DNA from: Coprinellus micaceus
Taxonomy: Eukaryota; Basidiomycota; Agaricomycetes; Agaricales; Psathyrellaceae
DNA: 64,000 nt
Direction of reading: 5' to 3'
NCBI GenBank assembly: GCA_951394405.1
Contig: OX596338.1
Location: forward strand, 1-64,000
Shown here: positions 1 to 64,000 of the stretch, piece after piece
Numbering within the stretch: position 1 is the stretch's first letter
Layout of the letters: each line of letters starts with the position of its first letter
The notes under the pieces: generated by a model
Databases searched by the model: none
What the model was told of the DNA's origin: nothing
Seen by the model: only the letters and a program-made list of their open reading frames with translations
Made by a program: the position numbers and the translations under genes

Positions 1-153
1 AACCCTAACCCTAACCCTAACCCTAACCCTAACCCTAACCCTAACCCTAACCCTAACCCTAACCCTAACCCTAACCCTAACCCTAACCCTAACCCTAACC
101 CTAACCCTAACCCTAACCCTAACCCTAACCCTAACCCTAACCCTAACCCTAAC
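1..153. repeat. Telomere, (CCCTAA)n tract
   Basis: About 25.5 perfect copies of the hexamer run from the first base, C-rich strand on top, as expected at a left chromosome end of TTAGGG type. There are no degenerate units, and the tract stops abruptly at base 153. This repeat is shared by most filamentous fungi and animals, so it does not identify the species. Confidence 0.99.
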
Positions 154-790
154 ATGCTATATATACTACTATCTAACCTTAAACTCGTTCTTACATCCAT
201 TTCCACCCATATCATTGCAAATTCACCCTCCGTTACCCTCTATACACTCTCCCATCCTTTCCACACCCCCCATCACCATCATCCCTTCACTCATATACAC
301 CCCCCTCTCTCCCAACACCCTCCCCACAAACACAAATCACAATATAAACCATCTCCACTATACCCCCACAACCTTCCATTCCCGCAACACATACATTCAA
401 CATCATATCATATACAACAACCTTCACTCCAATACATATGCATACCCTCTACCCATATACACCTCAAAAACACCTTCACAACAAACACACATCCCATACG
501 CCTTCACCGTAACAAAACGCAACATCCATCCAATACCTTTACACTCTGTTACCGTTACGGGTTCTATGCATAACATACATCCCACCCACCTTGCCCACAT
601 CACATTCACATTCATTTATCCCTTACCATCTCAATCCCGGCTTCACATCAATGCAATTCACCTTCTACTGGATGTACGGGTTACTCATGCTGGTTATACT
701 TGTAGTTACTGTATATTCCATGTCTCCCACCATAACTCGATGACGCCTCACCCGTTTTGTACGCGCAAGTACCCGTTGAGTCCGCGTTGC
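154..790. other. G-depleted subtelomeric strip next to the telomere
   Basis: The top strand is almost free of G: I count 8 G in the 360 bases 181-540, and none in 241-360. The content is C, A and T with short CCCAT/ACCCT-like words. Long open frames here (154-573, 215-814) follow from the composition and read as His/Pro/Thr/Ser-rich low complexity, so I do not call them genes. The bias fades by about 650-720. Confidence 0.8.
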
Positions 791-3230
791 TCACAGCTAC
801 ACGACGGTACCTAACACGCGTTGTTTGGAGCTCTGTATGGTGTACAACAGAGTCTCACCCCTTTGCAGCAGAGATATCACTACAACTCAATGGGAAATGC
901 GACGGGTAACTCGCGCAATGATTCATCGTAACCGCGTCGTTCATAGCTGCACATCGATACCTCATACGCTCAAATCGGCGTCGCCGTTGTTGCACAGTGC
1001 TCTTTCGCATGCTGCCTATGTAGTATTCCCCGGGACGGCAAGTAACTCGGCGGCGACTTCTCCGTTCAGCCCGCAACGGTGCGCGTTCAACAGCTGCCGT
1101 TCACAGCTCCACGGCGATACTACTCGCCACCCGAGCGGACGCTTCCTCGGCTCCCAGGAGTCCCTCGCACAGCATCGGAAAACCACCGAAACTTGCGTGC
1201 GGGGCGGCTCACTGAACCGAATAATACCGAACTGGGCTCGTTCGGGAGCGGTGAACGAGCGCTACAACATGGTATACCTCCGCCGGCACAGTACACCCTC
1301 CCTCGCACGCTACAGTACTTCGCATACCCGAAAATCCCCGTTTTTCACGAAACTTCACGTAGAGCATCCACGACACCACCGAGCGTTGCGTGTTAGTACT
1401 CGTTAGTGAGCTGGCAACAACGGTTACCCGTGGATACCGTACACGTGTCACCAACTGCCACCGAGGACACACTGTCGTGCGTCGGACAGGTGTTACTCCG
1501 TGAGAGAGATTGCACTGCATAGCAACGACGAGCGCGCCGAATGTCCTGCAAAGGGGTTCGTTCGAAGCGCGTTTTTTGTACCTATTTATCGATGCATTGA
1601 CCGCCTTTCAAAACGCCCTAGTTCACGCACTGTAGCCAATCGCGTACTTCCTGGGTAGTTGCGACGAAATCTGCCCTGCAGCGCCCGCCGCTCGGCCGAT
1701 TCTCGTGGTTGAGTATTCGTTGGATAGCCGGCGGTGACGTGTACGTGTAGGTACCACCCACGCGTCATATAGTGCCGCCGATAGTCCTCTGCGGTCCATC
1801 ACGTATCTGTCAAGCCATGGTAACCACCGGCACTGACCTAGAGTGTCACCGAGTCGCCCGATTGAGACCGGCAGGGGCTCGTTCGGAAGCTGCCGTTTAT
1901 GGCTACACGTCGATACCACGTGCCAGGCATTTAGCGCCGGCGATGTGATGCAACGCTCGATCGCACGGTGATCCACTGCGACAGGTATAGCATAACAGGG
2001 AGTTCACCGACTTGCGTGTAGAAATACGCGTTCGGTAGCCCTCGTTAATAGCTACCAGGTGGTACCACACACATGGTATTCGGCGCCGTGGGTGACTCAC
2101 AGTTGCGATTCGCACGTGCATTTCTATATAGTCCTGTATGCTGAGGCAACGAAATATTTATGGGCAAACGAATATGAGACTCCTCGCCATGAATGAATAT
2201 GCGTTCGAAAGCTATGATATGTAGCTACCCGACGAGCTCGCACACACGCAAATCGGCTCTGTAGTCGATGCAGAGTGGTCTTGTACATCCTACCACCTGC
2301 ATACTCAACATGTTATGACCGCCAAGTACCATCATAACATGTTTCCACTCCAAGTAACTTGCTTGGATGGTACAAGAGGTGTGTCAAGAGGTTCCTCACA
2401 ACCTGTCATTGTAGTGCAGTACTGCATTACACTGTATACCATTGACACACACACATGTAATAATTCAACGGTTATGCTGTATGTCATACGCAGGGGCTCG
2501 TTTGGAAGCTGCGAGTAATAGCTACAAGATGATATAGAATACGTGCCGGTAAGCGTCAGGAAACCGAGATAAAATGACTTCGCAATGTCAAACGGTAGCT
2601 TAAGTCGTTAAAACTGGCGTTGCACATCCTAGAGTCGGCCGAAAAGGTCGCAGCGCCCGTCGTTCGAAAGCCCTCAACAGTAGCTGCGTGGCGGTACCAC
2701 ACACAGAGCGATGCACCTCTTCGATGCTATGCTGTAGAGCCTCGCATCCTGGATACTTCAAACGGGCGTAGTGCACCGACGATCGCACCGAACAGCGTTC
2801 GCAAGAATGCGTTCGAAAGCCGGCGTCGTTAGCTACACGGCGATACCACATGCGAGATGGTACGCGCCGCCAGTTGGCTGCAACGCTGGATCGCATAGTT
2901 TTCCACTGCAGAAAGCGTAGCATACTAACGAGGTGGCCGATACTTACGCGGAGGTATTCGTTGTGTAGCTCTGAGTGACAGCTACCCGGCCGTACCACAC
3001 ACATGGTATTCGACGGGATGGGAGACGCGCAGTTGAGCTTCGCACATCATTTCCAATACATTACTGTCTGTTGGAACAATAAAATATTCGTAGTGCAGGA
3101 ACGAAGAGACCTTTCGTCCCGCGTACATGTACGTTCGAAAGCTGTGGTCGGTGGCTACCCGACAATTCCCTACATGTAGAAATCGGTCAACTCGTCGATG
3201 CACAGTGAGAGTTCAAATGCATTCAAAACC
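790..3230. repeat. Diverged ~150-160 bp satellite (family A), first block
   Basis: A module with core GCTAC, about seven bases, then TACCAC, usually preceded by CGTTCGNAAGC, recurs at roughly 808, 958, 1118, 1275, 1435, 1579, 1752, 1914, 2063, 2236, 2533, 2695, 2844, 2993 and 3165. Spacing is about 144-173 bp, with one double step. Copies are diverged. From 2063 on, the spacing series 173, 297, 162, 149, 149 is repeated in the second block (5.7-6.7 kb), so modules are organised in a higher-order unit. No convincing gene is present. Confidence 0.75.
2306..2344. repeat. 39-bp subtelomeric palindrome, copy 1
   Basis: Arms CAACATGTTATGA and its near complement, with 13 bases between. The arms are almost perfectly symmetric. 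It lies in the family A block between modules. Confidence 0.85.
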
Positions 3231-3264
3231 TGTTATGAACACTCACTGGACTCATAACATGTTG
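3226..3264. repeat. 39-bp subtelomeric palindrome, copy 2
   Basis: Left arm AAACCTGTTATGA, 13-base centre, right arm TCATAACATGTTG. It sits at the boundary between the family A block and the 153-bp array. Confidence 0.85.
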
Positions 3265-3294
3265 ACCGATTCTTGTACCTGCCATTAAGATAGA

Positions 3295-5560
3295 TAGAGG
3301 TACACCAGATAGAGTGTCAAGGGCACCCTTTCTGTTGTAACTATGCAAGGACATCGTCGATTCCCACGCATGCGGGCTCGTCAGAGAGACGTCGTCGAGG
3401 CGCACCTTCTGACGTGCTTCACCGCATGGCAATCGGCGGTGTACTCGCAGAGTTACACTGGATAGACTGCCTCAGACACTCTTCCTGGTATATCTCTGCG
3501 AGGACATCGTCGATGCACCTGCGTGTGGGCTCGTCGGAATCGCATCGTCGATGCTCGCTCTCTGGCGCACTTCACCGCATGTCAATCGGTTCAGTACTCG
3601 CAGAGTTAGACCAGACAGACTGCCTCAGGCACTGTTTCTTGTATATCTCTGCAAGGACATCGTCGATACTCTTGCATGCAGGCTCGTCAGGATGGCGTCG
3701 TTGATGCGCTCTCCCTGGCGCAGCTGACGGCGTGTCAATCGACGGTGTGCTCGCAGAGTTGCACCAGATAGACTACCTCAGGTACTCTTTCTGGTATAGC
3801 TCTGCAAGGACATCGTCGATGTGCTCGCATGCGGGCTCGTCAGAACGACGCCGGTGGTGCGGTCTCTCTGACGTGCTTTACCGCATGTCAATCGGCGATG
3901 TGCTCGCAGAGTTACACCACATAGAGTGCCTCAGGCACCCTTTCTGCTGTAGCCCTGCAAGGACATCGTCGATGCACATGTGTGTGGGCTCGTCAGAGAG
4001 ACGTCGTAGATGCGCTCTCTCTAACGCACTTCACGGCGTGTCAATCGACTGGGTACTCGCAGACTTACAACTGCAGAGGTGTCTGAGGCATACCTTTTGC
4101 TGTAATTCTGCGAGAACATCGCCGATGCACCTGCATATGGGCTCTTCAGGACGGCGTCGTCGATGCGCTCTCCCTGGCGCAGCTCGCGGCGTGTCAATCG
4201 GTGGTTTGCGCACAGAGTTACAGCTGCTCGGATGCCTGAGACACCCTTCCAGCTGTATCTCAGTGAGTACTTCGTCGATGCACCTGCATGTGGGCTCGTC
4301 TGAATCGCATCGTCGATGCTCGCTCTCTGACGCCCTTCGCGGCATGTCAATCGGTGGAGTACTTGCAGAGCTACACCAGATAGACTGCCTCAGGCACTCT
4401 TTCTGGTGTAGCTCGGCGAGGACATCATCGATCTGCTCGCATGCGGGCTCGTCAGAGAGACGTCGTCGATACGCACTTCCTGACGGGCTTCACCGGCTGT
4501 CAATCGGTGGTGTACTCGCAGAGTTATACCAGATAGACTGCCTCAGGCACCCTTTCTAGCATACCTCTGCAAGGACATCGTCAATGTACCTGTGTCTGGG
4601 CTCGTCAGGACGGCGCCATCGATGCGCTCTCTCCGACGCACTTCACGGCGTGTCAATCGACGGGGTACTCGCAGACTTACAACTGCAGAGGTGTCTGAGG
4701 CACACCTTTGGCTGTAATTCTACGAGAACACCGCCAATGCACCTGCATGTGGGCTTGTCAGGACAGCGTCGTCGGTGCGCTCTCTCTGACGCAGCTCTCC
4801 GCATGTCAATCGGCGGTGCGCTCACAGAGTTATGGCTGCAGGGGTGCCTCAGACACCATTTCTAGCATAGCTCTGTGAGGACATCGCCGATGCTCTCGCA
4901 TGCGGGCTCGTTAGGAAGGCGTCGTCGATGCGCCCTCTCTGACGTGCTTCACCGTGTGTCAATCGGGGGTGTACTCGCAGAATTACACTAGATAGATTGT
5001 CTTAGGCACCCTTTCTGGTATAGCTCTGCGAGGACATCGTCGATTCTCTCGCATGTGGGCTCGTCAGACGGGCGTCGTCGATGCGCGCTTTCTGATGTAC
5101 GTCTCCGCATGGCAATCGATGGAGTACTCGCACAGTTACAGCTGGTAGAGTGGCTCGGACACCCTTTCTGCTGTAACTCTGCGAGGAAATCGTCGATGCT
5201 CTCGCAGGCGGGCTCGTCAGAGAGGCGTTGTCGATACGCCCTTTCCGACGCAGCTCTCCGCATGTCAATTGGTCGGGTACTCGCGCAGCTACACCTCGCA
5301 CAGTGCACCAGGTAGTGTGCGAGGTCTAACTGTGTGAGAACACCATCGATTTGCTTGTGGGAGGGTGGGTCAGACAGGCGTTCTCGACGCGCTCCCTCCG
5401 ACGCAGGTCTCCGCATGTCAATCGGTGGAGTCCTCGCATAGTTACAGCTGTAACTCTGCAGGAACATCGCCGATTAGCTCGCATGCGGGCTCGTTGGAAA
5501 CATGTCGTTGAGTACCTGCGCTGGGTGCAAGTCACCGCATGTCAATCCGACGAGTACCCG
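3295..5560. repeat. 153-bp tandem satellite (family B), ~15 units
   Basis: The anchor CAATCG (or near variant) falls at 3430, 3583, 3736, 3889, 4042, 4195, 4348, 4501, 4654, 4807, 4960, 5113, 5266 and 5419. That is thirteen successive intervals of exactly 153 bases despite clear base divergence between units. The last unit (anchor 5543) is shortened by 29 bases. Because 153 is 51 codons, open frames run across units on both strands, for example plus-strand segments at 3414-3704, 3732-4559, 4584-4865 and 5055-5315, all in one frame, interrupted by single stops. I treat the array as a satellite, not a gene. Confidence 0.9.
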
Positions 5561-5700
5561 CTGCAGAATGCCAGAGTGCCTGACCACCAACCATCCAGAC
5601 ACCCAAAACACCCAAAACCCCAGAACCCTTGGCCAAAAAACCCTCAAACCCCTGGAACAAAATGGATCAAACCCTGGACCCTGGACACTCTCTCAATAAC
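5561..5700. other. A/C-rich junction with telomere-like words
   Basis: After the truncated last 153-bp unit, the top strand is dominated by CCAAAACC, ACCCAAAA and AACCC-type words and is nearly G-free to about 5690. It resembles degenerate telomere sequence but contains no true CCCTAA run. It separates the 153-bp array from the second copy of the family A block. Confidence 0.5.
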
Positions 5701-5727
5701 CGTCCCATTTCCGTGCGTAAATATTCG

Positions 5728-6780
5728 TCTTGCAGCCCTGGTTAACAGCTACCTGTAAATACCAGATACATGGTGTTCGGCTAAGTGGGTGACTTGAAAT
5801 TGCGATTCGCACGCCCATTTATATATAGTTCTGTAGGCTGAGACAACGAAATATTTATGGCGAAGCGAATATTGAGCCTCTCGTCACGCGTAAATATGCG
5901 TTGGAAAGCTATGATACGAGGCTACAGGACGAGCCCACACACATGCAAATCGGTTGAGTAGTCGATGCAGATTGGTCTTGTACATCCTAGCACATAGTTA
6001 CTCAACCTGTTATGACTGCCGAGTACCATCATAACAAGTTTCCACTTGAAGTAACCTGCTTGACTGGTGGATGGTACCTGAGGTCTGTCAAGAGGCTCCT
6101 CACAACTTGTCATGGTAGTGTAGTACTGCATCACTATATACCATTGACACACATGTAATAATTCAACAGCTAGGCTGCCTTTCACCTTCAGGGGCTCGTT
6201 TGGAAGCTGCGATTAATGGCTACAAGATGATATAAAATACGGGCCTGTACGCGTCGGGTAAGCGGGATAAAATAACTTCGGAATGTCAAATGTCATGTGA
6301 AGTCGTTAAAACTGGCGTTGCACGTCATAGAGTTGGCCGAAAAGCACGCTGCACATATTGTTGAAAAGCCCTCAGCAATACCTGCGTAGCGGTACCGCAC
6401 ACAGAGCAATAAACCTCTTCGATGGTGTGCTGTGTAGCCTCGCATCCTGGATACATCGAATGGACGTAGTGCACTGACGATAGCACCGAACGGCGTTCGC
6501 AAGGATGCGTTCGAGAGCTGCCGTTAACCGCTACACGACGATACCACATGCGACATGGTACGCGCCGCCAGTGTTCCGCAACGCTGGATCGCATATTTCC
6601 CCACTGTAACAAGGCTTGCATGCTGACGAGGGGACCAATTCATACGCGCAGGTACTCGTTATGTAGCCCTGATCCATGGCTACGCGGACGTACCACGCAC
6701 ATTGCATTTGATGGAATGGGAGGCTCAGAGTTGAGCTTCGCACATGGTGTGGTATGTATTGGTACTAGCTGGAACTGTTA
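5728..6780. repeat. Second copy of the ~1 kb subtelomeric block
   Basis: This stretch aligns by eye, module by module, with 2031-3010. Shared words include GACAACGAAATATTTATGG-type sequence, GTCGATGCAGA, CTTGTACATCCTA, TACTGCAT and ACACACATGTAATAATTCAAC. Family A cores sit at 5760, 5933, 6231, 6393, 6542 and 6691, giving the same spacing series (173, 298, 162, 149, 149) as the first block. The two copies flank the 153-bp array in direct orientation. Confidence 0.8.
6003..6041. repeat. 39-bp subtelomeric palindrome, copy 3
   Basis: Left arm CAACCTGTTATGA, 13-base centre, right arm TCATAACAAGTTT. It is the positional counterpart of copy 1 in the duplicated block, and part of the 13-base centre is shared with copy 1, as expected for copies duplicated together. 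Confidence 0.85.
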
Positions 6781-7630
6781 AATGTGTGTAGGGAAGCGCC
6801 GGCATTGACCCAGTGCACCACCGAGTTGGCCGATTGACTCCAGCAGGGGGTCGTTAGGAAGCCTTCGTTAAACGCTGCACGGTGATACCACATACATTGT
6901 GTTCGGTGCGGCCGATCGATCGCAGTACTGCTTCGCACTGTGGAGCTTCGGCATGCATGTTACGCGCCACCAACCACACCGCATAACACGCGCAAGGGTT
7001 CGTTCGCAAACTGCCGCTCATAGCTACAAGTAGACATAGCACAGGTACCTGTCCACGACCACGGCGCGCTTTGAAACGACTTCGCAGAGTCACACAGTGT
7101 GTTAGCTCATTAAAAACATCGTTGTACATCGCAGCGGACGCCGTACAACTTGCGGCAGGTATCGTTCGAAAGCCCTGGAGCGTAGGTACACAGTGGTACC
7201 ACAGATAATCCGGTGCGAACGTTCGATGCCATCCTGCGCAGCCTCGCATCCTGGATATGTGGGACGTGCATAGAGCGCCGACGTTAGCGCCGACCGTCTG
7301 TCATCAGCATGCGTTCGAAAGCCCTGACGCGTGGCTACACGGCGGGACTACATGCGAGACGGTACGCTCCGCCGTTGCTTTGAACGGCTGGATCGCACAT
7401 TTTACTACTGCAACAAGTATAGGATGCCGACAAAGTGGCCGATTCATACGCAAAAGTACTCGTTATGTAGCCCTGGTTCATGGCTACGCGGGCGTACCAC
7501 ACACTTGGTATTCGATGGGATGGGAGGCACATAGGTGACCACCGCACATGGTATGCAATATAGTACCACACAACACATGCAATGGTTTGTTCGCAAGCTA
7601 CGACTCATAGCTACAGGTAGATATTGACCA
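6781..7630. repeat. Diverged family A satellite, third stretch
   Basis: Further family A modules have cores near 6886, 7035, 7197, 7346, 7495 and 7622, spaced 149, 162, 149, 149 and 127. The last module ends just before the stop codon of the helicase gene at 7640, so the gene's 3' end abuts satellite DNA. No separate gene is seen. Confidence 0.7.
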
Positions 7631-7639
7631 CTCTATCTA

Positions 7640-10600
7640 TTACAATGCGGTTTCTAACTCTCCTATCCATGCCATGATTGCCATGGACCCGGTATGATGT
7701 TCAGGGTGTGGAGTTGACAACCACTTTACGAATTCCTCTACCGATGTCCAGCTGACTCTAAGATGCTTCATCATCTTCTGCCTCTTGTTCGTGTCCACCC
7801 ATAACACGGTCAGCATGGGCAGAACTACATCACGCCGCTCACAGCTTTCCGTCTCCACTTCCATTGGCTGATGCATCAAGTCACCACCTCCTGACCAGAT
7901 GTGACACTTGTAGCAAGGACCTGACCATCCGGACGGGTATTGAATGTTGCGCCGGATGTGCTTGAATGTGTCGATATGCCCTTTGAGGTAAGGACATTGG
8001 AACGGAGCGTGATTCTTGCTCCACCCATTTGTAAAGCATGCCCCACAGCTCTGTTCGCCCGTACAGTTGATGACACCGAAATACTTTGAAAGAGCTTGTA
8101 GCTCAACATTGCGTGCTTCACCTGCGAGGGTCCGTGCCTTGTCACTTGCTACGTCAAAGCCTTGCTCCACTTTCTCCCGGAATGCAGTGGGTGAGGCCAC
8201 AGCCATGTAGTAGACATCCTCGAGTTCATTGAACCAAAGATTATCACTCATGTCATCTGTCATTTCTGTTGAGTCTTGACATGCATCTGTTATGAAGTCA
8301 GTGCGTCTTCATAACAAGTTTGGGTTAATCTACTCACTCCCAGTGCAAGCACTGCACCTAATGAAGTGACTTGGCATCTCCACACAGGTCTTTCCCTCAC
8401 CATCCATGACTCTGCCTGAGCTGTAACGGAAGCACGACTTGGGCCACACCGTATTCCAGTTCGTTATTTCGCTCATTGCTTCTGCTCCAACAAATTTCCC
8501 AGTTACTTCGCAGCTGCCACCACAGGCCTTCCCGCTGGGGATGATGGCGCACCATGCTTCTTGTCCATCTCTTCCCGCCCTGCCAGACTGTTGATTGAAG
8601 ACAACCATATCTGGTGGTGTCCCAATATGGATGGTGAGACGCACATTCGCGTAGTCGTTTCCAGCTCCCAATGCACTTGTGCATATCAAACCTTCCTTCT
8701 CTCCAGCCAACCATTGGTCCATTCTTTCTTGGCGTGCAGAGTCATTGAGTGGATGCTTGCTACTTGACGCATGGTAGAAGTCAAGATTGAGGATGTCGGC
8801 CACCTCTTTGCCCTTGTCGAAGTACGTTGCAAAAATCATGTAGCGGTCCTTACTTCCCCAAGGTATGCTTGCTTTGCAGTCATGAATGACTTTCCGAACC
8901 TCTTCTGCCACCGCCTGCCCTGTTGAGAAACCACGCCGAAGAATGTAGCGTAATTCAGGTCTCGCACTGGGAGCCGTTAGAGTAAGGGTGTTTGTTAAGG
9001 CCATTTGTTCGGCAAGCCAGACGCGAGAAGCTGGAGGGAGAGTGGCGGACAGCAGAACCAGTTGAAAGGGAATTGCCATGCGTAACTTGTATGGTTTCTG
9101 CATTGCCTCCTTGCGGAAGTTATAGTCCGTGAAGTAGTAGTGAGCTTCGTCGATAACAACTCGGGCTACGGTGCGTTTTGCACTGAGATCTGCAAATGCC
9201 TTGCGCCAGTGAATGTTGCGGGCCACATCAGAAGACACAAGGACAATGTTGGCATCACCCTCCAGAGTTGGATTTTTGGCCCCTTCGAAATGTTCCCAAT
9301 GGACGTTGAGTGCTGTCAGCCTTCGTTTCCAGTCTTGCATTAGCGCCGTCAGTGGGATGATTATAACTGTTACTGCGTTTTCCACTTGGCTGGGTAGTAC
9401 TGCAATGACGGATTTGCCAATGCCAGTAGGCAAGGCCACGATGACATCTTGCTCAAGTTTGAGAAGTGCATCCACAGCAGATCTCTGTTGGAGTGACCGC
9501 CACTTTGCGTCTGGCTGTCCAAGCAAGTCTCTGAGATGCTTGAGCATGCTGGTGCCTGTATGATGACGATCTAAGAAGTCGACTTGGCTGCTCGACGCCA
9601 ACCTGTTATGAGTGCCTGGCGTCACCATAACAAGTTTGTTGCCTTGGTTTGCTTCAGGTTCGGCTGAGTCGTCTGCAACATACATGTCGTTGTCAGAATC
9701 AACATGGTCCTGTGTAAAGGGAAGGCCAGTGTTATTGTCGTCTGAGTTGTCGTGGACAGATTGCATGTCGTAGTCACCGCTTGGGTAGACTTCACCCAAA
9801 GTGCGTTGCTCTACGTGGTGTGATGTTAGCACAATGGCATACCAGATCTATGCATGACTGACCCTTTAGGTGTGAGATTTCATGTTCAAGAGTAGTGATC
9901 TTGTCAAGAAGGGTCTTGTGACCGTTGTCAATTGACTCCTGCATTTTGGCAAGCATGGAAAGCACCGGTGAGAGGTCAGTCCCTTGACTAGCTGTTGGAT
10001 TGGGGTCTGTGACGCTGTCATCTGGCACAAAGTCGGACATCTTGACCTGGTCGTATGGTAGGCATTCTCCTGCGGGCGGAATTTGAAAGGCCTTTTGAAA
10101 GTCGCGGCTCGTGTCCAGGTATAGAGTAATCATGTTCTCCGATACCCCTGCAAGATTGTCCTTATCCAGCCCATACACTCTTCGTTCCGTTGCGACTGAA
10201 TGTCCACTCTGGAGTGCATGGATGCTGCTCGTAATCTCCTTTTCCAATTCATTGTCGATTAGTCCCTTGCATTTGTGGCCAGTGAATGCGATATGAATGT
10301 GGCGGTGGGGACGGACAGTCATAGACCAGCCAGTGACGGCGGATGAATGCTTGCCCATTAACTTGCTGACCATATCTGGATCAAACTCCTTCTTGAAACC
10401 CATGAACAGCATCTCTCCGTAGTTCATCGATATTTCTGGCTGTTCAGGCCAAAGCAACTTTGCCAACACCTGAAACCTGTTATGAGTTCCAAGTGCGTTC
10501 ATAACAAGTTTGGGGCCTACCATTGCGAAGGGTCGTGCAATCGCATGGACCTGAATGATCATATCTTGTTCGAACCCACTGAATGCACGTGGAATCATCT

Positions 10601-13095
10601 TGTCCATCTGCTCGTTGTTTGTGTTTTTGCTATACTGACCGATCAGTGCAAGATACCGCCCAACACCCATGACATTGCGCATGCGGGTGTTTCGGTTGCG
10701 CACAAGACTGCACGTCAACTCGCTCATCCGTCCTGGTGCGCCACTCTTCATCTCTGTACCCAACAACAAGTGCATCTCCAATTCGTCCAGCTTCTGGATC
10801 CACTTGACTGCCCTATGTGGATTGAGAATCCATTCACCAGTGGGACTCTTCATCATGAATTCCTTGAAAAGTGCGGGTTGGTCCATAATGGCATTGAACA
10901 GAGCGTTCGTATACTTCTTGAATGGGTTATTAGGATTGTCCAAGAAGCAATGGCCAGGTTCGTCAGAAGAAAGATTGTCGTGGATCATATCGTAGACCAC
11001 CCGCAGTTTGAGGCCCATGAGAACGTCTTCTTCCCACAACTTGATTGCATTGTCCTGCACCCGCGTGTAGATCTCCTGAAGGTTTTGTATGGAGATTGGT
11101 TGTCCATCATAAAGCATTTGGTCGTAATCGCGCCGGTGTCGGTTTGGAAAGATAACCTTTGGAAAACCCAGTGTTGAGAGGGCAATTCTCGTGGCGTACT
11201 TTTGAAGTGACACGAGGTCAGAGAATGTTGTCATCTCATGGCTCTTGATCCATACTTGAAGCTTCATCATCTCCCTCATCTCGTGTAGGTGTGGATTCTC
11301 GTCCTTCCTCAGGTGCAGCTCTTTGAGAATTGTTAACTGTATGGCTCTGGTCAACTTGGCAATGGTTCCAGTGACTTCCTTGGGGTGTGCGAATAGGCCA
11401 GTTGATTTGAGGGTGAAAAGCCCAAGAAAGCAAATCGTAGGATCGGGGAATGATGCAGCCACACCAGATGGCCATTCGTGAACCCACAGCTCCTTGAACA
11501 CCTTGTGGAGGGCCATTGCTGACCTCTCATTGCGGAGGGTTTTCACCGCAGTATCAAGGGAGGGGGTGGATGCAAATTGAAAGCCATCTGGGATCTTTCG
11601 GAGGAGGGCGCAAACGAGGTGTATGAGAGGCAGCGCATATTTTGCGATTGTTTCCTTGTGCTGGTGGTGAAGGTGAAATGGCGTGTGGTTGAGTCTGCGG
11701 AATGGTCAGTTAAATAGAATAACTATTGTATAGTCTTTACGTACTCATGGTCAGGATCAGCACTGTTTAATCGCTGTAGTGTCTGAATACTTGTGCTTGG
11801 AATGAGATTGGAGACATCTTCCATATACACGCGCACCAGGGCTGCTACCCAGTATAGCGGATCATTCTTCTTGGGCATAGACACCAATTCCACCAAGGGT
11901 GCCGGATCCCGATTGTCGGTCAATGTGTGCCAGCCAGTACGCATCAGCCATGGACTAATGTACCTTGAGTTGGGCACTGCTCTGGTTGCATCCATCACAT
12001 TTTTGTAAAAGGAAGTGTACTTCGCCTTCCATGCTACCACTGGACTGTCTTCATCTTCTTCTTCGTCCTGGTCGATAGGTGTGACCCTCAGCTTTGTTTT
12101 GGCTCTCCCTTTGTTTAGCACCTGGGTAAAGACATTATCCTGAGGTTTCAACGCTTGACGAGGATGTTTTGCCCGGATGTGCTGTTGAATGGTGGCCTTG
12201 TTGCCAGCTTGTGGACAGGCGGGACAGCCAAATTCCTTGACCATGTCCAATCCACCAAGCTGAGCCAAGACCGTAGCAGGCGAAAGGCTGGGATAATCAC
12301 TGTGTATGTCTTGAACTGAAATGACTTCAGCAAGCTTGACCTTGAACACTTTATTGGTACTGCGCTTGTGCGAGGCAAGGTGTGTGGCGATGTTCGTAGC
12401 GGTATACATTTGGCGACATTCAATACAGTTGAACAGCCGGAGGTGGGAGTTGATCACAAGGCCCTGCGTGTCAAGCCAAGGCGAGGTGACGATAAAGTTG
12501 CCACACTGCGTGTATTCCTAAATGTACTATATGAGTTAGGACCAACATTATATTTCTGGACGACTCACCCCACACTCAGGCGGTGAGGGCACACGCACAA
12601 ACGAGGGACTTGGGCTCGCATCAACGTCAAACTTGTTGTGAAGGTCAGCGGCAGTCATAACAGGTTTGGTGTGTGAACTTACCACTTCCTTCATAGTGAC
12701 GCTCTTGGGTGAGACCTGTCGCGACCAAGACCCAAAACTTGTTATGAAGCCGCCTTGACCTGATAACACGTTTGGATCTTACCTGTCTAAGACGTTGAGT
12801 GGAGGGACCTTCCTCTTCATCTGGATTCTCCTGAAAAATATGAGGTTGAGACACACGCATGTTCCTAAGGGAAACTCACCCTCAAACGCTTCAGGGAAGT
12901 CTTGGGTGCAGGTGATTCAGGCTCCGACTCCATCTTGTTATGAGGTTGAGTTGGACTCATAACAGATTAGTTGGTACAGCATACCTCTTCATCAGAGCTC
13001 CCACCCAAGAAAGCAACATGATTGCCCTTCGCATGGTTGGAAACATCCACGGCAGAGGTAAGGCTGATGTTGCACTGATTGCAGGAGAAAGACAT
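7640..13095 (-). CDS. Telomere-linked helicase: C2H2 fingers + tyrosine-recombinase-like domain + RecQ-like SF2 helicase
   Basis: Nine exons by splice consensus: 13095-12985, 12933-12880, 12830-12783, 12715-12683, 12631-12569, 12517-11745, 11694-9863, 9810-8338, 8265-7640. Every junction keeps frame, giving 1671 codons with the TAA. The ATG at 13095 opens directly into a CxxC...H...H finger (exon 1). Two more C2H2 fingers lie near residues 134-153 and 201-221. Residues ~620-870 look like a tyrosine recombinase: GRMSEL (R683), Lys717, RHIHI (R825/H826), then GHS (H859) and Tyr868 nine residues later. An acidic linker leads to the helicase: PTGIGKS near 1099-1105, DEAH 1192-1195, SAT 1226-1228, QQSGRAGRDG near 1378-1387. 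The C-terminus is Cys-rich. The intron at 9811-9862 has a perfect TGCTAAC. A 51-base in-frame segment around 10473 may be another intron. Family knowledge: such genes sit at fungal chromosome ends (tlh type). Substrate and role are unknown. No stop or frameshift is seen, so it may be active. Confidence 0.85.
8283..8321. repeat. 39-bp subtelomeric palindrome, copy 4 (in helicase intron 8)
   Basis: Arms GCATCTGTTATGA and TCATAACAAGTTT, 13-base centre. It lies wholly inside the 72-bp intron 8266-8337 of the helicase gene. Confidence 0.85.
9599..9637. repeat. 39-bp subtelomeric palindrome, copy 5 (in helicase exon 8)
   Basis: Arms CAACCTGTTATGA and CCATAACAAGTTT, 13-base centre. No flanking donor is evident, so it appears to be coding. 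In the sense frame it reads as a 13-residue KLVM...THNRL insert in the linker before the helicase domain. Confidence 0.8.
10473..10511. repeat. 39-bp subtelomeric palindrome, copy 6 (in helicase exon 7)
   Basis: Perfect arms AAACCTGTTATGA and TCATAACAAGTTT, 13-base centre. The frame is open across it. A GTAGGC donor and TTTCAG acceptor would define a 51-base in-frame intron containing it, so it may be intronic. Confidence 0.85.
12629..12667. repeat. 39-bp subtelomeric palindrome, copy 7 (in helicase intron 4)
   Basis: Arms AAACTTGTTGTGA and TCATAACAGGTTT, 13-base centre. It fills the 3' part of the 51-bp intron 12632-12682; the acceptor AAG is formed by the palindrome's own arm. Confidence 0.85.
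12735..12773. repeat. 39-bp subtelomeric palindrome, copy 8 (in helicase intron 3)
   Basis: Arms AAACTTGTTATGA and TGATAACACGTTT, 13-base centre. It is entirely within the 67-bp intron 12716-12782. Confidence 0.85.
12931..12969. repeat. 39-bp subtelomeric palindrome, copy 9 (in helicase intron 1)
   Basis: Arms CATCTTGTTATGA and TCATAACAGATTA, 13-base centre. It occupies the 3' part of the 51-bp intron 12934-12984; again the AACAAG acceptor is the end of the palindrome. Confidence 0.85.
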
Positions 13096-13140
13096 GGTGG
13101 TGGTTCAGGTTCAAGAGGTGGATCGATGGGATCATTCAGC

Positions 13141-13163
13141 TGGATATATATGTATATATATTT
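13141..13163 (-). promoter_or_regulatory. TATA-rich element upstream of the helicase gene
   Basis: A run of alternating TATATA lies about 48-67 bases upstream of the ATG at 13095 on the minus strand, a plausible position for a core promoter. No other promoter element is recognised. Confidence 0.4.
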
Positions 13164-13281
13164 GTCCCAATATGGCAAGACAGCACCAAACAAAGTCACA
13201 TGGCTGGTGGCTGACAGCCAGCTCACAACGTCACACATGCTCTCTCCTCCCTTGTAACCTGTGTTACCATAACTGGGCCTG

Positions 13282-13320
13282 AAATTTGTTACCAGGCCAA
13301 TGTGCGCTCATAACAAGTTT
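13282..13320. repeat. 39-bp subtelomeric palindrome, copy 10
   Basis: Left arm AAATTTGTTACCA (diverged), 13-base centre, right arm TCATAACAAGTTT. It lies about 190 bp upstream of the helicase start codon. Confidence 0.7.
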
Positions 13321-13362
13321 GCGAACAGATGTTGTGACAATACATCCACCAGACTTCCATGG

Positions 13363-13800
13363 CGTATTCAGGTGCCATCTCAGGTCGACCGCATACCCAA
13401 CATTGAGTGTATTTAGCTTTTGCAAGGGTGTAGTCAGCTTCTATGCTGTGTATTCAGGTCCTGTTAGAGTGTATTCAGATCCAGAAACAGCGTATCCAGG
13501 TGCTGGTAGAGTGTATTGATGTTGAGGAGTGTATTGATGTCGAGAAGGAGTGTATTCAGGGTCTCACAAGATGTGCCAACCCAAGTCGTTATGACGCCAC
13601 AATACCCTCATAACAAGTTTGAATGTCGGCCAACGAATGTTGTTCACAGCCAAAGTGCCATGTATTCAGGTCCAAGAGGGGGTGTATTCAGGTCCACCTG
13701 GGGTGTATTCAGGTTCAGGTGAGGTGTATTCAGCCACACGACCACCCCCGACGGGGCGTATTCAGGTCCCACCACCCGGAGCGTATTCACCGAGTGAATA
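13363..13800. repeat. Minisatellite with GTGTATTCAGGTCC-like unit
   Basis: The word GTATTCAGG or close variants recurs about thirteen times in two clusters (about 13363-13565 and 13662-13800), with a spacing of roughly 20 bases in the denser parts. Open frames across it read as repeating VYSGP/VFRS peptides that follow from the repeat. It lies upstream of the helicase promoter. Confidence 0.7.
13582..13620. repeat. 39-bp subtelomeric palindrome, copy 11
   Basis: Left arm CAAGTCGTTATGA, 13-base centre, right arm TCATAACAAGTTT. It lies inside the GTATTCAGG minisatellite upstream of the helicase gene. Confidence 0.8.
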
Positions 13801-14129
13801 CTCGGGTAAGATATATAGGTCTGGCCTACCTGATAGCAGGTAGACTTGGGTTGTGTACCAGTCACACTTGATATTGAGTCAGTCTGACTGTATATTGGAC
13901 TTCCCATAACTAGTGAGGGCTTCACTGACTTTGGGTTGAGTCTTTATATAAGGTTGGGCCAAATTAATATAAGGTGGACTGGGAATAGTGGGAACTGGGG
14001 GTGTGGGTTGGATACTGGGATTCATTTCCAAGTCAACCTGCACCCACAGCAGGGTTATACCTGGGTATACCCATGTGTAACCTGCTGTGGATGCTGGTTG
14101 ACCTGGTAGTGGTCCTGGATAATTCCCAG

Positions 14130-14290
14130 TTTAGGGTGGGTCTACTGTACTTGGCCCAGGACTGGGTCTGTACCTGGCTTTTGGCCCACTGTACTTGGCC
14201 TTGCTGTACTTGGCCCCCGTGGGAACGGGGACTTAGTGCATTTCCATTATTTTGGCAGGGGGGAATCTGTACTTGGCAGCCAAGTACACC
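14130..14290. repeat. Short minisatellite with TGTACTTGGCCC unit
   Basis: Four to five imperfect copies of CTGTACTTGGCCC are seen between about 14140 and 14285. Just beyond, 14490-14570 has a GGCGTCTATCTAA repeat in G-rich sequence. No gene is recognised. Confidence 0.55.
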
Positions 14291-15360
14291 AATGAGATAG
14301 TAAGGTGTAGTGGCGGTGACGCGTTGATGACGGGTGTGTTGGCGGTGAACGATGAGTGGAGGGCGGAAGGCGGGTGACGATGACGACGACGAGCAAGGGC
14401 GGTGACGATGAGCAAAGGCGGGAGAGACGACGAGCACGACCCATTAGGGGTGGTTAGGCCTTTGGGCAATGCCCGCCGACAACCTCCGGACCCGCCGGAC
14501 GCCTGGCGTCTGTCTATAGGGGGGGGTGGCGTCTATCTAAGGGGGGATGGCGTCTATCTAAAGGGAGAGCCCCTCCGACAGGGTCCGGCCGGTCGCCGTT
14601 TGGGTGACAGACAGAGTCCGTATATGGATGGAATAAGGTAAGGTACTAATATCTTGCGGAAACATTATTCCGACGCGGTCGCAGGGGGCATCGCTCGTTG
14701 AACGCGTACAAAACGCCCAGTGTCTTGCCGTAGTCCTATACTCGGGTTTCTGTCAGGCCTCACCAAGTCCGACGCAGGATAGATCTGGATTATCAGAAGA
14801 TGTACGGTTTAGGACTCACCACTGGATTCAGAGGAAAAGGACTTTCTACACCCTAAGTGACAAGTGAACCGAACAACGTCGATTTGAACTTGTATTGTAG
14901 ACAGAACTCACATGGTGAATACGCATATGGTCGTTGTAGTCCACAAGGGGTCCATGACCGATAGCCGCAGATTCCCCCCACTGAGAGTCGTCCTGTGATA
15001 GCAGACAATACACGGTACCGATGACATCCTGTCCCTATCCCACCGTGCGTGTTTAGAATCCACGACAGCTGCCACTGTGACACATCCTTTGAGAAATACC
15101 ACAATTTTTGCTCATGGTTCCGAAATCATACAGTGGGGAGGGTGGAGTCAACTTCAATGAGAAGTTCGTTTCGAGGGCTCAAGTAAATCGACAGATGCAG
15201 GGAATGAGAGTCGGATCGCAATCGGGAGCTTGGAACGACTCACAGAGGTTGTCTAAAGATTCTCATCCGACTACTTTGAATTGAGGACGGGAGATTTGAA
15301 AAGGGCGGGCGCCTCTAATCGCCGGTGCCGGGGCGTTGGACAAACACCTCCCGTTCATAG
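14291..15360. other. Subtelomere-core transition, no gene recognised
   Basis: Mixed sequence with a GACGATGACGACGACGAG-like stretch near 14380, G-rich repeats to 14600, then ordinary composition. The open frames (14033-14469, 14853-15104) are short and look like no known protein. Confidence 0.4.
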
Positions 15361-16052
15361 CTACCATCTACTCGGCATCGGTGAAAGACCAAGATGAGAG
15401 GGGGCGGCGATTTGGGGTAGCGACGTCCATACGCACGGGCCAGGCGTCAAGAGTGTTGCAATTCCCGCCTCAGGGATACGACACGAGGAGTTATGAGCAT
15501 GCAGGAAGCGAAGCAATCCCATAACACGTTTAGAATCCGGCTCTAAGGACAACAGATCCAGCGATACCCACGTTTACGGAGAGGTGTCCAAGGAAATTAG
15601 ATGGCAGAGCTGATCTAGAAGGCTGACCGACCAGTCTACGGTGTGTGTAACAAAGTGTAACCGACGAAGAGGTAGGTGCTCGAGCAAGGTGACACGAATG
15701 TCTAGAGCCGGAGAGGAGGATATATCGTGCAGAAAGACCTCGCTGTCCAACTGGAAATCTAACCCCATCTTCCAGCTACCTGAATACGCGCCTCCTTGTT
15801 CGTCCTCCCACTCTGCGTGCGGTGCATTCCGTCTCGAGCGCCATACTCTCATCGCCGGGGTTATGTGATTCCAAGGTGAGGGTAACGCTCGCGTAGTCCA
15901 CCCGTTCGAGATATCAGATCAGAATACAGGTGGGTAGAGCACGAGCAACGAGATCGAGCCAGTTCGTCGAGGTGGAGGTCATGGTGAAGAATTAAGATTC
16001 GATGATCGATGGACGATTCCGTGCGTAGCGGCGAGTCGGCGATCGCCGACAC
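15361..16052 (-). pseudogene. Possible decayed LRR/F-box-type gene
   Basis: The minus-strand frame 15574-15852 reads LDIRVTLLEHLPLRRLHF followed by a LLDQLCHLISLD segment, the leucine spacing of basidiomycete F-box/LRR proteins. An upstream ATG near 15980 gives a short frame that ends at a stop, and the frame 15361-15552 continues after an interruption and contains palindrome copy 12. I could not build an intact model, so this may be a relic or a gene with unseen introns. Confidence 0.3.
15484..15531. repeat. Subtelomeric palindrome, copy 12 (long centre)
   Basis: Arms CGAGGAGTTATGA and CCATAACACGTTT, but with a 22-base centre instead of 13. It is the innermost copy; no further copy was seen to base 64000. 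Confidence 0.65.
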
Positions 16053-17000
16053 CCCTTGGTACTCCGCAGGAGGTCCGTGCGGGGTCTTTACTCCTTGTTC
16101 TTGACCAACACCACCGCATCTACGCCGATTTCATCTGCAGTTCACGATCGCCGATTCTCGTACCTTCCCTCAGATAATGACAGCCTCACTCGGAACTTCG
16201 GGGTTGGATGAGCGGAATATAATACCGCCATTATTCGACGTTGAGAACTCCATCGAGCTTGGAGTCTGAAACTTACCGGAAACCGCCAGCGAAGACATCT
16301 AAGTAGGAATGGAATCATTCTTTGGTATCTGACTGCGTGACCTTCGACTCCAGATCTATTCTTCGAAAGGTCTTGGGCGCTGCAGGTTGATGGAGCATGC
16401 GGGAACTGTGGTTCGGGGTATCTACTGTGAAAGGGTAAGCACAAGTCTCTCCTGAGGCTGCATGATTGAATCACCATTCGCTCGACTATCCAACGCGAGG
16501 GTGTGGTGCAAGAAACTATTTCGCGCTCGACGGTCTTCATCGAGTCGAGATTTCTCTTTTAAAGTAATCGCCAGCCTACCCCACCGTCATCCTGATCGTG
16601 CCCAACCTGTATTCCAGTCCTCCCACCCGCTCTAAGCCGTCTTGAATCCCGCCGTGACCCAGATTCGCAGAGGCGGGCGCAGAGACAGGGGCTATCAGCT
16701 CGTGGGAGTCGCCAACGGCGCTGGCATCAAGCGCCGACGACACTCGTTCTTGATTACCATGACCTTCTCATACCTTCGATGGTCCCACCGTCCAAACTCC
16801 TCCCTCTCGGGTCTCTGCTATCGAACCGGGCCTATGGTTTGAATATCTTTGACTTTGGCCATAGGACCGTTGAGAACTGGAGATTCGGTTTGCGGTGATC
16901 GAAGTGAGTCTTTCGACCTTGGCGTTTTGTTGATCTATGTGACTAATCCTTCAGTTCTCCCAGTAGCCATCGTCGATCGTACCATAGCTCCTCTAGCGCG
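16053..17000. other. No gene recognised
   Basis: The only long frame (16142-16540, minus, 132 aa) is basic, lacks recognisable motifs and has no supported splice partners. Nothing else stands out. Confidence 0.4.
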
Positions 17001-18670
17001 CCGGATGGCGATTACGGAGCCCCTTTGACACGCGTGGGTCGGAACGATTGGAGAAGAGGTTGGGCGCTTAGTGAAGGAGCAGAAGTGGGATCAGTCTTGT
17101 CATGGTACGTCGTCGCGTTCTCCTTATTTCTAGATCATCCATCCATTTCGACGTCTTCATCCCCTTCTCCCGAGCTCTTCGCCTTCATCCCCTGTCGCTC
17201 GACCATGTTGTCACGTACTGATGATAGTGTTCTCAGTATCCTCAACGACCTCAACGTTTCAATGTCTTCCCATTTCCCTTCACTTCCCAATGTCATCGCC
17301 TCGACATCGCAATCGACTCCCCGTTCGGCACTCCCTCTATGACGACGACCCGTATCCTCCAGGGTGCGTCAAACTGCGCCTCGGGGCGGTCTGCTCGTTA
17401 GGGCCGATTACGATTCCCCTACGACGACCCTCCCTGCTGGATCCTATGGAGACAACGGCCTTGAAGGACCCTTTCAACTCCCTCCCCGACCCCACACTCA
17501 TCGTCGGCGTACGCGTGGATCCCTCCCAACTGCGAAGCCAACGATGCGTACCGTTCCACGCGGACTATATCGACTCGACCGGCGGCCGTTTCCGACCTAC
17601 AACCCCTTGAACGGCTCCCCTACTCCCGTTTCTGCTTCGCTCCATCGCCCGCTATCACCTCGGTCCTTCCATACCACCCACGCCGCCCACATCCGATCTG
17701 GGTGTTCTCATCGACACGGCCCTTCCACCTCGCTCGCGAGATCTTGGATCTCGGTTCTCGCTTGAACGTCGACGCCTCGGGTGGATCCCGCCCTTGGCGG
17801 ACGATCGCGTACTTGGGAGACGGAAGCGCCGTACACCCTGGAGGGCTGAACACGGACTCGAATCTCGCGCGCATTCGCTCCGCCCTCGAACCACGCCGAC
17901 GTTCAGAATTTCTACGTGCTCCGCTTCGCCGCCGCTAACCCGTTCATATGTATTTGAACCCGATCTGCGGACGGCCGTACGTCTGTCCTACGCGGGACAG
18001 ACGTCGCCTTCTTGGACGCTCTCAGGGGAACGTCACGACGGGGGAAAGAACGCCATAGCCACGACGTTAAGCCTGACCAGTGCTGGTCTACGGACATTCA
18101 ACATGCCGCCTCGGGCAGATTTGGGTACGTCAGCTTCTCCGTTCGTTTCGATCTGTACGGCGCATCGCCGTTTCCTTTACCGTATCCTCCTGTTCGCCAG
18201 GGTCTTACTGGCTTGTTTTCATCCCCGGGACCTTCCTTCCTTTCACTTTGCCTGCTCCCGCCCACTTACGTTCGGTCGCGACCCCTTCCCCCATTTCGCC
18301 TTGGTTTCACTTCAAGTTTCTATTCTCTCTCACCTCAGTGTTCTTGACTTCGAGCTCGCCGCTCGAGTCCTTGTCATCTCCATTTGTCGCCCTTCTCGTC
18401 CTCACTCAAATCAATCGCTACTGTACGTGTTCGTCTCCCAGACCGTTTCTCACCCCTCTGCGTTTGCATTGGACCCCTCTTTTGTTTGAAAGTTACAGTC
18501 ATTACCTGTATCGTAACTTCCTCCGGATGTTCGTTGTGTTCGATTCTGTCGCATTTTCGAATGCACGTCCCTGCGGTTACCCCTCCCGCGAACGCGTTCG
18601 TAATCCAAGGATTTCGTTGAATCGGTCGGGCCTTTCCTCGATGCTTAACGTGAAGAGTTTTCGCTAGTTT
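17001..18670. other. Pyrimidine-rich stretch, possible decayed coding sequence
   Basis: The top strand is rich in C and T with few purine runs. Several overlapping plus-strand frames are open (for example 17702-17938, 17794-18489), but they are Arg/Ser/Pro-rich and switch frame without plausible splice sites. The segment around 17750-17900 (LDLGSRLNVDASGG) reads most like former protein. No family is recognised. Confidence 0.3.
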
Positions 18671-21600
18671 CACCGGAGTCGGATCCTGACGAGTTTTCGT
18701 CAGTTATACAGAGCGGTGAACTGCTTCAGCGCTGGCCTGTACGTCGCCTGTGTTCGCGTGCAGGATGTGGAAATACACAATTGGCCATTTCGTGAATCGT
18801 CGCGTGAATCGTCGCGTTCCGTCACGCGAACTAGATGGCGAGTCGTCGTCGCTACGATCGTTCAGAGCTCAGACGTCCCGGTTTGAGATCCTGGTCTACG
18901 GTCTCGCGTGCGCGCCTCATGCGTCTGCGTACTTGGTCGTGGCGCTGGAGACACCTAACGCGGGCTTGGGTTCTCTTTTCCATCTGGGTTTCACAGATCG
19001 TGCAATCGCGCTTGGTCTTTTGCGCGCCAGATTTCTTCGTGACTCTTCGTAGGTTTTATTGACTCAGTGTTCCAGCCCAGGCTCACTCGACAGTCGATAT
19101 CGTGAACTTCTCGTATGACGATTCATGTTCAACTGGCGGTGTGTCATAGGCTTCGCGTGCCTACGTTCCTTAATTGCGAGAGAGGATAACGCGGCCTATG
19201 CCGGGCTCGTTAACGCATCATCATCGCGTCATCGACGAGATAACCCTCCCTCTCGTTCTAGGCAAGGTATATCGGCATCTGGCATGGGGGAAGGGCAAAG
19301 GAGTCATACGGAGCAAGGGGGTGTGTATTTTCGTTCATCCTGGGATTGGGTTTAAACGCTCTTCAACGCAAGGACTGACTCGATCTCCTAAATAGACGCC
19401 AGGACGCACGGGTCACATGCCGCGGATCGGACTGTCGTGCAACGCTCTGGTTCTATCGAGCCCCCGCTTCGCTTCAATTCCGCGTTCGAAGGCCCAGGTA
19501 CGCGCCCACCCACAGCTCTCCAACCCGAGCACAATATTCATTCTAATCCCCCCTCGTACCCCGGCAGTCTTGATTCACGATGGCCATCACCTACATCCAA
19601 ACTCCCCAGTACTTCTCGGACCGCAACCACGTCATCGATATCAACACCCCTTGACGCAGAACCCCCCGCGCCTCGTTCTGCATCACTAAACTAGTCCCGA
19701 TGACGACACCGGGGCCGTGTATGGTTGCTTCTCCGCCTCGGATCGCATCTCACTCCTTCCGACTCTCAACCTCCACCTACGCGTTCCCTGTCTCCATCCA
19801 CCCCCGTTGTCATCATGTGGTCGTCGAATCTAAGGCTGGATCAAAACCCAGAACAATGAAAGGGTATCGGGATAAGCGAGTCGAACGCCGAGGGAGGTGG
19901 CCGAGATGGCTCGAATGTGGGACGGAAAGGGGAAGACTAGGGCCAAGGGGAATGGGATTGGGAGCCCCGAACGGTTCGCCTGGGGGTGGGCATAGGGAGG
20001 GGTAATAGAGATGGGAGGTCGAGCGATAGTGGGGAGGAGTGAAGAGGACGATGCGGGGTGACAAGGAGCGATCGATCTGGCCAGAACGAAGGGAACGCAA
20101 GATATGCTTCAGACGAAGCAGAGGAACCGAATTCCCCCACGCGTATCTCGACCAACCCCGCCCTTCGAACTGCCTCTCCGACTTCACTCATTCGCGCCGG
20201 AGAGTTCAAACCGCACCCACTGATTGCTGCCCACCGTCACCGCGACTCGATCTTCATCGTCTAGTCTCGGCGAGCCACGCCTACACCTACATCTCAACTT
20301 TCATCGCCCAGTACGACACCTCGGAGTAGAGGTTTCCATCTCTTCGAGTTACTCCTCGACGTTCATACAGTGCGAACTCTCGAACGTCACCATCATCTCG
20401 TCGAGCCACGCCTATTCCCCGACGGCGACTATCCCTTAGAGGGGAAAGGTGTCTGCACTTCCTTCGGCCTCTCAATCCCGATCTCCCTCCCTCCCTACAC
20501 ACCCACGGATTCGGACTGCTAATCGAAATCGGAACTATCTCCAACATCTTCCCCTTCTCCCTCTTCCGAAACGAAACCCTCCCTACTCCCCTATGAAACG
20601 CAAGCCACCTCCTGCTCCCCTTTGAATCCTCGTACCCCCGCACCCATGAAAGGCACGACCCCGCCTTTTCGACCGAGTTGTGGAATGAAAGCACGAACTA
20701 GAGCATCGACGGGCGAGGACATTCTGGGAGCGGAAGGACGGACGGGTCAGGGAGGGCGGGGGGAGAAGGATTTAGAAAAGATACGAACGATTCCCCCGAG
20801 GTGGAGGAACTTGTTCGAGAATGGGATCCTGGTCTCCCTCGACGTTCTTGCTTCCCCACATCGACGTTCCTCTCTATCTCGACCTCGGCCTTCGAACACG
20901 TTCGGGGCATGGAGAACCGAGAACGAGCCTGAACGCCCAGCTCGGTGAGGGGTGACGACGTGGTATCGGGACCGATGCGCCACCGACGATGGATGATTTG
21001 GAGGTCGTTGGGTTTCGAGAACGGGATGGAATGCGCACGCGAAGATAGAGCGAGGAGGGATGGGATGGGTGTGCGAGGAGCCGGAGTCGACGATGGACTA
21101 GAAGCGGGAGGTGGGGTGGAGATATATAGAGGTGGGAGAGGGTAGTGAGTGTGAATGCGGTGGCATGGGCATGAGAGAGGTGACGGGAGGGAGAGGTGAA
21201 TAGGACGCAGACACAATGGCCGAGGTCGAACCGGACCTCGTCGATTCGAACACGTTTGAACATGTGCGTCTGCCCTGAGGAAATGTTCGATGAAGGCAGA
21301 AGTCGTCTTTTGACACTGACCCCCGACCTGCCTTCTTCGTGTGTTGTAGGGAAGTCGAACTCCTCTTGAACTGATATGCGGACTTCGAGACGGAAGAAGT
21401 CTCCTGTGTCCACGCAAGCCTCCGTTGGATTTCGCCCCGTGCCCTGCGGACACCGTTGGCGTTTGCCTGGTGGGGAACGCGAATACATACTTCAGCCCCA
21501 CGTCCCAAATAAAAATTGATCTGGGACCTGGTGCTGAGGTGGGTGTCTGCGGCGGTTCTCTTCCAGGTTGCGATGAAGGCGAGAAGTGAGTTTCTTCGTA

Positions 21601-24050
21601 GCTGGGTGTCTGACTTGGATTTCGAGGGGGTCTCTCTAGCTTGCCTCGACTATCTACTTTGGACACAGGTTCGACTCCACTCGAACTGGAGAGTGAACCT
21701 CAGATCAAGCTCGATTTCCCGGTGGAGTAGTCCACAGTAGACCTACTCAGGCGGGCTGTCTGGCGAGGCTGGCGTCAACCACCTCGCTCGCTTCTACGAC
21801 GCCGACAGCATGCAATTCGAAGCGACATTGCCAAATTTATTCAGAGTTGGTGGCCTAGTCTATCCCCTCCGGCGCCTCCGCATATTTTTCTATCACGGGT
21901 ACCTCATCTGTGGGGGACGTGGAAGTCGAATGTGCGATACGGAGAACCAAGACTTCTTTCTGTGACGCCGACCAAGCCTTAGTGTCGGTGACTTGAAAAT
22001 GAGCTGGCGCTTCAACCCCAGCACCTATTCAGAGATCGGACGAGAGTTCAAAGTCGACGGGGAGGCTGGAGCTATGCTCTATTCGGCGTCGAGCCTGAGC
22101 CCCCGCGTTGGAGCAGGAAGCCGAAGTACTCTTACGTCGATGTCAATTCCTGCGCGAGGTGCTCCTCTGAAGTTCGAGTCCGAAAGAGACGTTTTTCGTG
22201 ATGGTGGGGTCTTGGTCCTTCGGGTAGGCTCCATGAATCTCCATCTGCCGAACCTGGTATTCATGACTGTAGTCTTTCAGTGTTTTGGTCGATCTGGTGA
22301 CTGCGTCAACGGAACGCGACGAACGTTTCATGTCCAGCTGCGTGCGCTCGAGTGCGACTTTCATCGACGCCGCTCCCTCTGCGGTCCACCTGAACGAGTT
22401 TCGATCTGGCGGTATTTCAATCGGTTCAATTACCCGGATCGTTTGACAGTAGTTCGACCTCACTCTAAGGGTCGTGTATCGTACTTTGAATATGAGTTCT
22501 TATGGAATTAGTATCACTCGCAAGCTATCACACACTCCACATTTCGATAGACCTCGTCGCACGCCCAGTCGTGTTCCCTGCGAGATGAGCTTCGATGCCC
22601 GGAAGAGTCTGGCTTTTTTTTTTTTTTGCATATGGGGTGGCATCGCGATCGTGTGCCGAGTCCTATTTTTGTTATTGTACCTATATCGTTACCGCGACTC
22701 AGAAAGGTACTCAGCATTCACTATCACGGGAGAGCATTGACAAGGGTGACCGAGTATGCTTTAATTGTATCGCTCCATCCCGAGCAACAGGCCTTGCGCG
22801 AATTAGCGCCCGTAGACCTAATGTTACTACCCAGAGGCGCGTTTGTCGAAACTCGTTGTCGGAGGAAGGAATGTTGAAACAGCCGGGTACCAGGGAGGTA
22901 GAGGCTTTCCCGTAATACTTCACAGCGGCGCACAGAGGGAAGTGATCACCACCGCCTCCGTATGGATCAGATATCAAGGCTCTGTTTAGCTTCCAGCGAC
23001 TGAGGGTATGAGACGCAACATGGCACTTACCACGCATCTTCGCATAGTCAAGAAGTGGAACCCGCCCACTGATCTTGCGTCTCGAAGAACGAGTGGGCGT
23101 CCAATGCGCGATTTGAAGAATTTGGGATGAGGAATTGACCGCAGCTATCCAAAATGCCAATACTATTACCTCTTAATCGAGAATCGGCAGCCTTTAGCCA
23201 CTGCGCAGATCTCTCACATGGCCGACGCGAATATATACCCGCCAGCTGGTCGGTGCCCAGCGTTCGGTCAACTCCGTCTGACTGATATTGCCTGCGTGGG
23301 ATTTAAGGTAGGCTGAGAGACCTGTCGTACTCCAGTACAATTAACTATTGACAATACAGCATCGCGGACGCACCTTCACTCGTCCCCTTCGTCTTCGACC
23401 GGGATGTCGCAAGTCATTCAATCATTCCATTCTACGCATCCATCCCATTCCGTATGCGGATGTGTATCTCTCAGACATTGTTATAGTTCCAATTTTATAT
23501 CCTATCGAGACGCAACGCCCTCACCGCCTCCACGGACTGAAAATGACACTCGGGCCACCCAGGCGCCCATCCGCCCAAACCGGAAGTCCAGCCCTGGCGG
23601 ACCGACGAGTTTGGTTCACAGGGTCAAACCAAACACCGCCAGAACATGTTGTGTTTCTGATTTCGTCCTTGCACATGCGTCGCGTCGTTCGGTTTCCCTC
23701 GCCGTCCTCCTCTCACCCACCACTGACTCTCTGACCTTGGCATATCGACATGAAGCCCTCGAAACACACATTTTCAAGGCCTGAAATCATCGGGGCGACA
23801 TGGGAATGAATGGCTAGGTTTGCGGCAGCGGCGGGGCATAGCAGCGAAGGATGGTAAAAGAAAGGCTTAGTGCCTTTCATATTGGGAGTAAGTGCGTCTA
23901 TTACAATGATTATGGGTGTTTTACCTCTCCTCGACGCGTGTAGAGCTCACCGTCTGGGGTACTGACTCGATTTCCCGAATAGGCGCCCACACCGTACGGA
24001 CTTCATATCGATCCTTCGGTTGACGTTCTCGCTGTAAAGAGGGCCTAGTT
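18671..24050. other. Gene-poor interval with low-complexity frames
   Basis: Open frames such as 20698-21666 (minus, 322 aa) are Pro/Ser/Arg-rich and without motifs. 19400-20640 is pyrimidine-rich and 20640-21150 purine-rich on the top strand, which opens long frames by composition alone. A run of 15 T lies at about 22613-22627. I see no supportable gene, RNA or mobile element here. Confidence 0.35.
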
Positions 24051-24179
24051 CGATTGATATCGGAATGTGAACACGCTCCGGCATCTAGGTGCGCTAACCC
24101 AGCCATCCATCCATCACTTACAGGTTGTACTAACACATTTTCAGTCACATCTCTTCGTTACACCCCGCAGCAACCACGC

Positions 24180-26400
24180 AGTTCAGCGTACGATGGCTAT
24201 CACGACCGAACCCACCCTCATCTCCGTTCATCCAACAATCGCAACGCCCCAATGGATGTCCCTCCACCAGCTCCCGATCTCCTCGCACAGACGACGCGTT
24301 CGAGGTCCGCAGCACAAGACGGAACCGGGGTCTCCGACGTTAGCCTCCACACCTCCTTCCCCGGCTCATGCCCCTCCATCTCGAACTACGCTCCTGAACT
24401 CGTTATACTCGCGAGGCGTCGTGCCGTTGCTCAAAATCCCGTTGTGAACCCCGCGTCGAAACCCAAGCCCAGGGAGAAACCGCGCCGAAACCAAGAGCAC
24501 GGCCCATAGTGACAAACCTTGTCGTGCCACCTAAAACGGCGGTCGAACTCGGTGATCCGAGCAAATAGGGTGTTCCAGCCAAGATTCCAAGCTCCCCTCT
24601 CGTCCTCGTCCTTGCCCGCCGAAAACCTGAGCCAGTCCCGTTCCCCACAAGCGGCACGATCCGGGATTTCTCGAGAACTCGAGTCACGATGAAGGAGGGT
24701 TCGAGGATGGGTTATTGCCCGTGAGCCGATGCCGCTGTCACTGGCTCAACCATCGAAGAGGAAGCGGGATATTCGAAGAGGCTCCGACGCCGTCGGGCAT
24801 CCAGGGGGCGAGTTCGAACTCGAACAGCGAACAAGGAGGCAAGGGGAAGGGTATGGGACGACGAGCGTTTATTCGGGACGACGACGAACAGGTAGAGAAG
24901 CTTACCCAAGAACATAAGCCCCTCTCTATAGCTCCTCCTCGTCGCCGCATACCCTCCTCAACATACCTCTCCACCACGTACGGGCATATGTCCACCACTT
25001 GCGGATTTTCATGGGAGGGCCAACTCCTATGCGCGGATGTACACGTACGACGTCGACGAGCTCGACGAAGACCAATTGGTCACGATAGCTGTCTCTGCGG
25101 ACGCCGAGGAGGACCCTGAGTTTATTGGGTTCGGCGGATGGAGGAGGGCAGATGAGACGAATAGGGGTGGATGAGGATGAGGGCGAGGTGGAGTGGGGGA
25201 AGAGGCCGACGAGACGACGAGTAAGGCTCTCACTGTCGCTTCGGAGTGGGAAGAGGATGGAGCGTGGACTCGGATGCGGAGAAAGGGAGGGAGGCGACGA
25301 TGTAGATGAAGTAGATGTCGATACCCCCGCGCCTCTACAGGACGATGGAGACGAAGATAACCCTTTCGTCGTTCCGCTTTCGAGACGTGATCAGTACCCC
25401 CTCCGACGTGCCCAAACGCCAAATCGAGGAGGATGTTCCCGACCTCCTGCCAGATTTCCCACCAGACCCCGTAGTCGCAGAAGGACCATCCTCGTCCGGA
25501 ATTGCGTCTAATATCCAGAGGATCCCCGATGTCGATGTCGATCCCGACCGCCTTCCCGCGCTCGTGGAGACTCCCCTATCGACGTACGGTCCAGACCAAG
25601 TCGTAAAATCCTTCGTCGCACAGCTCTTCAAGAACTCTGGATACCCCAAAGTCGAACGAAGAATGGGGGAAGGCATGTGCATTTGAGGGGAGCTCCTCGA
25701 CCGCGTCTGCGAAACGTAAATCCAGTAGCGACGCCGATGACGAGGGGAGGGTTGGGGGAAGTGGCGGTGAGGGGTCGAAGAAACCGGAGCTCGACTATCC
25801 AAGCGCCGACCGCCCACATACCCGTCGCCCACACTGCCGCGACTGTCCCATCACACCTCTCCAATAAGTGTTCGCCCTCATCCCACTTCCTTACCTCCGG
25901 AAGAAACTTGCGAAACGCAATGAGCCACATGCGTGGACAGATTTGGAGACCAGGAGAGCGGAACCATGAGTAGTGGGGGAAGTGGCGGTGGGCCGTATAA
26001 GGTGAAAGCGAGAGCGAGTAGAAGGGTAGCGCGAAGGAAGGACATGGGGAAGGAACTGGTGGGTGACGACGTGTTTGATGCGTTTAAAACAACTCGAAGG
26101 AGGGGAGAAGGATCAGGGTACGACCGCGAATGCGGGTGGCGAAAGCGGATGGCGAAAACGACGACGGCGAGGAGCTCGAGGACGACGGCACGTTCGCCGA
26201 ATGCGGCCGCTGTGTTAACACGTATACGTTCGATCATATGACCGCCTGCCTCAACGCGCACCCCTCTTGCCGACTCTACCCCCATCGGTACGGCCCCAGC
26301 TGGCTTGGCTGGCGTTCCGCCAGCCCTCCCCACGCTCCACTTCTACATGTACTCCCACCTTACATAGCAGAAAGACCTACTCAGATGTAGGGATCTACCT
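24180..26400 (+). pseudogene. Frameshifted relic of an unrecognised acidic protein gene
   Basis: Protein-like sequence appears in succession in different plus-strand frames: an ATG at 24193; YTYDVDELDEDQLVTIAV beginning near 25036; EEADETTSKALTVASEWEED near 25200; DVPDLLPDFPPDPVVAEG and DQVVKSFVAQLFKNSGYPK in 25430-25650; and a CGRC...H segment (ECGRCVNTYTFDHM) near 26200. The switches lack good splice sites, so accumulated frameshifts are more likely than introns. The family is unknown. Confidence 0.4.
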
Positions 26401-27238
26401 TTGCTGTTCCTTCCAGTCTCTTGACATCGTGGAAGGGTTAGATCGAAGTTAGTGGCTCAGACCGCCTGAACGACGTAAGATGAGACACGGATATAGGAGT
26501 CAGCGTTCGAGTGGATAGCGCTGCGGAGGTTTAAGCGCCCGTTGCCTTTACCAAAGCTCTTCGGTGCACGAGGCCGCGCTCCCTCGGTGGTACGTATTCC
26601 TCTTCCCATGCTCCCCGGGTTATCACTCGCCATGTGGTATCCCCAGATTCCAACTTGGCCCCACAGACCTCTTCGAGGTGAAATTGCGGGAAGGCAATCT
26701 CTGAATCTGGATCCCGTGAGTACGCACGAGGGGACCTGCAGGCTGTGGCCCAGAGCTTAACTCATTACTTATCGATACAGGAAATGTGGGGGCGAGAAAC
26801 GCGAGGCTGTGTATGAATGTTTCATGCCCCTGGTAGGAGTGCCGCCCTTGACATTGCTCACTGCGGGGAGGACCGAAAGGCTTGCAAAGGTCTCGCCAGT
26901 CGCCTCTGTCGATTGGGGGCTCTATCTTGCTCTAGGTGACGATGGAGCGCCTCAAGGTGCCCCACCTCCATAGCCTACTGAACACACGGACAAATAGTGA
27001 GGTAAAACGTATTCACAGAGGGCAGGGATCCGCACCCGAGTACGTGCTTGGTTTATCCTTTCCCGTTAGTCCGCCAGTGTATATGAGTTGGATAATGGCA
27101 GCTATCCTCCCCAAATCACCCTTCCTCCCCGTAGGCTTCTTACTTCCTTCCGTCCGCGAAACAAAACATCTCAAGTAGCCCTCTTCCCTCGAGAACGTGT
27201 ATGTGTCGACGCTGGTTTTCACGGCAATCCTCTAATCA
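26401..27238. other. No gene recognised upstream of the LRR-like gene
   Basis: It could hold a 5' exon or promoter for the gene at 27239, but no F-box motif or convincing donor was found. A frame around 26770-26980 is open but unrecognised. Confidence 0.35.
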
Positions 27239-28030
27239 ATGCGGCAGAAATACGCCCCTGAAGAGGGTGCTCCCCACATTCTAGACCCCAATACCTTGAA
27301 GATGTCGAGTGGAGCGAAGATCACCGTACCCCGCTACCAACGAGCACTACCATACCCAGTCGACAGGACGCTCACCCACCTCGCCATCGATGGAATCGCA
27401 TTCATCGACCACCTCCTCGACCCTTCGCGCACAATTCCCTTCCAAACGGCACTCAGGAACGTCAAGAATCTCACACTCAATCATCTCACCGAATGCGCAT
27501 TCACGTTCAGGGACGCTGGTGTCCTCGACGCCTTCTTCCGATCGATGGGTTCGATGAACAGGCTCGAACACCTCACCCTCGACCACTTCACCCTGCCCGA
27601 TCCAAACCACCCGCCGGATCTACCAGTCAGCCTCTCCCGTTCTCCAATTCATATCAAATCCCTCGCCATTCATCACACTCATGGCGAGTCCCTATCCTTC
27701 CTCTTCGAATGCTTCGAGCCGGACAAGTTGCTCCTTGAGTCCTGCTGGTTCATTCGACATCTCCCCGATTGCGATAAACTCGTTCTCCGCCAGATCCAGG
27801 TGTTCCATCGGTTTTTCGACGTCCTGGTCGGATGGGATGGAAAAGAGCTCACGATTGATTCATGCCCCTTCCTCGATGAAGCGTTCGCAAAGAGGCTGAG
27901 GAGGGTGATGGTAGACTCTGGAGAGGCGCTCTGGCCAGGAGCGAATATCTACTTCGACGGATACGGATACGGGGTTTGGAGGAGGCTCGATGAATTCCAG
28001 GATTTACGGTGGCAACTGGAGGGGCAGTGA
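27239..28030 (+). CDS. LRR-like, F-box-family-associated protein (copy 1)
   Basis: A single open frame of 263 residues. From about residue 40 on it shows regularly spaced leucine-rich segments (LTHLAIDG, NVKNLTLNHL, RLEHLTLDHF, IKSLAIHHTHG, KLLLESCWFIRHLP, KLVLRQIQVF, KELTIDSCPFLDEAF), the pattern of the large basidiomycete F-box/LRR family. No F-box is visible at the N-terminus, so it is either a truncated member or lacks an unseen 5' exon. Its paralogue lies at 36538-37236 on the opposite strand; the stretch THGxSLSxLxxCxxP through CCW/SCWFIR to SAFLDES/PFLDEAF aligns residue by residue. If an F-box exists it would recruit substrates to an SCF ubiquitin ligase; that is family inference only. 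Confidence 0.65.
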   Translation: MRQKYAPEEGAPHILDPNTLKMSSGAKITVPRYQRALPYPVDRTLTHLAIDGIAFIDHLLDPSRTIPFQTALRNVKNLTLNHLTECAFTFRDAGVLDAFFRSMGSMNRLEHLTLDHFTLPDPNHPPDLPVSLSRSPIHIKSLAIHHTHGESLSFLFECFEPDKLLLESCWFIRHLPDCDKLVLRQIQVFHRFFDVLVGWDGKELTIDSCPFLDEAFAKRLRRVMVDSGEALWPGANIYFDGYGYGVWRRLDEFQDLRWQLEGQ

Positions 28031-28368
28031 TCCCATGTTCTGTCATGTTCAATTCTTGTCGTTCTCAACCATGCCATTGGAGAAATGACATCCAAACCTC
28101 GTGTCCTCTGTACATACTGGCGCTCCCGTCTAGCTTCACAGTATTTTCCTTTTGATGTTATCTTCACCTACTACTGCACGTCTCTCTTTTGCTCGCATTA
28201 TATATCGGCTCCTTACTATGTATCATCAAGGGCCATGAAACGTTCCATTCGCCATGCCCGATAGCGCGTATTTAGATAGCACTTACACAACCTAACTAGC
28301 AACTCCCCGAAAATAATATAGAGTACATGTTACAGTACGTCTAAATACGGATCAAACAAGAGGACGAA
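28031..28368. other. Intergenic, nothing recognised
   Basis: AT-richer spacer, probably holding the 3' end of the upstream gene. No motif stands out. Confidence 0.4.
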
Positions 28369-28975
28369 TCAGTCACCAAAGTGAACATGAGGAACCAAGT
28401 GAGAACCTGAAGAGACTTCTCCGAATCCAGTCCCACAACCTTCTGCCCTGCGGTCCCATAAATGCTGGTAAAGACCGGTTGCGACGTCCGGCACATAGCG
28501 ATCTCCTGTGGCCCACATCGTCGCTACAACCCGACGGTGCCCTGTAGATAGTTTCCCAGCTGCCAGATTGGTGGTCTCATCCGAGAATGTCTCCTCCCTC
28601 GCGCTCGTCTGACAGGCGGATAGGAAAGCGAGGCCAACAGTGTTGGGGTTCATCTCCAGGCTTGACGAGCCTTGGTGAAACCGGAATCGGCTCCGAAGGA
28701 ACTCGGTGGTGCTTTGGGAAGCGTGACAGGCGAGGTGAATTCTGCTGAATGTTTTCATCTCCTCGAGACGCCCATCCATATTGAGTGGTCGTCATGGCCT
28801 CCGTCGAGCTTCATTACTTGCAAACCACGTCGCAAGGCCCGATCAAACACTGCTATAACGTCTCTCGTCGTCCCAGGGATGCGAGGCGCTCCTGGAGCCT
28901 TGGGTTGACTCGTGAAGAACAAACATTGTACCTTGTCGTCGATCGGGTGTCTAGCCTCGAGCTGGTAATGTGAAA
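28369..28975 (-). pseudogene. CHAT-domain (caspase-like) C-terminal fragment, frameshifted
   Basis: The minus frame 28779-28369 (136 aa) carries the two catalytic-type motifs of CHAT peptidases: His in RIHLACHAS near residue 18 and Cys in LAFLSACQTS near residue 56, followed by VVATMW and a YQHLW helix. Upstream DNA to about 28970 encodes, in another frame, a region such proteins have before the His motif (LFFTSQPKAPGAPRIPGTT, DVIAVFDRALRRGLQVMKL). The two join at an apparent one-base shift near 28775 without splice signals. In agaricomycetes CHAT is usually the C-terminus of a long TPR protein; no TPR part is seen here. I read it as a broken end fragment, though an undetected intron could rescue it. 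Confidence 0.6.
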
Positions 28976-29177
28976 ATGAGGTCTTCTCCTAAGAAAGGAA
29001 CGTGAACGTCACAATATAAGAGGAACACGAACAGCGCTCGCTTCTGGACGCAGGGGCGGGCTAAAGCATCTCAGCCGACTCGAATAAAGTGTCTTCTCTG
29101 GCTCATTTACCCCGATAAAGGGTTTCGCAGGGTTTCCCGCTGTATGCTTCGATGTAAAGTGGGGCCCGATGAGAAGT

Positions 29178-29430
29178 CGAGAAGCTCTCGTTGAAGCATC
29201 ACTCTGAGTGGCACTAAATTGAGTATTCGTCCGACGAAGATAGGAATGCGAGAGACTTACAGCAAAGTGATAGGTCCAAGATACTTAGAGATTGAATAGA
29301 ATACCGAGAAGCTCACATTGAAGCATCACTCTGAGTACCACTAAATTGAGTATCCTCCCCACAAAGACAGGAATTGGAGAGGCTTACAGCAAAATGATAG
29401 GTCCAAGGTACCTAGAGGTTAGATAGAATA
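29178..29430. repeat. Two tandem ~127-bp units
   Basis: Units start at CGAGAAGCTC (29178 and 29305) and share TTGAAGCATCACTCTGAGT, CACTAAATTGAGTAT, CTTACAGCAAA and TGATAGGTCCAAG, with scattered substitutions. They are not related to the subtelomeric satellites by eye. Confidence 0.8.
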
Positions 29431-30275
29431 GTTTCACCAGCGTCCATTTCGATCTAGGTCGAGGCTTAGCGCTCGTAGGCCGATAGCACCCTCTGCTGGT
29501 ACAGCTCACTTCCAAAACGAATTTGACCTGTTGCTCAAAAATTAAAATTCAGCAGGAGGAAGAGGTACGAATGAGACGGCTCACCTCGTCCCTCAATGCC
29601 GACGGAATATCACAGACAACGAATGGGAAGGCTGAGACTATTGAAACGTCTAATTAGGCTTGGCTTTCCAAACCCCACAGTGCGCTTACACGTCAAATAG
29701 GCCGTAACCTGAGACGTAGATATTGCGTAGAGTTTCAATTGATGAAGAAGTGTCATGAATGCGGCGATACTTAGGAAGGGGTGCGTGGGGTGCTTTAGTA
29801 TCTGACAAGCAGATTCGCTTCGTTATATGGAGCGAATAGGCGCCCGAGGCAGATTCGCGGATCGCGTACCATAGCCCCCTGATGGAAGCAACATTGGCGT
29901 CTCCACATAGCCAACGTACCGCCCACCGAATACAGTCATAGTTGTCTCGATGAACAAGGCCGCCTGCGAGTGAGCGAACTCCAATGCCCGCAATGAGGCT
30001 TACCGCGGACACAGGGAGTCGGAACGGTTGTCAAGAGCGAGACTGCAGAGGACACAAACCTCGGGCTCGGAACCAGAAGCTCCCAGCGAGGCAGCAAGGC
30101 AGCGTGGTCGATAATATACCTCGCTATGGGTGATCACGGTAAAAATGGAACGTCGGATAATCAGAAAAGAGATGAAACAGGGAGTACTATTGCTGGAAAG
30201 TCGGGAGAGGGGCGACCGAGAACCGGATGAGGACTTCCGACAGTGCGTTACGCCCTCCAGACGAATATCGGGCTT
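29431..30275. other. No supported gene
   Basis: A minus frame of 108 residues (30012-29686) begins MSAVSLIAGIGVRS and lacks recognisable motifs or a paralogue. It is kept as a possible small gene only. Confidence 0.25.
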
Positions 30276-31983
30276 TCACGCAGGCGTTGGCATCGACCCA
30301 ATGGTCGTCGAAGGCGCGCCGCAATTAGGGACCATGGTTGCGGGCTCTGGGCCATATTGCTCGGGGTTACACCCAGGCAAGGCAGAAATATCTAAAGAAT
30401 CAACGTTAGTTTGGCACGTGTCTTGCTTCGCTGTGTTCATAGCGGTCGGACTTACATTCACCCTCCACCTTCTCGGGAACTACAGCCGGCTGCGTACAGC
30501 TGTTCATCTCCTCGTCGGTGAGCAGCGTGAGCTCGGGGCAGTTCTCGGGCGTCCCGAACGAGTCCTTGCAGTTATCCATAGCACGCTGGAGAGAATCGCC
30601 TTCCCAACCGAAGACGTAGTCTCCGTGCTGTCCAAATCCAGTTCTACAAAGCGCCGTCGACGGTCGATCAGATAGTCTATGCGATGAAGAGGAGAAATAC
30701 GATACTCACGGGTCGCCCATACTCATGATCAACGGCTGGGAGCCATCGGTCGGCCAGTCATCCTTGAAGATGGCCGTGTCCCATGCGATTTCGTAGAGGA
30801 TGGTGGGGACCTTGACGGGGTGAGTTGCGGGGCATGGGCCCTCGTGCCAGATGATACCGAGTCGGGAGTCGACGGGGCCGGTTGGGTACGCCATGTGGGA
30901 CTACGGTGGAGAGGGTAGCAGGGATCAGTGCCACGATGGGATTTAGCAGAGAAAGGACGTACGAAGTGGTCGGGGCTGTCGAGGTTCTTTCCATCCCAGC
31001 ACCTGCGAGGAATCGCGAGGTTTAGAACTAATCAACGGAAGGATTGACTCTAGCGGAGGGCGTACGTGGGGAAGAAGATATTCGAACGAATACCACTTGG
31101 GCAGAACTTCGTCGGGAGACCAACGCTATCGTATTCGCCGACACCAGGGGCGAGGAGATTCGAAGGACCAAGCCACTCATCGCTAGTCCAGCACCTGAAG
31201 CTGATAGCGTTCGAGGTGACGTCGTTCGGATCGCGGTCGCCCTTGGTGCGAATCATGGGGTTGCCCGTAATCATGCGGAAGCCCTGCGTACGCATGAATG
31301 CCCGTCACCTAGGGGTGTTGAGAGGTGTGGTAGATGCCGTGGACTCACCTTCACGAACGCGGTGACCTTCTGGAACGGCGGATATCCGGCGATGTAGTAT
31401 ACAGTGTGTCCGCCGTGCGTATCTCCGACGAGGTGGTTCGGCTTTTGAGGAACCTAAGTAGCACGGAAGTTGAGTACTTCTTTACCTACCGACCGCGTAC
31501 GTGGTACCCGATAACGGACTCACTCGAATATAGCTGCCGTTCGAGTGCTTGAAGTACAGTACCGCCGTCCAGTAGTTCGATTTATCTTCCTTGAAACGGC
31601 ACGTCGTACACGTAGCCGTCTCGGCGTAGTCTTCGTTAGGGTCCATAGAGAGGTTGAACCTAGAATCGTCGACCTTGATGAGTTTCTCATTCGATTAGGC
31701 AGGGGAGCCGCAACTGACGCATTCTAGAGGTGGAGTCCATAGTGAGTATTCGCGGGCAAGGATGTGAGCAGGGGCGTACACCACCGATGATTTGGTGAAC
31801 GTGGGGAGCAACTTCTCCAGGGGTGACGAGGCTTGAAGCGAGTCAATGATAAGCCGCGGAAGAGGGAGTAGAGACTTACGGGTCGAATCGTTGGGTCACC
31901 AGCTGAGAGCAGCCAAAACGAATCGTCGCTCTAGCCGATTGGGCTAGAAGACCGATTGAGAACCACCACCTCAAGGAGGGCAT
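30276..31983 (-). CDS. Secreted DUF1996 protein (copy 1), ten exons
   Basis: Exons: 31983-31880, 31831-31780, 31723-31719, 31659-31524, 31453-31349, 31283-31066, 31002-30963, 30900-30710, 30643-30456, 30391-30276; 1155 bases, 384 residues, all phases consistent. The N-terminus is a signal peptide (about residues 1-19, MPSLRWWFSIGLLAQSARA). The body shows DUF1996 landmarks: HVHQIIGGNAFN, CTTCRFKEDKSNYW, HLVGDTHGGHTVYYIAGYP, GFRMITGNPM, IRSNIFFPTCWDG, DSPDHFSHMAYPTGPV, CPATHPVKVPTILYEIAWD, then a Cys-rich tail. The family is abundant in basidiomycete secretomes; its biochemical role is not established. Exon 3 is only 5 nt. The paralogue at 38105-39806 has the same ten exon lengths. The annotation is firm for family, open for function. 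Confidence 0.9.
31719..31723 (-). other. 5-nt microexon of DUF1996 copy 1
   Basis: AATGC is flanked by a CTAG acceptor and a GTCAGT donor. Including it joins GGT-GGT to AAT-GC-G and restores the family motif IGGNAFN; leaving it out breaks the frame. The same five bases, splice signals of the same type and the same position occur in copy 2 at 39531-39535. Confidence 0.85.
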
Positions 31984-32049
31984 CGCGTATCTTGCAGTGG
32001 GCGCGGTGAAAGATAGCGAACGTACGGACACCCGCTCGAATGAACCTCA

Positions 32050-32058
32050 CGTATATAC
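32050..32058 (-). promoter_or_regulatory. TATA-like element for DUF1996 copy 1
   Basis: GTATATAC about 70 bases upstream of the ATG at 31983. A comparable TATA lies 88-94 bases upstream of the paralogue. Confidence 0.35.
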
Positions 32059-33229
32059 CTCTCGAGATACGCCGAGTTTCGCAGATTGACGGTGCCGAGG
32101 AAAGAATGGCGAGAAGGCATACTCCACCTGAGGCGCTCAGAAGCCAGGAGGCGTCCAATGAAACTCAGTCGAAGCGAGGCGCGGGTTCCGAGGTCGTGGC
32201 TGAATGATCTTCCTGGTCACCGAAGAGCCCAAGCCAACGAAGTAGGGCATTACGAGAACCGCGGCGCAAAGGTGCTGCCGAAACACAGAGGGCGACGTAT
32301 CTAGACGGTACTGGAAAACGTGAATTCCGCTGACTACCCAGAAAGGTTGGGAGTAGCCCCCAAACCGCTTCAACATGAGGCGGAACCAGGGTAAGCCCCG
32401 TACTTTTTCAGGATATCAGCGAAGGGGCGTGTCCAGCGTTTGCCATGGCCATCGTGGAGGGCGAAACGGAAGCAAGGGAGCGAGGTGGATAAGTGGCACC
32501 AACGACGAAGTGAAGTGCGGTCGAAAGAGATGAAATAGATCCATTGTGGACGGACCATGTTCGGCATCCTCGAGCGTTGGATATCCCAGCAGGTCTCCAG
32601 CGAGAATGTGGTATCACTTAGGGACCTCCGGGGATCTAATAGTTGACTGAGGCGGAGACAACGAATAGGATACCGTCGTGATGGGGAACCCTATTCACAA
32701 TAGACGGACAGACGGTGAGAGGACGGCGAAACAGGAGACGCAGGCCAACGAAGGCGGGGCCCTGGAAGGTGCAGGATGCACGAACGACGCTGAGGCCGAG
32801 TGTCGAAGTAAAAAGAGTCTGGCGATGCGAATCCCTCGGGTTGACGCTATTCAAGGGTCCGGCTTGGTGGTGGTGGAAAGACAAGATCGATTTGATGTCC
32901 GATTTGAGCGATATGCTCGTGTTTGTCCAAGCCCCTGTCCGGCATATGCCGGCCGCACATCGGCATAGCTGGGCGCTTAGATCTCTGTGGAACCTAGAAT
33001 GCTAGAACGTTCTAGAGAAGAACCCACCCATCTCTTTTCGAAAACGCCGCCGGGCGTTCCCCCTCACCTCGAAACCAAGCAGCCCTATCCCCCCCCAACA
33101 TAAACGGGCAACTGAGCCCGCCAATGGTTGCAGGTTTAATTTGCGACGGTCCGTAAGTGGGAAGATGCGGACGTCCAAGCAACGTTCAACAGGAAGCTGT
33201 GAACGGATGATGGTACCCTCCTTACCGCC
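32059..33229. other. No gene recognised
   Basis: Open frames on both strands (32137-32376, 32636-32968) are short and overlapping, without motifs. It includes the upstream regions of the DUF1996 gene (minus) and the small secreted protein (plus). Confidence 0.35.
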
Positions 33230-33813
33230 ATGACACTGGGATCCCTAAATCTCTTCCTCTGTCTTCTCGCCTTCACTGCGCTGGGTCTCGCATTCCCCGC
33301 TTCAAAACCTTCACTCAATCTCGCTCGAACGGATTTGGCTGCACCAGTCGACCCCGAAACTGCGGCGAGGACCTCGGTCTCGTGTACTCTAATTGTGAAA
33401 CCGATATGGACGCCTGGTAAACTACCGCTGGAGATTGAGCTCAATGGACGTAAGTCCTACTCCTCGTTGTTCGCCGCATTCACTCACTCTGGATCTCGAC
33501 AACACGCAGTAATCGGCCGAACGTTGGGCTCTGGTGTCCCTTCCGGGATGGTGAACGTACGTCTCCCCCTACTCCCTTTCACGGCTCCCCCTCCTAATCA
33601 TGGGTCATGAATTATTCTCGAGCACAGCTGGGAAGCAGGACAACTGTCGAAGGACCCAACTCGAGTGGCGAATACACAGTGACAGAAGTCGCGAGTGCGA
33701 AAGACGCGACGGCGGATGAGACGAAGGCCGTGCTAGTGAGCTGGGCTGGGCATGCCAGAATTGGGGGAGCGTACTCGGGAACAGACTGGCAAGTTCTCCG
33801 AGTAACGTGCTGA
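33230..33813 (+). CDS. Small secreted protein, unknown family, three exons
   Basis: Exons 33230-33449, 33510-33556 and 33628-33813 join in frame (453 bases, 150 residues). The start gives a clear signal peptide (MTLGSLNLFLCLLAFTALGLA, then FPAS). The mature part has two cysteines, SVSCTLIV and the terminal RVTC, which could pair, and ends with a WAGHARIGGAYSG stretch. Donors GTAAGT and GTACGT and acceptors CAG are standard. I do not recognise a family. Size, signal peptide and position among secreted-protein genes make it a candidate effector-like or cell-surface protein, but that is inference. Confidence 0.7.
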
Positions 33814-34199
33814 AGGATGGAGCAATGCCGAGGCTTGGGTGGGATTGGGTGGTATGCGGACTGACGAATTGAAGGTGCGTAAATCACTGTATCTCTGTCG
33901 CCGCGTACATGGCCTGACTGCGCGAAGGAACATATATATTCTCTATCTGGATTTTGAGGCATCGTTGCAACACAGGTTCAAAGGGAGGGTCAGGGAAACT
34001 AAACGCGGGGTGGTGATAATTAGATTCACCGTCACGCGAGAATGTTCGTTGTAATGTATCCAGAATTCCACCTCACCGTGTTAATAGAATCAAATTCATC
34101 CTCCTCCCAACTTCGCCAGGTTTCGTTGCGTGTATTCCAGGCACTCGACGTCAGCTCTTCAAGTTCTCCGCCGAATAGGGGCTCGGAGGCGGGAGTGCG

Positions 34200-36030
34200 G
34201 CGCCAATCAAGCTGTGCTCGTCGCCATCAATGACGACAAGCCTTGTTCCTCGACCGCGATCACCTCTCCCTCCCCTACTCGCGCCCCCCGTCTCAACAAG
34301 GTTCATAATCTTCTTCCGCCTCAGCGAAGATGACGCAGAGGAACGGCGCTCGACGGAGTCGACACCCAAACCACGAGGCCATCGGTCCAGCTCTTGTGGG
34401 GACCATCGTCGACGGTACGCCCATCGTCGCCTCTGAATCGGCTCTTCGTAGCCCAGCCTGCTTCAGGGACATATCATACGCGTCTGTACGGCGTTTGAGC
34501 CCTCGGAAGCCCCGATAACCGACCGAGCGCCCGTGTTTCGCCCGCCGTACACGGTGCCGCCTGCTTGAGTCGATGTTGAAGGGGTGGATTGACTTCGTCG
34601 AGGGTGGGGGATATCTTTGTATGTTCTAATACTCCCATTCTCCCCTTCAGATCCTCATATCCATCCCTCAGAACTCTACACAACGCAGACGTCACGTCGA
34701 AGCACCGTATCTTGGGCATCCCATCGCGAATACCGCTCGATTCAGTTCCTCGTCGTCGTCACCTATCCAACGTCCCACCGTGCGCTGCCTACCCACCGAG
34801 GTACACGCTCCGTCGAACGCCCGTCGCACTCAATACATCCTCCCAAGAGCGAAGGAAGTGCCGCTCAAATTCCCGTACGGAAAGTCGGTTCGGCGAGGAG
34901 ACTGCCGGAGCTTGCGGGATGGGACGTGGGTGGATAGTACGACCCTGAGCACATTTCCCGTGGTGAAGGTGTGTCCATTCCGCTATCCTCGCTGTCGTCT
35001 CTCGGTCTCATCCCTACCGCGTAGCAGACCGGGTTCTCCATTCAAGTTTTACTGCATATCTTGGGCGTCTAATTCGCCACCAAGGCCTCCATTCCTTCGT
35101 ACGCCCCCTACTGCCTCTATTCACGCTCTTGTTACTGAACCTTCAACATGACACGCAGTATGAGCCCCTAGTACTGGACGATCCCCGCAAGAGGCAACGT
35201 CGAAGAAACCCCGGTCACGGAGTTGCACAAATGCTGACCCGTCCTCTGGGTGACGAGGCGGCGTTCTGGATTTGCGGGCAAAGGCAGTGCGTATATCTCT
35301 TTTTCCGCACATTCTCCTCGGCTCATCGCAAGCAATTCCACAGGTCCTCTCTCGGGGCTAACCTGCATGTCTCTCCGGCTCCGTCGAAATATGAACATGC
35401 TGGACTGCCCCGCCTTGTGACCACTTCATGTCTTCAGGCAGCTCGACGATTCGTTCCCCTGAGCCCGTGGCGCTGGGGATCTGACCGTCAACGCGAGGTG
35501 TCCGGAACGCGGTCGTGTCCTCAATGGGTGAGTAGTTTCGGAGGCTTGAGGTGCGTCTCCTCTCCACATGCCTTTAAACCCTTCTCATTTGTGTTCAGGA
35601 GACTCATTCACCCAAGCTCGACGAATCGCGGACGCCACTCACTACGCGGCAACCACTCCATTCAAACAGATTCCGAACTTCTCATCTCGTGTCCAGGACT
35701 ACTATCGTCATTCTTCGGCGACTGTGAAGCACGTCCGCCCCAACCAGTGTGCCCAGTGCTTCGCAGGTGATCCCCGAGGCGATTCAATTTCCGGGTGCGT
35801 AGCTCGTCTAGTATCAATACCCCGTTCCTATGGCTTACACGTTACATCCAGCAGAGACATTCACGCCTGGGCTCCCCTCGCGTATTCTCTCGAAGGACAC
35901 ACGCCAAGGCGCTCGCCTCCTTCAGATTCTTCGCGACCATCGATGAGGTGGTCAAGCCGAAAGCGTAGGAAGAACCGCGAACGACGATCGATATGCGAAA
36001 CCGTAGCTGTGAGTGTTGCATAGCTTCGAC
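34200..36030 (+). pseudogene. Decayed coding region, possibly Ulp1-type protease related
   Basis: Protein-like pieces occur in shifting plus frames. The segment near 34850-34970 reads VPLKFPYGKSVRRGDCRSL then RDGTWVDSTTLSTF, which resembles the entry of SUMO-protease (Ulp1 C48) domains, where a basic stretch leads to D..L..G.WLND. A KFYC piece follows near 35040. No catalytic His-Asp-Cys set could be assembled, and frames break repeatedly between 35100 and 36000. The C48 link is weak. Confidence 0.25.
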
Positions 36031-36537
36031 ATATTCCCATAATCGCGAAGCTGACGTCCCCGTAGACTTGTGAGGTTATGGGAGGGTGATTCCATCTCAA
36101 ATCTCCCCGGGCGTGGTTCGATTTGGATGTAGTTGGTTCTTATCGGTGGGGCCGACCCCGTTGGACGGCATACGAGCTCGTGGACGGTGGTGGGGCGCTG
36201 TCGGCGAAGGAAGGCATACATTTCGCGTCCGCATTCGGCAGCATGATTTGAATGTCTGTCTGTACACCTGCGTTCTTGTGATATAACGTTCGAGACGTAC
36301 ATCCCATCTGAGATTGAGAGGAGGGCGTACGGGTGGGCACAGAAATTGGTAAGGTCTACGCAGGTAGCGGAGCGACGAACGGCGAACGACTGGAAGTGAA
36401 AAGTACATGGTGATACCGAAAGGAATTCTACACGGAGAAGTTTCGAGAGACACAAAAATTACCAACTAACCAGCGACAGACCGCAATACAGGAGAACAAG
36501 GAGATATTCCGACCACAAGCATACCACATTCCACAAC

Positions 36538-37236
36538 CTACATCAAGTGAGAACGGATGTTCAGCAGCTCGACCATTTCGATCCTAACTGGAACGCTACA
36601 GTCTCCACAGGAGACACTCGCGTGCTGCCAGATAGGTTGTTTGCTTTCCTCCATGCGACTCCTGAGATCAAGAATGAAACTTTCATCGAGGAAAGCACTC
36701 TGCCTGATGTCCAGGTGCCCACCATCCCACGTTGACAACACCTCAGCGAACCCGTCGAATCGTTGAATACGTTGCAAAACCAGTCGTTCGCAGCTTGGCA
36801 GGTCACGAATAAACCAACAGCAATCCAGCCGCAGATTGCGAGGCTGAATACACTTGAGGAGGTAGGAGAGAGATGCACCGTGGGTTTGCGTAATTGTGAC
36901 CTCGGCGACGGAGACGGGCGAATGCCAGATGTCAGCCGGAGCAGCAGCGCCCAAGGTGAAGTTATGGATAGAAAGGCGCGCGAGCTTTGTTAAAGACTCG
37001 ATGAACTCAAAAAGTTTGCCAAGGATATGTTCGGTGAGCCTTGAGGCACACTCAACCATGCTGACGATTGATAGGGTGGTGAGATTTAAGCACGAGAGGT
37101 AGAGAGTAGCGGAAAGCTGATCGTCGAGGAGGTGAGTGAGGAGGATATCACCGTCGATGGTCAGCTCGGCGAGGGCCCTGGGCGTCTGGGCCGGGAATGA
37201 TTGAGTCTGAGAAACGACGAGAAATTTGTTGGTCAT
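36538..37236 (-). CDS. LRR-like, F-box-family-associated protein (copy 2)
   Basis: A single open frame of 232 residues, paralogous to 27239-28030 but on the opposite strand. Leucine-rich segments are LAELTIDGDILLTHLL, NLTTLSIVSM, LARLSIHNFTL, VAEVTITQTHG, NLRLDCCWFIRDLP, RLVLQRIQRF and HLDIRQSAFLDESF. As in copy 1 there is no N-terminal F-box, so both copies share the same architecture, which argues against a random truncation of one. The start at 37236 (MTNKFLVV) is the first ATG of the frame. Function is unknown. Confidence 0.65.
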   Translation of the reverse strand: MTNKFLVVSQTQSFPAQTPRALAELTIDGDILLTHLLDDQLSATLYLSCLNLTTLSIVSMVECASRLTEHILGKLFEFIESLTKLARLSIHNFTLGAAAPADIWHSPVSVAEVTITQTHGASLSYLLKCIQPRNLRLDCCWFIRDLPSCERLVLQRIQRFDGFAEVLSTWDGGHLDIRQSAFLDESFILDLRSRMEESKQPIWQHASVSCGDCSVPVRIEMVELLNIRSHLM

Positions 37237-38104
37237 AGTGTCGATGCGTCAAACGATAGTCAGTGATACTCGTTGAAATGCGCGAGCTGAATAACAATGA
37301 GGTTGGGCGATGAAGTGCCTCAGAACAATAGGAGAACTCACTAAGGGGAGTGAGCTTCTAGCCCTTGGCGCACTATGGGAAGGGGTGAAGGAGGAAAGAA
37401 GGGATGTGGGCTTTCATCTAGCTATATGGCCACCGAATATGTAACTAAGACGTGTACTGGGCAGCAGGTGTGCCCCGTGGACGCCTTTGCAAATACCCTT
37501 GACCTCACGATTCACGTCAATCGCGAATAAACTATGAAATGAGGGACCTCGAGGGTGTCCGGAGTACAGATAGCGGGGTCATTCGATTGAACTCCCTGCC
37601 CTCCGCCCTCACTCAATCCAGGCATCGTTCACCCCGCTCGTCGCGTTTTCCGTGTACCGAGCGACCTGTATATATCAGTTTTCCTAGGACAACCAATGTT
37701 TGCGTTGTCCAGGGGGATCGAACGCGTGGCCGAATCGAAGCCGAGCCCTCGGTAAGGCAAAAGTCTAACTTGACGCCACTGGCTGAGGAGATTCCTTCTG
37801 GTCGTAACACATCGTGATAAGGAGAATCTCCTCCACCGAGTCGTGTACCCCCGTCCGCTCGTTCGTGCCCATCCCACTCAGCCCTACTCGCTTTCAGGGC
37901 TTCGTGACAACTGTGTAGGGGGACCCCTAACCACACAGGAACCAGCCTGGACGACGAGACACAAGTCGACCCTGGGCGCTTAACTTATCGCCTCACAATC
38001 GGAGCACGGGGAGCATAATTTCTTCGATTTCACATAGAAGACGAGAAGAATGTCTTTCCACGTAAAAGGGGGATAAGTGGACTGTAGATGACGAAGGGCA
38101 TAGC
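37237..38104. other. Intergenic, nothing recognised
   Basis: Short overlapping frames only (37539-37936 on both strands). The 3' flank of DUF1996 copy 2 lies at its right end. Confidence 0.4.
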
Positions 38105-39806
38105 TCAGGCAGGGGTAGGTACGGCGGAGATCGTGGTGGAGACTGCGTTGCAATTGGGGACCATCGTGGCTGGGGTAGGGCCGTATTGCTCTGGATTGCA
38201 GCCCGGGAGCGCCGAAAGATCTAGATCGGCGGATCGTGATGAGAGGGCCGTTAAATTATAGAGTGATTAGGTGACTCACATTCACCCTCGACTTTCTCAG
38301 GAACGAGTGCGGGCTGTGTGCAGCTGTTCATCTCGTCATCGGTGAGGAGCGTCAACTCCTTGCAGAGATCGGGGTACCCGAACTCATCTTTACAGTTATC
38401 CATCGCGCGTTGAAGAGAGTCGCCTTCCCAACCGAAGACGTAGTCACCGTGCTGTCCGAAGCCAGTGCTGAAACCCGACATCGTTAGCTCGACTGCATAT
38501 CGGTGGGGATATTAGTACGAGTAGCTTACGGATCGCCCATACTCATGATCAGCGGCTGACGCCCATCCGTAGGCCAATCGTCCTTGAATACAGCAGTATC
38601 CCATGCGATCTCGTACAGAATCGTGGGGACCTTAACAGGGTGACTCGCCGGACAGGGACCTTGGTGCCAAATGACGCCATATCGAGCGTCGACGGGGCCA
38701 GTTGGGTATGCCACATGAGCCTAAGGGTGTCATTAATACAGTCGTTCAAGTGAGGGTGGGTATTAGGCGCCTATAGAACTTACGAAGTGGTCTGGAGAGT
38801 CGAGGTTCTCGCCGTCCCAGCACCTGTCAACGGATCGGTGAACTCAATTCCTCTCCCAAATGATTGGCTTCCAGAAGGAAGAAGTGATGCGACGACGTAC
38901 GATGGGAAGAAGATGTTGGAGCGAATCCCTCCCTGGCAGAACATCTGCGGAAGTCCGACACTGTCCCAACGCCCGATACCAGGTGCGTGGTGGTTAGACT
39001 CTCCGAGCCATTCGTTGTCCTCCCAGCATCTGAACGTGATCGCATGAGAGAATACATCGGTGAGGTCCCTGTCGCCTTTGACGCGAATCATCGGATTGCC
39101 CGTGATCATTCTGAAGCCCTGTGGGAGTCCTGTTCGAGTGCGGTACGATTAGAGAGATGTAGTACGCACTTTTGCAAATGCTGTGACCTTCTGGAAAGGT
39201 GGGTACCCGGCAATGTAGTACACCGTATGACCTCCTTTGGTCTGCCCGACCATGTGGTTAGGCTTTTGCGGTACCTACGGCAGTATCAGTCGCCAAGCGC
39301 ACAACTCGAACTTCCCTAGAAGGTGAACCGTACACGGATGTAGCTTCCATTCGAGTGCTTAAAATAGAGGATCGCGGTCCAGTAGTTCGATTTGTCTTCT
39401 TTGAACCGGCACGTCGTGCAGGTGGCAATCTCAGAATAGTCGTCGCGAGGGTCCATAGTCAGGTTGAATCTACAGAGTTTGGTAAGGGGCATGGCTGGGC
39501 GAATTGAGAAGCCCCTGGGATAAGACTCACGCATTCTAGAGACACAGAAAGAACTCCTGATTACCTCTAAGCCCAAAGCATGAGAGAAAGCAACGTACGC
39601 CGCCAATTATTTGATGAACGTGGGGAGCCACCTGTCCCGGGGTCACCAAACTTGAGCGAGCAATGTTAGAGTGAGCTAGCTTGCAAGCCTCGGATGACTC
39701 ACGGATCGAATCGTTCAGTCACCAGCTGAGAGCAGCCAAAACGAATTGTAGCCATGGCCGACCGAACGAGGATTGAGATCGCTAGAACCAGGGTGGGGGA
39801 CAACAT
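38105..39806 (-). CDS. Secreted DUF1996 protein (copy 2), ten exons
   Basis: Exons: 39806-39703, 39650-39599, 39535-39531, 39469-39334, 39274-39170, 39118-38901, 38823-38784, 38720-38530, 38467-38280, 38220-38105. Lengths 104, 52, 5, 136, 105, 218, 40, 191, 188 and 116 equal those of copy 1 one for one; 384 residues. The signal peptide is MLSPTLVLAISILVRSAMA. The body repeats the DUF1996 landmarks (HVHQIIGGNAFN, TCTTCRFKEDKSNYW, HTVYYIAGYP, VPTILYEIAWD, CNPEQYGP). In the 62-residue exon 8 I count 8 differences from copy 1. Introns differ in length and sequence. It is a dispersed duplicate about 8 kb from copy 1, same strand, both apparently intact. Confidence 0.9.
39531..39535 (-). other. 5-nt microexon of DUF1996 copy 2
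   Basis: AATGC lies between a TCTCTAG acceptor and a GTGAGT donor. It is required to keep frame and to give IGGNAFN, exactly as in copy 1. Confidence 0.85.
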
Positions 39807-39891
39807 CGCTGGAGAATCTGAATGGTGTTAGCCGAGCGAAGGGGCGGCGAAGGAAGAGCCTTTCTCAATGGAAAACGAGAGGCTATATAAT

Positions 39892-39901
39892 AAGCGGAGG
39901 C
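39892..39901 (-). promoter_or_regulatory. TATA box candidate for DUF1996 copy 2
   Basis: TATATAA on the top strand (TTATATA on the gene strand) 88-94 bases upstream of the ATG at 39806. Confidence 0.4.
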
Positions 39902-42136
39902 GCCGTGGCTATCGTAGACGGCCCGTAATCACCTTCGATTCGACTTCTTAACAGACGATTGAATGAATCAAGAAGGTTCAACTCCAACCAATAGGACGAA
40001 TCCGAAGGTGAAGACGGAGAAGTCAGTACGGGTGAACTATTTTTCCATTCACTGACCAGAGCTGTATAGAAGATGTGTCCACCTTCACTCCGTAGAAGCA
40101 TTCCAGCTATTATTGAAGGGGAGAAGCCGGTGAGGCAATATGCGCGAATCACAAGCCGCGCCGCGAACATGATTGTATCTTGAATCTTGTCGGGATTACA
40201 ACCGGACCAAGAGAAGGCGACGGTGCGGGTAAACCTTCAGACTATAAACACGTCGTCCACGGTCCTGGACGTGCATCGCCCGGCACTGGGCAGCGATTCC
40301 GCTGAACGAGGGGAACCACATTGGGCTGGAACTCAGTATTATCGAATGCCAATTGTGTTGATTGCACTGGTACACACCCTGGTTGACATTGAGCTCATCG
40401 ACCTACCTAGGGGGCCACCTATTGAGCGCGCTGCCTCGATATCACGCGAATACGGTCACTTGGGGCAGAGGCCCAGAGGCGCTGTCCGTACAGGCGGAGG
40501 CTGCTCAAACCTCCGGCGAACATCCCGAACAATGTTTAAAAAAATGAATTGGTACCTATCATCAGATGGTACGTACTGCTTAGAAAATGCCACGAGCGCC
40601 GACTTGAGAAAGCTTGAAAATCGCGGCTGCCATCGTATGTAGTCGACGACCTGTCGAATGAAGTCGCTTCGTCGAAGGTAGAAACATATTCGGTACCCCG
40701 CTACACAATCACGAAACGGGTTGCTGTAGCCTGTGACTAAAGTGGGGCCAAACCCGTTGGGTTGGTCGCAGCGGACTCAAAACCGTTTCATTGGCTATAT
40801 GACGGGGGTGGCACCGGGGTGAGAACGTTCGCTGCGCCCAGCCTGAAATACTGATTGTAGTTGCAGGGCGCCTTTGGGGGAATTATTTTGTTATAACGTG
40901 AGGGTTTCGTGACCATGCATCTGGGGCGATCATATCCCCGCTATCACTGTGCCAAGCTGCTATTTCTGAACTTAGGTGCTCCCGATACCTCCGAGCGAAC
41001 CTAGGCGAACCTCGAGGCGGTTTTGTGGCGCTTGAGGCGTTAGGCGCCGAGCCACGATAAGATTAGATCTTTCCGGCCCGCTGATCCCTCGGACCCAATG
41101 CGCGGGGGAAAGGTGTGGACCCGGGTTAAATGGCCTGGCACTCTTCATCCTAAACGCCCATGTTCGGCATGATCGCCTTCTCATCGTTCCTGCACTGATG
41201 AGCGCTCTCCCCAAGATGCGATCCTCCGACCACCGGCCTTTCTCATCCTCTTTCCCCATCGCCGCTTTACCCTCCCTGCGATCCGCCGAATGCACCCGCC
41301 GCGCTCACACATGCCCGCTTCGTTCCGATCCCACGTACCCACTCTGGGTGCGATAGTCGTGATTCGGCCACCCCGACCTATGCTCCCGACCCGTTCCCCA
41401 CTCCTGCACTTTGCTTCCACCTTGTGATAGTCGGATTCGAGGCACGCTCTGGCGCGCTAACGGTAGTGGTGGGACAACTCAATGAAAGTGCCTTGATGAT
41501 CACGCTTGCCGTACGTTCCTCCTCCTCGTACCTTGTTTCCGCTTCTTTCGTGGCGGAAGACCCCATGACCATCGGCACCCGCTCCACTCCTCCTGGCATC
41601 TCACGGTATGTCAACGATCGAATTGATTCAAGCTTTTCGAGCATCTTTTAACCATGTTGCTCTCGCCCTTTCTGGCCCAGATCAAGCTGAGTTCCTCTTC
41701 GTCGTCACGTAAGCGCTCTCTATGTGAGAGAATCAAGAAATTGGGTGCGTACTTTTCAACTTCTTCACTCTCACCATCTGCAGTCTTGTTGATTTCGTGC
41801 CTGCAGACCGAGATCTATCTCGCCCTCAGCACGCACAAGCCGAGCTCATCTGCAGGTCGGTGTGAATGAAAATGAAAGGCACATTCCAAGCGGCTCAAGA
41901 CGACATATCGGTCATCAGGGCGCCGAGGGCGAGTTCAGGATGCGACGATCGGTTGTGTATCCAGGGACCAGAGGGCGGGAGGAGGATTAAAACGTGGGCG
42001 ATATTCGTGAGTTTACCTCCCTTCACGTCCACCCTTGACTTCCTCACCGTCGTCAAGCCCCACACTCGCTTCTTGTTCCATTCGCTCCCTTTCTTACATC
42101 CCTTTCTTTAATTCATTCAGACTTCGATCATCCGCC
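39902..42136. other. No gene recognised; right end is the leader of the GMC gene
   Basis: Open frames at 40187-40642 and 41181-41651 are unsupported. From about 42010 the top strand becomes pyrimidine-rich up to the ATG at 42137, a common feature of fungal 5' leaders and promoters. Confidence 0.35.
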
Positions 42137-44623
42137 ATGAAGTCGACTTTCGCTACCCTCTTGTCGTTCGTCCTCCTCACCGTGCACGTCGCAAACGTCA
42201 GCGCGACTGTGTACCAGACGTTCGGCGCTCTTCCCCAGAACAAGCAGTTCGACTATATCGTCGTCGGAGGTGTGTTTCGCCCTTCTCATCTCCGGCATCG
42301 AGCTCAACGTCTCTCGTCTAGGCGGTATCGGAGGTTCCGTCGTCGCTAGTAGGCTCTCCGAGAACCTTTTCACGAGCGTTCTGCTCATCGAAGCCGGTCC
42401 CGAGTATGTGTTCCTTTAGATTCCACGATCCCCATTTCCCGTTTCCCCGATTCGAAACGCCAGACACTGATGATCTACGCTTTCGTTCAGCGACGAAAAC
42501 GAGGAGGTCCTTGCTATCCCCGGCAACTACCCCAACAACATCCCCCGTCGCTTCCACTGGAACTTCACCACCACCCCTCAAGAAGGTCTCGGAGGACGCT
42601 CGATCGACTACGACCGCGGTTTCGTTTTAGGTGGAAGTACCAGCGTCAGTGAGTATCGCGTTCTTCTTTCGTTTTCCCTCTTTGAATCGAACTCTTCACT
42701 CTCGAGTATACCTCGAACCTTCATCATTTTCTTGTGAGCTACCGAAGTGCTTGACGCTGACTACAAACGCGTTTAGATGGGATGGTCTACACCCGTGGCG
42801 CTGCTGAGGATTACGACCGATGGGCCAAGGTGACTGGAGATCTCGGTTGGACTTGGGCTTTGCTATGGCCGTATACTATCAAGGTTCGTCTGGGCTCTCT
42901 CTTCCCCTCCCCCATCCCTCCTCTCCTACTTTCCCCGCTCCTGTCTCCCGTCATGTCGAACTCCCCCGTCTACTCGCCATATGCTTTCCCCCTGCATCAC
43001 CGGTCGACTAACTCGTTTCCCCCAATAGCACGAGAAGTTCACCGGCGCCGTCGGTGACGAACGCTCGATCTTGGGCCAGTTCAACCCTCTCAGCCACGGC
43101 TACTTCGGCAAGTCCAAGGTCGGCCTCCCTTGGAGCGGCCCCACTGACTTCGACAACCGCACCATGGCCGCCGCGAAGGATCCCAAGAGCGAGTTCAACT
43201 TCAACTTGGATCTTAACAGCGGGAAGCCCCTCGGTCTCAGTGCGTACTGCGTTCCCCTTCTATCCCACCGAGCTTCTACTAACCTCCTCGAATCATCAAA
43301 CAGCCTGGACCCAGAGCTTGTTTGGTGACGGAGAGCGCTCGAGCGCCTCCAAGGCGTACCTCACCCCCGACGTCCGTCGCCGCCCCAACCTCCACGTCGT
43401 CGTCAACACCCAAGTCACCCGTGTCCTCTCTACCGGCAAGGCGTCCAACAAGGATATCCGTACCGTCGAGGTCGGAACCCCCGGCGGTGCTCGTAAGACC
43501 GTCACCGCCATGCAGGAGGTCATCCTTTCTGCTGGAACGATCGGTACCCCGCAGATTCTCTTGAACTCCGGTATCGGCGATAGCACCGAGTTGAACGCGG
43601 TCGGCGTTCCGGTTGTACATGAGTTGAAGGACGTTGGGAAGAACCTTAGCGACCACGTCTCGACGATCGCGTTCGGTACTTCGACTCAGCCCGACCCCGC
43701 TCCGTGAGTTCCCTTCCTTCTTCCTTTCTCATCGTCTCTACGGAGCTTTCTCGACACCCACTCCACATTCGTTCACACTTTCCCCATTTCTTCCTCTCTT
43801 CGTCCGAGACGAGAATTTTGTACTGACATTTCCATTCCCACCAGTGTCGACCGCGACGCTGCTCTCGCCCAGTGGAGGGCTTCTCGTACTGGTCCCCTCA
43901 CTGAGGCCGTCGGCCACACCGTCATGTGGTCGAGGCTCGACAAGAACTCGGACGCCATCAAGGCCCACGGTGACCCCTCCTCCGGCGCTAACGCTCCCCA
44001 TATCGAGCTCTTCTTCCTCGTACGTCGTTTCCTCACTCCATCCCTTCTCATGCTGACCCACCTTTCGTCTCCCTCAGTCCAGCATCGGCAACCAGATGTA
44101 CGGTGGCGCCGCCGTCCTCATGACCCCCCAATCCCGCGGTACCGTCAAGATCGCCTCGTCGAACCCCTTCGACAAGCCCCTCATCGACCTTGGCTTCCTC
44201 ACCCACCCCTTCGACATCCTCGCTCTCAAGGAGGGCGTCCGCACGATGAAGCGCTTCTACGCCCACTCCGCCTGGTCGAATTTCACCGCGACCAACATCA
44301 GCCCCGACCCCGATGCCATGGGTGAGGGCGAGTGGGAGGGATTCACTCGTAGCGTCGGTGGTACCACCCTGCACGCTGTGGGTACTTGCTCGATGAGCAA
44401 GAAGGGCGCGAGCACCGGTGTCGTTGACCCCAACTTGAAGGTGAAGGGTCTTAAGGGTCTTAGGATCGTTGATGGATCTGTTATCGTAAGTACTTCTCAT
44501 CGTCCCGTATGACTACTTTGGCTCATGGATCCTTTTTAGCCCTTCGTCCCTACTGGTCACTCGATGGCCGCTATCTACATCCTCTCCGAGCGTGCTGCCG
44601 ACCTCATCAAGTGGCGCCTCTGA
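42137..44623 (+). CDS. Secreted GMC oxidoreductase, aryl-alcohol-oxidase-like (AA3 type)
   Basis: Nine exons: 42137-42269, 42322-42403, 42491-42648, 42777-42883, 43029-43239, 43304-43703, 43845-44019, 44078-44485, 44540-44623; 1758 bases, 585 residues, phases consistent. Signal peptide about 1-23 (ends ANVSA). FAD-binding GGGIGG at 44-49; GMC signature 1 RGFVLGGSTSVNGMVYTRG; signature 2 SAGTIGTPQILLNSGIG. The catalytic histidines are His521 (TLHAVGT) and His565 (PTGHSM), 44 apart, the same spacing as the His pair of Pleurotus aryl-alcohol oxidase. Expected role: FAD-dependent oxidation of an alcohol with hydrogen peroxide release outside the cell, as in lignocellulose decay. The exact substrate (aryl alcohol, glucose, other) cannot be read from sequence. 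No defect is seen. Confidence 0.92.
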
Positions 44624-47255
44624 GCGTCCATCGATCCCTACCCCCTACTCCCCTCGACGTCCTCAAATTGCCGCCCCTGTTTTCTACCACCTTCGTCTAT
44701 CTGTCTCTCATTCCGTTGTACTTTAGGTGACCTTCATCGAAGGCTTAATTTACTTCCATCTCTGGATCACTCATTCGTTTGCACCGTGGTCGTACTTGCA
44801 TCGTAGGCTATCTTTATCCATACATGTTCGCCGGCTCGTACCTTAGGGATCGGAATTAAAAATGTTGTTTTACCTAACCCGTACTCGAGCTTCGAATCGC
44901 TGGGTCGTGCCCTCCACAAACTTCGCATGCCTGTTCCATTCCTGCATCACCCCATTCGACGAGAAGAGAGGCTTGACGAAATCGGGAGTTCGCAAATGCC
45001 GCGTCTTCCACACAGGCACGACCCATCCGAGCTGTGGAGGGGCTGCTCGAGCGAACGAGACTGCGTAGTCCTGGAGGATATTAGCGAGGGAAGGATCTGA
45101 CTGCTTGTTTCCCTGGGGAACCTGGTACCACGTCCGTTCGAGATATTCAGTCCAACACTTTCCTAAACACCCAGTAAGAAGGGGTCGTCGCCGCGATAGT
45201 ACCTCCGTAGACGAGCTGGGGACCCTAGCTCGTTCCACAGTCCACGATGCTTCGACACATCCGGCCTAAGTGAACTTCGGAAGAGCGATTTCCTCGCCGG
45301 CAGCGCCAACGAGTTACGGCACGATGAAGGGGATGTTCCGACGCATACGCGACTCTCCCAAATGGTTTATTAGGGGGAGAACGGCGTTCAAAGAGACTCC
45401 TCGGTGGCAGACCATCGACGGCATCCGAACGAATCCCCGAAATTGACAGTGGCGTGTGAAGAGGTCGAGGTACAGTTCAGTTTATCAGGAGGACTGCGTG
45501 GGGGATGAATGGTGGTACGCGAGATATAGTAAGGGCGTGGACGTGATCGGGCGATGGGGGGGGGGGAGGGGAAACAACCGCCGTGAAGGTGAAGTGAAGT
45601 AAGAGTGGGGAAAGGGGTTGCGGGCTCGGATGGCAGGGGTATCAGCTGGGTTGCACGCTAGGATCATAGCAACAAGAGAAAAACACATATAGTTGGGTGG
45701 GGCAAGCAGAGCGCAATAGCTAACACCGGGCGAGCGAGTGGAGAGGGGAGAGACCAGTAGAAACAATAAACGTGTGGAACCCCAGGGATTCCGTTTCGAG
45801 TGGACCTGGGCAACGGTACTCGAACTGTGGGCCTCCGTACTACGAAGGGAAACTATAGATGATTTGGGCCTCGGCGTAGACCTGGAAGTTGGTGCCCATC
45901 GACCGAAGCTCATTTCCCCAGTGAGGGCGCCATGTGAACTATCAGTTCCCGCTTGAACAACTCGAGGGATTGGAGATAGGGGATCGTGCCGCGAATTTCA
46001 CCGGTGCTGTATACAGGCGGTCGTAGAGAGTTGATGATGGGGGATGGGAAGGAAGAGGTGAGCCTGGGTGGCTTACAACGCGGCGGAGTCGAAAATCTGG
46101 AACGGAACGCACGGGCCAGTCGTTCAATCCCCGCCCGTTCCGATCAAAGATGCACCCTCCTCCGCCGGGGCACAACAACAGAGCAGAGGCCCTCCGTTCA
46201 GTGCATTGGGGGTTATCTTACGGTATACGTAGGATGGTATCTTGAGTTTAGTGTCGTGATGTACCTTTCCCCGCACTGATACATTACCCTTTAGAACGAT
46301 GCAGATCCTCTATCTTCTGATGAATAGACCCCGACTAACACGTATACTGTGGCGTTCCCTTGTTGGTCAAACTTTAAGACCAGGGTAAGGGAGAGTTCTC
46401 GGGGAGGACAAACGAGCGAAATCTACATATCGCTATCGGAGGCAGGGGAGTGACTGATACGCAGCTGTCGGAGGTCATATCAAGTTCAGACAGCAATCCC
46501 GCTTTTCGTTAGACGCGATTGCCATTGTAAATCGAGGTAAATTAAACATCTGATATGCGACCAACGACACACAGTAGAGTGTCCTTCCCTCTGACAATTA
46601 TATTCTGGCTCCAGCGTACACTGGTGGGGGGCCCACTGGTGGCCACACACCCGCAAGCCGCGGGTCTCATCGATCACACAGTGCCGAGACATTGACCTCG
46701 ACATTCGCTGACCATGTCACGCATACCCCGCCTCTAAATTCAACCGTCGGGCATATGCGCATCCCTTCATGGGTCGGGCCTGAAATGAAATCACCTCGTC
46801 AATCCAAACTGATCCTCGATTACTATTGACGCCATCTCACCTGCCCGCATCGCCTCCGTATATGGACACTCAATCTTATAGCTGTAGGCAACATCATGTC
46901 ATTGTACTTGCCAGTTGCGATTGGCCTAATCCCACGGCATGTCCCCTCTGATTTGTGGCGAGCGGAAGCATATTGAATTCTGAATGTTAACCCTCTACGT
47001 TGATCCTGATATTGGCGAGGAGTCTACACGGAACGTGACTTCCGCGAAGTATGAACAAGAAATCAAAGCGCCCACGGAACGTCCACACACACACAACCGA
47101 CGAGCTAGTGTGATTGTATTAAAGTTTCCTCATACGCCCGATAGTGTCCCGGCGGCTGATATGCCCGTTTATAAAGTTGCTTCATCTCTTCTGTCTGTCC
47201 TTGGTTACTCGCCCACTCACTCCTCCCCACTTTTCCATAGTTACAGAACGCCGGA
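44624..47255. other. No supported gene
   Basis: A minus frame at 45238-44870 (122 aa, containing SLANILQDYAVSFARAAPP and VPVWKTRHL) vaguely recalls the C-terminus of type-B carboxylesterases, but no upstream exons were found, so it may be a fragment. 45485-46280 and 46480-47250 hold only short overlapping frames. Confidence 0.3.
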
Positions 47256-49191
47256 ATGTCGCCAGAGCTCAACGTTAGAGCGATTTATATCTCCCAGACT
47301 GAGAGATACCTCACAGGTACGTTGCGATCTTGTCCAGTGGGTGATGCTAACGTGGCGTTGTAGCCTCTGCGCTGACCTTCGTGCTCTGCGATATGGCCTC
47401 TACCTTCAAGGATGAGGTCTGCCTGTTTACTCTTGTCCCAAAGCGTATGTCACTCAATCTAGATCACAGATCCGGTTTATCTGGAGGTAAGCGCCACCCC
47501 GTCGCCACTGGCACTTAATGAAAAAACCGAGGAGACTAAAGTCGGTTAGATCAAAATGGACAGGACCGAAAGGGCTGTACATCGCATCGCGATATCTTGG
47601 GCCAGTCCTACTCTTGTGAGTCACCACGAGTGGTGTTAGTGACATCTTATCTGACCCTGTGCAGGGTTATGCTACAGGGTACGCCGTACCCGTCTAGTCC
47701 GCTCACCAGCGCTAATTGAGCGATGAAGCCGGCGACCCCATGGATCCAACGCTCGAGGTATGTGTTTCGCCGGCCCTCCAACTTTCCATCCACTCACCGT
47801 CTACATCATCAACACCATCTGTCTCAGAGGTGAGCCCTTCTCAACGCACGAGCCGCTGGACGTCAACACTTGAACCCACACCAGCGCTCGTGGCGTCGCC
47901 ACCAAATTCCGATGCTCACGGATATTGCAGGAGACGGCTGTGTATTCGGCTCGTCAGCACTGCTGGAAGCTGGGTTGGATTTGTGGTCGTCAATCTCATT
48001 TCTTCAATGCGGATATACGCACTGTATGGGCGAAATCGAAAAGGTGAGATGCAGCCCTCCCCCTGCCGAGCCCTGATGTCAGCCCAACCTCCAGTCTTAT
48101 ACGTCGTACTTGCGCTTTGGGCGCTTGAGCTCGGGGTGCGTACATCAATTTCAGAAAGGCGCTTTCTTTTAATCTCTTATTAAACTATCACTCCTGTGTT
48201 CGGTTAACCAGATCGGCGGTTTCGCTGCTCTCCGTCTAGCAATGGCTTATGCGAATGTTCTACCGTTGATCCCGGCCCAGCCCTCACCATCCGACACCCT
48301 TTTCAGCTTCAATACTTTCACCGCTAACTACTCTGGGTCGATCACCCGGTATAGCCACGTCTCCGCGATGTACGTACTCTGACGAACTTTCCCCTCGTCG
48401 TCGAACCACTCACTGATTCGTTTCCGTAGGGTCATGTGTACCATCACCTCAGGTCAGTTCAGTGTAAATACGGCGGCGCCTTGATATTGAGAGATTCCTA
48501 CAGTGGTCTACCTTACTCTGACCTTAATGAAGTTGAAAGATTCCATTACTGACTCGGAAGGGAGGGTGCGATACGACATCCTGAAACAGGTGTCATATGC
48601 GAAGCCGCTCGCAGCGGTGCTTATCAGTGATGGTGCATTCGCCTTGGTACTGTAAGCTCCTCGCCGTTCTCGGGCGTCCAGAGCAACGCTAATCACCTGC
48701 CTTAGGTTACTTAGTACGGTCTCGCACCTTCAGATCTTCCATCAACTAACATATCTATTTACTACCAGGTGTAGAGCTCGCGACGACACTCTGCGCCTTG
48801 GACACTACGATCTACTTCTACTCGCCAACGTGGCCGTGAGTCCTCTCGGAGTGCCTTCTATACTGGCGTTGCTCTGAGGCTCACACATCTCGGTTAGGTG
48901 GCTCCACGCTATATTCTCACATGTGGTGCGTATCGCTGGGAAACCCCCCAATTGGAACGCGTACTGAGTCGGACGTAGGGATCTCGCTTGATTTTAAACC
49001 TTCGTCGTGCGGGAGGGCGGGGCACTCCGACTGGGATCATCCAACGCCGAGATGTGGTGTTGGAGTTGACAGGAATATATGTAGAACGAACGACGTTCAT
49101 GGCGGGGGATTTGGAGTCAAGTCCTATTCAATTTGCTTCTCAGTCTCCCTGTATCGATACTGTTAGCCCAGTAGAGGGCTGGAAGGCGTGA
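47256..49191 (+). CDS. DUF6533-family multi-pass membrane protein (model incomplete)
   Basis: Early exons are clear and in frame: 47256-47316, 47364-47416, 47470-47486 (17 nt), 47550-47615, giving ERYLTASALTFVLCDMAST, KDEIRFIWRSKW and GLYIASRYLGPVLL, the diagnostic N-terminal block of DUF6533 proteins. Later exons include 47931-48043 (VVVNLISSMRIYALYGRNRK), a 48100-48140 piece (LYVVLALWALEL), about 48504-48651 (VVYLTLTLMKLKDS and AKPLAAVLISDGAFALVL), and a last exon ending at the TAA/TGA region near 49191 with LILNLRRAG. The order of hydrophobic helices matches the family, often seven-helix. The stretch 47680-47930 and the join near 48770 could not be resolved, so decay is possible. Function is unknown for the family. 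Confidence 0.65.
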
Positions 49192-50647
49192 ATCGATGTC
49201 ACGAATCGACCCGATTTACGAACACGCGTTGAAGCTCGGAGGGATTTCCAGGGACAGACCGAAGTATTCGACGTGGTTCTAAGGGCAGCGGGGATCTTGT
49301 GATAAGCGCCCGACCCGATATGGAAGGAGGAAGGCAAAGAGTGACGGATTAGGATGCTGCGGGGCTTGAGATGCTGCGATGCTGAGATATGTTCTCACAA
49401 ATTGAATACATATGGGCGAGGCCAATCCGTGTTCCTCGGGATTCGACCGAGTCCCATCGTCGTGCACGACAAGGCTGAGCGAACTGAGGAGAGTATTATA
49501 AGATACCCCGACCCGCCGCCCCGGAGATTGTATGGGTGGGTAGCGGGTAGGATACCACTTCCTAAATGCCCTATCAGAGTCGTCGATGACCAAATTCAGG
49601 TGGGACTTGAACCGCTCACTTCAATTCAAAAGGCCTCGACCCACCCTTCTCAGTTGGCGACCTGAAGAGTCCAAACCTAGCCCAGGTTGCGTGGCGTCAT
49701 ACTCACCGGAATCTTCCAGCAACCTGTGTCCAGCCATTCAGTCGGGCAACTGCGGGCAAGGCGCTGCGTCGAATGTGAGTATACTCCTTGGCTGTGAATA
49801 CTATCTGCTACGCAACGCTGATGAACGCGGTTGGTAGGGCGGGAGCGAGAAATGGAACCCTTACCTCCCCGTGAGAGAGACTAGAACCTCCCCGTCGACC
49901 CCACTTGGACCCAACGCCACCCGGAGCGTGATGAACCGAGAGCGGTATGCATCATTCAGGGTCTGATGTCGAAGCGCTCTCCCGCCAAAGTGGCGTAGGT
50001 CCACCTTTTCTCTCGAGGAGTGCGATTGGGTTGAGAAGACTAGGCAGGGCCGCATCAAAACTCTGCGGACTCTGGAGATCCCCTTTCCCCTGCAGGGTGG
50101 ACACACAGCGCACATCTTACCTCCACGAACTAGAACTCTATTTCGAATGAATTGGTTTCTCGAAATTACTTATGACATCCGGACAGGGTATGTCCACAGG
50201 ATGTCATGCATAATGATAGCCATAGGTGACTACAAATATATACTTCCAGTGAACGTTTGAACGCCGGCTTCCGCCTCTAATTCCTTTCTACTCCTGTTCC
50301 CTTGAGCTTTCACGATATACGACGCTCAACTGATCGTCGTCCGTCTCTTCAAGCCGGCGCGCCTTCACTGTATCTATGCTTAGACTGCCTACTATGAGAT
50401 CGATCTCGCAAAGAACAGAAGCCACGACCCGTGCTAAGCTCACGTTCCAGTACTGGGCAGGCGGCCAAATGCTTTCCACAATTGTGACGAACATGTGCGA
50501 GCCATTCACCCCCTCTGCGATTCCTCCTTGTGCTAATCCCCTAGTTGTGCCATTCGCAGGTTTTTTGGGGTCGCATTGGTGCGTGCTCCATAAACCCACG
50601 AAACATTAACGTTCTCCTTTACCGATTCCGCTCCGCGATCGCCGCAG
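49192..50647. other. Intergenic between the two membrane-protein genes
   Basis: No motif-bearing frame. It may contain an unresolved first exon of the DUF6534 gene near 50540-50600. A strong inverted repeat at 50172-50207 is listed separately. Confidence 0.35.
50172..50207. repeat. Short strong inverted repeat
   Basis: ATGACATCC and GGATGTCAT enclose a second pair, GGACA and TGTCC, around a 5-base loop, with a 3-base bulge on the right side. It could form a 14-bp hairpin in RNA or DNA. It is unrelated in sequence to the 39-bp palindromes. Confidence 0.6.
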
Positions 50648-52402
50648 TTTCTTGTCATACGGTACCTCTCGTCGCACTCACGAAACGACCCACTCTCCAC
50701 CAAAGTTCTTGTGTGGATGCTTGGGATCTTCTCCGTGCTCGAGGCTGCCTTCGCAAATCACCAGATGTACCTGTTCTTCGTGCTTGAGCACGACGTATCA
50801 GACCGCAGTGATCATATACCTGCGTGCGTGGTCTTGACATTGAGAATGATTGTAGGATCTAACATTCGTAACCCCGGCTAGGTCGGCAACGGTGCGTGCT
50901 GGATTGACTGTCCCTTTCCCGGACTGTGACTGACTCCCAGCACCACGATTTGCCAGGGCCAAATAGCGTGTATAGTGGGTGTTATCACTAGACGGGATGA
51001 GTTGTTCTAAAACCATTTAGATTTTGACGGCTTTCACTGCCCAGATGTAAGAAATACTTCCGTTATTGTGAGGCTACACTGCTAATCTCGAAATTCCAAT
51101 AGATTCTACTCTACTCGGATTTGGAAAGGTTCGTCGAACCTCGGTCTCGTTACCACTCGTTGACACCCCCCACCCAGTGGGGAGAAATTTGAATAGTCTC
51201 CTACGCTATTCAGTAGTCCCAATTGTGAGTGACAACGGTAACCCTGTTGTACTCCGCCCTGATTTACCACAGCTCGGTCTTGCTCTGACGCAAGTAGGTG
51301 GAGGAATGAGTAAGTCAGATCCCCTCCCCAGTGTCTCCTGCGAATATTGACCACAAAGCTGACGAGGGGTATCCAGTTCAGGTAGTGATAATGTGCGTTT
51401 TGAGCACTTATCTTCCCTTTCCGTGGGCTGAATTCGCTCTCACTGTCAGGGCTCGTTCTAAAACATTTACCGAAGAGGCCGAGCACTATGTGTATTACGC
51501 GGTCGTAAGTCCCTCCCACTGGAACGAAACGAGCCGAGGCTAATCGCTATCAGAGGTCTGTATATATCCACGGGTCTGCGTCCGCTGCTTGCGACATCTT
51601 CGTCACAGCGGCCTTGGTTCTCATATTACGGACAACGTGTGTAGATAGCACTCGAAGGTGAGTCATGCGATTCTCCAGCCCTCGTCCCTCCTTCGAGCCG
51701 GCCTCTAAGCGATTTCACGCTTGCAGAACCAAAAACCTGCTTCACAAAATCGCCATATACACTATCAATCGTGGTATTGTCACTAGGTTCGTTCACGTCG
51801 ACTGAGGTGACTTCGCCGGTACTGATGGATTCGACTAGCTTTCTAGCGCTGTTGACTATCCTGTTGGTAATGCCTCTCTATCCATGCCTCGTGTTCTGCT
51901 AGACTAACGTTGCCCCACGGCAGTTCAATGTGGCTTTAGGAACGACGTATTGGTGAGTTATCTACCTTTACTTGACCTCGCTCCCCTGATCTTACTCCGC
52001 ACCACCTCATCTAAAGCCTCGTCCCTTTCTCAGCCAACACCCATGGTGCGTCTTCTCACTCTGTCTGGAATGCGCTTCCATTCGGCACTCCCCTTGGTCC
52101 CGAATTCACTTCGTCTGTTTTCAGTGTATGTTATTTCGGTGGTTAGCATGTGAGTGCATCCAGTAGCACGTCGAAGAGCTGCCCCACTCATGGAGTATGG
52201 GGCTAGGTTGACTGCGAGGGAAGGGCTCAGAGAGAAGCTGAATCAGCCGTTTCACCTATCCGACCTCCTGCCGAGTACGGAAGGTGGTAATGGGCCGAGC
52301 GCTAGGAATGCCAGAGATGTATTCATATCTCAATCACCGTCACACGGGCACCCAAACGTGAGTCCTCTTGTTGGCGGAATCCACCCGACAAATGCCCACT
52401 GA
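50648..52402 (+). CDS. DUF6534-family multi-pass membrane protein (5' end unresolved)
   Basis: In-frame exons read in family order: 50648-50794 (QFLVIRY-like start, RNDPLSTKVLVWMLG, LEAAFANHQMYLFFVLEHD), 51021-51046 (ILTAFTAQ), 51103-51128 (FYSTRIWK), about 51379-51504 (helix plus TEEAEHYVYYAV), about 51556-51657 (GSASAACDIFVTAALVLILR), 51727-51786 (TKNLLHKIAIYTINRGIVT), 51839-51866 (SFLALLTILL), 51924-51952 (FNVALGTTYW), then a tail with LTAREGLREKLNQPFHLSDL. These correspond to the conserved blocks of basidiomycete DUF6534 proteins. The first exon was not found and the last joins are approximate. Function is unknown; it neighbours a DUF6533 gene on the same strand. Confidence 0.65.
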
Positions 52403-52669
52403 CTTAAAGTAACCCCCTCCCATAGCAACCTGCCCCAGCCTCAAGGAACGGGATCTCAGAGGGTTGACCGCAAAACGAGCCTCGAGCTTCTGGTTCAGGG
52501 AACATTGGACTTCGTGTAGATATTGTATCATAGCATTAGACCCAAAGCATTCGAAAACGATTTGTAGCTTGTACATTAGCAGATAAAAGGAAGCTCGGAA
52601 GCGATAACTGCGACGACCATAGATCAATCGATGTAAGCACTATCCGTTGTATTACAGCTCGTCAGGACG
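52403..52669. other. Spacer before the retrotransposon
   Basis: Nothing recognised; it ends in the GAGTG target-site copy at 52670-52674. Confidence 0.5.
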
Positions 52670-52674
52670 GAGTG

Positions 52675-53057
52675 TGTAGAACGATGCAAGTATGACCCAC
52701 TGTAAGTGGGGAGAGTTCGATTTTAGATTGAAAGTAAGTAGGGTATACAAGATACACACCTGTAAGTGGGGAGAGTTCGATGGGGACTCACCCACTTACA
52801 GTGTGGACTATATACTGTGGAGAACAATAGATAACCTATATGCGGAACAATAAGAAAGAACAATAGACGTTCCATAAGTAGAGAACAATAGCAGTGAATG
52901 GAGATAAGGTGGAGATAAGAGAACAATAAGTGCAAGTATAATGGGAATAATACAAGGTGGTTGTTGTTCTCTGTAGAACAATAGAAGATAAGTAAAACGT
53001 TCGAAATAGGGGTATTCTTTGTAGAGATAGAGTTGACATGAGCATTGTCTTCCAACA
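52675..53057 (-). repeat. 3' LTR of the copia element
   Basis: 383 bp, begins TGTAGAACG and ends CCAACA on the top strand. It appears to match the LTR at 58500-58882 over its whole length. It contains a CACTGTAAGTGGGGAGAGTT-like word twice. Confidence 0.95.
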
Positions 53058-53070
53058 CACCCCCTCAATG
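53058..53070 (-). promoter_or_regulatory. 3' polypurine tract
   Basis: On the element strand ATTGAGGGGGTG lies immediately before the 3' LTR, the expected place for plus-strand DNA priming. Confidence 0.8.
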
Positions 53071-53084
53071 TAATGTCTCTGTAT

Positions 53085-56000
53085 TTACTCGAGTCCAAGA
53101 GCGAGTCGATGACGTTCAACGGCAGGTTTGGGTAAAGGTTTAGTAAATATATCGGCGATCATATCGGTAGTAGATAAAAAGTGAACAGTAATGTCGCCTC
53201 GCTTGATAGCATCCCGAATCCAATGCATCTTTATATCGATGTGCTTCATTCGGCTGTGGAGCTCTGGGTTCCGGAGAACCTTGAGTGCAGATTGGTTGTC
53301 GACCATGAGTGGTGAGGGAGTAGAGACGTCGTGACCAAGTTCCTTCAGGAGTGTGCGCATCCAGATGATGTCCCTTCCAGCGCTCGACGCAGAGACGTAC
53401 TCTGCCTCTGTTGAGGAGTCTGCCACCGTCGATTGCTTCTTTGCCGACCAACTAACTGCTCCTGATCCCATTTTAATGACAAATCCAGATGTGGATCGTC
53501 GCGTGTCAAGGCACCCAGCATGATCTGCATCGCTGTACGCTTGGAAGAGTTCCGAAGACATCTTGCTACCATTGTTACGATAGGTGAGCTTCAGATCTTT
53601 GGTTCCCTTGAGGTAACGGAATAGGTGTTTGACTGCTTTCCAATGCATAGGTCCGGGGTTGGAGTTGTATTGGGCTAGTTTGGCAACAGCGTAGGCGATG
53701 TCAGGGCGTGTTGCAATCATAAGGTATATCAGGGCGCCGATGGCATTCATGTATGGGACGTTCTTCATCATCTCATCGTCAGCCTTGTTTGGAATGTACT
53801 TGGTGAGGGTAGCACCGCTTCCTGGATCCATTGGAGTTCCTACTGGGTAGCAGTCCTCCATCTTGAATCGCGCAAGCATGTCGAGGATGTATTGAGTCTG
53901 GGATAGGCGCATGACTCGGTTCTCGCGGTCGTAGTCGACCTTGATTCCAAGCAGGTACGAGGTGGGTCCGAGATCCTTGATCTTGAAGACCTTGGCAAGG
54001 GAGTCCTTGAGCCATTGGATCTTCTCCTGGCTTTTCGAGGTTATGGTGATGTCGTCAACGAAGACTGGTACAACAATACGGGTCCCATCCATCTCCCAGA
54101 CATAGATAGCTGGGTCAGATTTTATTTGGGTGAATCCGATCGCTTCAAGCTCTGATGCTAGCTTTTGGTACCACAGTCGTCCGCTCTGTTTCAAGCCATA
54201 TAAACCTTTCTTTAGCCGGCACACCCATCTCCGTCCCTTTGAGTCTGGATTCTTGATCTCAAACCCTGGCGCCTGCTCCATGTAGACTTCGTATTGCTCC
54301 TCAATTGTTCCGTTGAGGTAGGCATTGTCGACGTCAATGGTCTCGATGAAGTGTCCTTCCATGGCGGCTTGGGCGAAGATCGCGCGGATTGATGTGAGAC
54401 GAGATGCAGGTGCCCATGTCTGATCGTAGTCTACTCCAGGCATTTGGGAGTATCCCTTGGCGACAAGTCGAGCCTTGTAGCGGTCGATTGTGCCATCTGC
54501 CTTTCGTTTGATGAGGAAGACCCATCGTGATCCAACAACCTTTCGTCCCTCTGGTAGTTCGACTAGTTCCCAAGTGCCATTGGTGGTTAGGGCGTCAATC
54601 TCAACCTGTGCTGCAGTCTGCCAGTGTTCGCCATCTGGTCCTGCAAAGGCTTCCCAGTGTGTCCGAGGCGCATCTCCTGGACGGCGTGTAGCCGCTCCTA
54701 GTGCTTTGTCCTGTGCCATGTAGAATGCCATTTCCATGCCTTGGTCGAGAGTCAGGGTCTCTTCCAGGGGGACGTGGTATAGACTGATGAGAGAATCAAG
54801 TATACTGGTGGCACGTAGTGCATCTTCCATGTCTACAGGTTCGTCGTCAGGGTCAAAGTCCTCAGCTGCAATTGGTTGTACAGGTTCGTCGTCGTCGTCG
54901 TCGTCTTCATCCTCATCCTCATCCTCTGTTTCGGGTAGCTGATTGTTTCTTTGTGCACCCCCTCAATCTGCTACCTGTTCACCCCCTTCACGCCTGGCTA
55001 CTGGAATTGTACCACGTCTCCCTTTTCCACTCGCGAGTTGGTAGTCCTTGACGGTTGTTGCCGTTTTCCGTACGGGCCGGGAGCTTTGTGCTACTAGCGG
55101 TGGAGCTTTCGGAACTTTCGCCTTGCGAGGGATTGATTCGCGAGGGGGAGGGGGAGGTGGCCGGGTGCGTTTCTGGGCAGGTGCTGGAGGTGCGACCGGT
55201 GCTGGAGGAGGTAGTTCTGGGAACATGGGTCCATCCTCAGCTGGTGCAGGGAGCCCTGGGAACAAGGCAGGTATTGGTAGCAGCTGTTTCGTTGAGGGAG
55301 TAGATGAGGGATCCCGTTTCGTAGGAGTAGGTGGAATTGACGGATGGACAGACGGTTGCTGTGTGGCTGGCGTCTTAGGCTCAGTTTTAGGAGGTCGCTC
55401 GGGAGTCCGAGGTGCTGCTTGGTCTCCATCGTCATCATTGTCGCTCTCGTCTGATCCATCATCTGGATGGTCATGGGGAGGCGGTGGTGGCGCGATGGGA
55501 GCATGAGGTGGTGCAAGAGGTGGATTCTCCGGTTCGAGATCAGCATCTGGCCAGATGTCCCTAATGCCTATAGGCGTGTATGCCTGTTCATTCCCTACGG
55601 TCGAGAGACCAGGGAAGGTGCTTTCAGCGAAGATAACATCCCGGGATATGGTGATCTTCTTCGTCACTGGATTGTAGCATTTCCAGCCTTTGTAGCCTGG
55701 TTCAAAGCCAATAAAGACACAAGGCTCCGTGTGTGACTGGAGGTTCTTGCGGTCCTTGCGCAATACATGGACGTATACGCGGCAGCCAAATACTCGGTGC
55801 ATGGACAGATCGGGCTTTGCTTTATGCCAGACTTCATAGGAGGTAGTATTCGACAATGTAGAGGATGGGGTCGCATTCAGGATGTCTGTGTAATAGAGTA
55901 CAGCTGCACCCCAGAACATCATGGGAAGGCGTGCTTGGTTGAGCATGGCAATGACCCCTTCAGTTAGTGTGCGATTGAGTCGTTCACTGACACCGTTCTG

Positions 56001-57911
56001 TTGAGGTGTGGCTTTAACTGTGTGTTGCCGTGCGATACCAAGTCCCTTGCACCATTGAATGAAGTCGTTCCCCATGTATTCCCCTCCTTTATCATCACGA
56101 AGTTCCTTGACCTTTGTGCCGAGCTTTCGCTCACTCTTGGCAACAAAGTCTTTGAAGGCTTGGAATGCGTCACTCTTGTGTTTCAGGAGGGCGACCTCTT
56201 TGAACCGTGAGTGGTCATCAATGAATGTGATCCAGTATTGATAGCCGATTGGTGTCTGTACAGCGAGGGGTCCATGGAGGTCCGAGTGAATCCGTCCAAG
56301 GAGCTCTGTTGAGCGATTCGCTGATAGCTTTGGGAATGGATCCCGATGTTGCTTCCCTGCGATGCAGTGTTCGCAGGTGTCGTTAAGTTCCGTGCCCTCC
56401 TTCACCAGGATGCCAGTGGCCAAGTCTTGGCGCATAAGCGTCTCCAGACGATCCTTCCCAATGTGCCCTAACCTCTGATGTAATAGTTCCTTCCCGATTT
56501 TGGAGATGTAGGCTGCCTCCGTCTCCGTGTTTTCGAGCGTTGTCCCATTGAGAGAGCCAACAGTTCCGTCGATGGTAGCTGTTAGGAGTAGCTCGCCATT
56601 CTTGAAGAAATCAAGCGAGTCTCCTTCAATTACGACACGCATTTTGCTCTTCTTAACGACAGAGAGGATCGAGAATAGGTTATTGCGAAGTGCAGGAACA
56701 TATAGTACATCGTTGAATATCACAGTTTGACCAACTTTTCCGTATATACGAGGCGTGAAACGTACTTCCCCCTTTCCTGTAGCCCAGACAATCTCGTTGT
56801 TAGCGAGAGACACAGCAATTTTCACCGCAACCATGTTACGGATCCACTTGCGATTGGGTGTCATATGTGAGGTTGCACCTGAGTCTGGGTTCCAGGAAGT
56901 ATTAGTGGGGTTGTTACGAGCTCGACGGATAAGGGGACTTGCGATGTGGGAAACAGTGGCCATCATGACGTTCTCCTCAGCAGTCGCAGCTGTGGTGGGC
57001 GTCTCGGCGATCTTGGCCTTCTGGGAGTTCTGGACGCGGCAGTCCTTGTCCTCGTGTGTGTTCTGCCAACCGTGGACCTTGCACCTGTACTTCGCCTTCT
57101 TCTTCGGGGCAGCTGTAGCTACCTGAAGAGCGGCGGACGTCCCTTCAGCAAGCTGAGTGTTGCGAGCGAGGGAGTCAGCCTTGCGAAGGTGATCGAGGAC
57201 TTCAAGGGGATTGTCATCCCCAGTGGAGATGTGGTTGAGCGTATTGCGGAGGATGGTGTCATCCTTGCCAAGACCGATGGGGATCATGCTGATCGCAAGA
57301 TCGCGCGCGAGATGAGCAGCTGTGTATCCTTCCTCGAAAGCAGAGGGCGTAAGGAGTTCACTTGCTCCCCGACTGGTGGATTGAATCGTCGTCGTTGCTC
57401 CGTCCGATGTCGTTTGGGAGGAGATGGTGACAGACCGTGTCGTCTCTGCAAGGTATTCTGCTCCTTGCGGGAGGAGCGCGGTGAGACGTGAGGCGTGCGC
57501 CATGCAACGCGATCCGAAGTCGGAGTAGGTCTCCTTCTCAAAGCCCGAGGACCTCATGCGAAGTGCCATCATCTCCTGAAGGACACTGATGCGAGAGCCA
57601 GAAGTCTTGGGCTGGTAGGTTTCCAAGAGCTTCTCCCAGATAGCAGCGATGTCGGTGACTTGGATGCCAGAGAGGACGGTCTCGAGTTGGGAGTGGTCGA
57701 GAGTAGACCGGACGTAGCCGATGAGCTTGGAGCGGCGACTGGCATAGTCGGACTTGACCTTGTCGTCGGCATTGCTCCCAGGTTTTTTCTCTTCCCCAGT
57801 GAGGATGCCATAGGCGTTGAGGTCGAAGGCCTTGTTCTCGACAGTGAACTTCCACTGCTGCACAGTGTAGGCCGTGAGCATGATGGGCGAGGACGTAGTG
57901 GTAGAGTCCAT
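53085..57911 (-). CDS. Copia gag-pol polyprotein with one in-frame TGA
   Basis: One frame of 1609 codons from the ATG at 57911 (MDSTTTSSP) to the stop at 53085, broken only by TGA at 54963-54965; a frame open further upstream to 58016 seems untranslated. In order (residues from 57911): UBN2-like gag; C-x2-H-x5-H-x4-C knuckle near 277-291; protease DSGATSH at 343; GAG-preintegrase HQRLGHI and CEHCIAGK; integrase with D544, D607, E643 (exact DD35E spacing); a Pro-rich stretch; then, after the TGA and an acidic run, reverse transcriptase with FVDD (VFVDDITI) and RNase H (YSDADHAG, SSTEAEYVS). It would encode copying and integration of the element. The TGA falls between integrase and reverse transcriptase: either a fresh inactivating mutation or a read-through stop. 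Confidence 0.92.
54956..54967 (-). promoter_or_regulatory. Second (central) polypurine tract overlapping the in-frame TGA
   Basis: The same 12 bases as the 3' tract, ATTGAGGGGGTG, occur in the middle of pol; the TGA codon is part of it. Ty1 and lentiviruses also carry an internal second tract, so a central priming role is plausible. Confidence 0.6.
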
Positions 57912-58484
57912 GATGGTGGGTGATGAAGAATGGGAGAGGATGAAATGATAGGTACGAAACGATAAGAGATAGGTGATAGGTAAAGTGCCCGTGATTTTGT
58001 AGGTAAAACGGACCAATACGTAGATATCCTAAAAAGGAGTTGAAGTTTTACACTAAGATCCGCAGAGGGAACCCCGCTGTCACTTTGAGTACCAGTTACT
58101 GAAAGCGTTTGGATGGAGGGAGCGCTACCGTTGCGTCGTTTCCCCAGTCCAACCGAATCAGGCCTCTCAAAGAAGGATCACTACTCTAATTCCGCAGACG
58201 GTAAGCGTCTGTGGACTTCCTGATAGCTTCTTTCCCGTAGTGGGAACGCTTGCCGCGGGGTAGAAGGTGGTAATGGAAGTTGATACGTACTCCTGAGTAT
58301 CAGGAGGGGTAGTGGAATGTAAGTAGCGAAACGTAAATAGCGAAAGTGAAGATAGTGAAAATGTGAAGAGAGATAGGCTTCAGGTGGAGATATCACACGA
58401 GAAGAGGCCGTAGGCTATGGGCGATCGAGGGGCAGTGGAGCGGTTACCGCGGTGTCTGATAACGGATGGCGTGATCAGAGGAGC

Positions 58485-58499
58485 CCGGGGCTCATAACT
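58485..58499 (-). promoter_or_regulatory. Primer-binding site, half-tRNA(iMet) type
   Basis: Directly inside the 5' LTR the top strand reads GGGGCTCATAACT. This matches the anticodon arm of fungal initiator tRNA-Met (GGGCUCAUAAC), so the element's plus RNA could pair with that segment. Copia elements are known to prime from a 5' half of this tRNA. Confidence 0.75.
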
Positions 58500-58882
58500 T
58501 GTAGAACGATGCAAGTATGACCCACTGTAAGTGGGGAGAGTTCGATTTTAGATTGAAAGTAAGTAGGGTATACAAGATACACACCTGTAAGTGGGGAGAG
58601 TTCGATGGGGACTCACCCACTTACAGTGTGGACTATATACTGTGGAGAACAATAGATAACCTATATGCGGAACAATAAGAAAGAACAATAGACGTTCCAT
58701 AAGTAGAGAACAATAGCAGTGAATGGAGATAAGGTGGAGATAAGAGAACAATAAGTGCAAGTATAATGGGAATAATACAAGGTGGTTGTTGTTCTCTGTA
58801 GAACAATAGAAGATAAGTAAAACGTTCGAAATAGGGGTATTCTTTGTAGAGATAGAGTTGACATGAGCATTGTCTTCCAACA
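58500..58882 (-). repeat. 5' LTR of the copia element
   Basis: 383 bp, by eye the same as the other LTR. In the element's sense it precedes the primer-binding site at 58485-58499. Confidence 0.95.
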
Positions 58883-58887
58883 GAGTG

Positions 58888-59195
58888 TATAACAGGTAAT
58901 CAGCACAAAACATTGGTTGTACCGCCCGCTTCTCAATGTCGAGCCAATAGAGCACACGCCCAGAAACTGGGCATGAAGCACTCGGAAAGGCCTTGAGCAA
59001 CGGCACCAACTCGACCGGGGACCTTTCCACCACTGCTAAGTACGGCTTAATAAGGCTTGGCAGAACCCTTCTGTGGACTCACACCTGGAGCATACAGTGA
59101 TCAGCGTGGTTCGTTGTAGAAGACTATGGGAGATGCGGTAGTGATGGCGTGAATCTGTATGACTAGTTCCATTGCAGGGCTTAACAATGTAACCA
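58888..59195. other. Spacer, nothing recognised
   Basis: Sequence right of the retrotransposon. Before insertion it was continuous with 52669. A short frame reading SVVERSPVELVPLLKAFP on the minus strand is not supported. Confidence 0.4.
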
Positions 59196-61028
59196 CTACG
59201 ACGTCTCATTTTCACAGAAGATAATCAATCCAAGTACCCAAAATAATTGCCCCGCCGTAGTACAGAGAGTGACCTGATGGGGTGTAGAGAGAGAAGGTCC
59301 CAAATTGCGAAACCAAGGCTCGATCATGGAAGATAATCGACGCAAGTCCTCAGGACGATCGCCTTCCATTGACCCACGTACCTCTCCTGACTCTCCCCAT
59401 ACAGAAATCTGCCCGACAGGGTACAGCTCGCGAGCGGGTGAAGGATACGGTATACCCTCCGGTGTCTTCAGTGGCACGACGTCTACCAGCGGGATCTCTG
59501 CCCTAAATCGATCCGTCGAGGTCCCCTGGGGCTTTTGATGCTCCGTGTACAAACGTGCACGATAGACTTCCAAAATGACCCGGCGAAATGGGTTCCTTCT
59601 CCGGAGCACGCCGCGGCCGAAGCAATCGCCTATCTTGGTAGGGTTTGTGCGCTCTGGGAGCAAGCCGATAGAGATGGGTTGGAGGTGGAACGGTATTGAA
59701 CATCCTGTACCTTGGTTACCTGTACGGATGGGAGCGTCGCAGATGATGTGGGAGCGAAGGACTATGGGTCCGGGGAGGTAGTCGTTTATCGCAATGGGGT
59801 TCGTTGCGGTGGGGCATAAATTTGTGAGGATGATGGGCGATCCAGGCATTTCGGGACTGCAAGGATACGTGGAGGTCGAGTCGGGCGAGGGGGTAGTTGA
59901 CTCGGGTGAGTTGCAGAGCTCGATTGGCCCCGCTTGGGGAAACATATGGCTCCCTGACGGGGGTAAGGTCCATCCTAGATATCTGTCCTACGTCAGGCAC
60001 ACAAGTAGGTGTTCATCCGGAAGGCATATCTGTTGATGTCAGGGCCGGCGAGTAACCATCCACGAAGAACTACTCACCTCCCATTTAGGATATCCTGCGT
60101 CTGTAGGAACCATCCAGCGCGCTGTGCGCCCTTTTCTGTAGTCCCATAGAACCACAGACTGACAACTAGAGAGGATCACATGATTTCCTCGAATTAACGG
60201 AGGGCTCATACGGCACTTCACGTTGACGATTCGAAGAGACGCGACATGAATGAAGGCAGGGTTCTCGCTCGACGGATCGACGAGAAGTACCTTGGCCCTA
60301 CAAGTAAACATTAATGTCCAAGCTCGGTTAGAAGACCCAAACTCACAAGTACTCGTCGTTCGTGAGGCCTAGCACAAGAAGCACTCGCAAGACCCTCTCG
60401 GAGGCGGCACAGATTGCATGTTTGGACAAACCAGTGACAGGGGAATCCGCGGTGTAAGCAGATACCACTTTAGGGCCACTTAAATGTACGGCGCCGGGAG
60501 CCCCCAAGTCTCACAGGGTGATGGTGGTGGAATCATAAGCGTGCGTGATGAGGAACCTCCCTCCTGGGATGAGTCCGATAATCCCGCCGCAGTGAATGCT
60601 ATTCAGGGGCTGCAGTCCATCCCAAAGAGACCTGTAGAACGGCCATTGGGTGGGTGTAGATGGGAAATGCTCCCCCCACCGACTGGGTCTCAAGGCCATG
60701 TTCTTGATCTCAAAGGTCGACATGGTCGCCACAGAGAAGGTCGGGGGGAACACTCCGTATTTGCGACACACGGATTGGAGGATTTGGACCCAGGACGCTC
60801 TTGAGGATAGAAAAGAGTGGATAGTCTTGCATGTCTAAGAGATCCGGTTCGGACTAAGCTTTGGGTGTGCGTTTGGACGAAGGATAGGGGTCTACGTACC
60901 GACGAAAGCGAGAGAATGTCGATTCCATCCAGGAGCCCTGTGATCTCCATCCAGACCTCGCAGGGGACGTCGACACTGTTGAGCTTGGCATTTGGAGGCA
61001 TGGAGGGGAGGGGTTGGGTACCGCTCAT
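59196..61028 (-). pseudogene. F-box protein paralogue A, broken
   Basis: Starts at the ATG 61028; exon 1 (61028-60900, 43 residues) ends in an F-box-like stretch (VPCEVWMEITGLLDGIDILS), donor GTACGT, acceptor CTTAG at 60835, then TCKTIHSFLSSRASWVQILQ, MALRPSRWGEHFPS, GGIIGLIPGGRFLITHAYD. The next expected words LWDLG read L-TGA-DLG: a TGA at 60511-60513 replaces Trp. Downstream frames continue the paralogue's sequence (RAKVLLVDPSSENPAF, SVVLWDYRKG, ILTNLCPTATNPIAIN, FHLQPISIGLLPE) with a frame change near 59950. The LWDLG and LWDY words suggest a beta-propeller-like body. The head-to-head partner B at 61723 shares all these segments. Confidence 0.6.
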
Positions 61029-61722
61029 GATGGTCGAAGCGAGAAAGCCGCAGAACCTCGCCGCATCCAGCGTTAATCAAAATCGGCTTTGGCCCTGTTA
61101 CGATCTAAAGCCTAAAGGTGACCGGAACACCGAGATGCACGAGTCAACGCTTACCGTCGCCCATTCATCGCGATCGATGTCCAAGCCGTTCATGAGGTGG
61201 AGTTACCGACACTGGGCAGACTCAGGCGCTCTGCCCGATGACACTGGTAACCGGCTGAGTACCTCGGGATCCATCGAATTGGCCACCCCGCTAAGTTGAC
61301 ATGCGGAAACAACCCGATCCAATCTAAGTTATACTACTTCCGTTCTCCTCAAGGTGAGCAGGGCGCCTCGGGAGTCGGCGCCCTGGCTCAGTGGTAGGTT
61401 GGCTTGAACACGTCAGTTCAAGTATGCTTCCCAATGATTTCACAGCGGAAAGATCATTCACCATACCCACCAATTCAATTCTCACCTCTGAGCATCATCG
61501 GAAGAAGGGATGATCGAGTTAAAATGCCTAACTCAAACTGAACTGCCTTTTCAACCCCTCGCACTACACGAATCCTCTGAAAATCGGTGAGGGAGTCGGC
61601 GATAATCGATATGCGCTCATTTGTGTTGTCAGTCCCCGCCACTTTCGGATCATAGTGAATAACAAGGACAAACTTGAAGCCTGTCCTGATTATCGCTCTA
61701 CACCTTTTTAGCTTCGACCATC
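61029..61722. other. Divergent intergenic region of the F-box pair
   Basis: About 0.7 kb between the two start codons. It holds a tRNA-like A-box word (TGGCTCAGTGG at 61384-61394) without a foldable tRNA. No gene is seen. Confidence 0.45.
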
Positions 61723-63474
61723 ATGATCGTCAACCTCTTTCCCCACTCTGCCGGTCATCTAATCGCGACTCCTGGCCTGGAGGCTCCGGCGAATACTAAC
61801 GTCAGTGGCGTGGACCTTCCCAACGAGATCTGGATAGAAATCGTAGAGCTCCTCGATGGCCTTGACGTCCTCTCACTTTCGTCGGTACGTGAAGATTTCA
61901 TCATATTGCCCTGGTCAAAGTACGACACCGGAAGATAATCTAACTCGTATCTCAGACATGCAAGTCTATGCAGTCTTTCCTATGTCGAGATCATCCTGGG
62001 CTCGAGTCCTCCAGTCCGCGTGCCGCAGACACGGCATACGTATTCCCTCCGACGTTCCCTCTGGCAACCATGTCGACCTCTGAGATTCAAAACGCAGCTC
62101 TAAGACCCACTCGATGGAGTGAAGCCTTCCCTTCCGCGTTCACCCAATAGCCGTACTACATATACCCTTGGGGCGGCAGTTCCCAGCCGCCGGTCGATAC
62201 CATTCGGCGCGGCCAAATCATCAGTTTGGTTCCAGAGGGGAGGTTCCTCGTCACGGCCTCTTGTGATTCTGTGACGGTTACTCTCTGGGATTTGGGTGTT
62301 CCTAGGAGCACTATAGTACTAACGTGAGCCCCCCCACAATGGTTGCTTCCTACACTGCGGATGTCCCCATCATCGCAGTGGAGTGTCGTAAATATGCCGT
62401 ATGTGCAGCGTCTCCGAGTACCCTGCGTGTGCTTCTTGGACTAGATGTGGCGCATACCGAGTATTTGTGAGTATGAGTCGTCCAGCCAAGCATGAACCCT
62501 AATGATCTGTTGTAGGGCCAAGGTACTCGTCATCGAGCCTTGTAGCGAGCGGCCGGCATTTGCTGATGTCGCCTCCCTGTGGATTGCGGGCGAGGAGAGC
62601 GGGATAAGGCCTCCTTTGATTCGGGGAAATTATGTGGTCCTCGCTTCTGGTCGGCCTATGGCCACGGCGGAAACTGTGGTGCTTTGGGATTATAGCAAAG
62701 GGCAGGTGATGTGCTGGGCAGCCCCTGCTCCGAGCCTTGACACGGTTTCATCCGTATCCCATGCTCGCCTTGTTTCTCTGTTGTGCTGTGGTTATTCGGT
62801 ATTCATGATTCTTGACGTATGTAAACAAACAGACGTCTCCCTTTATGTGTCTCCCGAGTGAACACCTCCTGATGTACCCGACGTCGGAAGGGTTTGTAAG
62901 GTGGACTTCGCCCCTGCTGAGGAGCGAGTTGATGTTCCCAGTATCACACAGAGAATCAGGATACCAGACGCAGCTGAGGTGATCGCACTCTCGCCCGACT
63001 GTGTGTGTGCGTACCCCTGGCGTCTTCGTAGACCCTGTGCGCCCGCCATGCTCGTAAATCTATGTCCAACGGCGATGGACCCTGTTGGTATCAACATCCA
63101 GCTTCCCAGGAACGTGGTGGTTCGGTACCACCTCGTCATCGACACGCCGGATAATACGGCGACGGCGACTTCGTTTCGCCTCCAGCCTATTTCCATGGGT
63201 GTGCTTCCACAGGGGACGACTCCCACGAAGATGGGCGACCACTCTGGCCACGGCGACTTCGTGCCCACCACGGGAGATGCCTCGAGTTAAACTGGAGTTC
63301 TACCGCGCACCGCGGTATCCGGAGGACGAGGGTCCCATTCGGGTTGAGGTGGGGGAGCTTGCATCGAGGACCTTGCCGGTGGATGTTTTGCCGCTGAATG
63401 GGCCGGAGGGAGGACTTCAGCCGCTCGCGGGTGTCGCTCATTATTGCGGAGGGCCACAAGGCAACCATGAATGA
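61723..63474 (+). pseudogene. F-box protein paralogue B, broken
   Basis: The ATG at 61723; exon 1 to 61884 has an F-box (DLPNEIWIEIVELLDGLDVL), donor GTACGT, acceptor CTCAG at 61955. Exon 2 then shifts frame: TCKSMQSFLC is followed in another frame by RSSWARVLQSACRRHGI, then back to VFPPTFPLATMSTSEIQ; a TAG ends the frame at 62148-62150. Later segments match paralogue A: RGQIISLVPEGRFLVTA, VTVTLWDLG, RAKVLVIEPCSERPAF, MLVNLCPTAMDPVGIN, FRLQPISMGVLPQG, VKLEFYRAPRY. Two shifts plus a stop make it a pseudogene. Both copies of this divergent pair are therefore inactive or truncated. Confidence 0.6.
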
Positions 63475-64000
63475 CATTTGAGGCTGTATGAACTTTGTAG
63501 TCGGTGGATGGGCTGGGTTAAATGATGTCGGATTACACTTGTTGTCTGCAAGAAGGATGATGAATATTAGAACAGCGGGGAGCGTGGTACTGATAGATCT
63601 CGAGAACTTACAAGTTATCCCTCTTCCTGCTGGGACACGGTTCACCAAATGACGGATACATCTGACCCAGGTCTCTTGGGGCTCATCACGCTGTACGCGG
63701 CTCACGGACCAGAGAGACCCCACAGAACTACAAGTACAAAGCCGCCTGATCCCCTTGTGGAGCGCGCAGAAATCGAGTTCGCTCTCGGGTCGAGTAAAGA
63801 ATCTCTGTGTGGAGCATGCAAATGTGAAGGGAGTAGGATGTCCTGCACTCCACACTTCGCTAAAATAAATCGAAGCCTACGTGCCTTCTACCCCCTCCCG
63901 AAATATCCTTGGTGGCTCTGGGACCTCCTGAGCCTTTTTTAGCGACCGGTGACTTTCCGCGAGCTCCCGAGTACAGGACGGGCGCCTATCACTCGCTCCG
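63475..64000. other. Window end, no gene recognised
   Basis: Short frames only (for example 63649-63942 plus), with no motif. Confidence 0.4.

Follow-up and report, generated by a model that had tools for sequence, protein, structure and literature searches.

A family of 39-bp palindromes at chromosome ends of Coprinellus micaceus, in and around a telomere-linked helicase gene with tyrosine-recombinase-like motifs

Telomere-linked helicase (TLH) genes are known from several fungi and include tlh1 of fission yeast, TLH of Magnaporthe and UTASa of Ustilago. They encode RecQ-type helicases and lie near telomeres in several copies. Tyrosine recombinase core sites such as lox, FRT and dif have inverted arms, and the centre of such a site is 6–8 bp long. 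In Plasmodium, the var introns, alongside subtelomeric factor sites, offer a case where a gene family at chromosome ends has had its intron DNA proposed as a binding site. The symmetric sister (stw)introns of Hypoxylaceae consist largely of inverted repeats of 45–55 nt, and scores of these introns occupy novel positions in genes (PMC8469720). Introners are families of similar introns (PMC9860276).

Here we investigate a window, that is, a whole stretch of 64,000 nucleotides at the start of contig OX596338.1 of C. micaceus, which shares features with each of these systems. Like the TLH systems it has a RecQ-type helicase gene near a telomere, with paralogues at other ends, but here there is a tyrosine-recombinase-like middle domain together with palindromic introns, features of which no description was found among the papers listed in the literature searches. 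Its palindromes have inverted arms of 13 bp, as in lox (P1 record), and midpoints 21 bp apart when their 8-bp cores are taken, with a candidate cognate protein encoded at the locus; unlike lox, FRT and dif they have a centre of 13 bp rather than 8, several are in predicted introns, and they show no trace of recombination. With the Hypoxylaceae introns (PMC8469720) they share introns that are largely inverted repeats, several copies, and no reported flanking duplications, but here the arms are 13 bp, a single gene family at chromosome ends is concerned, and there are copies outside introns. Like introners (PMC9860276) they include a family of similar introns, but there is no sign of exon insertion creating introns, and one gene family only is involved. 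The var introns differ from the palindromes in sequence, layout and organism and serve as an analogy only. What are these palindromes for? We tentatively favour the reading that they are sites in DNA with two-fold symmetry, and that the protein most likely to bind them, as a dimer, is the product of the surrounding predicted gene, a helicase with tyrosine-recombinase-like motifs.

The initial annotation had described twelve 39-bp palindromes with 13-bp arms. Eleven stand: in each of them exactly 13 bases separate two 13-bp arms that have at most three mismatches apiece. The twelfth has a centre of 22 bp; its right arm (15519) passes, but because its left arm has four mismatches and both arms diverge further in an 88%-identical counterpart on C13, it is left uncounted and is probably not a family member. 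The copies in the window are as follows.

2306..2344, no strand: palindrome outside recognised genes, in a set (G1) of eight copies at six ends
3226..3264, no strand: palindrome outside recognised genes, 31 bp before a 153-bp tandem array
6003..6041, no strand: palindrome outside recognised genes, in set G1
8283..8321, no strand: palindrome, 35 of 39 bp in predicted intron 9; the right arm supplies the predicted 3' splice site AACAG
9599..9637, no strand: palindrome in exon 9, in frame (KLVMVTPGTHNRL); the C. micaceus relative P0130 has ELVMGASGTHNRF there
10473..10511, no strand: palindrome entirely within predicted intron 7
12629..12667, no strand: palindrome, 36 of 39 bp in predicted intron 4
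12735..12773, no strand: palindrome entirely within predicted intron 3
12931..12969, no strand: palindrome, 36 of 39 bp in predicted intron 1
13282..13320, no strand: palindrome upstream of the predicted start codon, with CAG next on the coding strand; possibly a 5'-UTR intron
13582..13620, no strand: palindrome upstream of the helicase gene; the 415-bp block around it recurs without a difference at C9:31543-31957
15484..15531, no strand: doubtful twelfth copy, centre 22

The core TGTTATGA-N13-TCATAACA, with up to three mismatches, matches the window 11 times against 0.20 expected, and none of 100 shuffles reaches 11. All 17 exact half-sites in positions 1–16000 are paired at 13; there are none in 16001–64000, and no arm pair lies beyond 15.6 kb, in agreement with the confinement first reported. 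A single exact half-site was present in 110 kb from 11 other stretches, and 20 of 62 on C4, C7, C8, C9 and C11 are unpaired at 13. Two inverted arms of 13 bp agree with the length of about 11–13 bp usual in a tyrosine recombinase core site. The suggestion that T in one arm and C in the other at position 5 gives the site a direction fails: on the + strand six of the 11 copies have C/T or T/C, and the rest have A/A, C/A, T/G, T/T and T/T. General inverted-repeat scans contained too much noise for use, and Rfam gave no match at gathering score in positions 1–18000 of the window.

Across the genome, the exact pattern TGTTATGA-N(3-33)-TCATAACA occurs in 24 places. These belong without exception to six contig ends that bear telomere repeats (C4 right; C5, C7, C8, C9 and C11 left), and the reversed control gives none. 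The fixed length of the centre extends to the whole genome, at 13 bp in 24 of 24 exact sites where 3–33 were allowed. The sites lie 1.1–13.5 kb from the contig end, except on C9 (30–31.5 kb). With up to three mismatches there are 49 forward and 42 reverse matches versus 4 and 3 in the control; confinement to ends persists for up to two mismatches bar C16:17646 and breaks down at three, where some matches are at the six ends, three are of a sister type at C1, C3 and C6, and others are scattered. By homology the 24 exact sites reduce to nine independent ones (sets of 8, 5 and 5 copies and six singles). The three sets, in duplicated blocks, hold 18 of the 24, as would be expected of a passive subtelomeric repeat, functionless and merely carried along. 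Such a repeat is very improbable, as arms and centre length are common to the nine independent sites, and the intronic arms agree between the C5 and C7 helicase genes, which are just 50–59% identical at the protein level.

Six of the 11 palindromes are inside a gene that we call TLH-I, five in predicted introns of 51–67 nt and one exonic and in frame. Its features, from a hand-built model, are given below.

7640..13095, minus strand: telomere-linked helicase gene TLH-I, RecQ-type, predicted 10 exons and 1660 aa, open throughout
8564..9487, minus strand: helicase domains DEAD and Helicase_C (Pfam)
10143..10760, minus strand: region with a tyrosine-recombinase-like signature (SGAPxRxTEL, QYSK, xRHI, GHSxxTExRxY) at motif level only, including intron 7
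12934..12984, minus strand: predicted intron 1, 51 nt, palindromic, phase 0
12716..12782, minus strand: predicted intron 3, 67 nt, palindromic, phase 0; P0130 has KSRN where the modelled splice gives Q
12632..12682, minus strand: predicted intron 4, 51 nt, palindromic, phase 0
10470..10520, minus strand: predicted intron 7, 51 nt, palindromic
8287..8337, minus strand: predicted intron 9, 51 nt, palindromic

The gene is a TLH by its RecQ-like DEAD and Helicase_C domains, its relatives named RecQ, and its position at 7.6–13.1 kb near telomere repeats (CCCTAA at 1–153). Five of the six palindrome centres in it are intronic although introns make up 8.7% of its length (binomial 2.7e-5), and four of its nine modelled introns are not palindromic. 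The relative P0130 (77% identical) supports introns 1, 2 and 4–8 as modelled, conflicts at intron 3 and stops short of intron 9; it retains the exonic arms (LVM...GTHNR) with a changed centre.

Arms that hardly differ recur in intergenic DNA as well as in several introns and two exons, and this might be the work of a tiny mobile or introner-like unit, in which a 39-bp hairpin with splice signals spreads through introns and flanks. The symmetric proliferating introns of Hypoxylaceae (PMC8469720) would be a precedent, and the exonic palindromes of C5 and C7 sit at different linker positions. This explanation is nevertheless doubtful. Intron-like stretches that lack a palindrome occupy the position of intron 7 in the C3 and C7 paralogues (51 and 50 nt) and that of intron 9 in the C3 paralogue (44 nt); simple insertion is therefore not indicated, and new intron positions absent from an empty allele, as expected of introners, are not what introns 7 and 9 present. 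Nor are there copies in many genes genome-wide, exact ones being absent away from the six ends. The C. micaceus relative shares the exonic copy at the protein level, and inspection of the flanks by eye revealed no target-site duplications.

The paralogues have palindromes of their own. That of C7 reads as having four consecutive 48-nt palindromic introns. That of C3 has four intron-like stretches, identified by eye in the DNA rather than from a full gene model, with palindromes of the same geometry and other arms, for example TTATATGA-N13-TGATATAA; these differ from the TGTTATGA type yet remain largely symmetric. In most C3-type sites an inner GGT/ACC symmetry leaves 7 bp between, so that this type alone could fit the 6–8 bp spacer of a recombinase. 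The N-terminal exons contain zinc-finger modules in C3 and 75-nt repeats in C7.

If the helicase is not itself the binding protein, a host DNA-binding protein, such as a silencing or end-marking factor perhaps encoded elsewhere, might use the palindromes as operators, and their presence in helicase genes would merely reflect a shared location at chromosome ends. The DNA-level evidence fits this equally. A second helicase family is present at two further site-bearing ends, whole on C9 and cut by the telomere on C4, with its nearest matched N-terminal stretch 2.7–4.8 kb from the sites; four of the six site-bearing ends thus have sites in or near helicase genes, the products of which also show recombinase motifs, and the seven loci of the second family include six where exact sites are not found. 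No helicase was found in the 20 kb examined of each of the C8 and C11 ends, which have sites, nor are these ends among the second-family loci. On C4, C8, C9 and C11 no exact copy is inside any recognised gene, which suits a host factor. Against it, the arm type follows the helicase paralogue, with the TGTTATGA type around C5 and C7 and a TATATGA type around C3, C1 and C6, something that a single host factor does not predict; we regard this alternative as possible but somewhat less than plausible.

Are the palindromes sites in DNA or hairpins in RNA? In each of the three duplicated-site sets all 16 core columns are invariant (48/48), compared with 211/300, 260/300 and 130/300 flank columns, the last of these flanks being poorly aligned; column P-values assume an independence that the columns do not have. 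In an alignment that includes seven C3 copies, 94.0% of core cells pair, a level reached by none of 500 shuffles, and covariation is 0.256 versus at most 0.096 for slid structures. When the C5/C7-type copies were taken with one C3 copy, pairing was 84.6% versus 84.7% in shuffles, no excess, and there was no covariation. With the seven C3 copies, symmetry appears to have been retained although the arm sequence changed between types. Pair counts were made without the duplicates, on other ends, of C7:1250, C7:11265, C7:13151 and C7:13492, and without C3:9643, which nearly duplicates C3:9767, or the doubtful copy at 15484; C8:2172, C8:2470 and C9:31094 were kept in alignment A1. Intergenic copies have an arbitrary orientation that is not the same in alignments A1 and A2.

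RNA hairpins in the helicase pre-mRNA could steer splicing by exposing the branch site in a 13-nt loop and placing the 3' splice site in the right arm, and in three introns the right arm does supply the predicted 3' splice site, AACAG or AACAAG. An RNA role keeps some standing because five copies are in predicted introns and four of these fold better than shuffles (z -2.3, -3.0, -4.3, -2.7); two C7 palindromic introns give z -1.6 and -4.0, and an ordinary C3 intron 0.06. Intron 4, however, has no sense-RNA fold (z +1.75), a C3 palindromic intron hardly folds (z -0.8), 19 of 25 copies lack a pair at arm position 1 and 15 lack one at position 5, and some exact sites are kilobases away from recognised genes. 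A mispairing bias toward the sense RNA was rejected, since in 12 intron copies G-U mispairs are no commoner than A-C (7 vs 10). We consider this role unlikely. The original view of a protein-dimer site rather than an RNA hairpin is supported in part, by the two-fold symmetry, the fixed centre, the restriction to chromosome ends and the paired half-sites, and weakened by the folding of those four introns. As the half-sites in the window are all paired, the arm cores invariant and sense-RNA pairing not favoured, a DNA-level site for a dimeric protein is indicated.

At motif level, the protein predicted from the gene with six copies has the catalytic signature of a tyrosine recombinase. In an alignment of 11 relatives, picked for spanning the region (P0001-P0005, P0007 and P0137 stop before its end), R194, K229, H346 and Y355 are invariant, in the order and spacing of a tyrosine recombinase; ten share 17–21% identity with the first, except one at 56%. 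Box II has RH in nine and W.RQ in two, and the distance from H to Y, nine residues, equals that in XerD and lambda Int. P0134 is without the K and P0135 without the R of the signature, and a regular expression composed after the sequences had been seen matches eight of ten. Pfam found no recombinase in the middle domain, and its Phage_integrase profile had two distant matches genome-wide (C5:2.64 Mb and C13:0.31 Mb), none at helicases. With hhalign the probability was 0.14% against XerD and 0.08% against a XerD/Cre/lambda-Int alignment, neither significant. Of two AlphaFold models, both weak (mean pLDDT 67.7 and 54.7), neither had a significant match in Foldseek, where the viral list contained a single recombinase-type row, a DNA_BRE_C phage protein at rank 15 (E 2.5), and VIA-align (458 and 96 chains aligned) had no recombinase among the matches listed. 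The domain may be called tyrosine-recombinase-like at the level of motifs; profile, sequence and fold comparisons gave no confirmation.

Do the sites recombine? The original proposal pointed to tyrosine recombinase core sites. Arms of 13 bp, the signature of the host gene and a broken site (C7:2155-2200), whose left arm is fused to the 153-bp array, would agree with active core sites of the lox type. The 13-bp centre is too long, however, and in the 18 homologous copies of the three sets no exchange or inversion of centre or flank was seen; the flanks are collinear, and of the 13 centre columns 11, 11 and 12 show no variation in the sets of 8, 5 and 5 copies. Homology blocks of at least 80 bp between ends mostly do not stop at palindromes, 3226 alone of eleven being at a block end by eye. 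The lox-type proposal is thus hardly tenable.

How might a dimer of the helicase gene product, our preferred candidate, use these sites? One subunit would grip each half-site. Since the midpoints of the two TGTTATGA cores (8-bp cores) are 21 bp apart, two helical turns and equal to the lox arms (13 + 8), both subunits would lie on the same side of the helix. The gene would tolerate the copies within it since splicing removes them as introns or they fall in a variable linker. Once bound, the helicase-recombinase may mark the chromosome end that carries its gene, regulate that end or recombine it. A bolder idea, and a distinctly unlikely one, is a eukaryotic cassette system analogous to the integrons and shufflons of bacteria, in which a telomere-linked recombinase-RecQ fusion gene would have its own recombination sites in phase-0 introns and its N-terminal exons would be duplicated, lost or swapped in frame.

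If the middle domain is a tyrosine recombinase and the palindromes are its target, sites for protein binding or recombination would have been retained in spliceosomal introns, and their arms would have changed in a symmetric way from one gene lineage to another. TLH function would also become directly testable, with a defined protein, a 39-bp target and a set of ends.

The window opens with CCCTAA repeats at the left end of contig C5, and eleven 39-bp palindromes, each with exactly 13 central bases between inverted 13-bp arms, lie between 2306 and 13620. The chance expectation for these 11 is 0.20, and 11 were reached in none of 100 shuffles. The initial annotation had counted twelve; the other candidate, at 15484–15531, has a centre of 22 and 4 mismatches in its left arm, and is therefore probably not a member. 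All 17 exact TGTTATGA half-sites (one exact arm core each) in window positions 1–16000 are paired at 13, and there are none in 16001–64000. Arm position 1 is unpaired in 19 of 25 copies and arm position 5 in 15 of 25.

Features of the window and of contig C5
13095–7640, minus strand: telomere-linked RecQ-type helicase gene, open, 1660 aa, 10 predicted exons, DEAD and Helicase_C domains
3296–5450: thirteen 153-bp tandem repeats
53085–58028, minus strand: Copia-type retrotransposon frames of 625 and 1021 aa, type judged by eye
C5:2638716–2638970, away from the ends: Phage_integrase-type gene, open frame of 444 aa, possibly a Crypton-like element

Over part of the 153-bp array one frame is open for 284 aa.

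Across the 50.3 Mb searched (17 contigs), TGTTATGA-N(3-33)-TCATAACA occurs exactly at 24 places and its reversed control at none. The fixed centre length and the confinement to chromosome ends proposed from the window both hold genome-wide for exact sites, as every one of the 24 has a centre of 13 and lies at one of six telomere-bearing ends. By homology they represent 9 independent sites: 6 occur singly, and the remaining places form three sets with 8, 5 and 5 members. Allowing up to 3 mismatches gave 49 forward matches, versus 4 for the control. Matches with up to 2 mismatches fall at the six ends, with one exception on C16; of the matches with 3, some are again at these ends, three are of a sister type (C1, C3, C6), and the remainder is scattered. 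Eleven other fetched stretches (110 kb) contain one exact TGTTATGA half-site. C4, C7, C8, C9 and C11 together have 62 exact half-sites, of which 42 have a partner at 13 and 20 lack one at that spacing; 11 forward half-sites have a partner at spacing 11, the source being a tandem array beside the 39-bp sites. TGTTATG...CATAACA pairs with 11-bp spacing are seen in this array on C7 (C7:13000–13500; positions 3000–3500 of stretch L012) and also on C8, C9, C11 and C4.

Within the helicase gene the palindrome centre is intronic in five of six cases (binomial 2.7e-5, for predicted introns). The introns concerned are 1, 3, 4, 7 and 9; one measures 67 nt and the others 51 nt. The closest protein found, P0130 of Coprinellus micaceus (77%), stops short of intron 9, so the comparison covers introns 1–8; its residues match the gene model across introns 1, 2, 4, 5, 6, 7 and 8 (ARPFAM-VLAKLLWP at intron 7, for example) and disagree at intron 3, with KSRN versus Q in the model. 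This closest match points to a coprinoid mushroom as the likely host. In the C7 paralogue, predicted introns 2–5 are palindromic, 48 nt each and in phase 0, and three of the exons that flank them are 75-nt repeats. The C3 paralogue has four palindrome-bearing intron-like stretches whose arms differ and whose N13 geometry is the same. The palindrome was not simply added, because palindrome-free intron-like stretches of similar length occupy the position of intron 7 in C3 and C7 and that of intron 9 in C3. The sixth copy, at 9599, lies in an exon and is read in frame; in the C. micaceus protein both of its arms are retained (LVM...GTHNR), with a changed centre between them. An exonic copy is also present in C7, at another place of the same linker.

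Such introns could act as RNA hairpins, and of the window's five palindromic introns all but intron 4 give better folds than their shuffles. Mispairs among 12 intron copies include 7 G-U versus 10 A-C, so there is no G-U excess. For the copies that lie outside recognised genes, the core columns are invariant in all three sets (48/48). Covariation is absent when the C5/C7-type copies are joined by just one from C3, and strong once the C3 type is added. Our reading is that the palindrome is a symmetric site in DNA and that its sequence changed symmetrically between gene lineages, within the limits set by the relatedness of the copies. In the titles and abstract openings covered, with most subscription papers and preprints outside, we found no description of palindromic introns in telomere-linked helicases.

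A 636-aa middle stretch of the helicase matches no Pfam family, and neither profile comparison nor a fold search with two weak structure models of this domain gave a significant match. It contains the motifs SGAPxRxTEL, QYSK, xRHI and GHSxxTExRxY. Eleven sequences chosen for spanning the region, which take in this genome's second helicase family and relatives in other fungi, were aligned, and the R, K, H and Y of these motifs do not vary among them. We take these residues to be a tyrosine recombinase signature. H and Y stand 9 residues apart, the same distance as in XerD and lambda Int. Against this assignment count the lack of a significant profile or fold match and the relatives P0134 and P0135, whose predicted proteins each lack one signature residue. 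P0135 (Coprinellus aureogranulatus), a predicted helicase of this family, also includes a hAT dimerisation domain, probably a transposon insertion or mis-annotation. Over the same titles and abstract openings, the literature yielded no recombinase-helicase fusion.

The second helicase family (L040, L039; C9, C10, C1, C6) is single-exon, 1000–1027 aa long, and shares the recombinase-like signature (LGHSSKMDAQHYGLD); five copies are 99–100% identical. At C9 and C4, the TGTTATGA sites are 2.7–4.8 kb away from this family, and six of its seven loci are where the exact search lists no site. No helicase was found in the 20 kb read from each of C8 and C11, both with sites. The C4 telomere cuts a second-family gene and the C6 telomere a first-family copy; at the C4 right end (L010) and C6 left end (L025) telomere repeats begin near the truncated genes, as if broken ends had healed there. 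The C9 palindrome block (C9:29280) is 30 kb inside, and the inverted repeats of the outer part are common to the C10 end, which suggests an added chromosome end. Window 13405–13819 is identical over 415 bp to C9:31543–31957, and 13813–14305 (494 bp) is 99.8% identical to C6:2196–2689; judged by these identities, this is recent mosaic exchange between chromosome ends.

The initial annotation had likened the palindromes to tyrosine recombinase core sites. No recombination at the sites was seen, 18 copies having collinear flanks and conserved centres. One broken site (C7:2155–2200) has its left arm joined to the 153-bp array. The core midpoints are 21 bp apart, which would place both cores on one side of the helix; lox arms, of 13 bp in the P1 record, likewise lie on one side. 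The reading we favour, at less than even odds, is that the palindromes are dimer-binding DNA sites, most likely for the putative helicase-recombinase itself.
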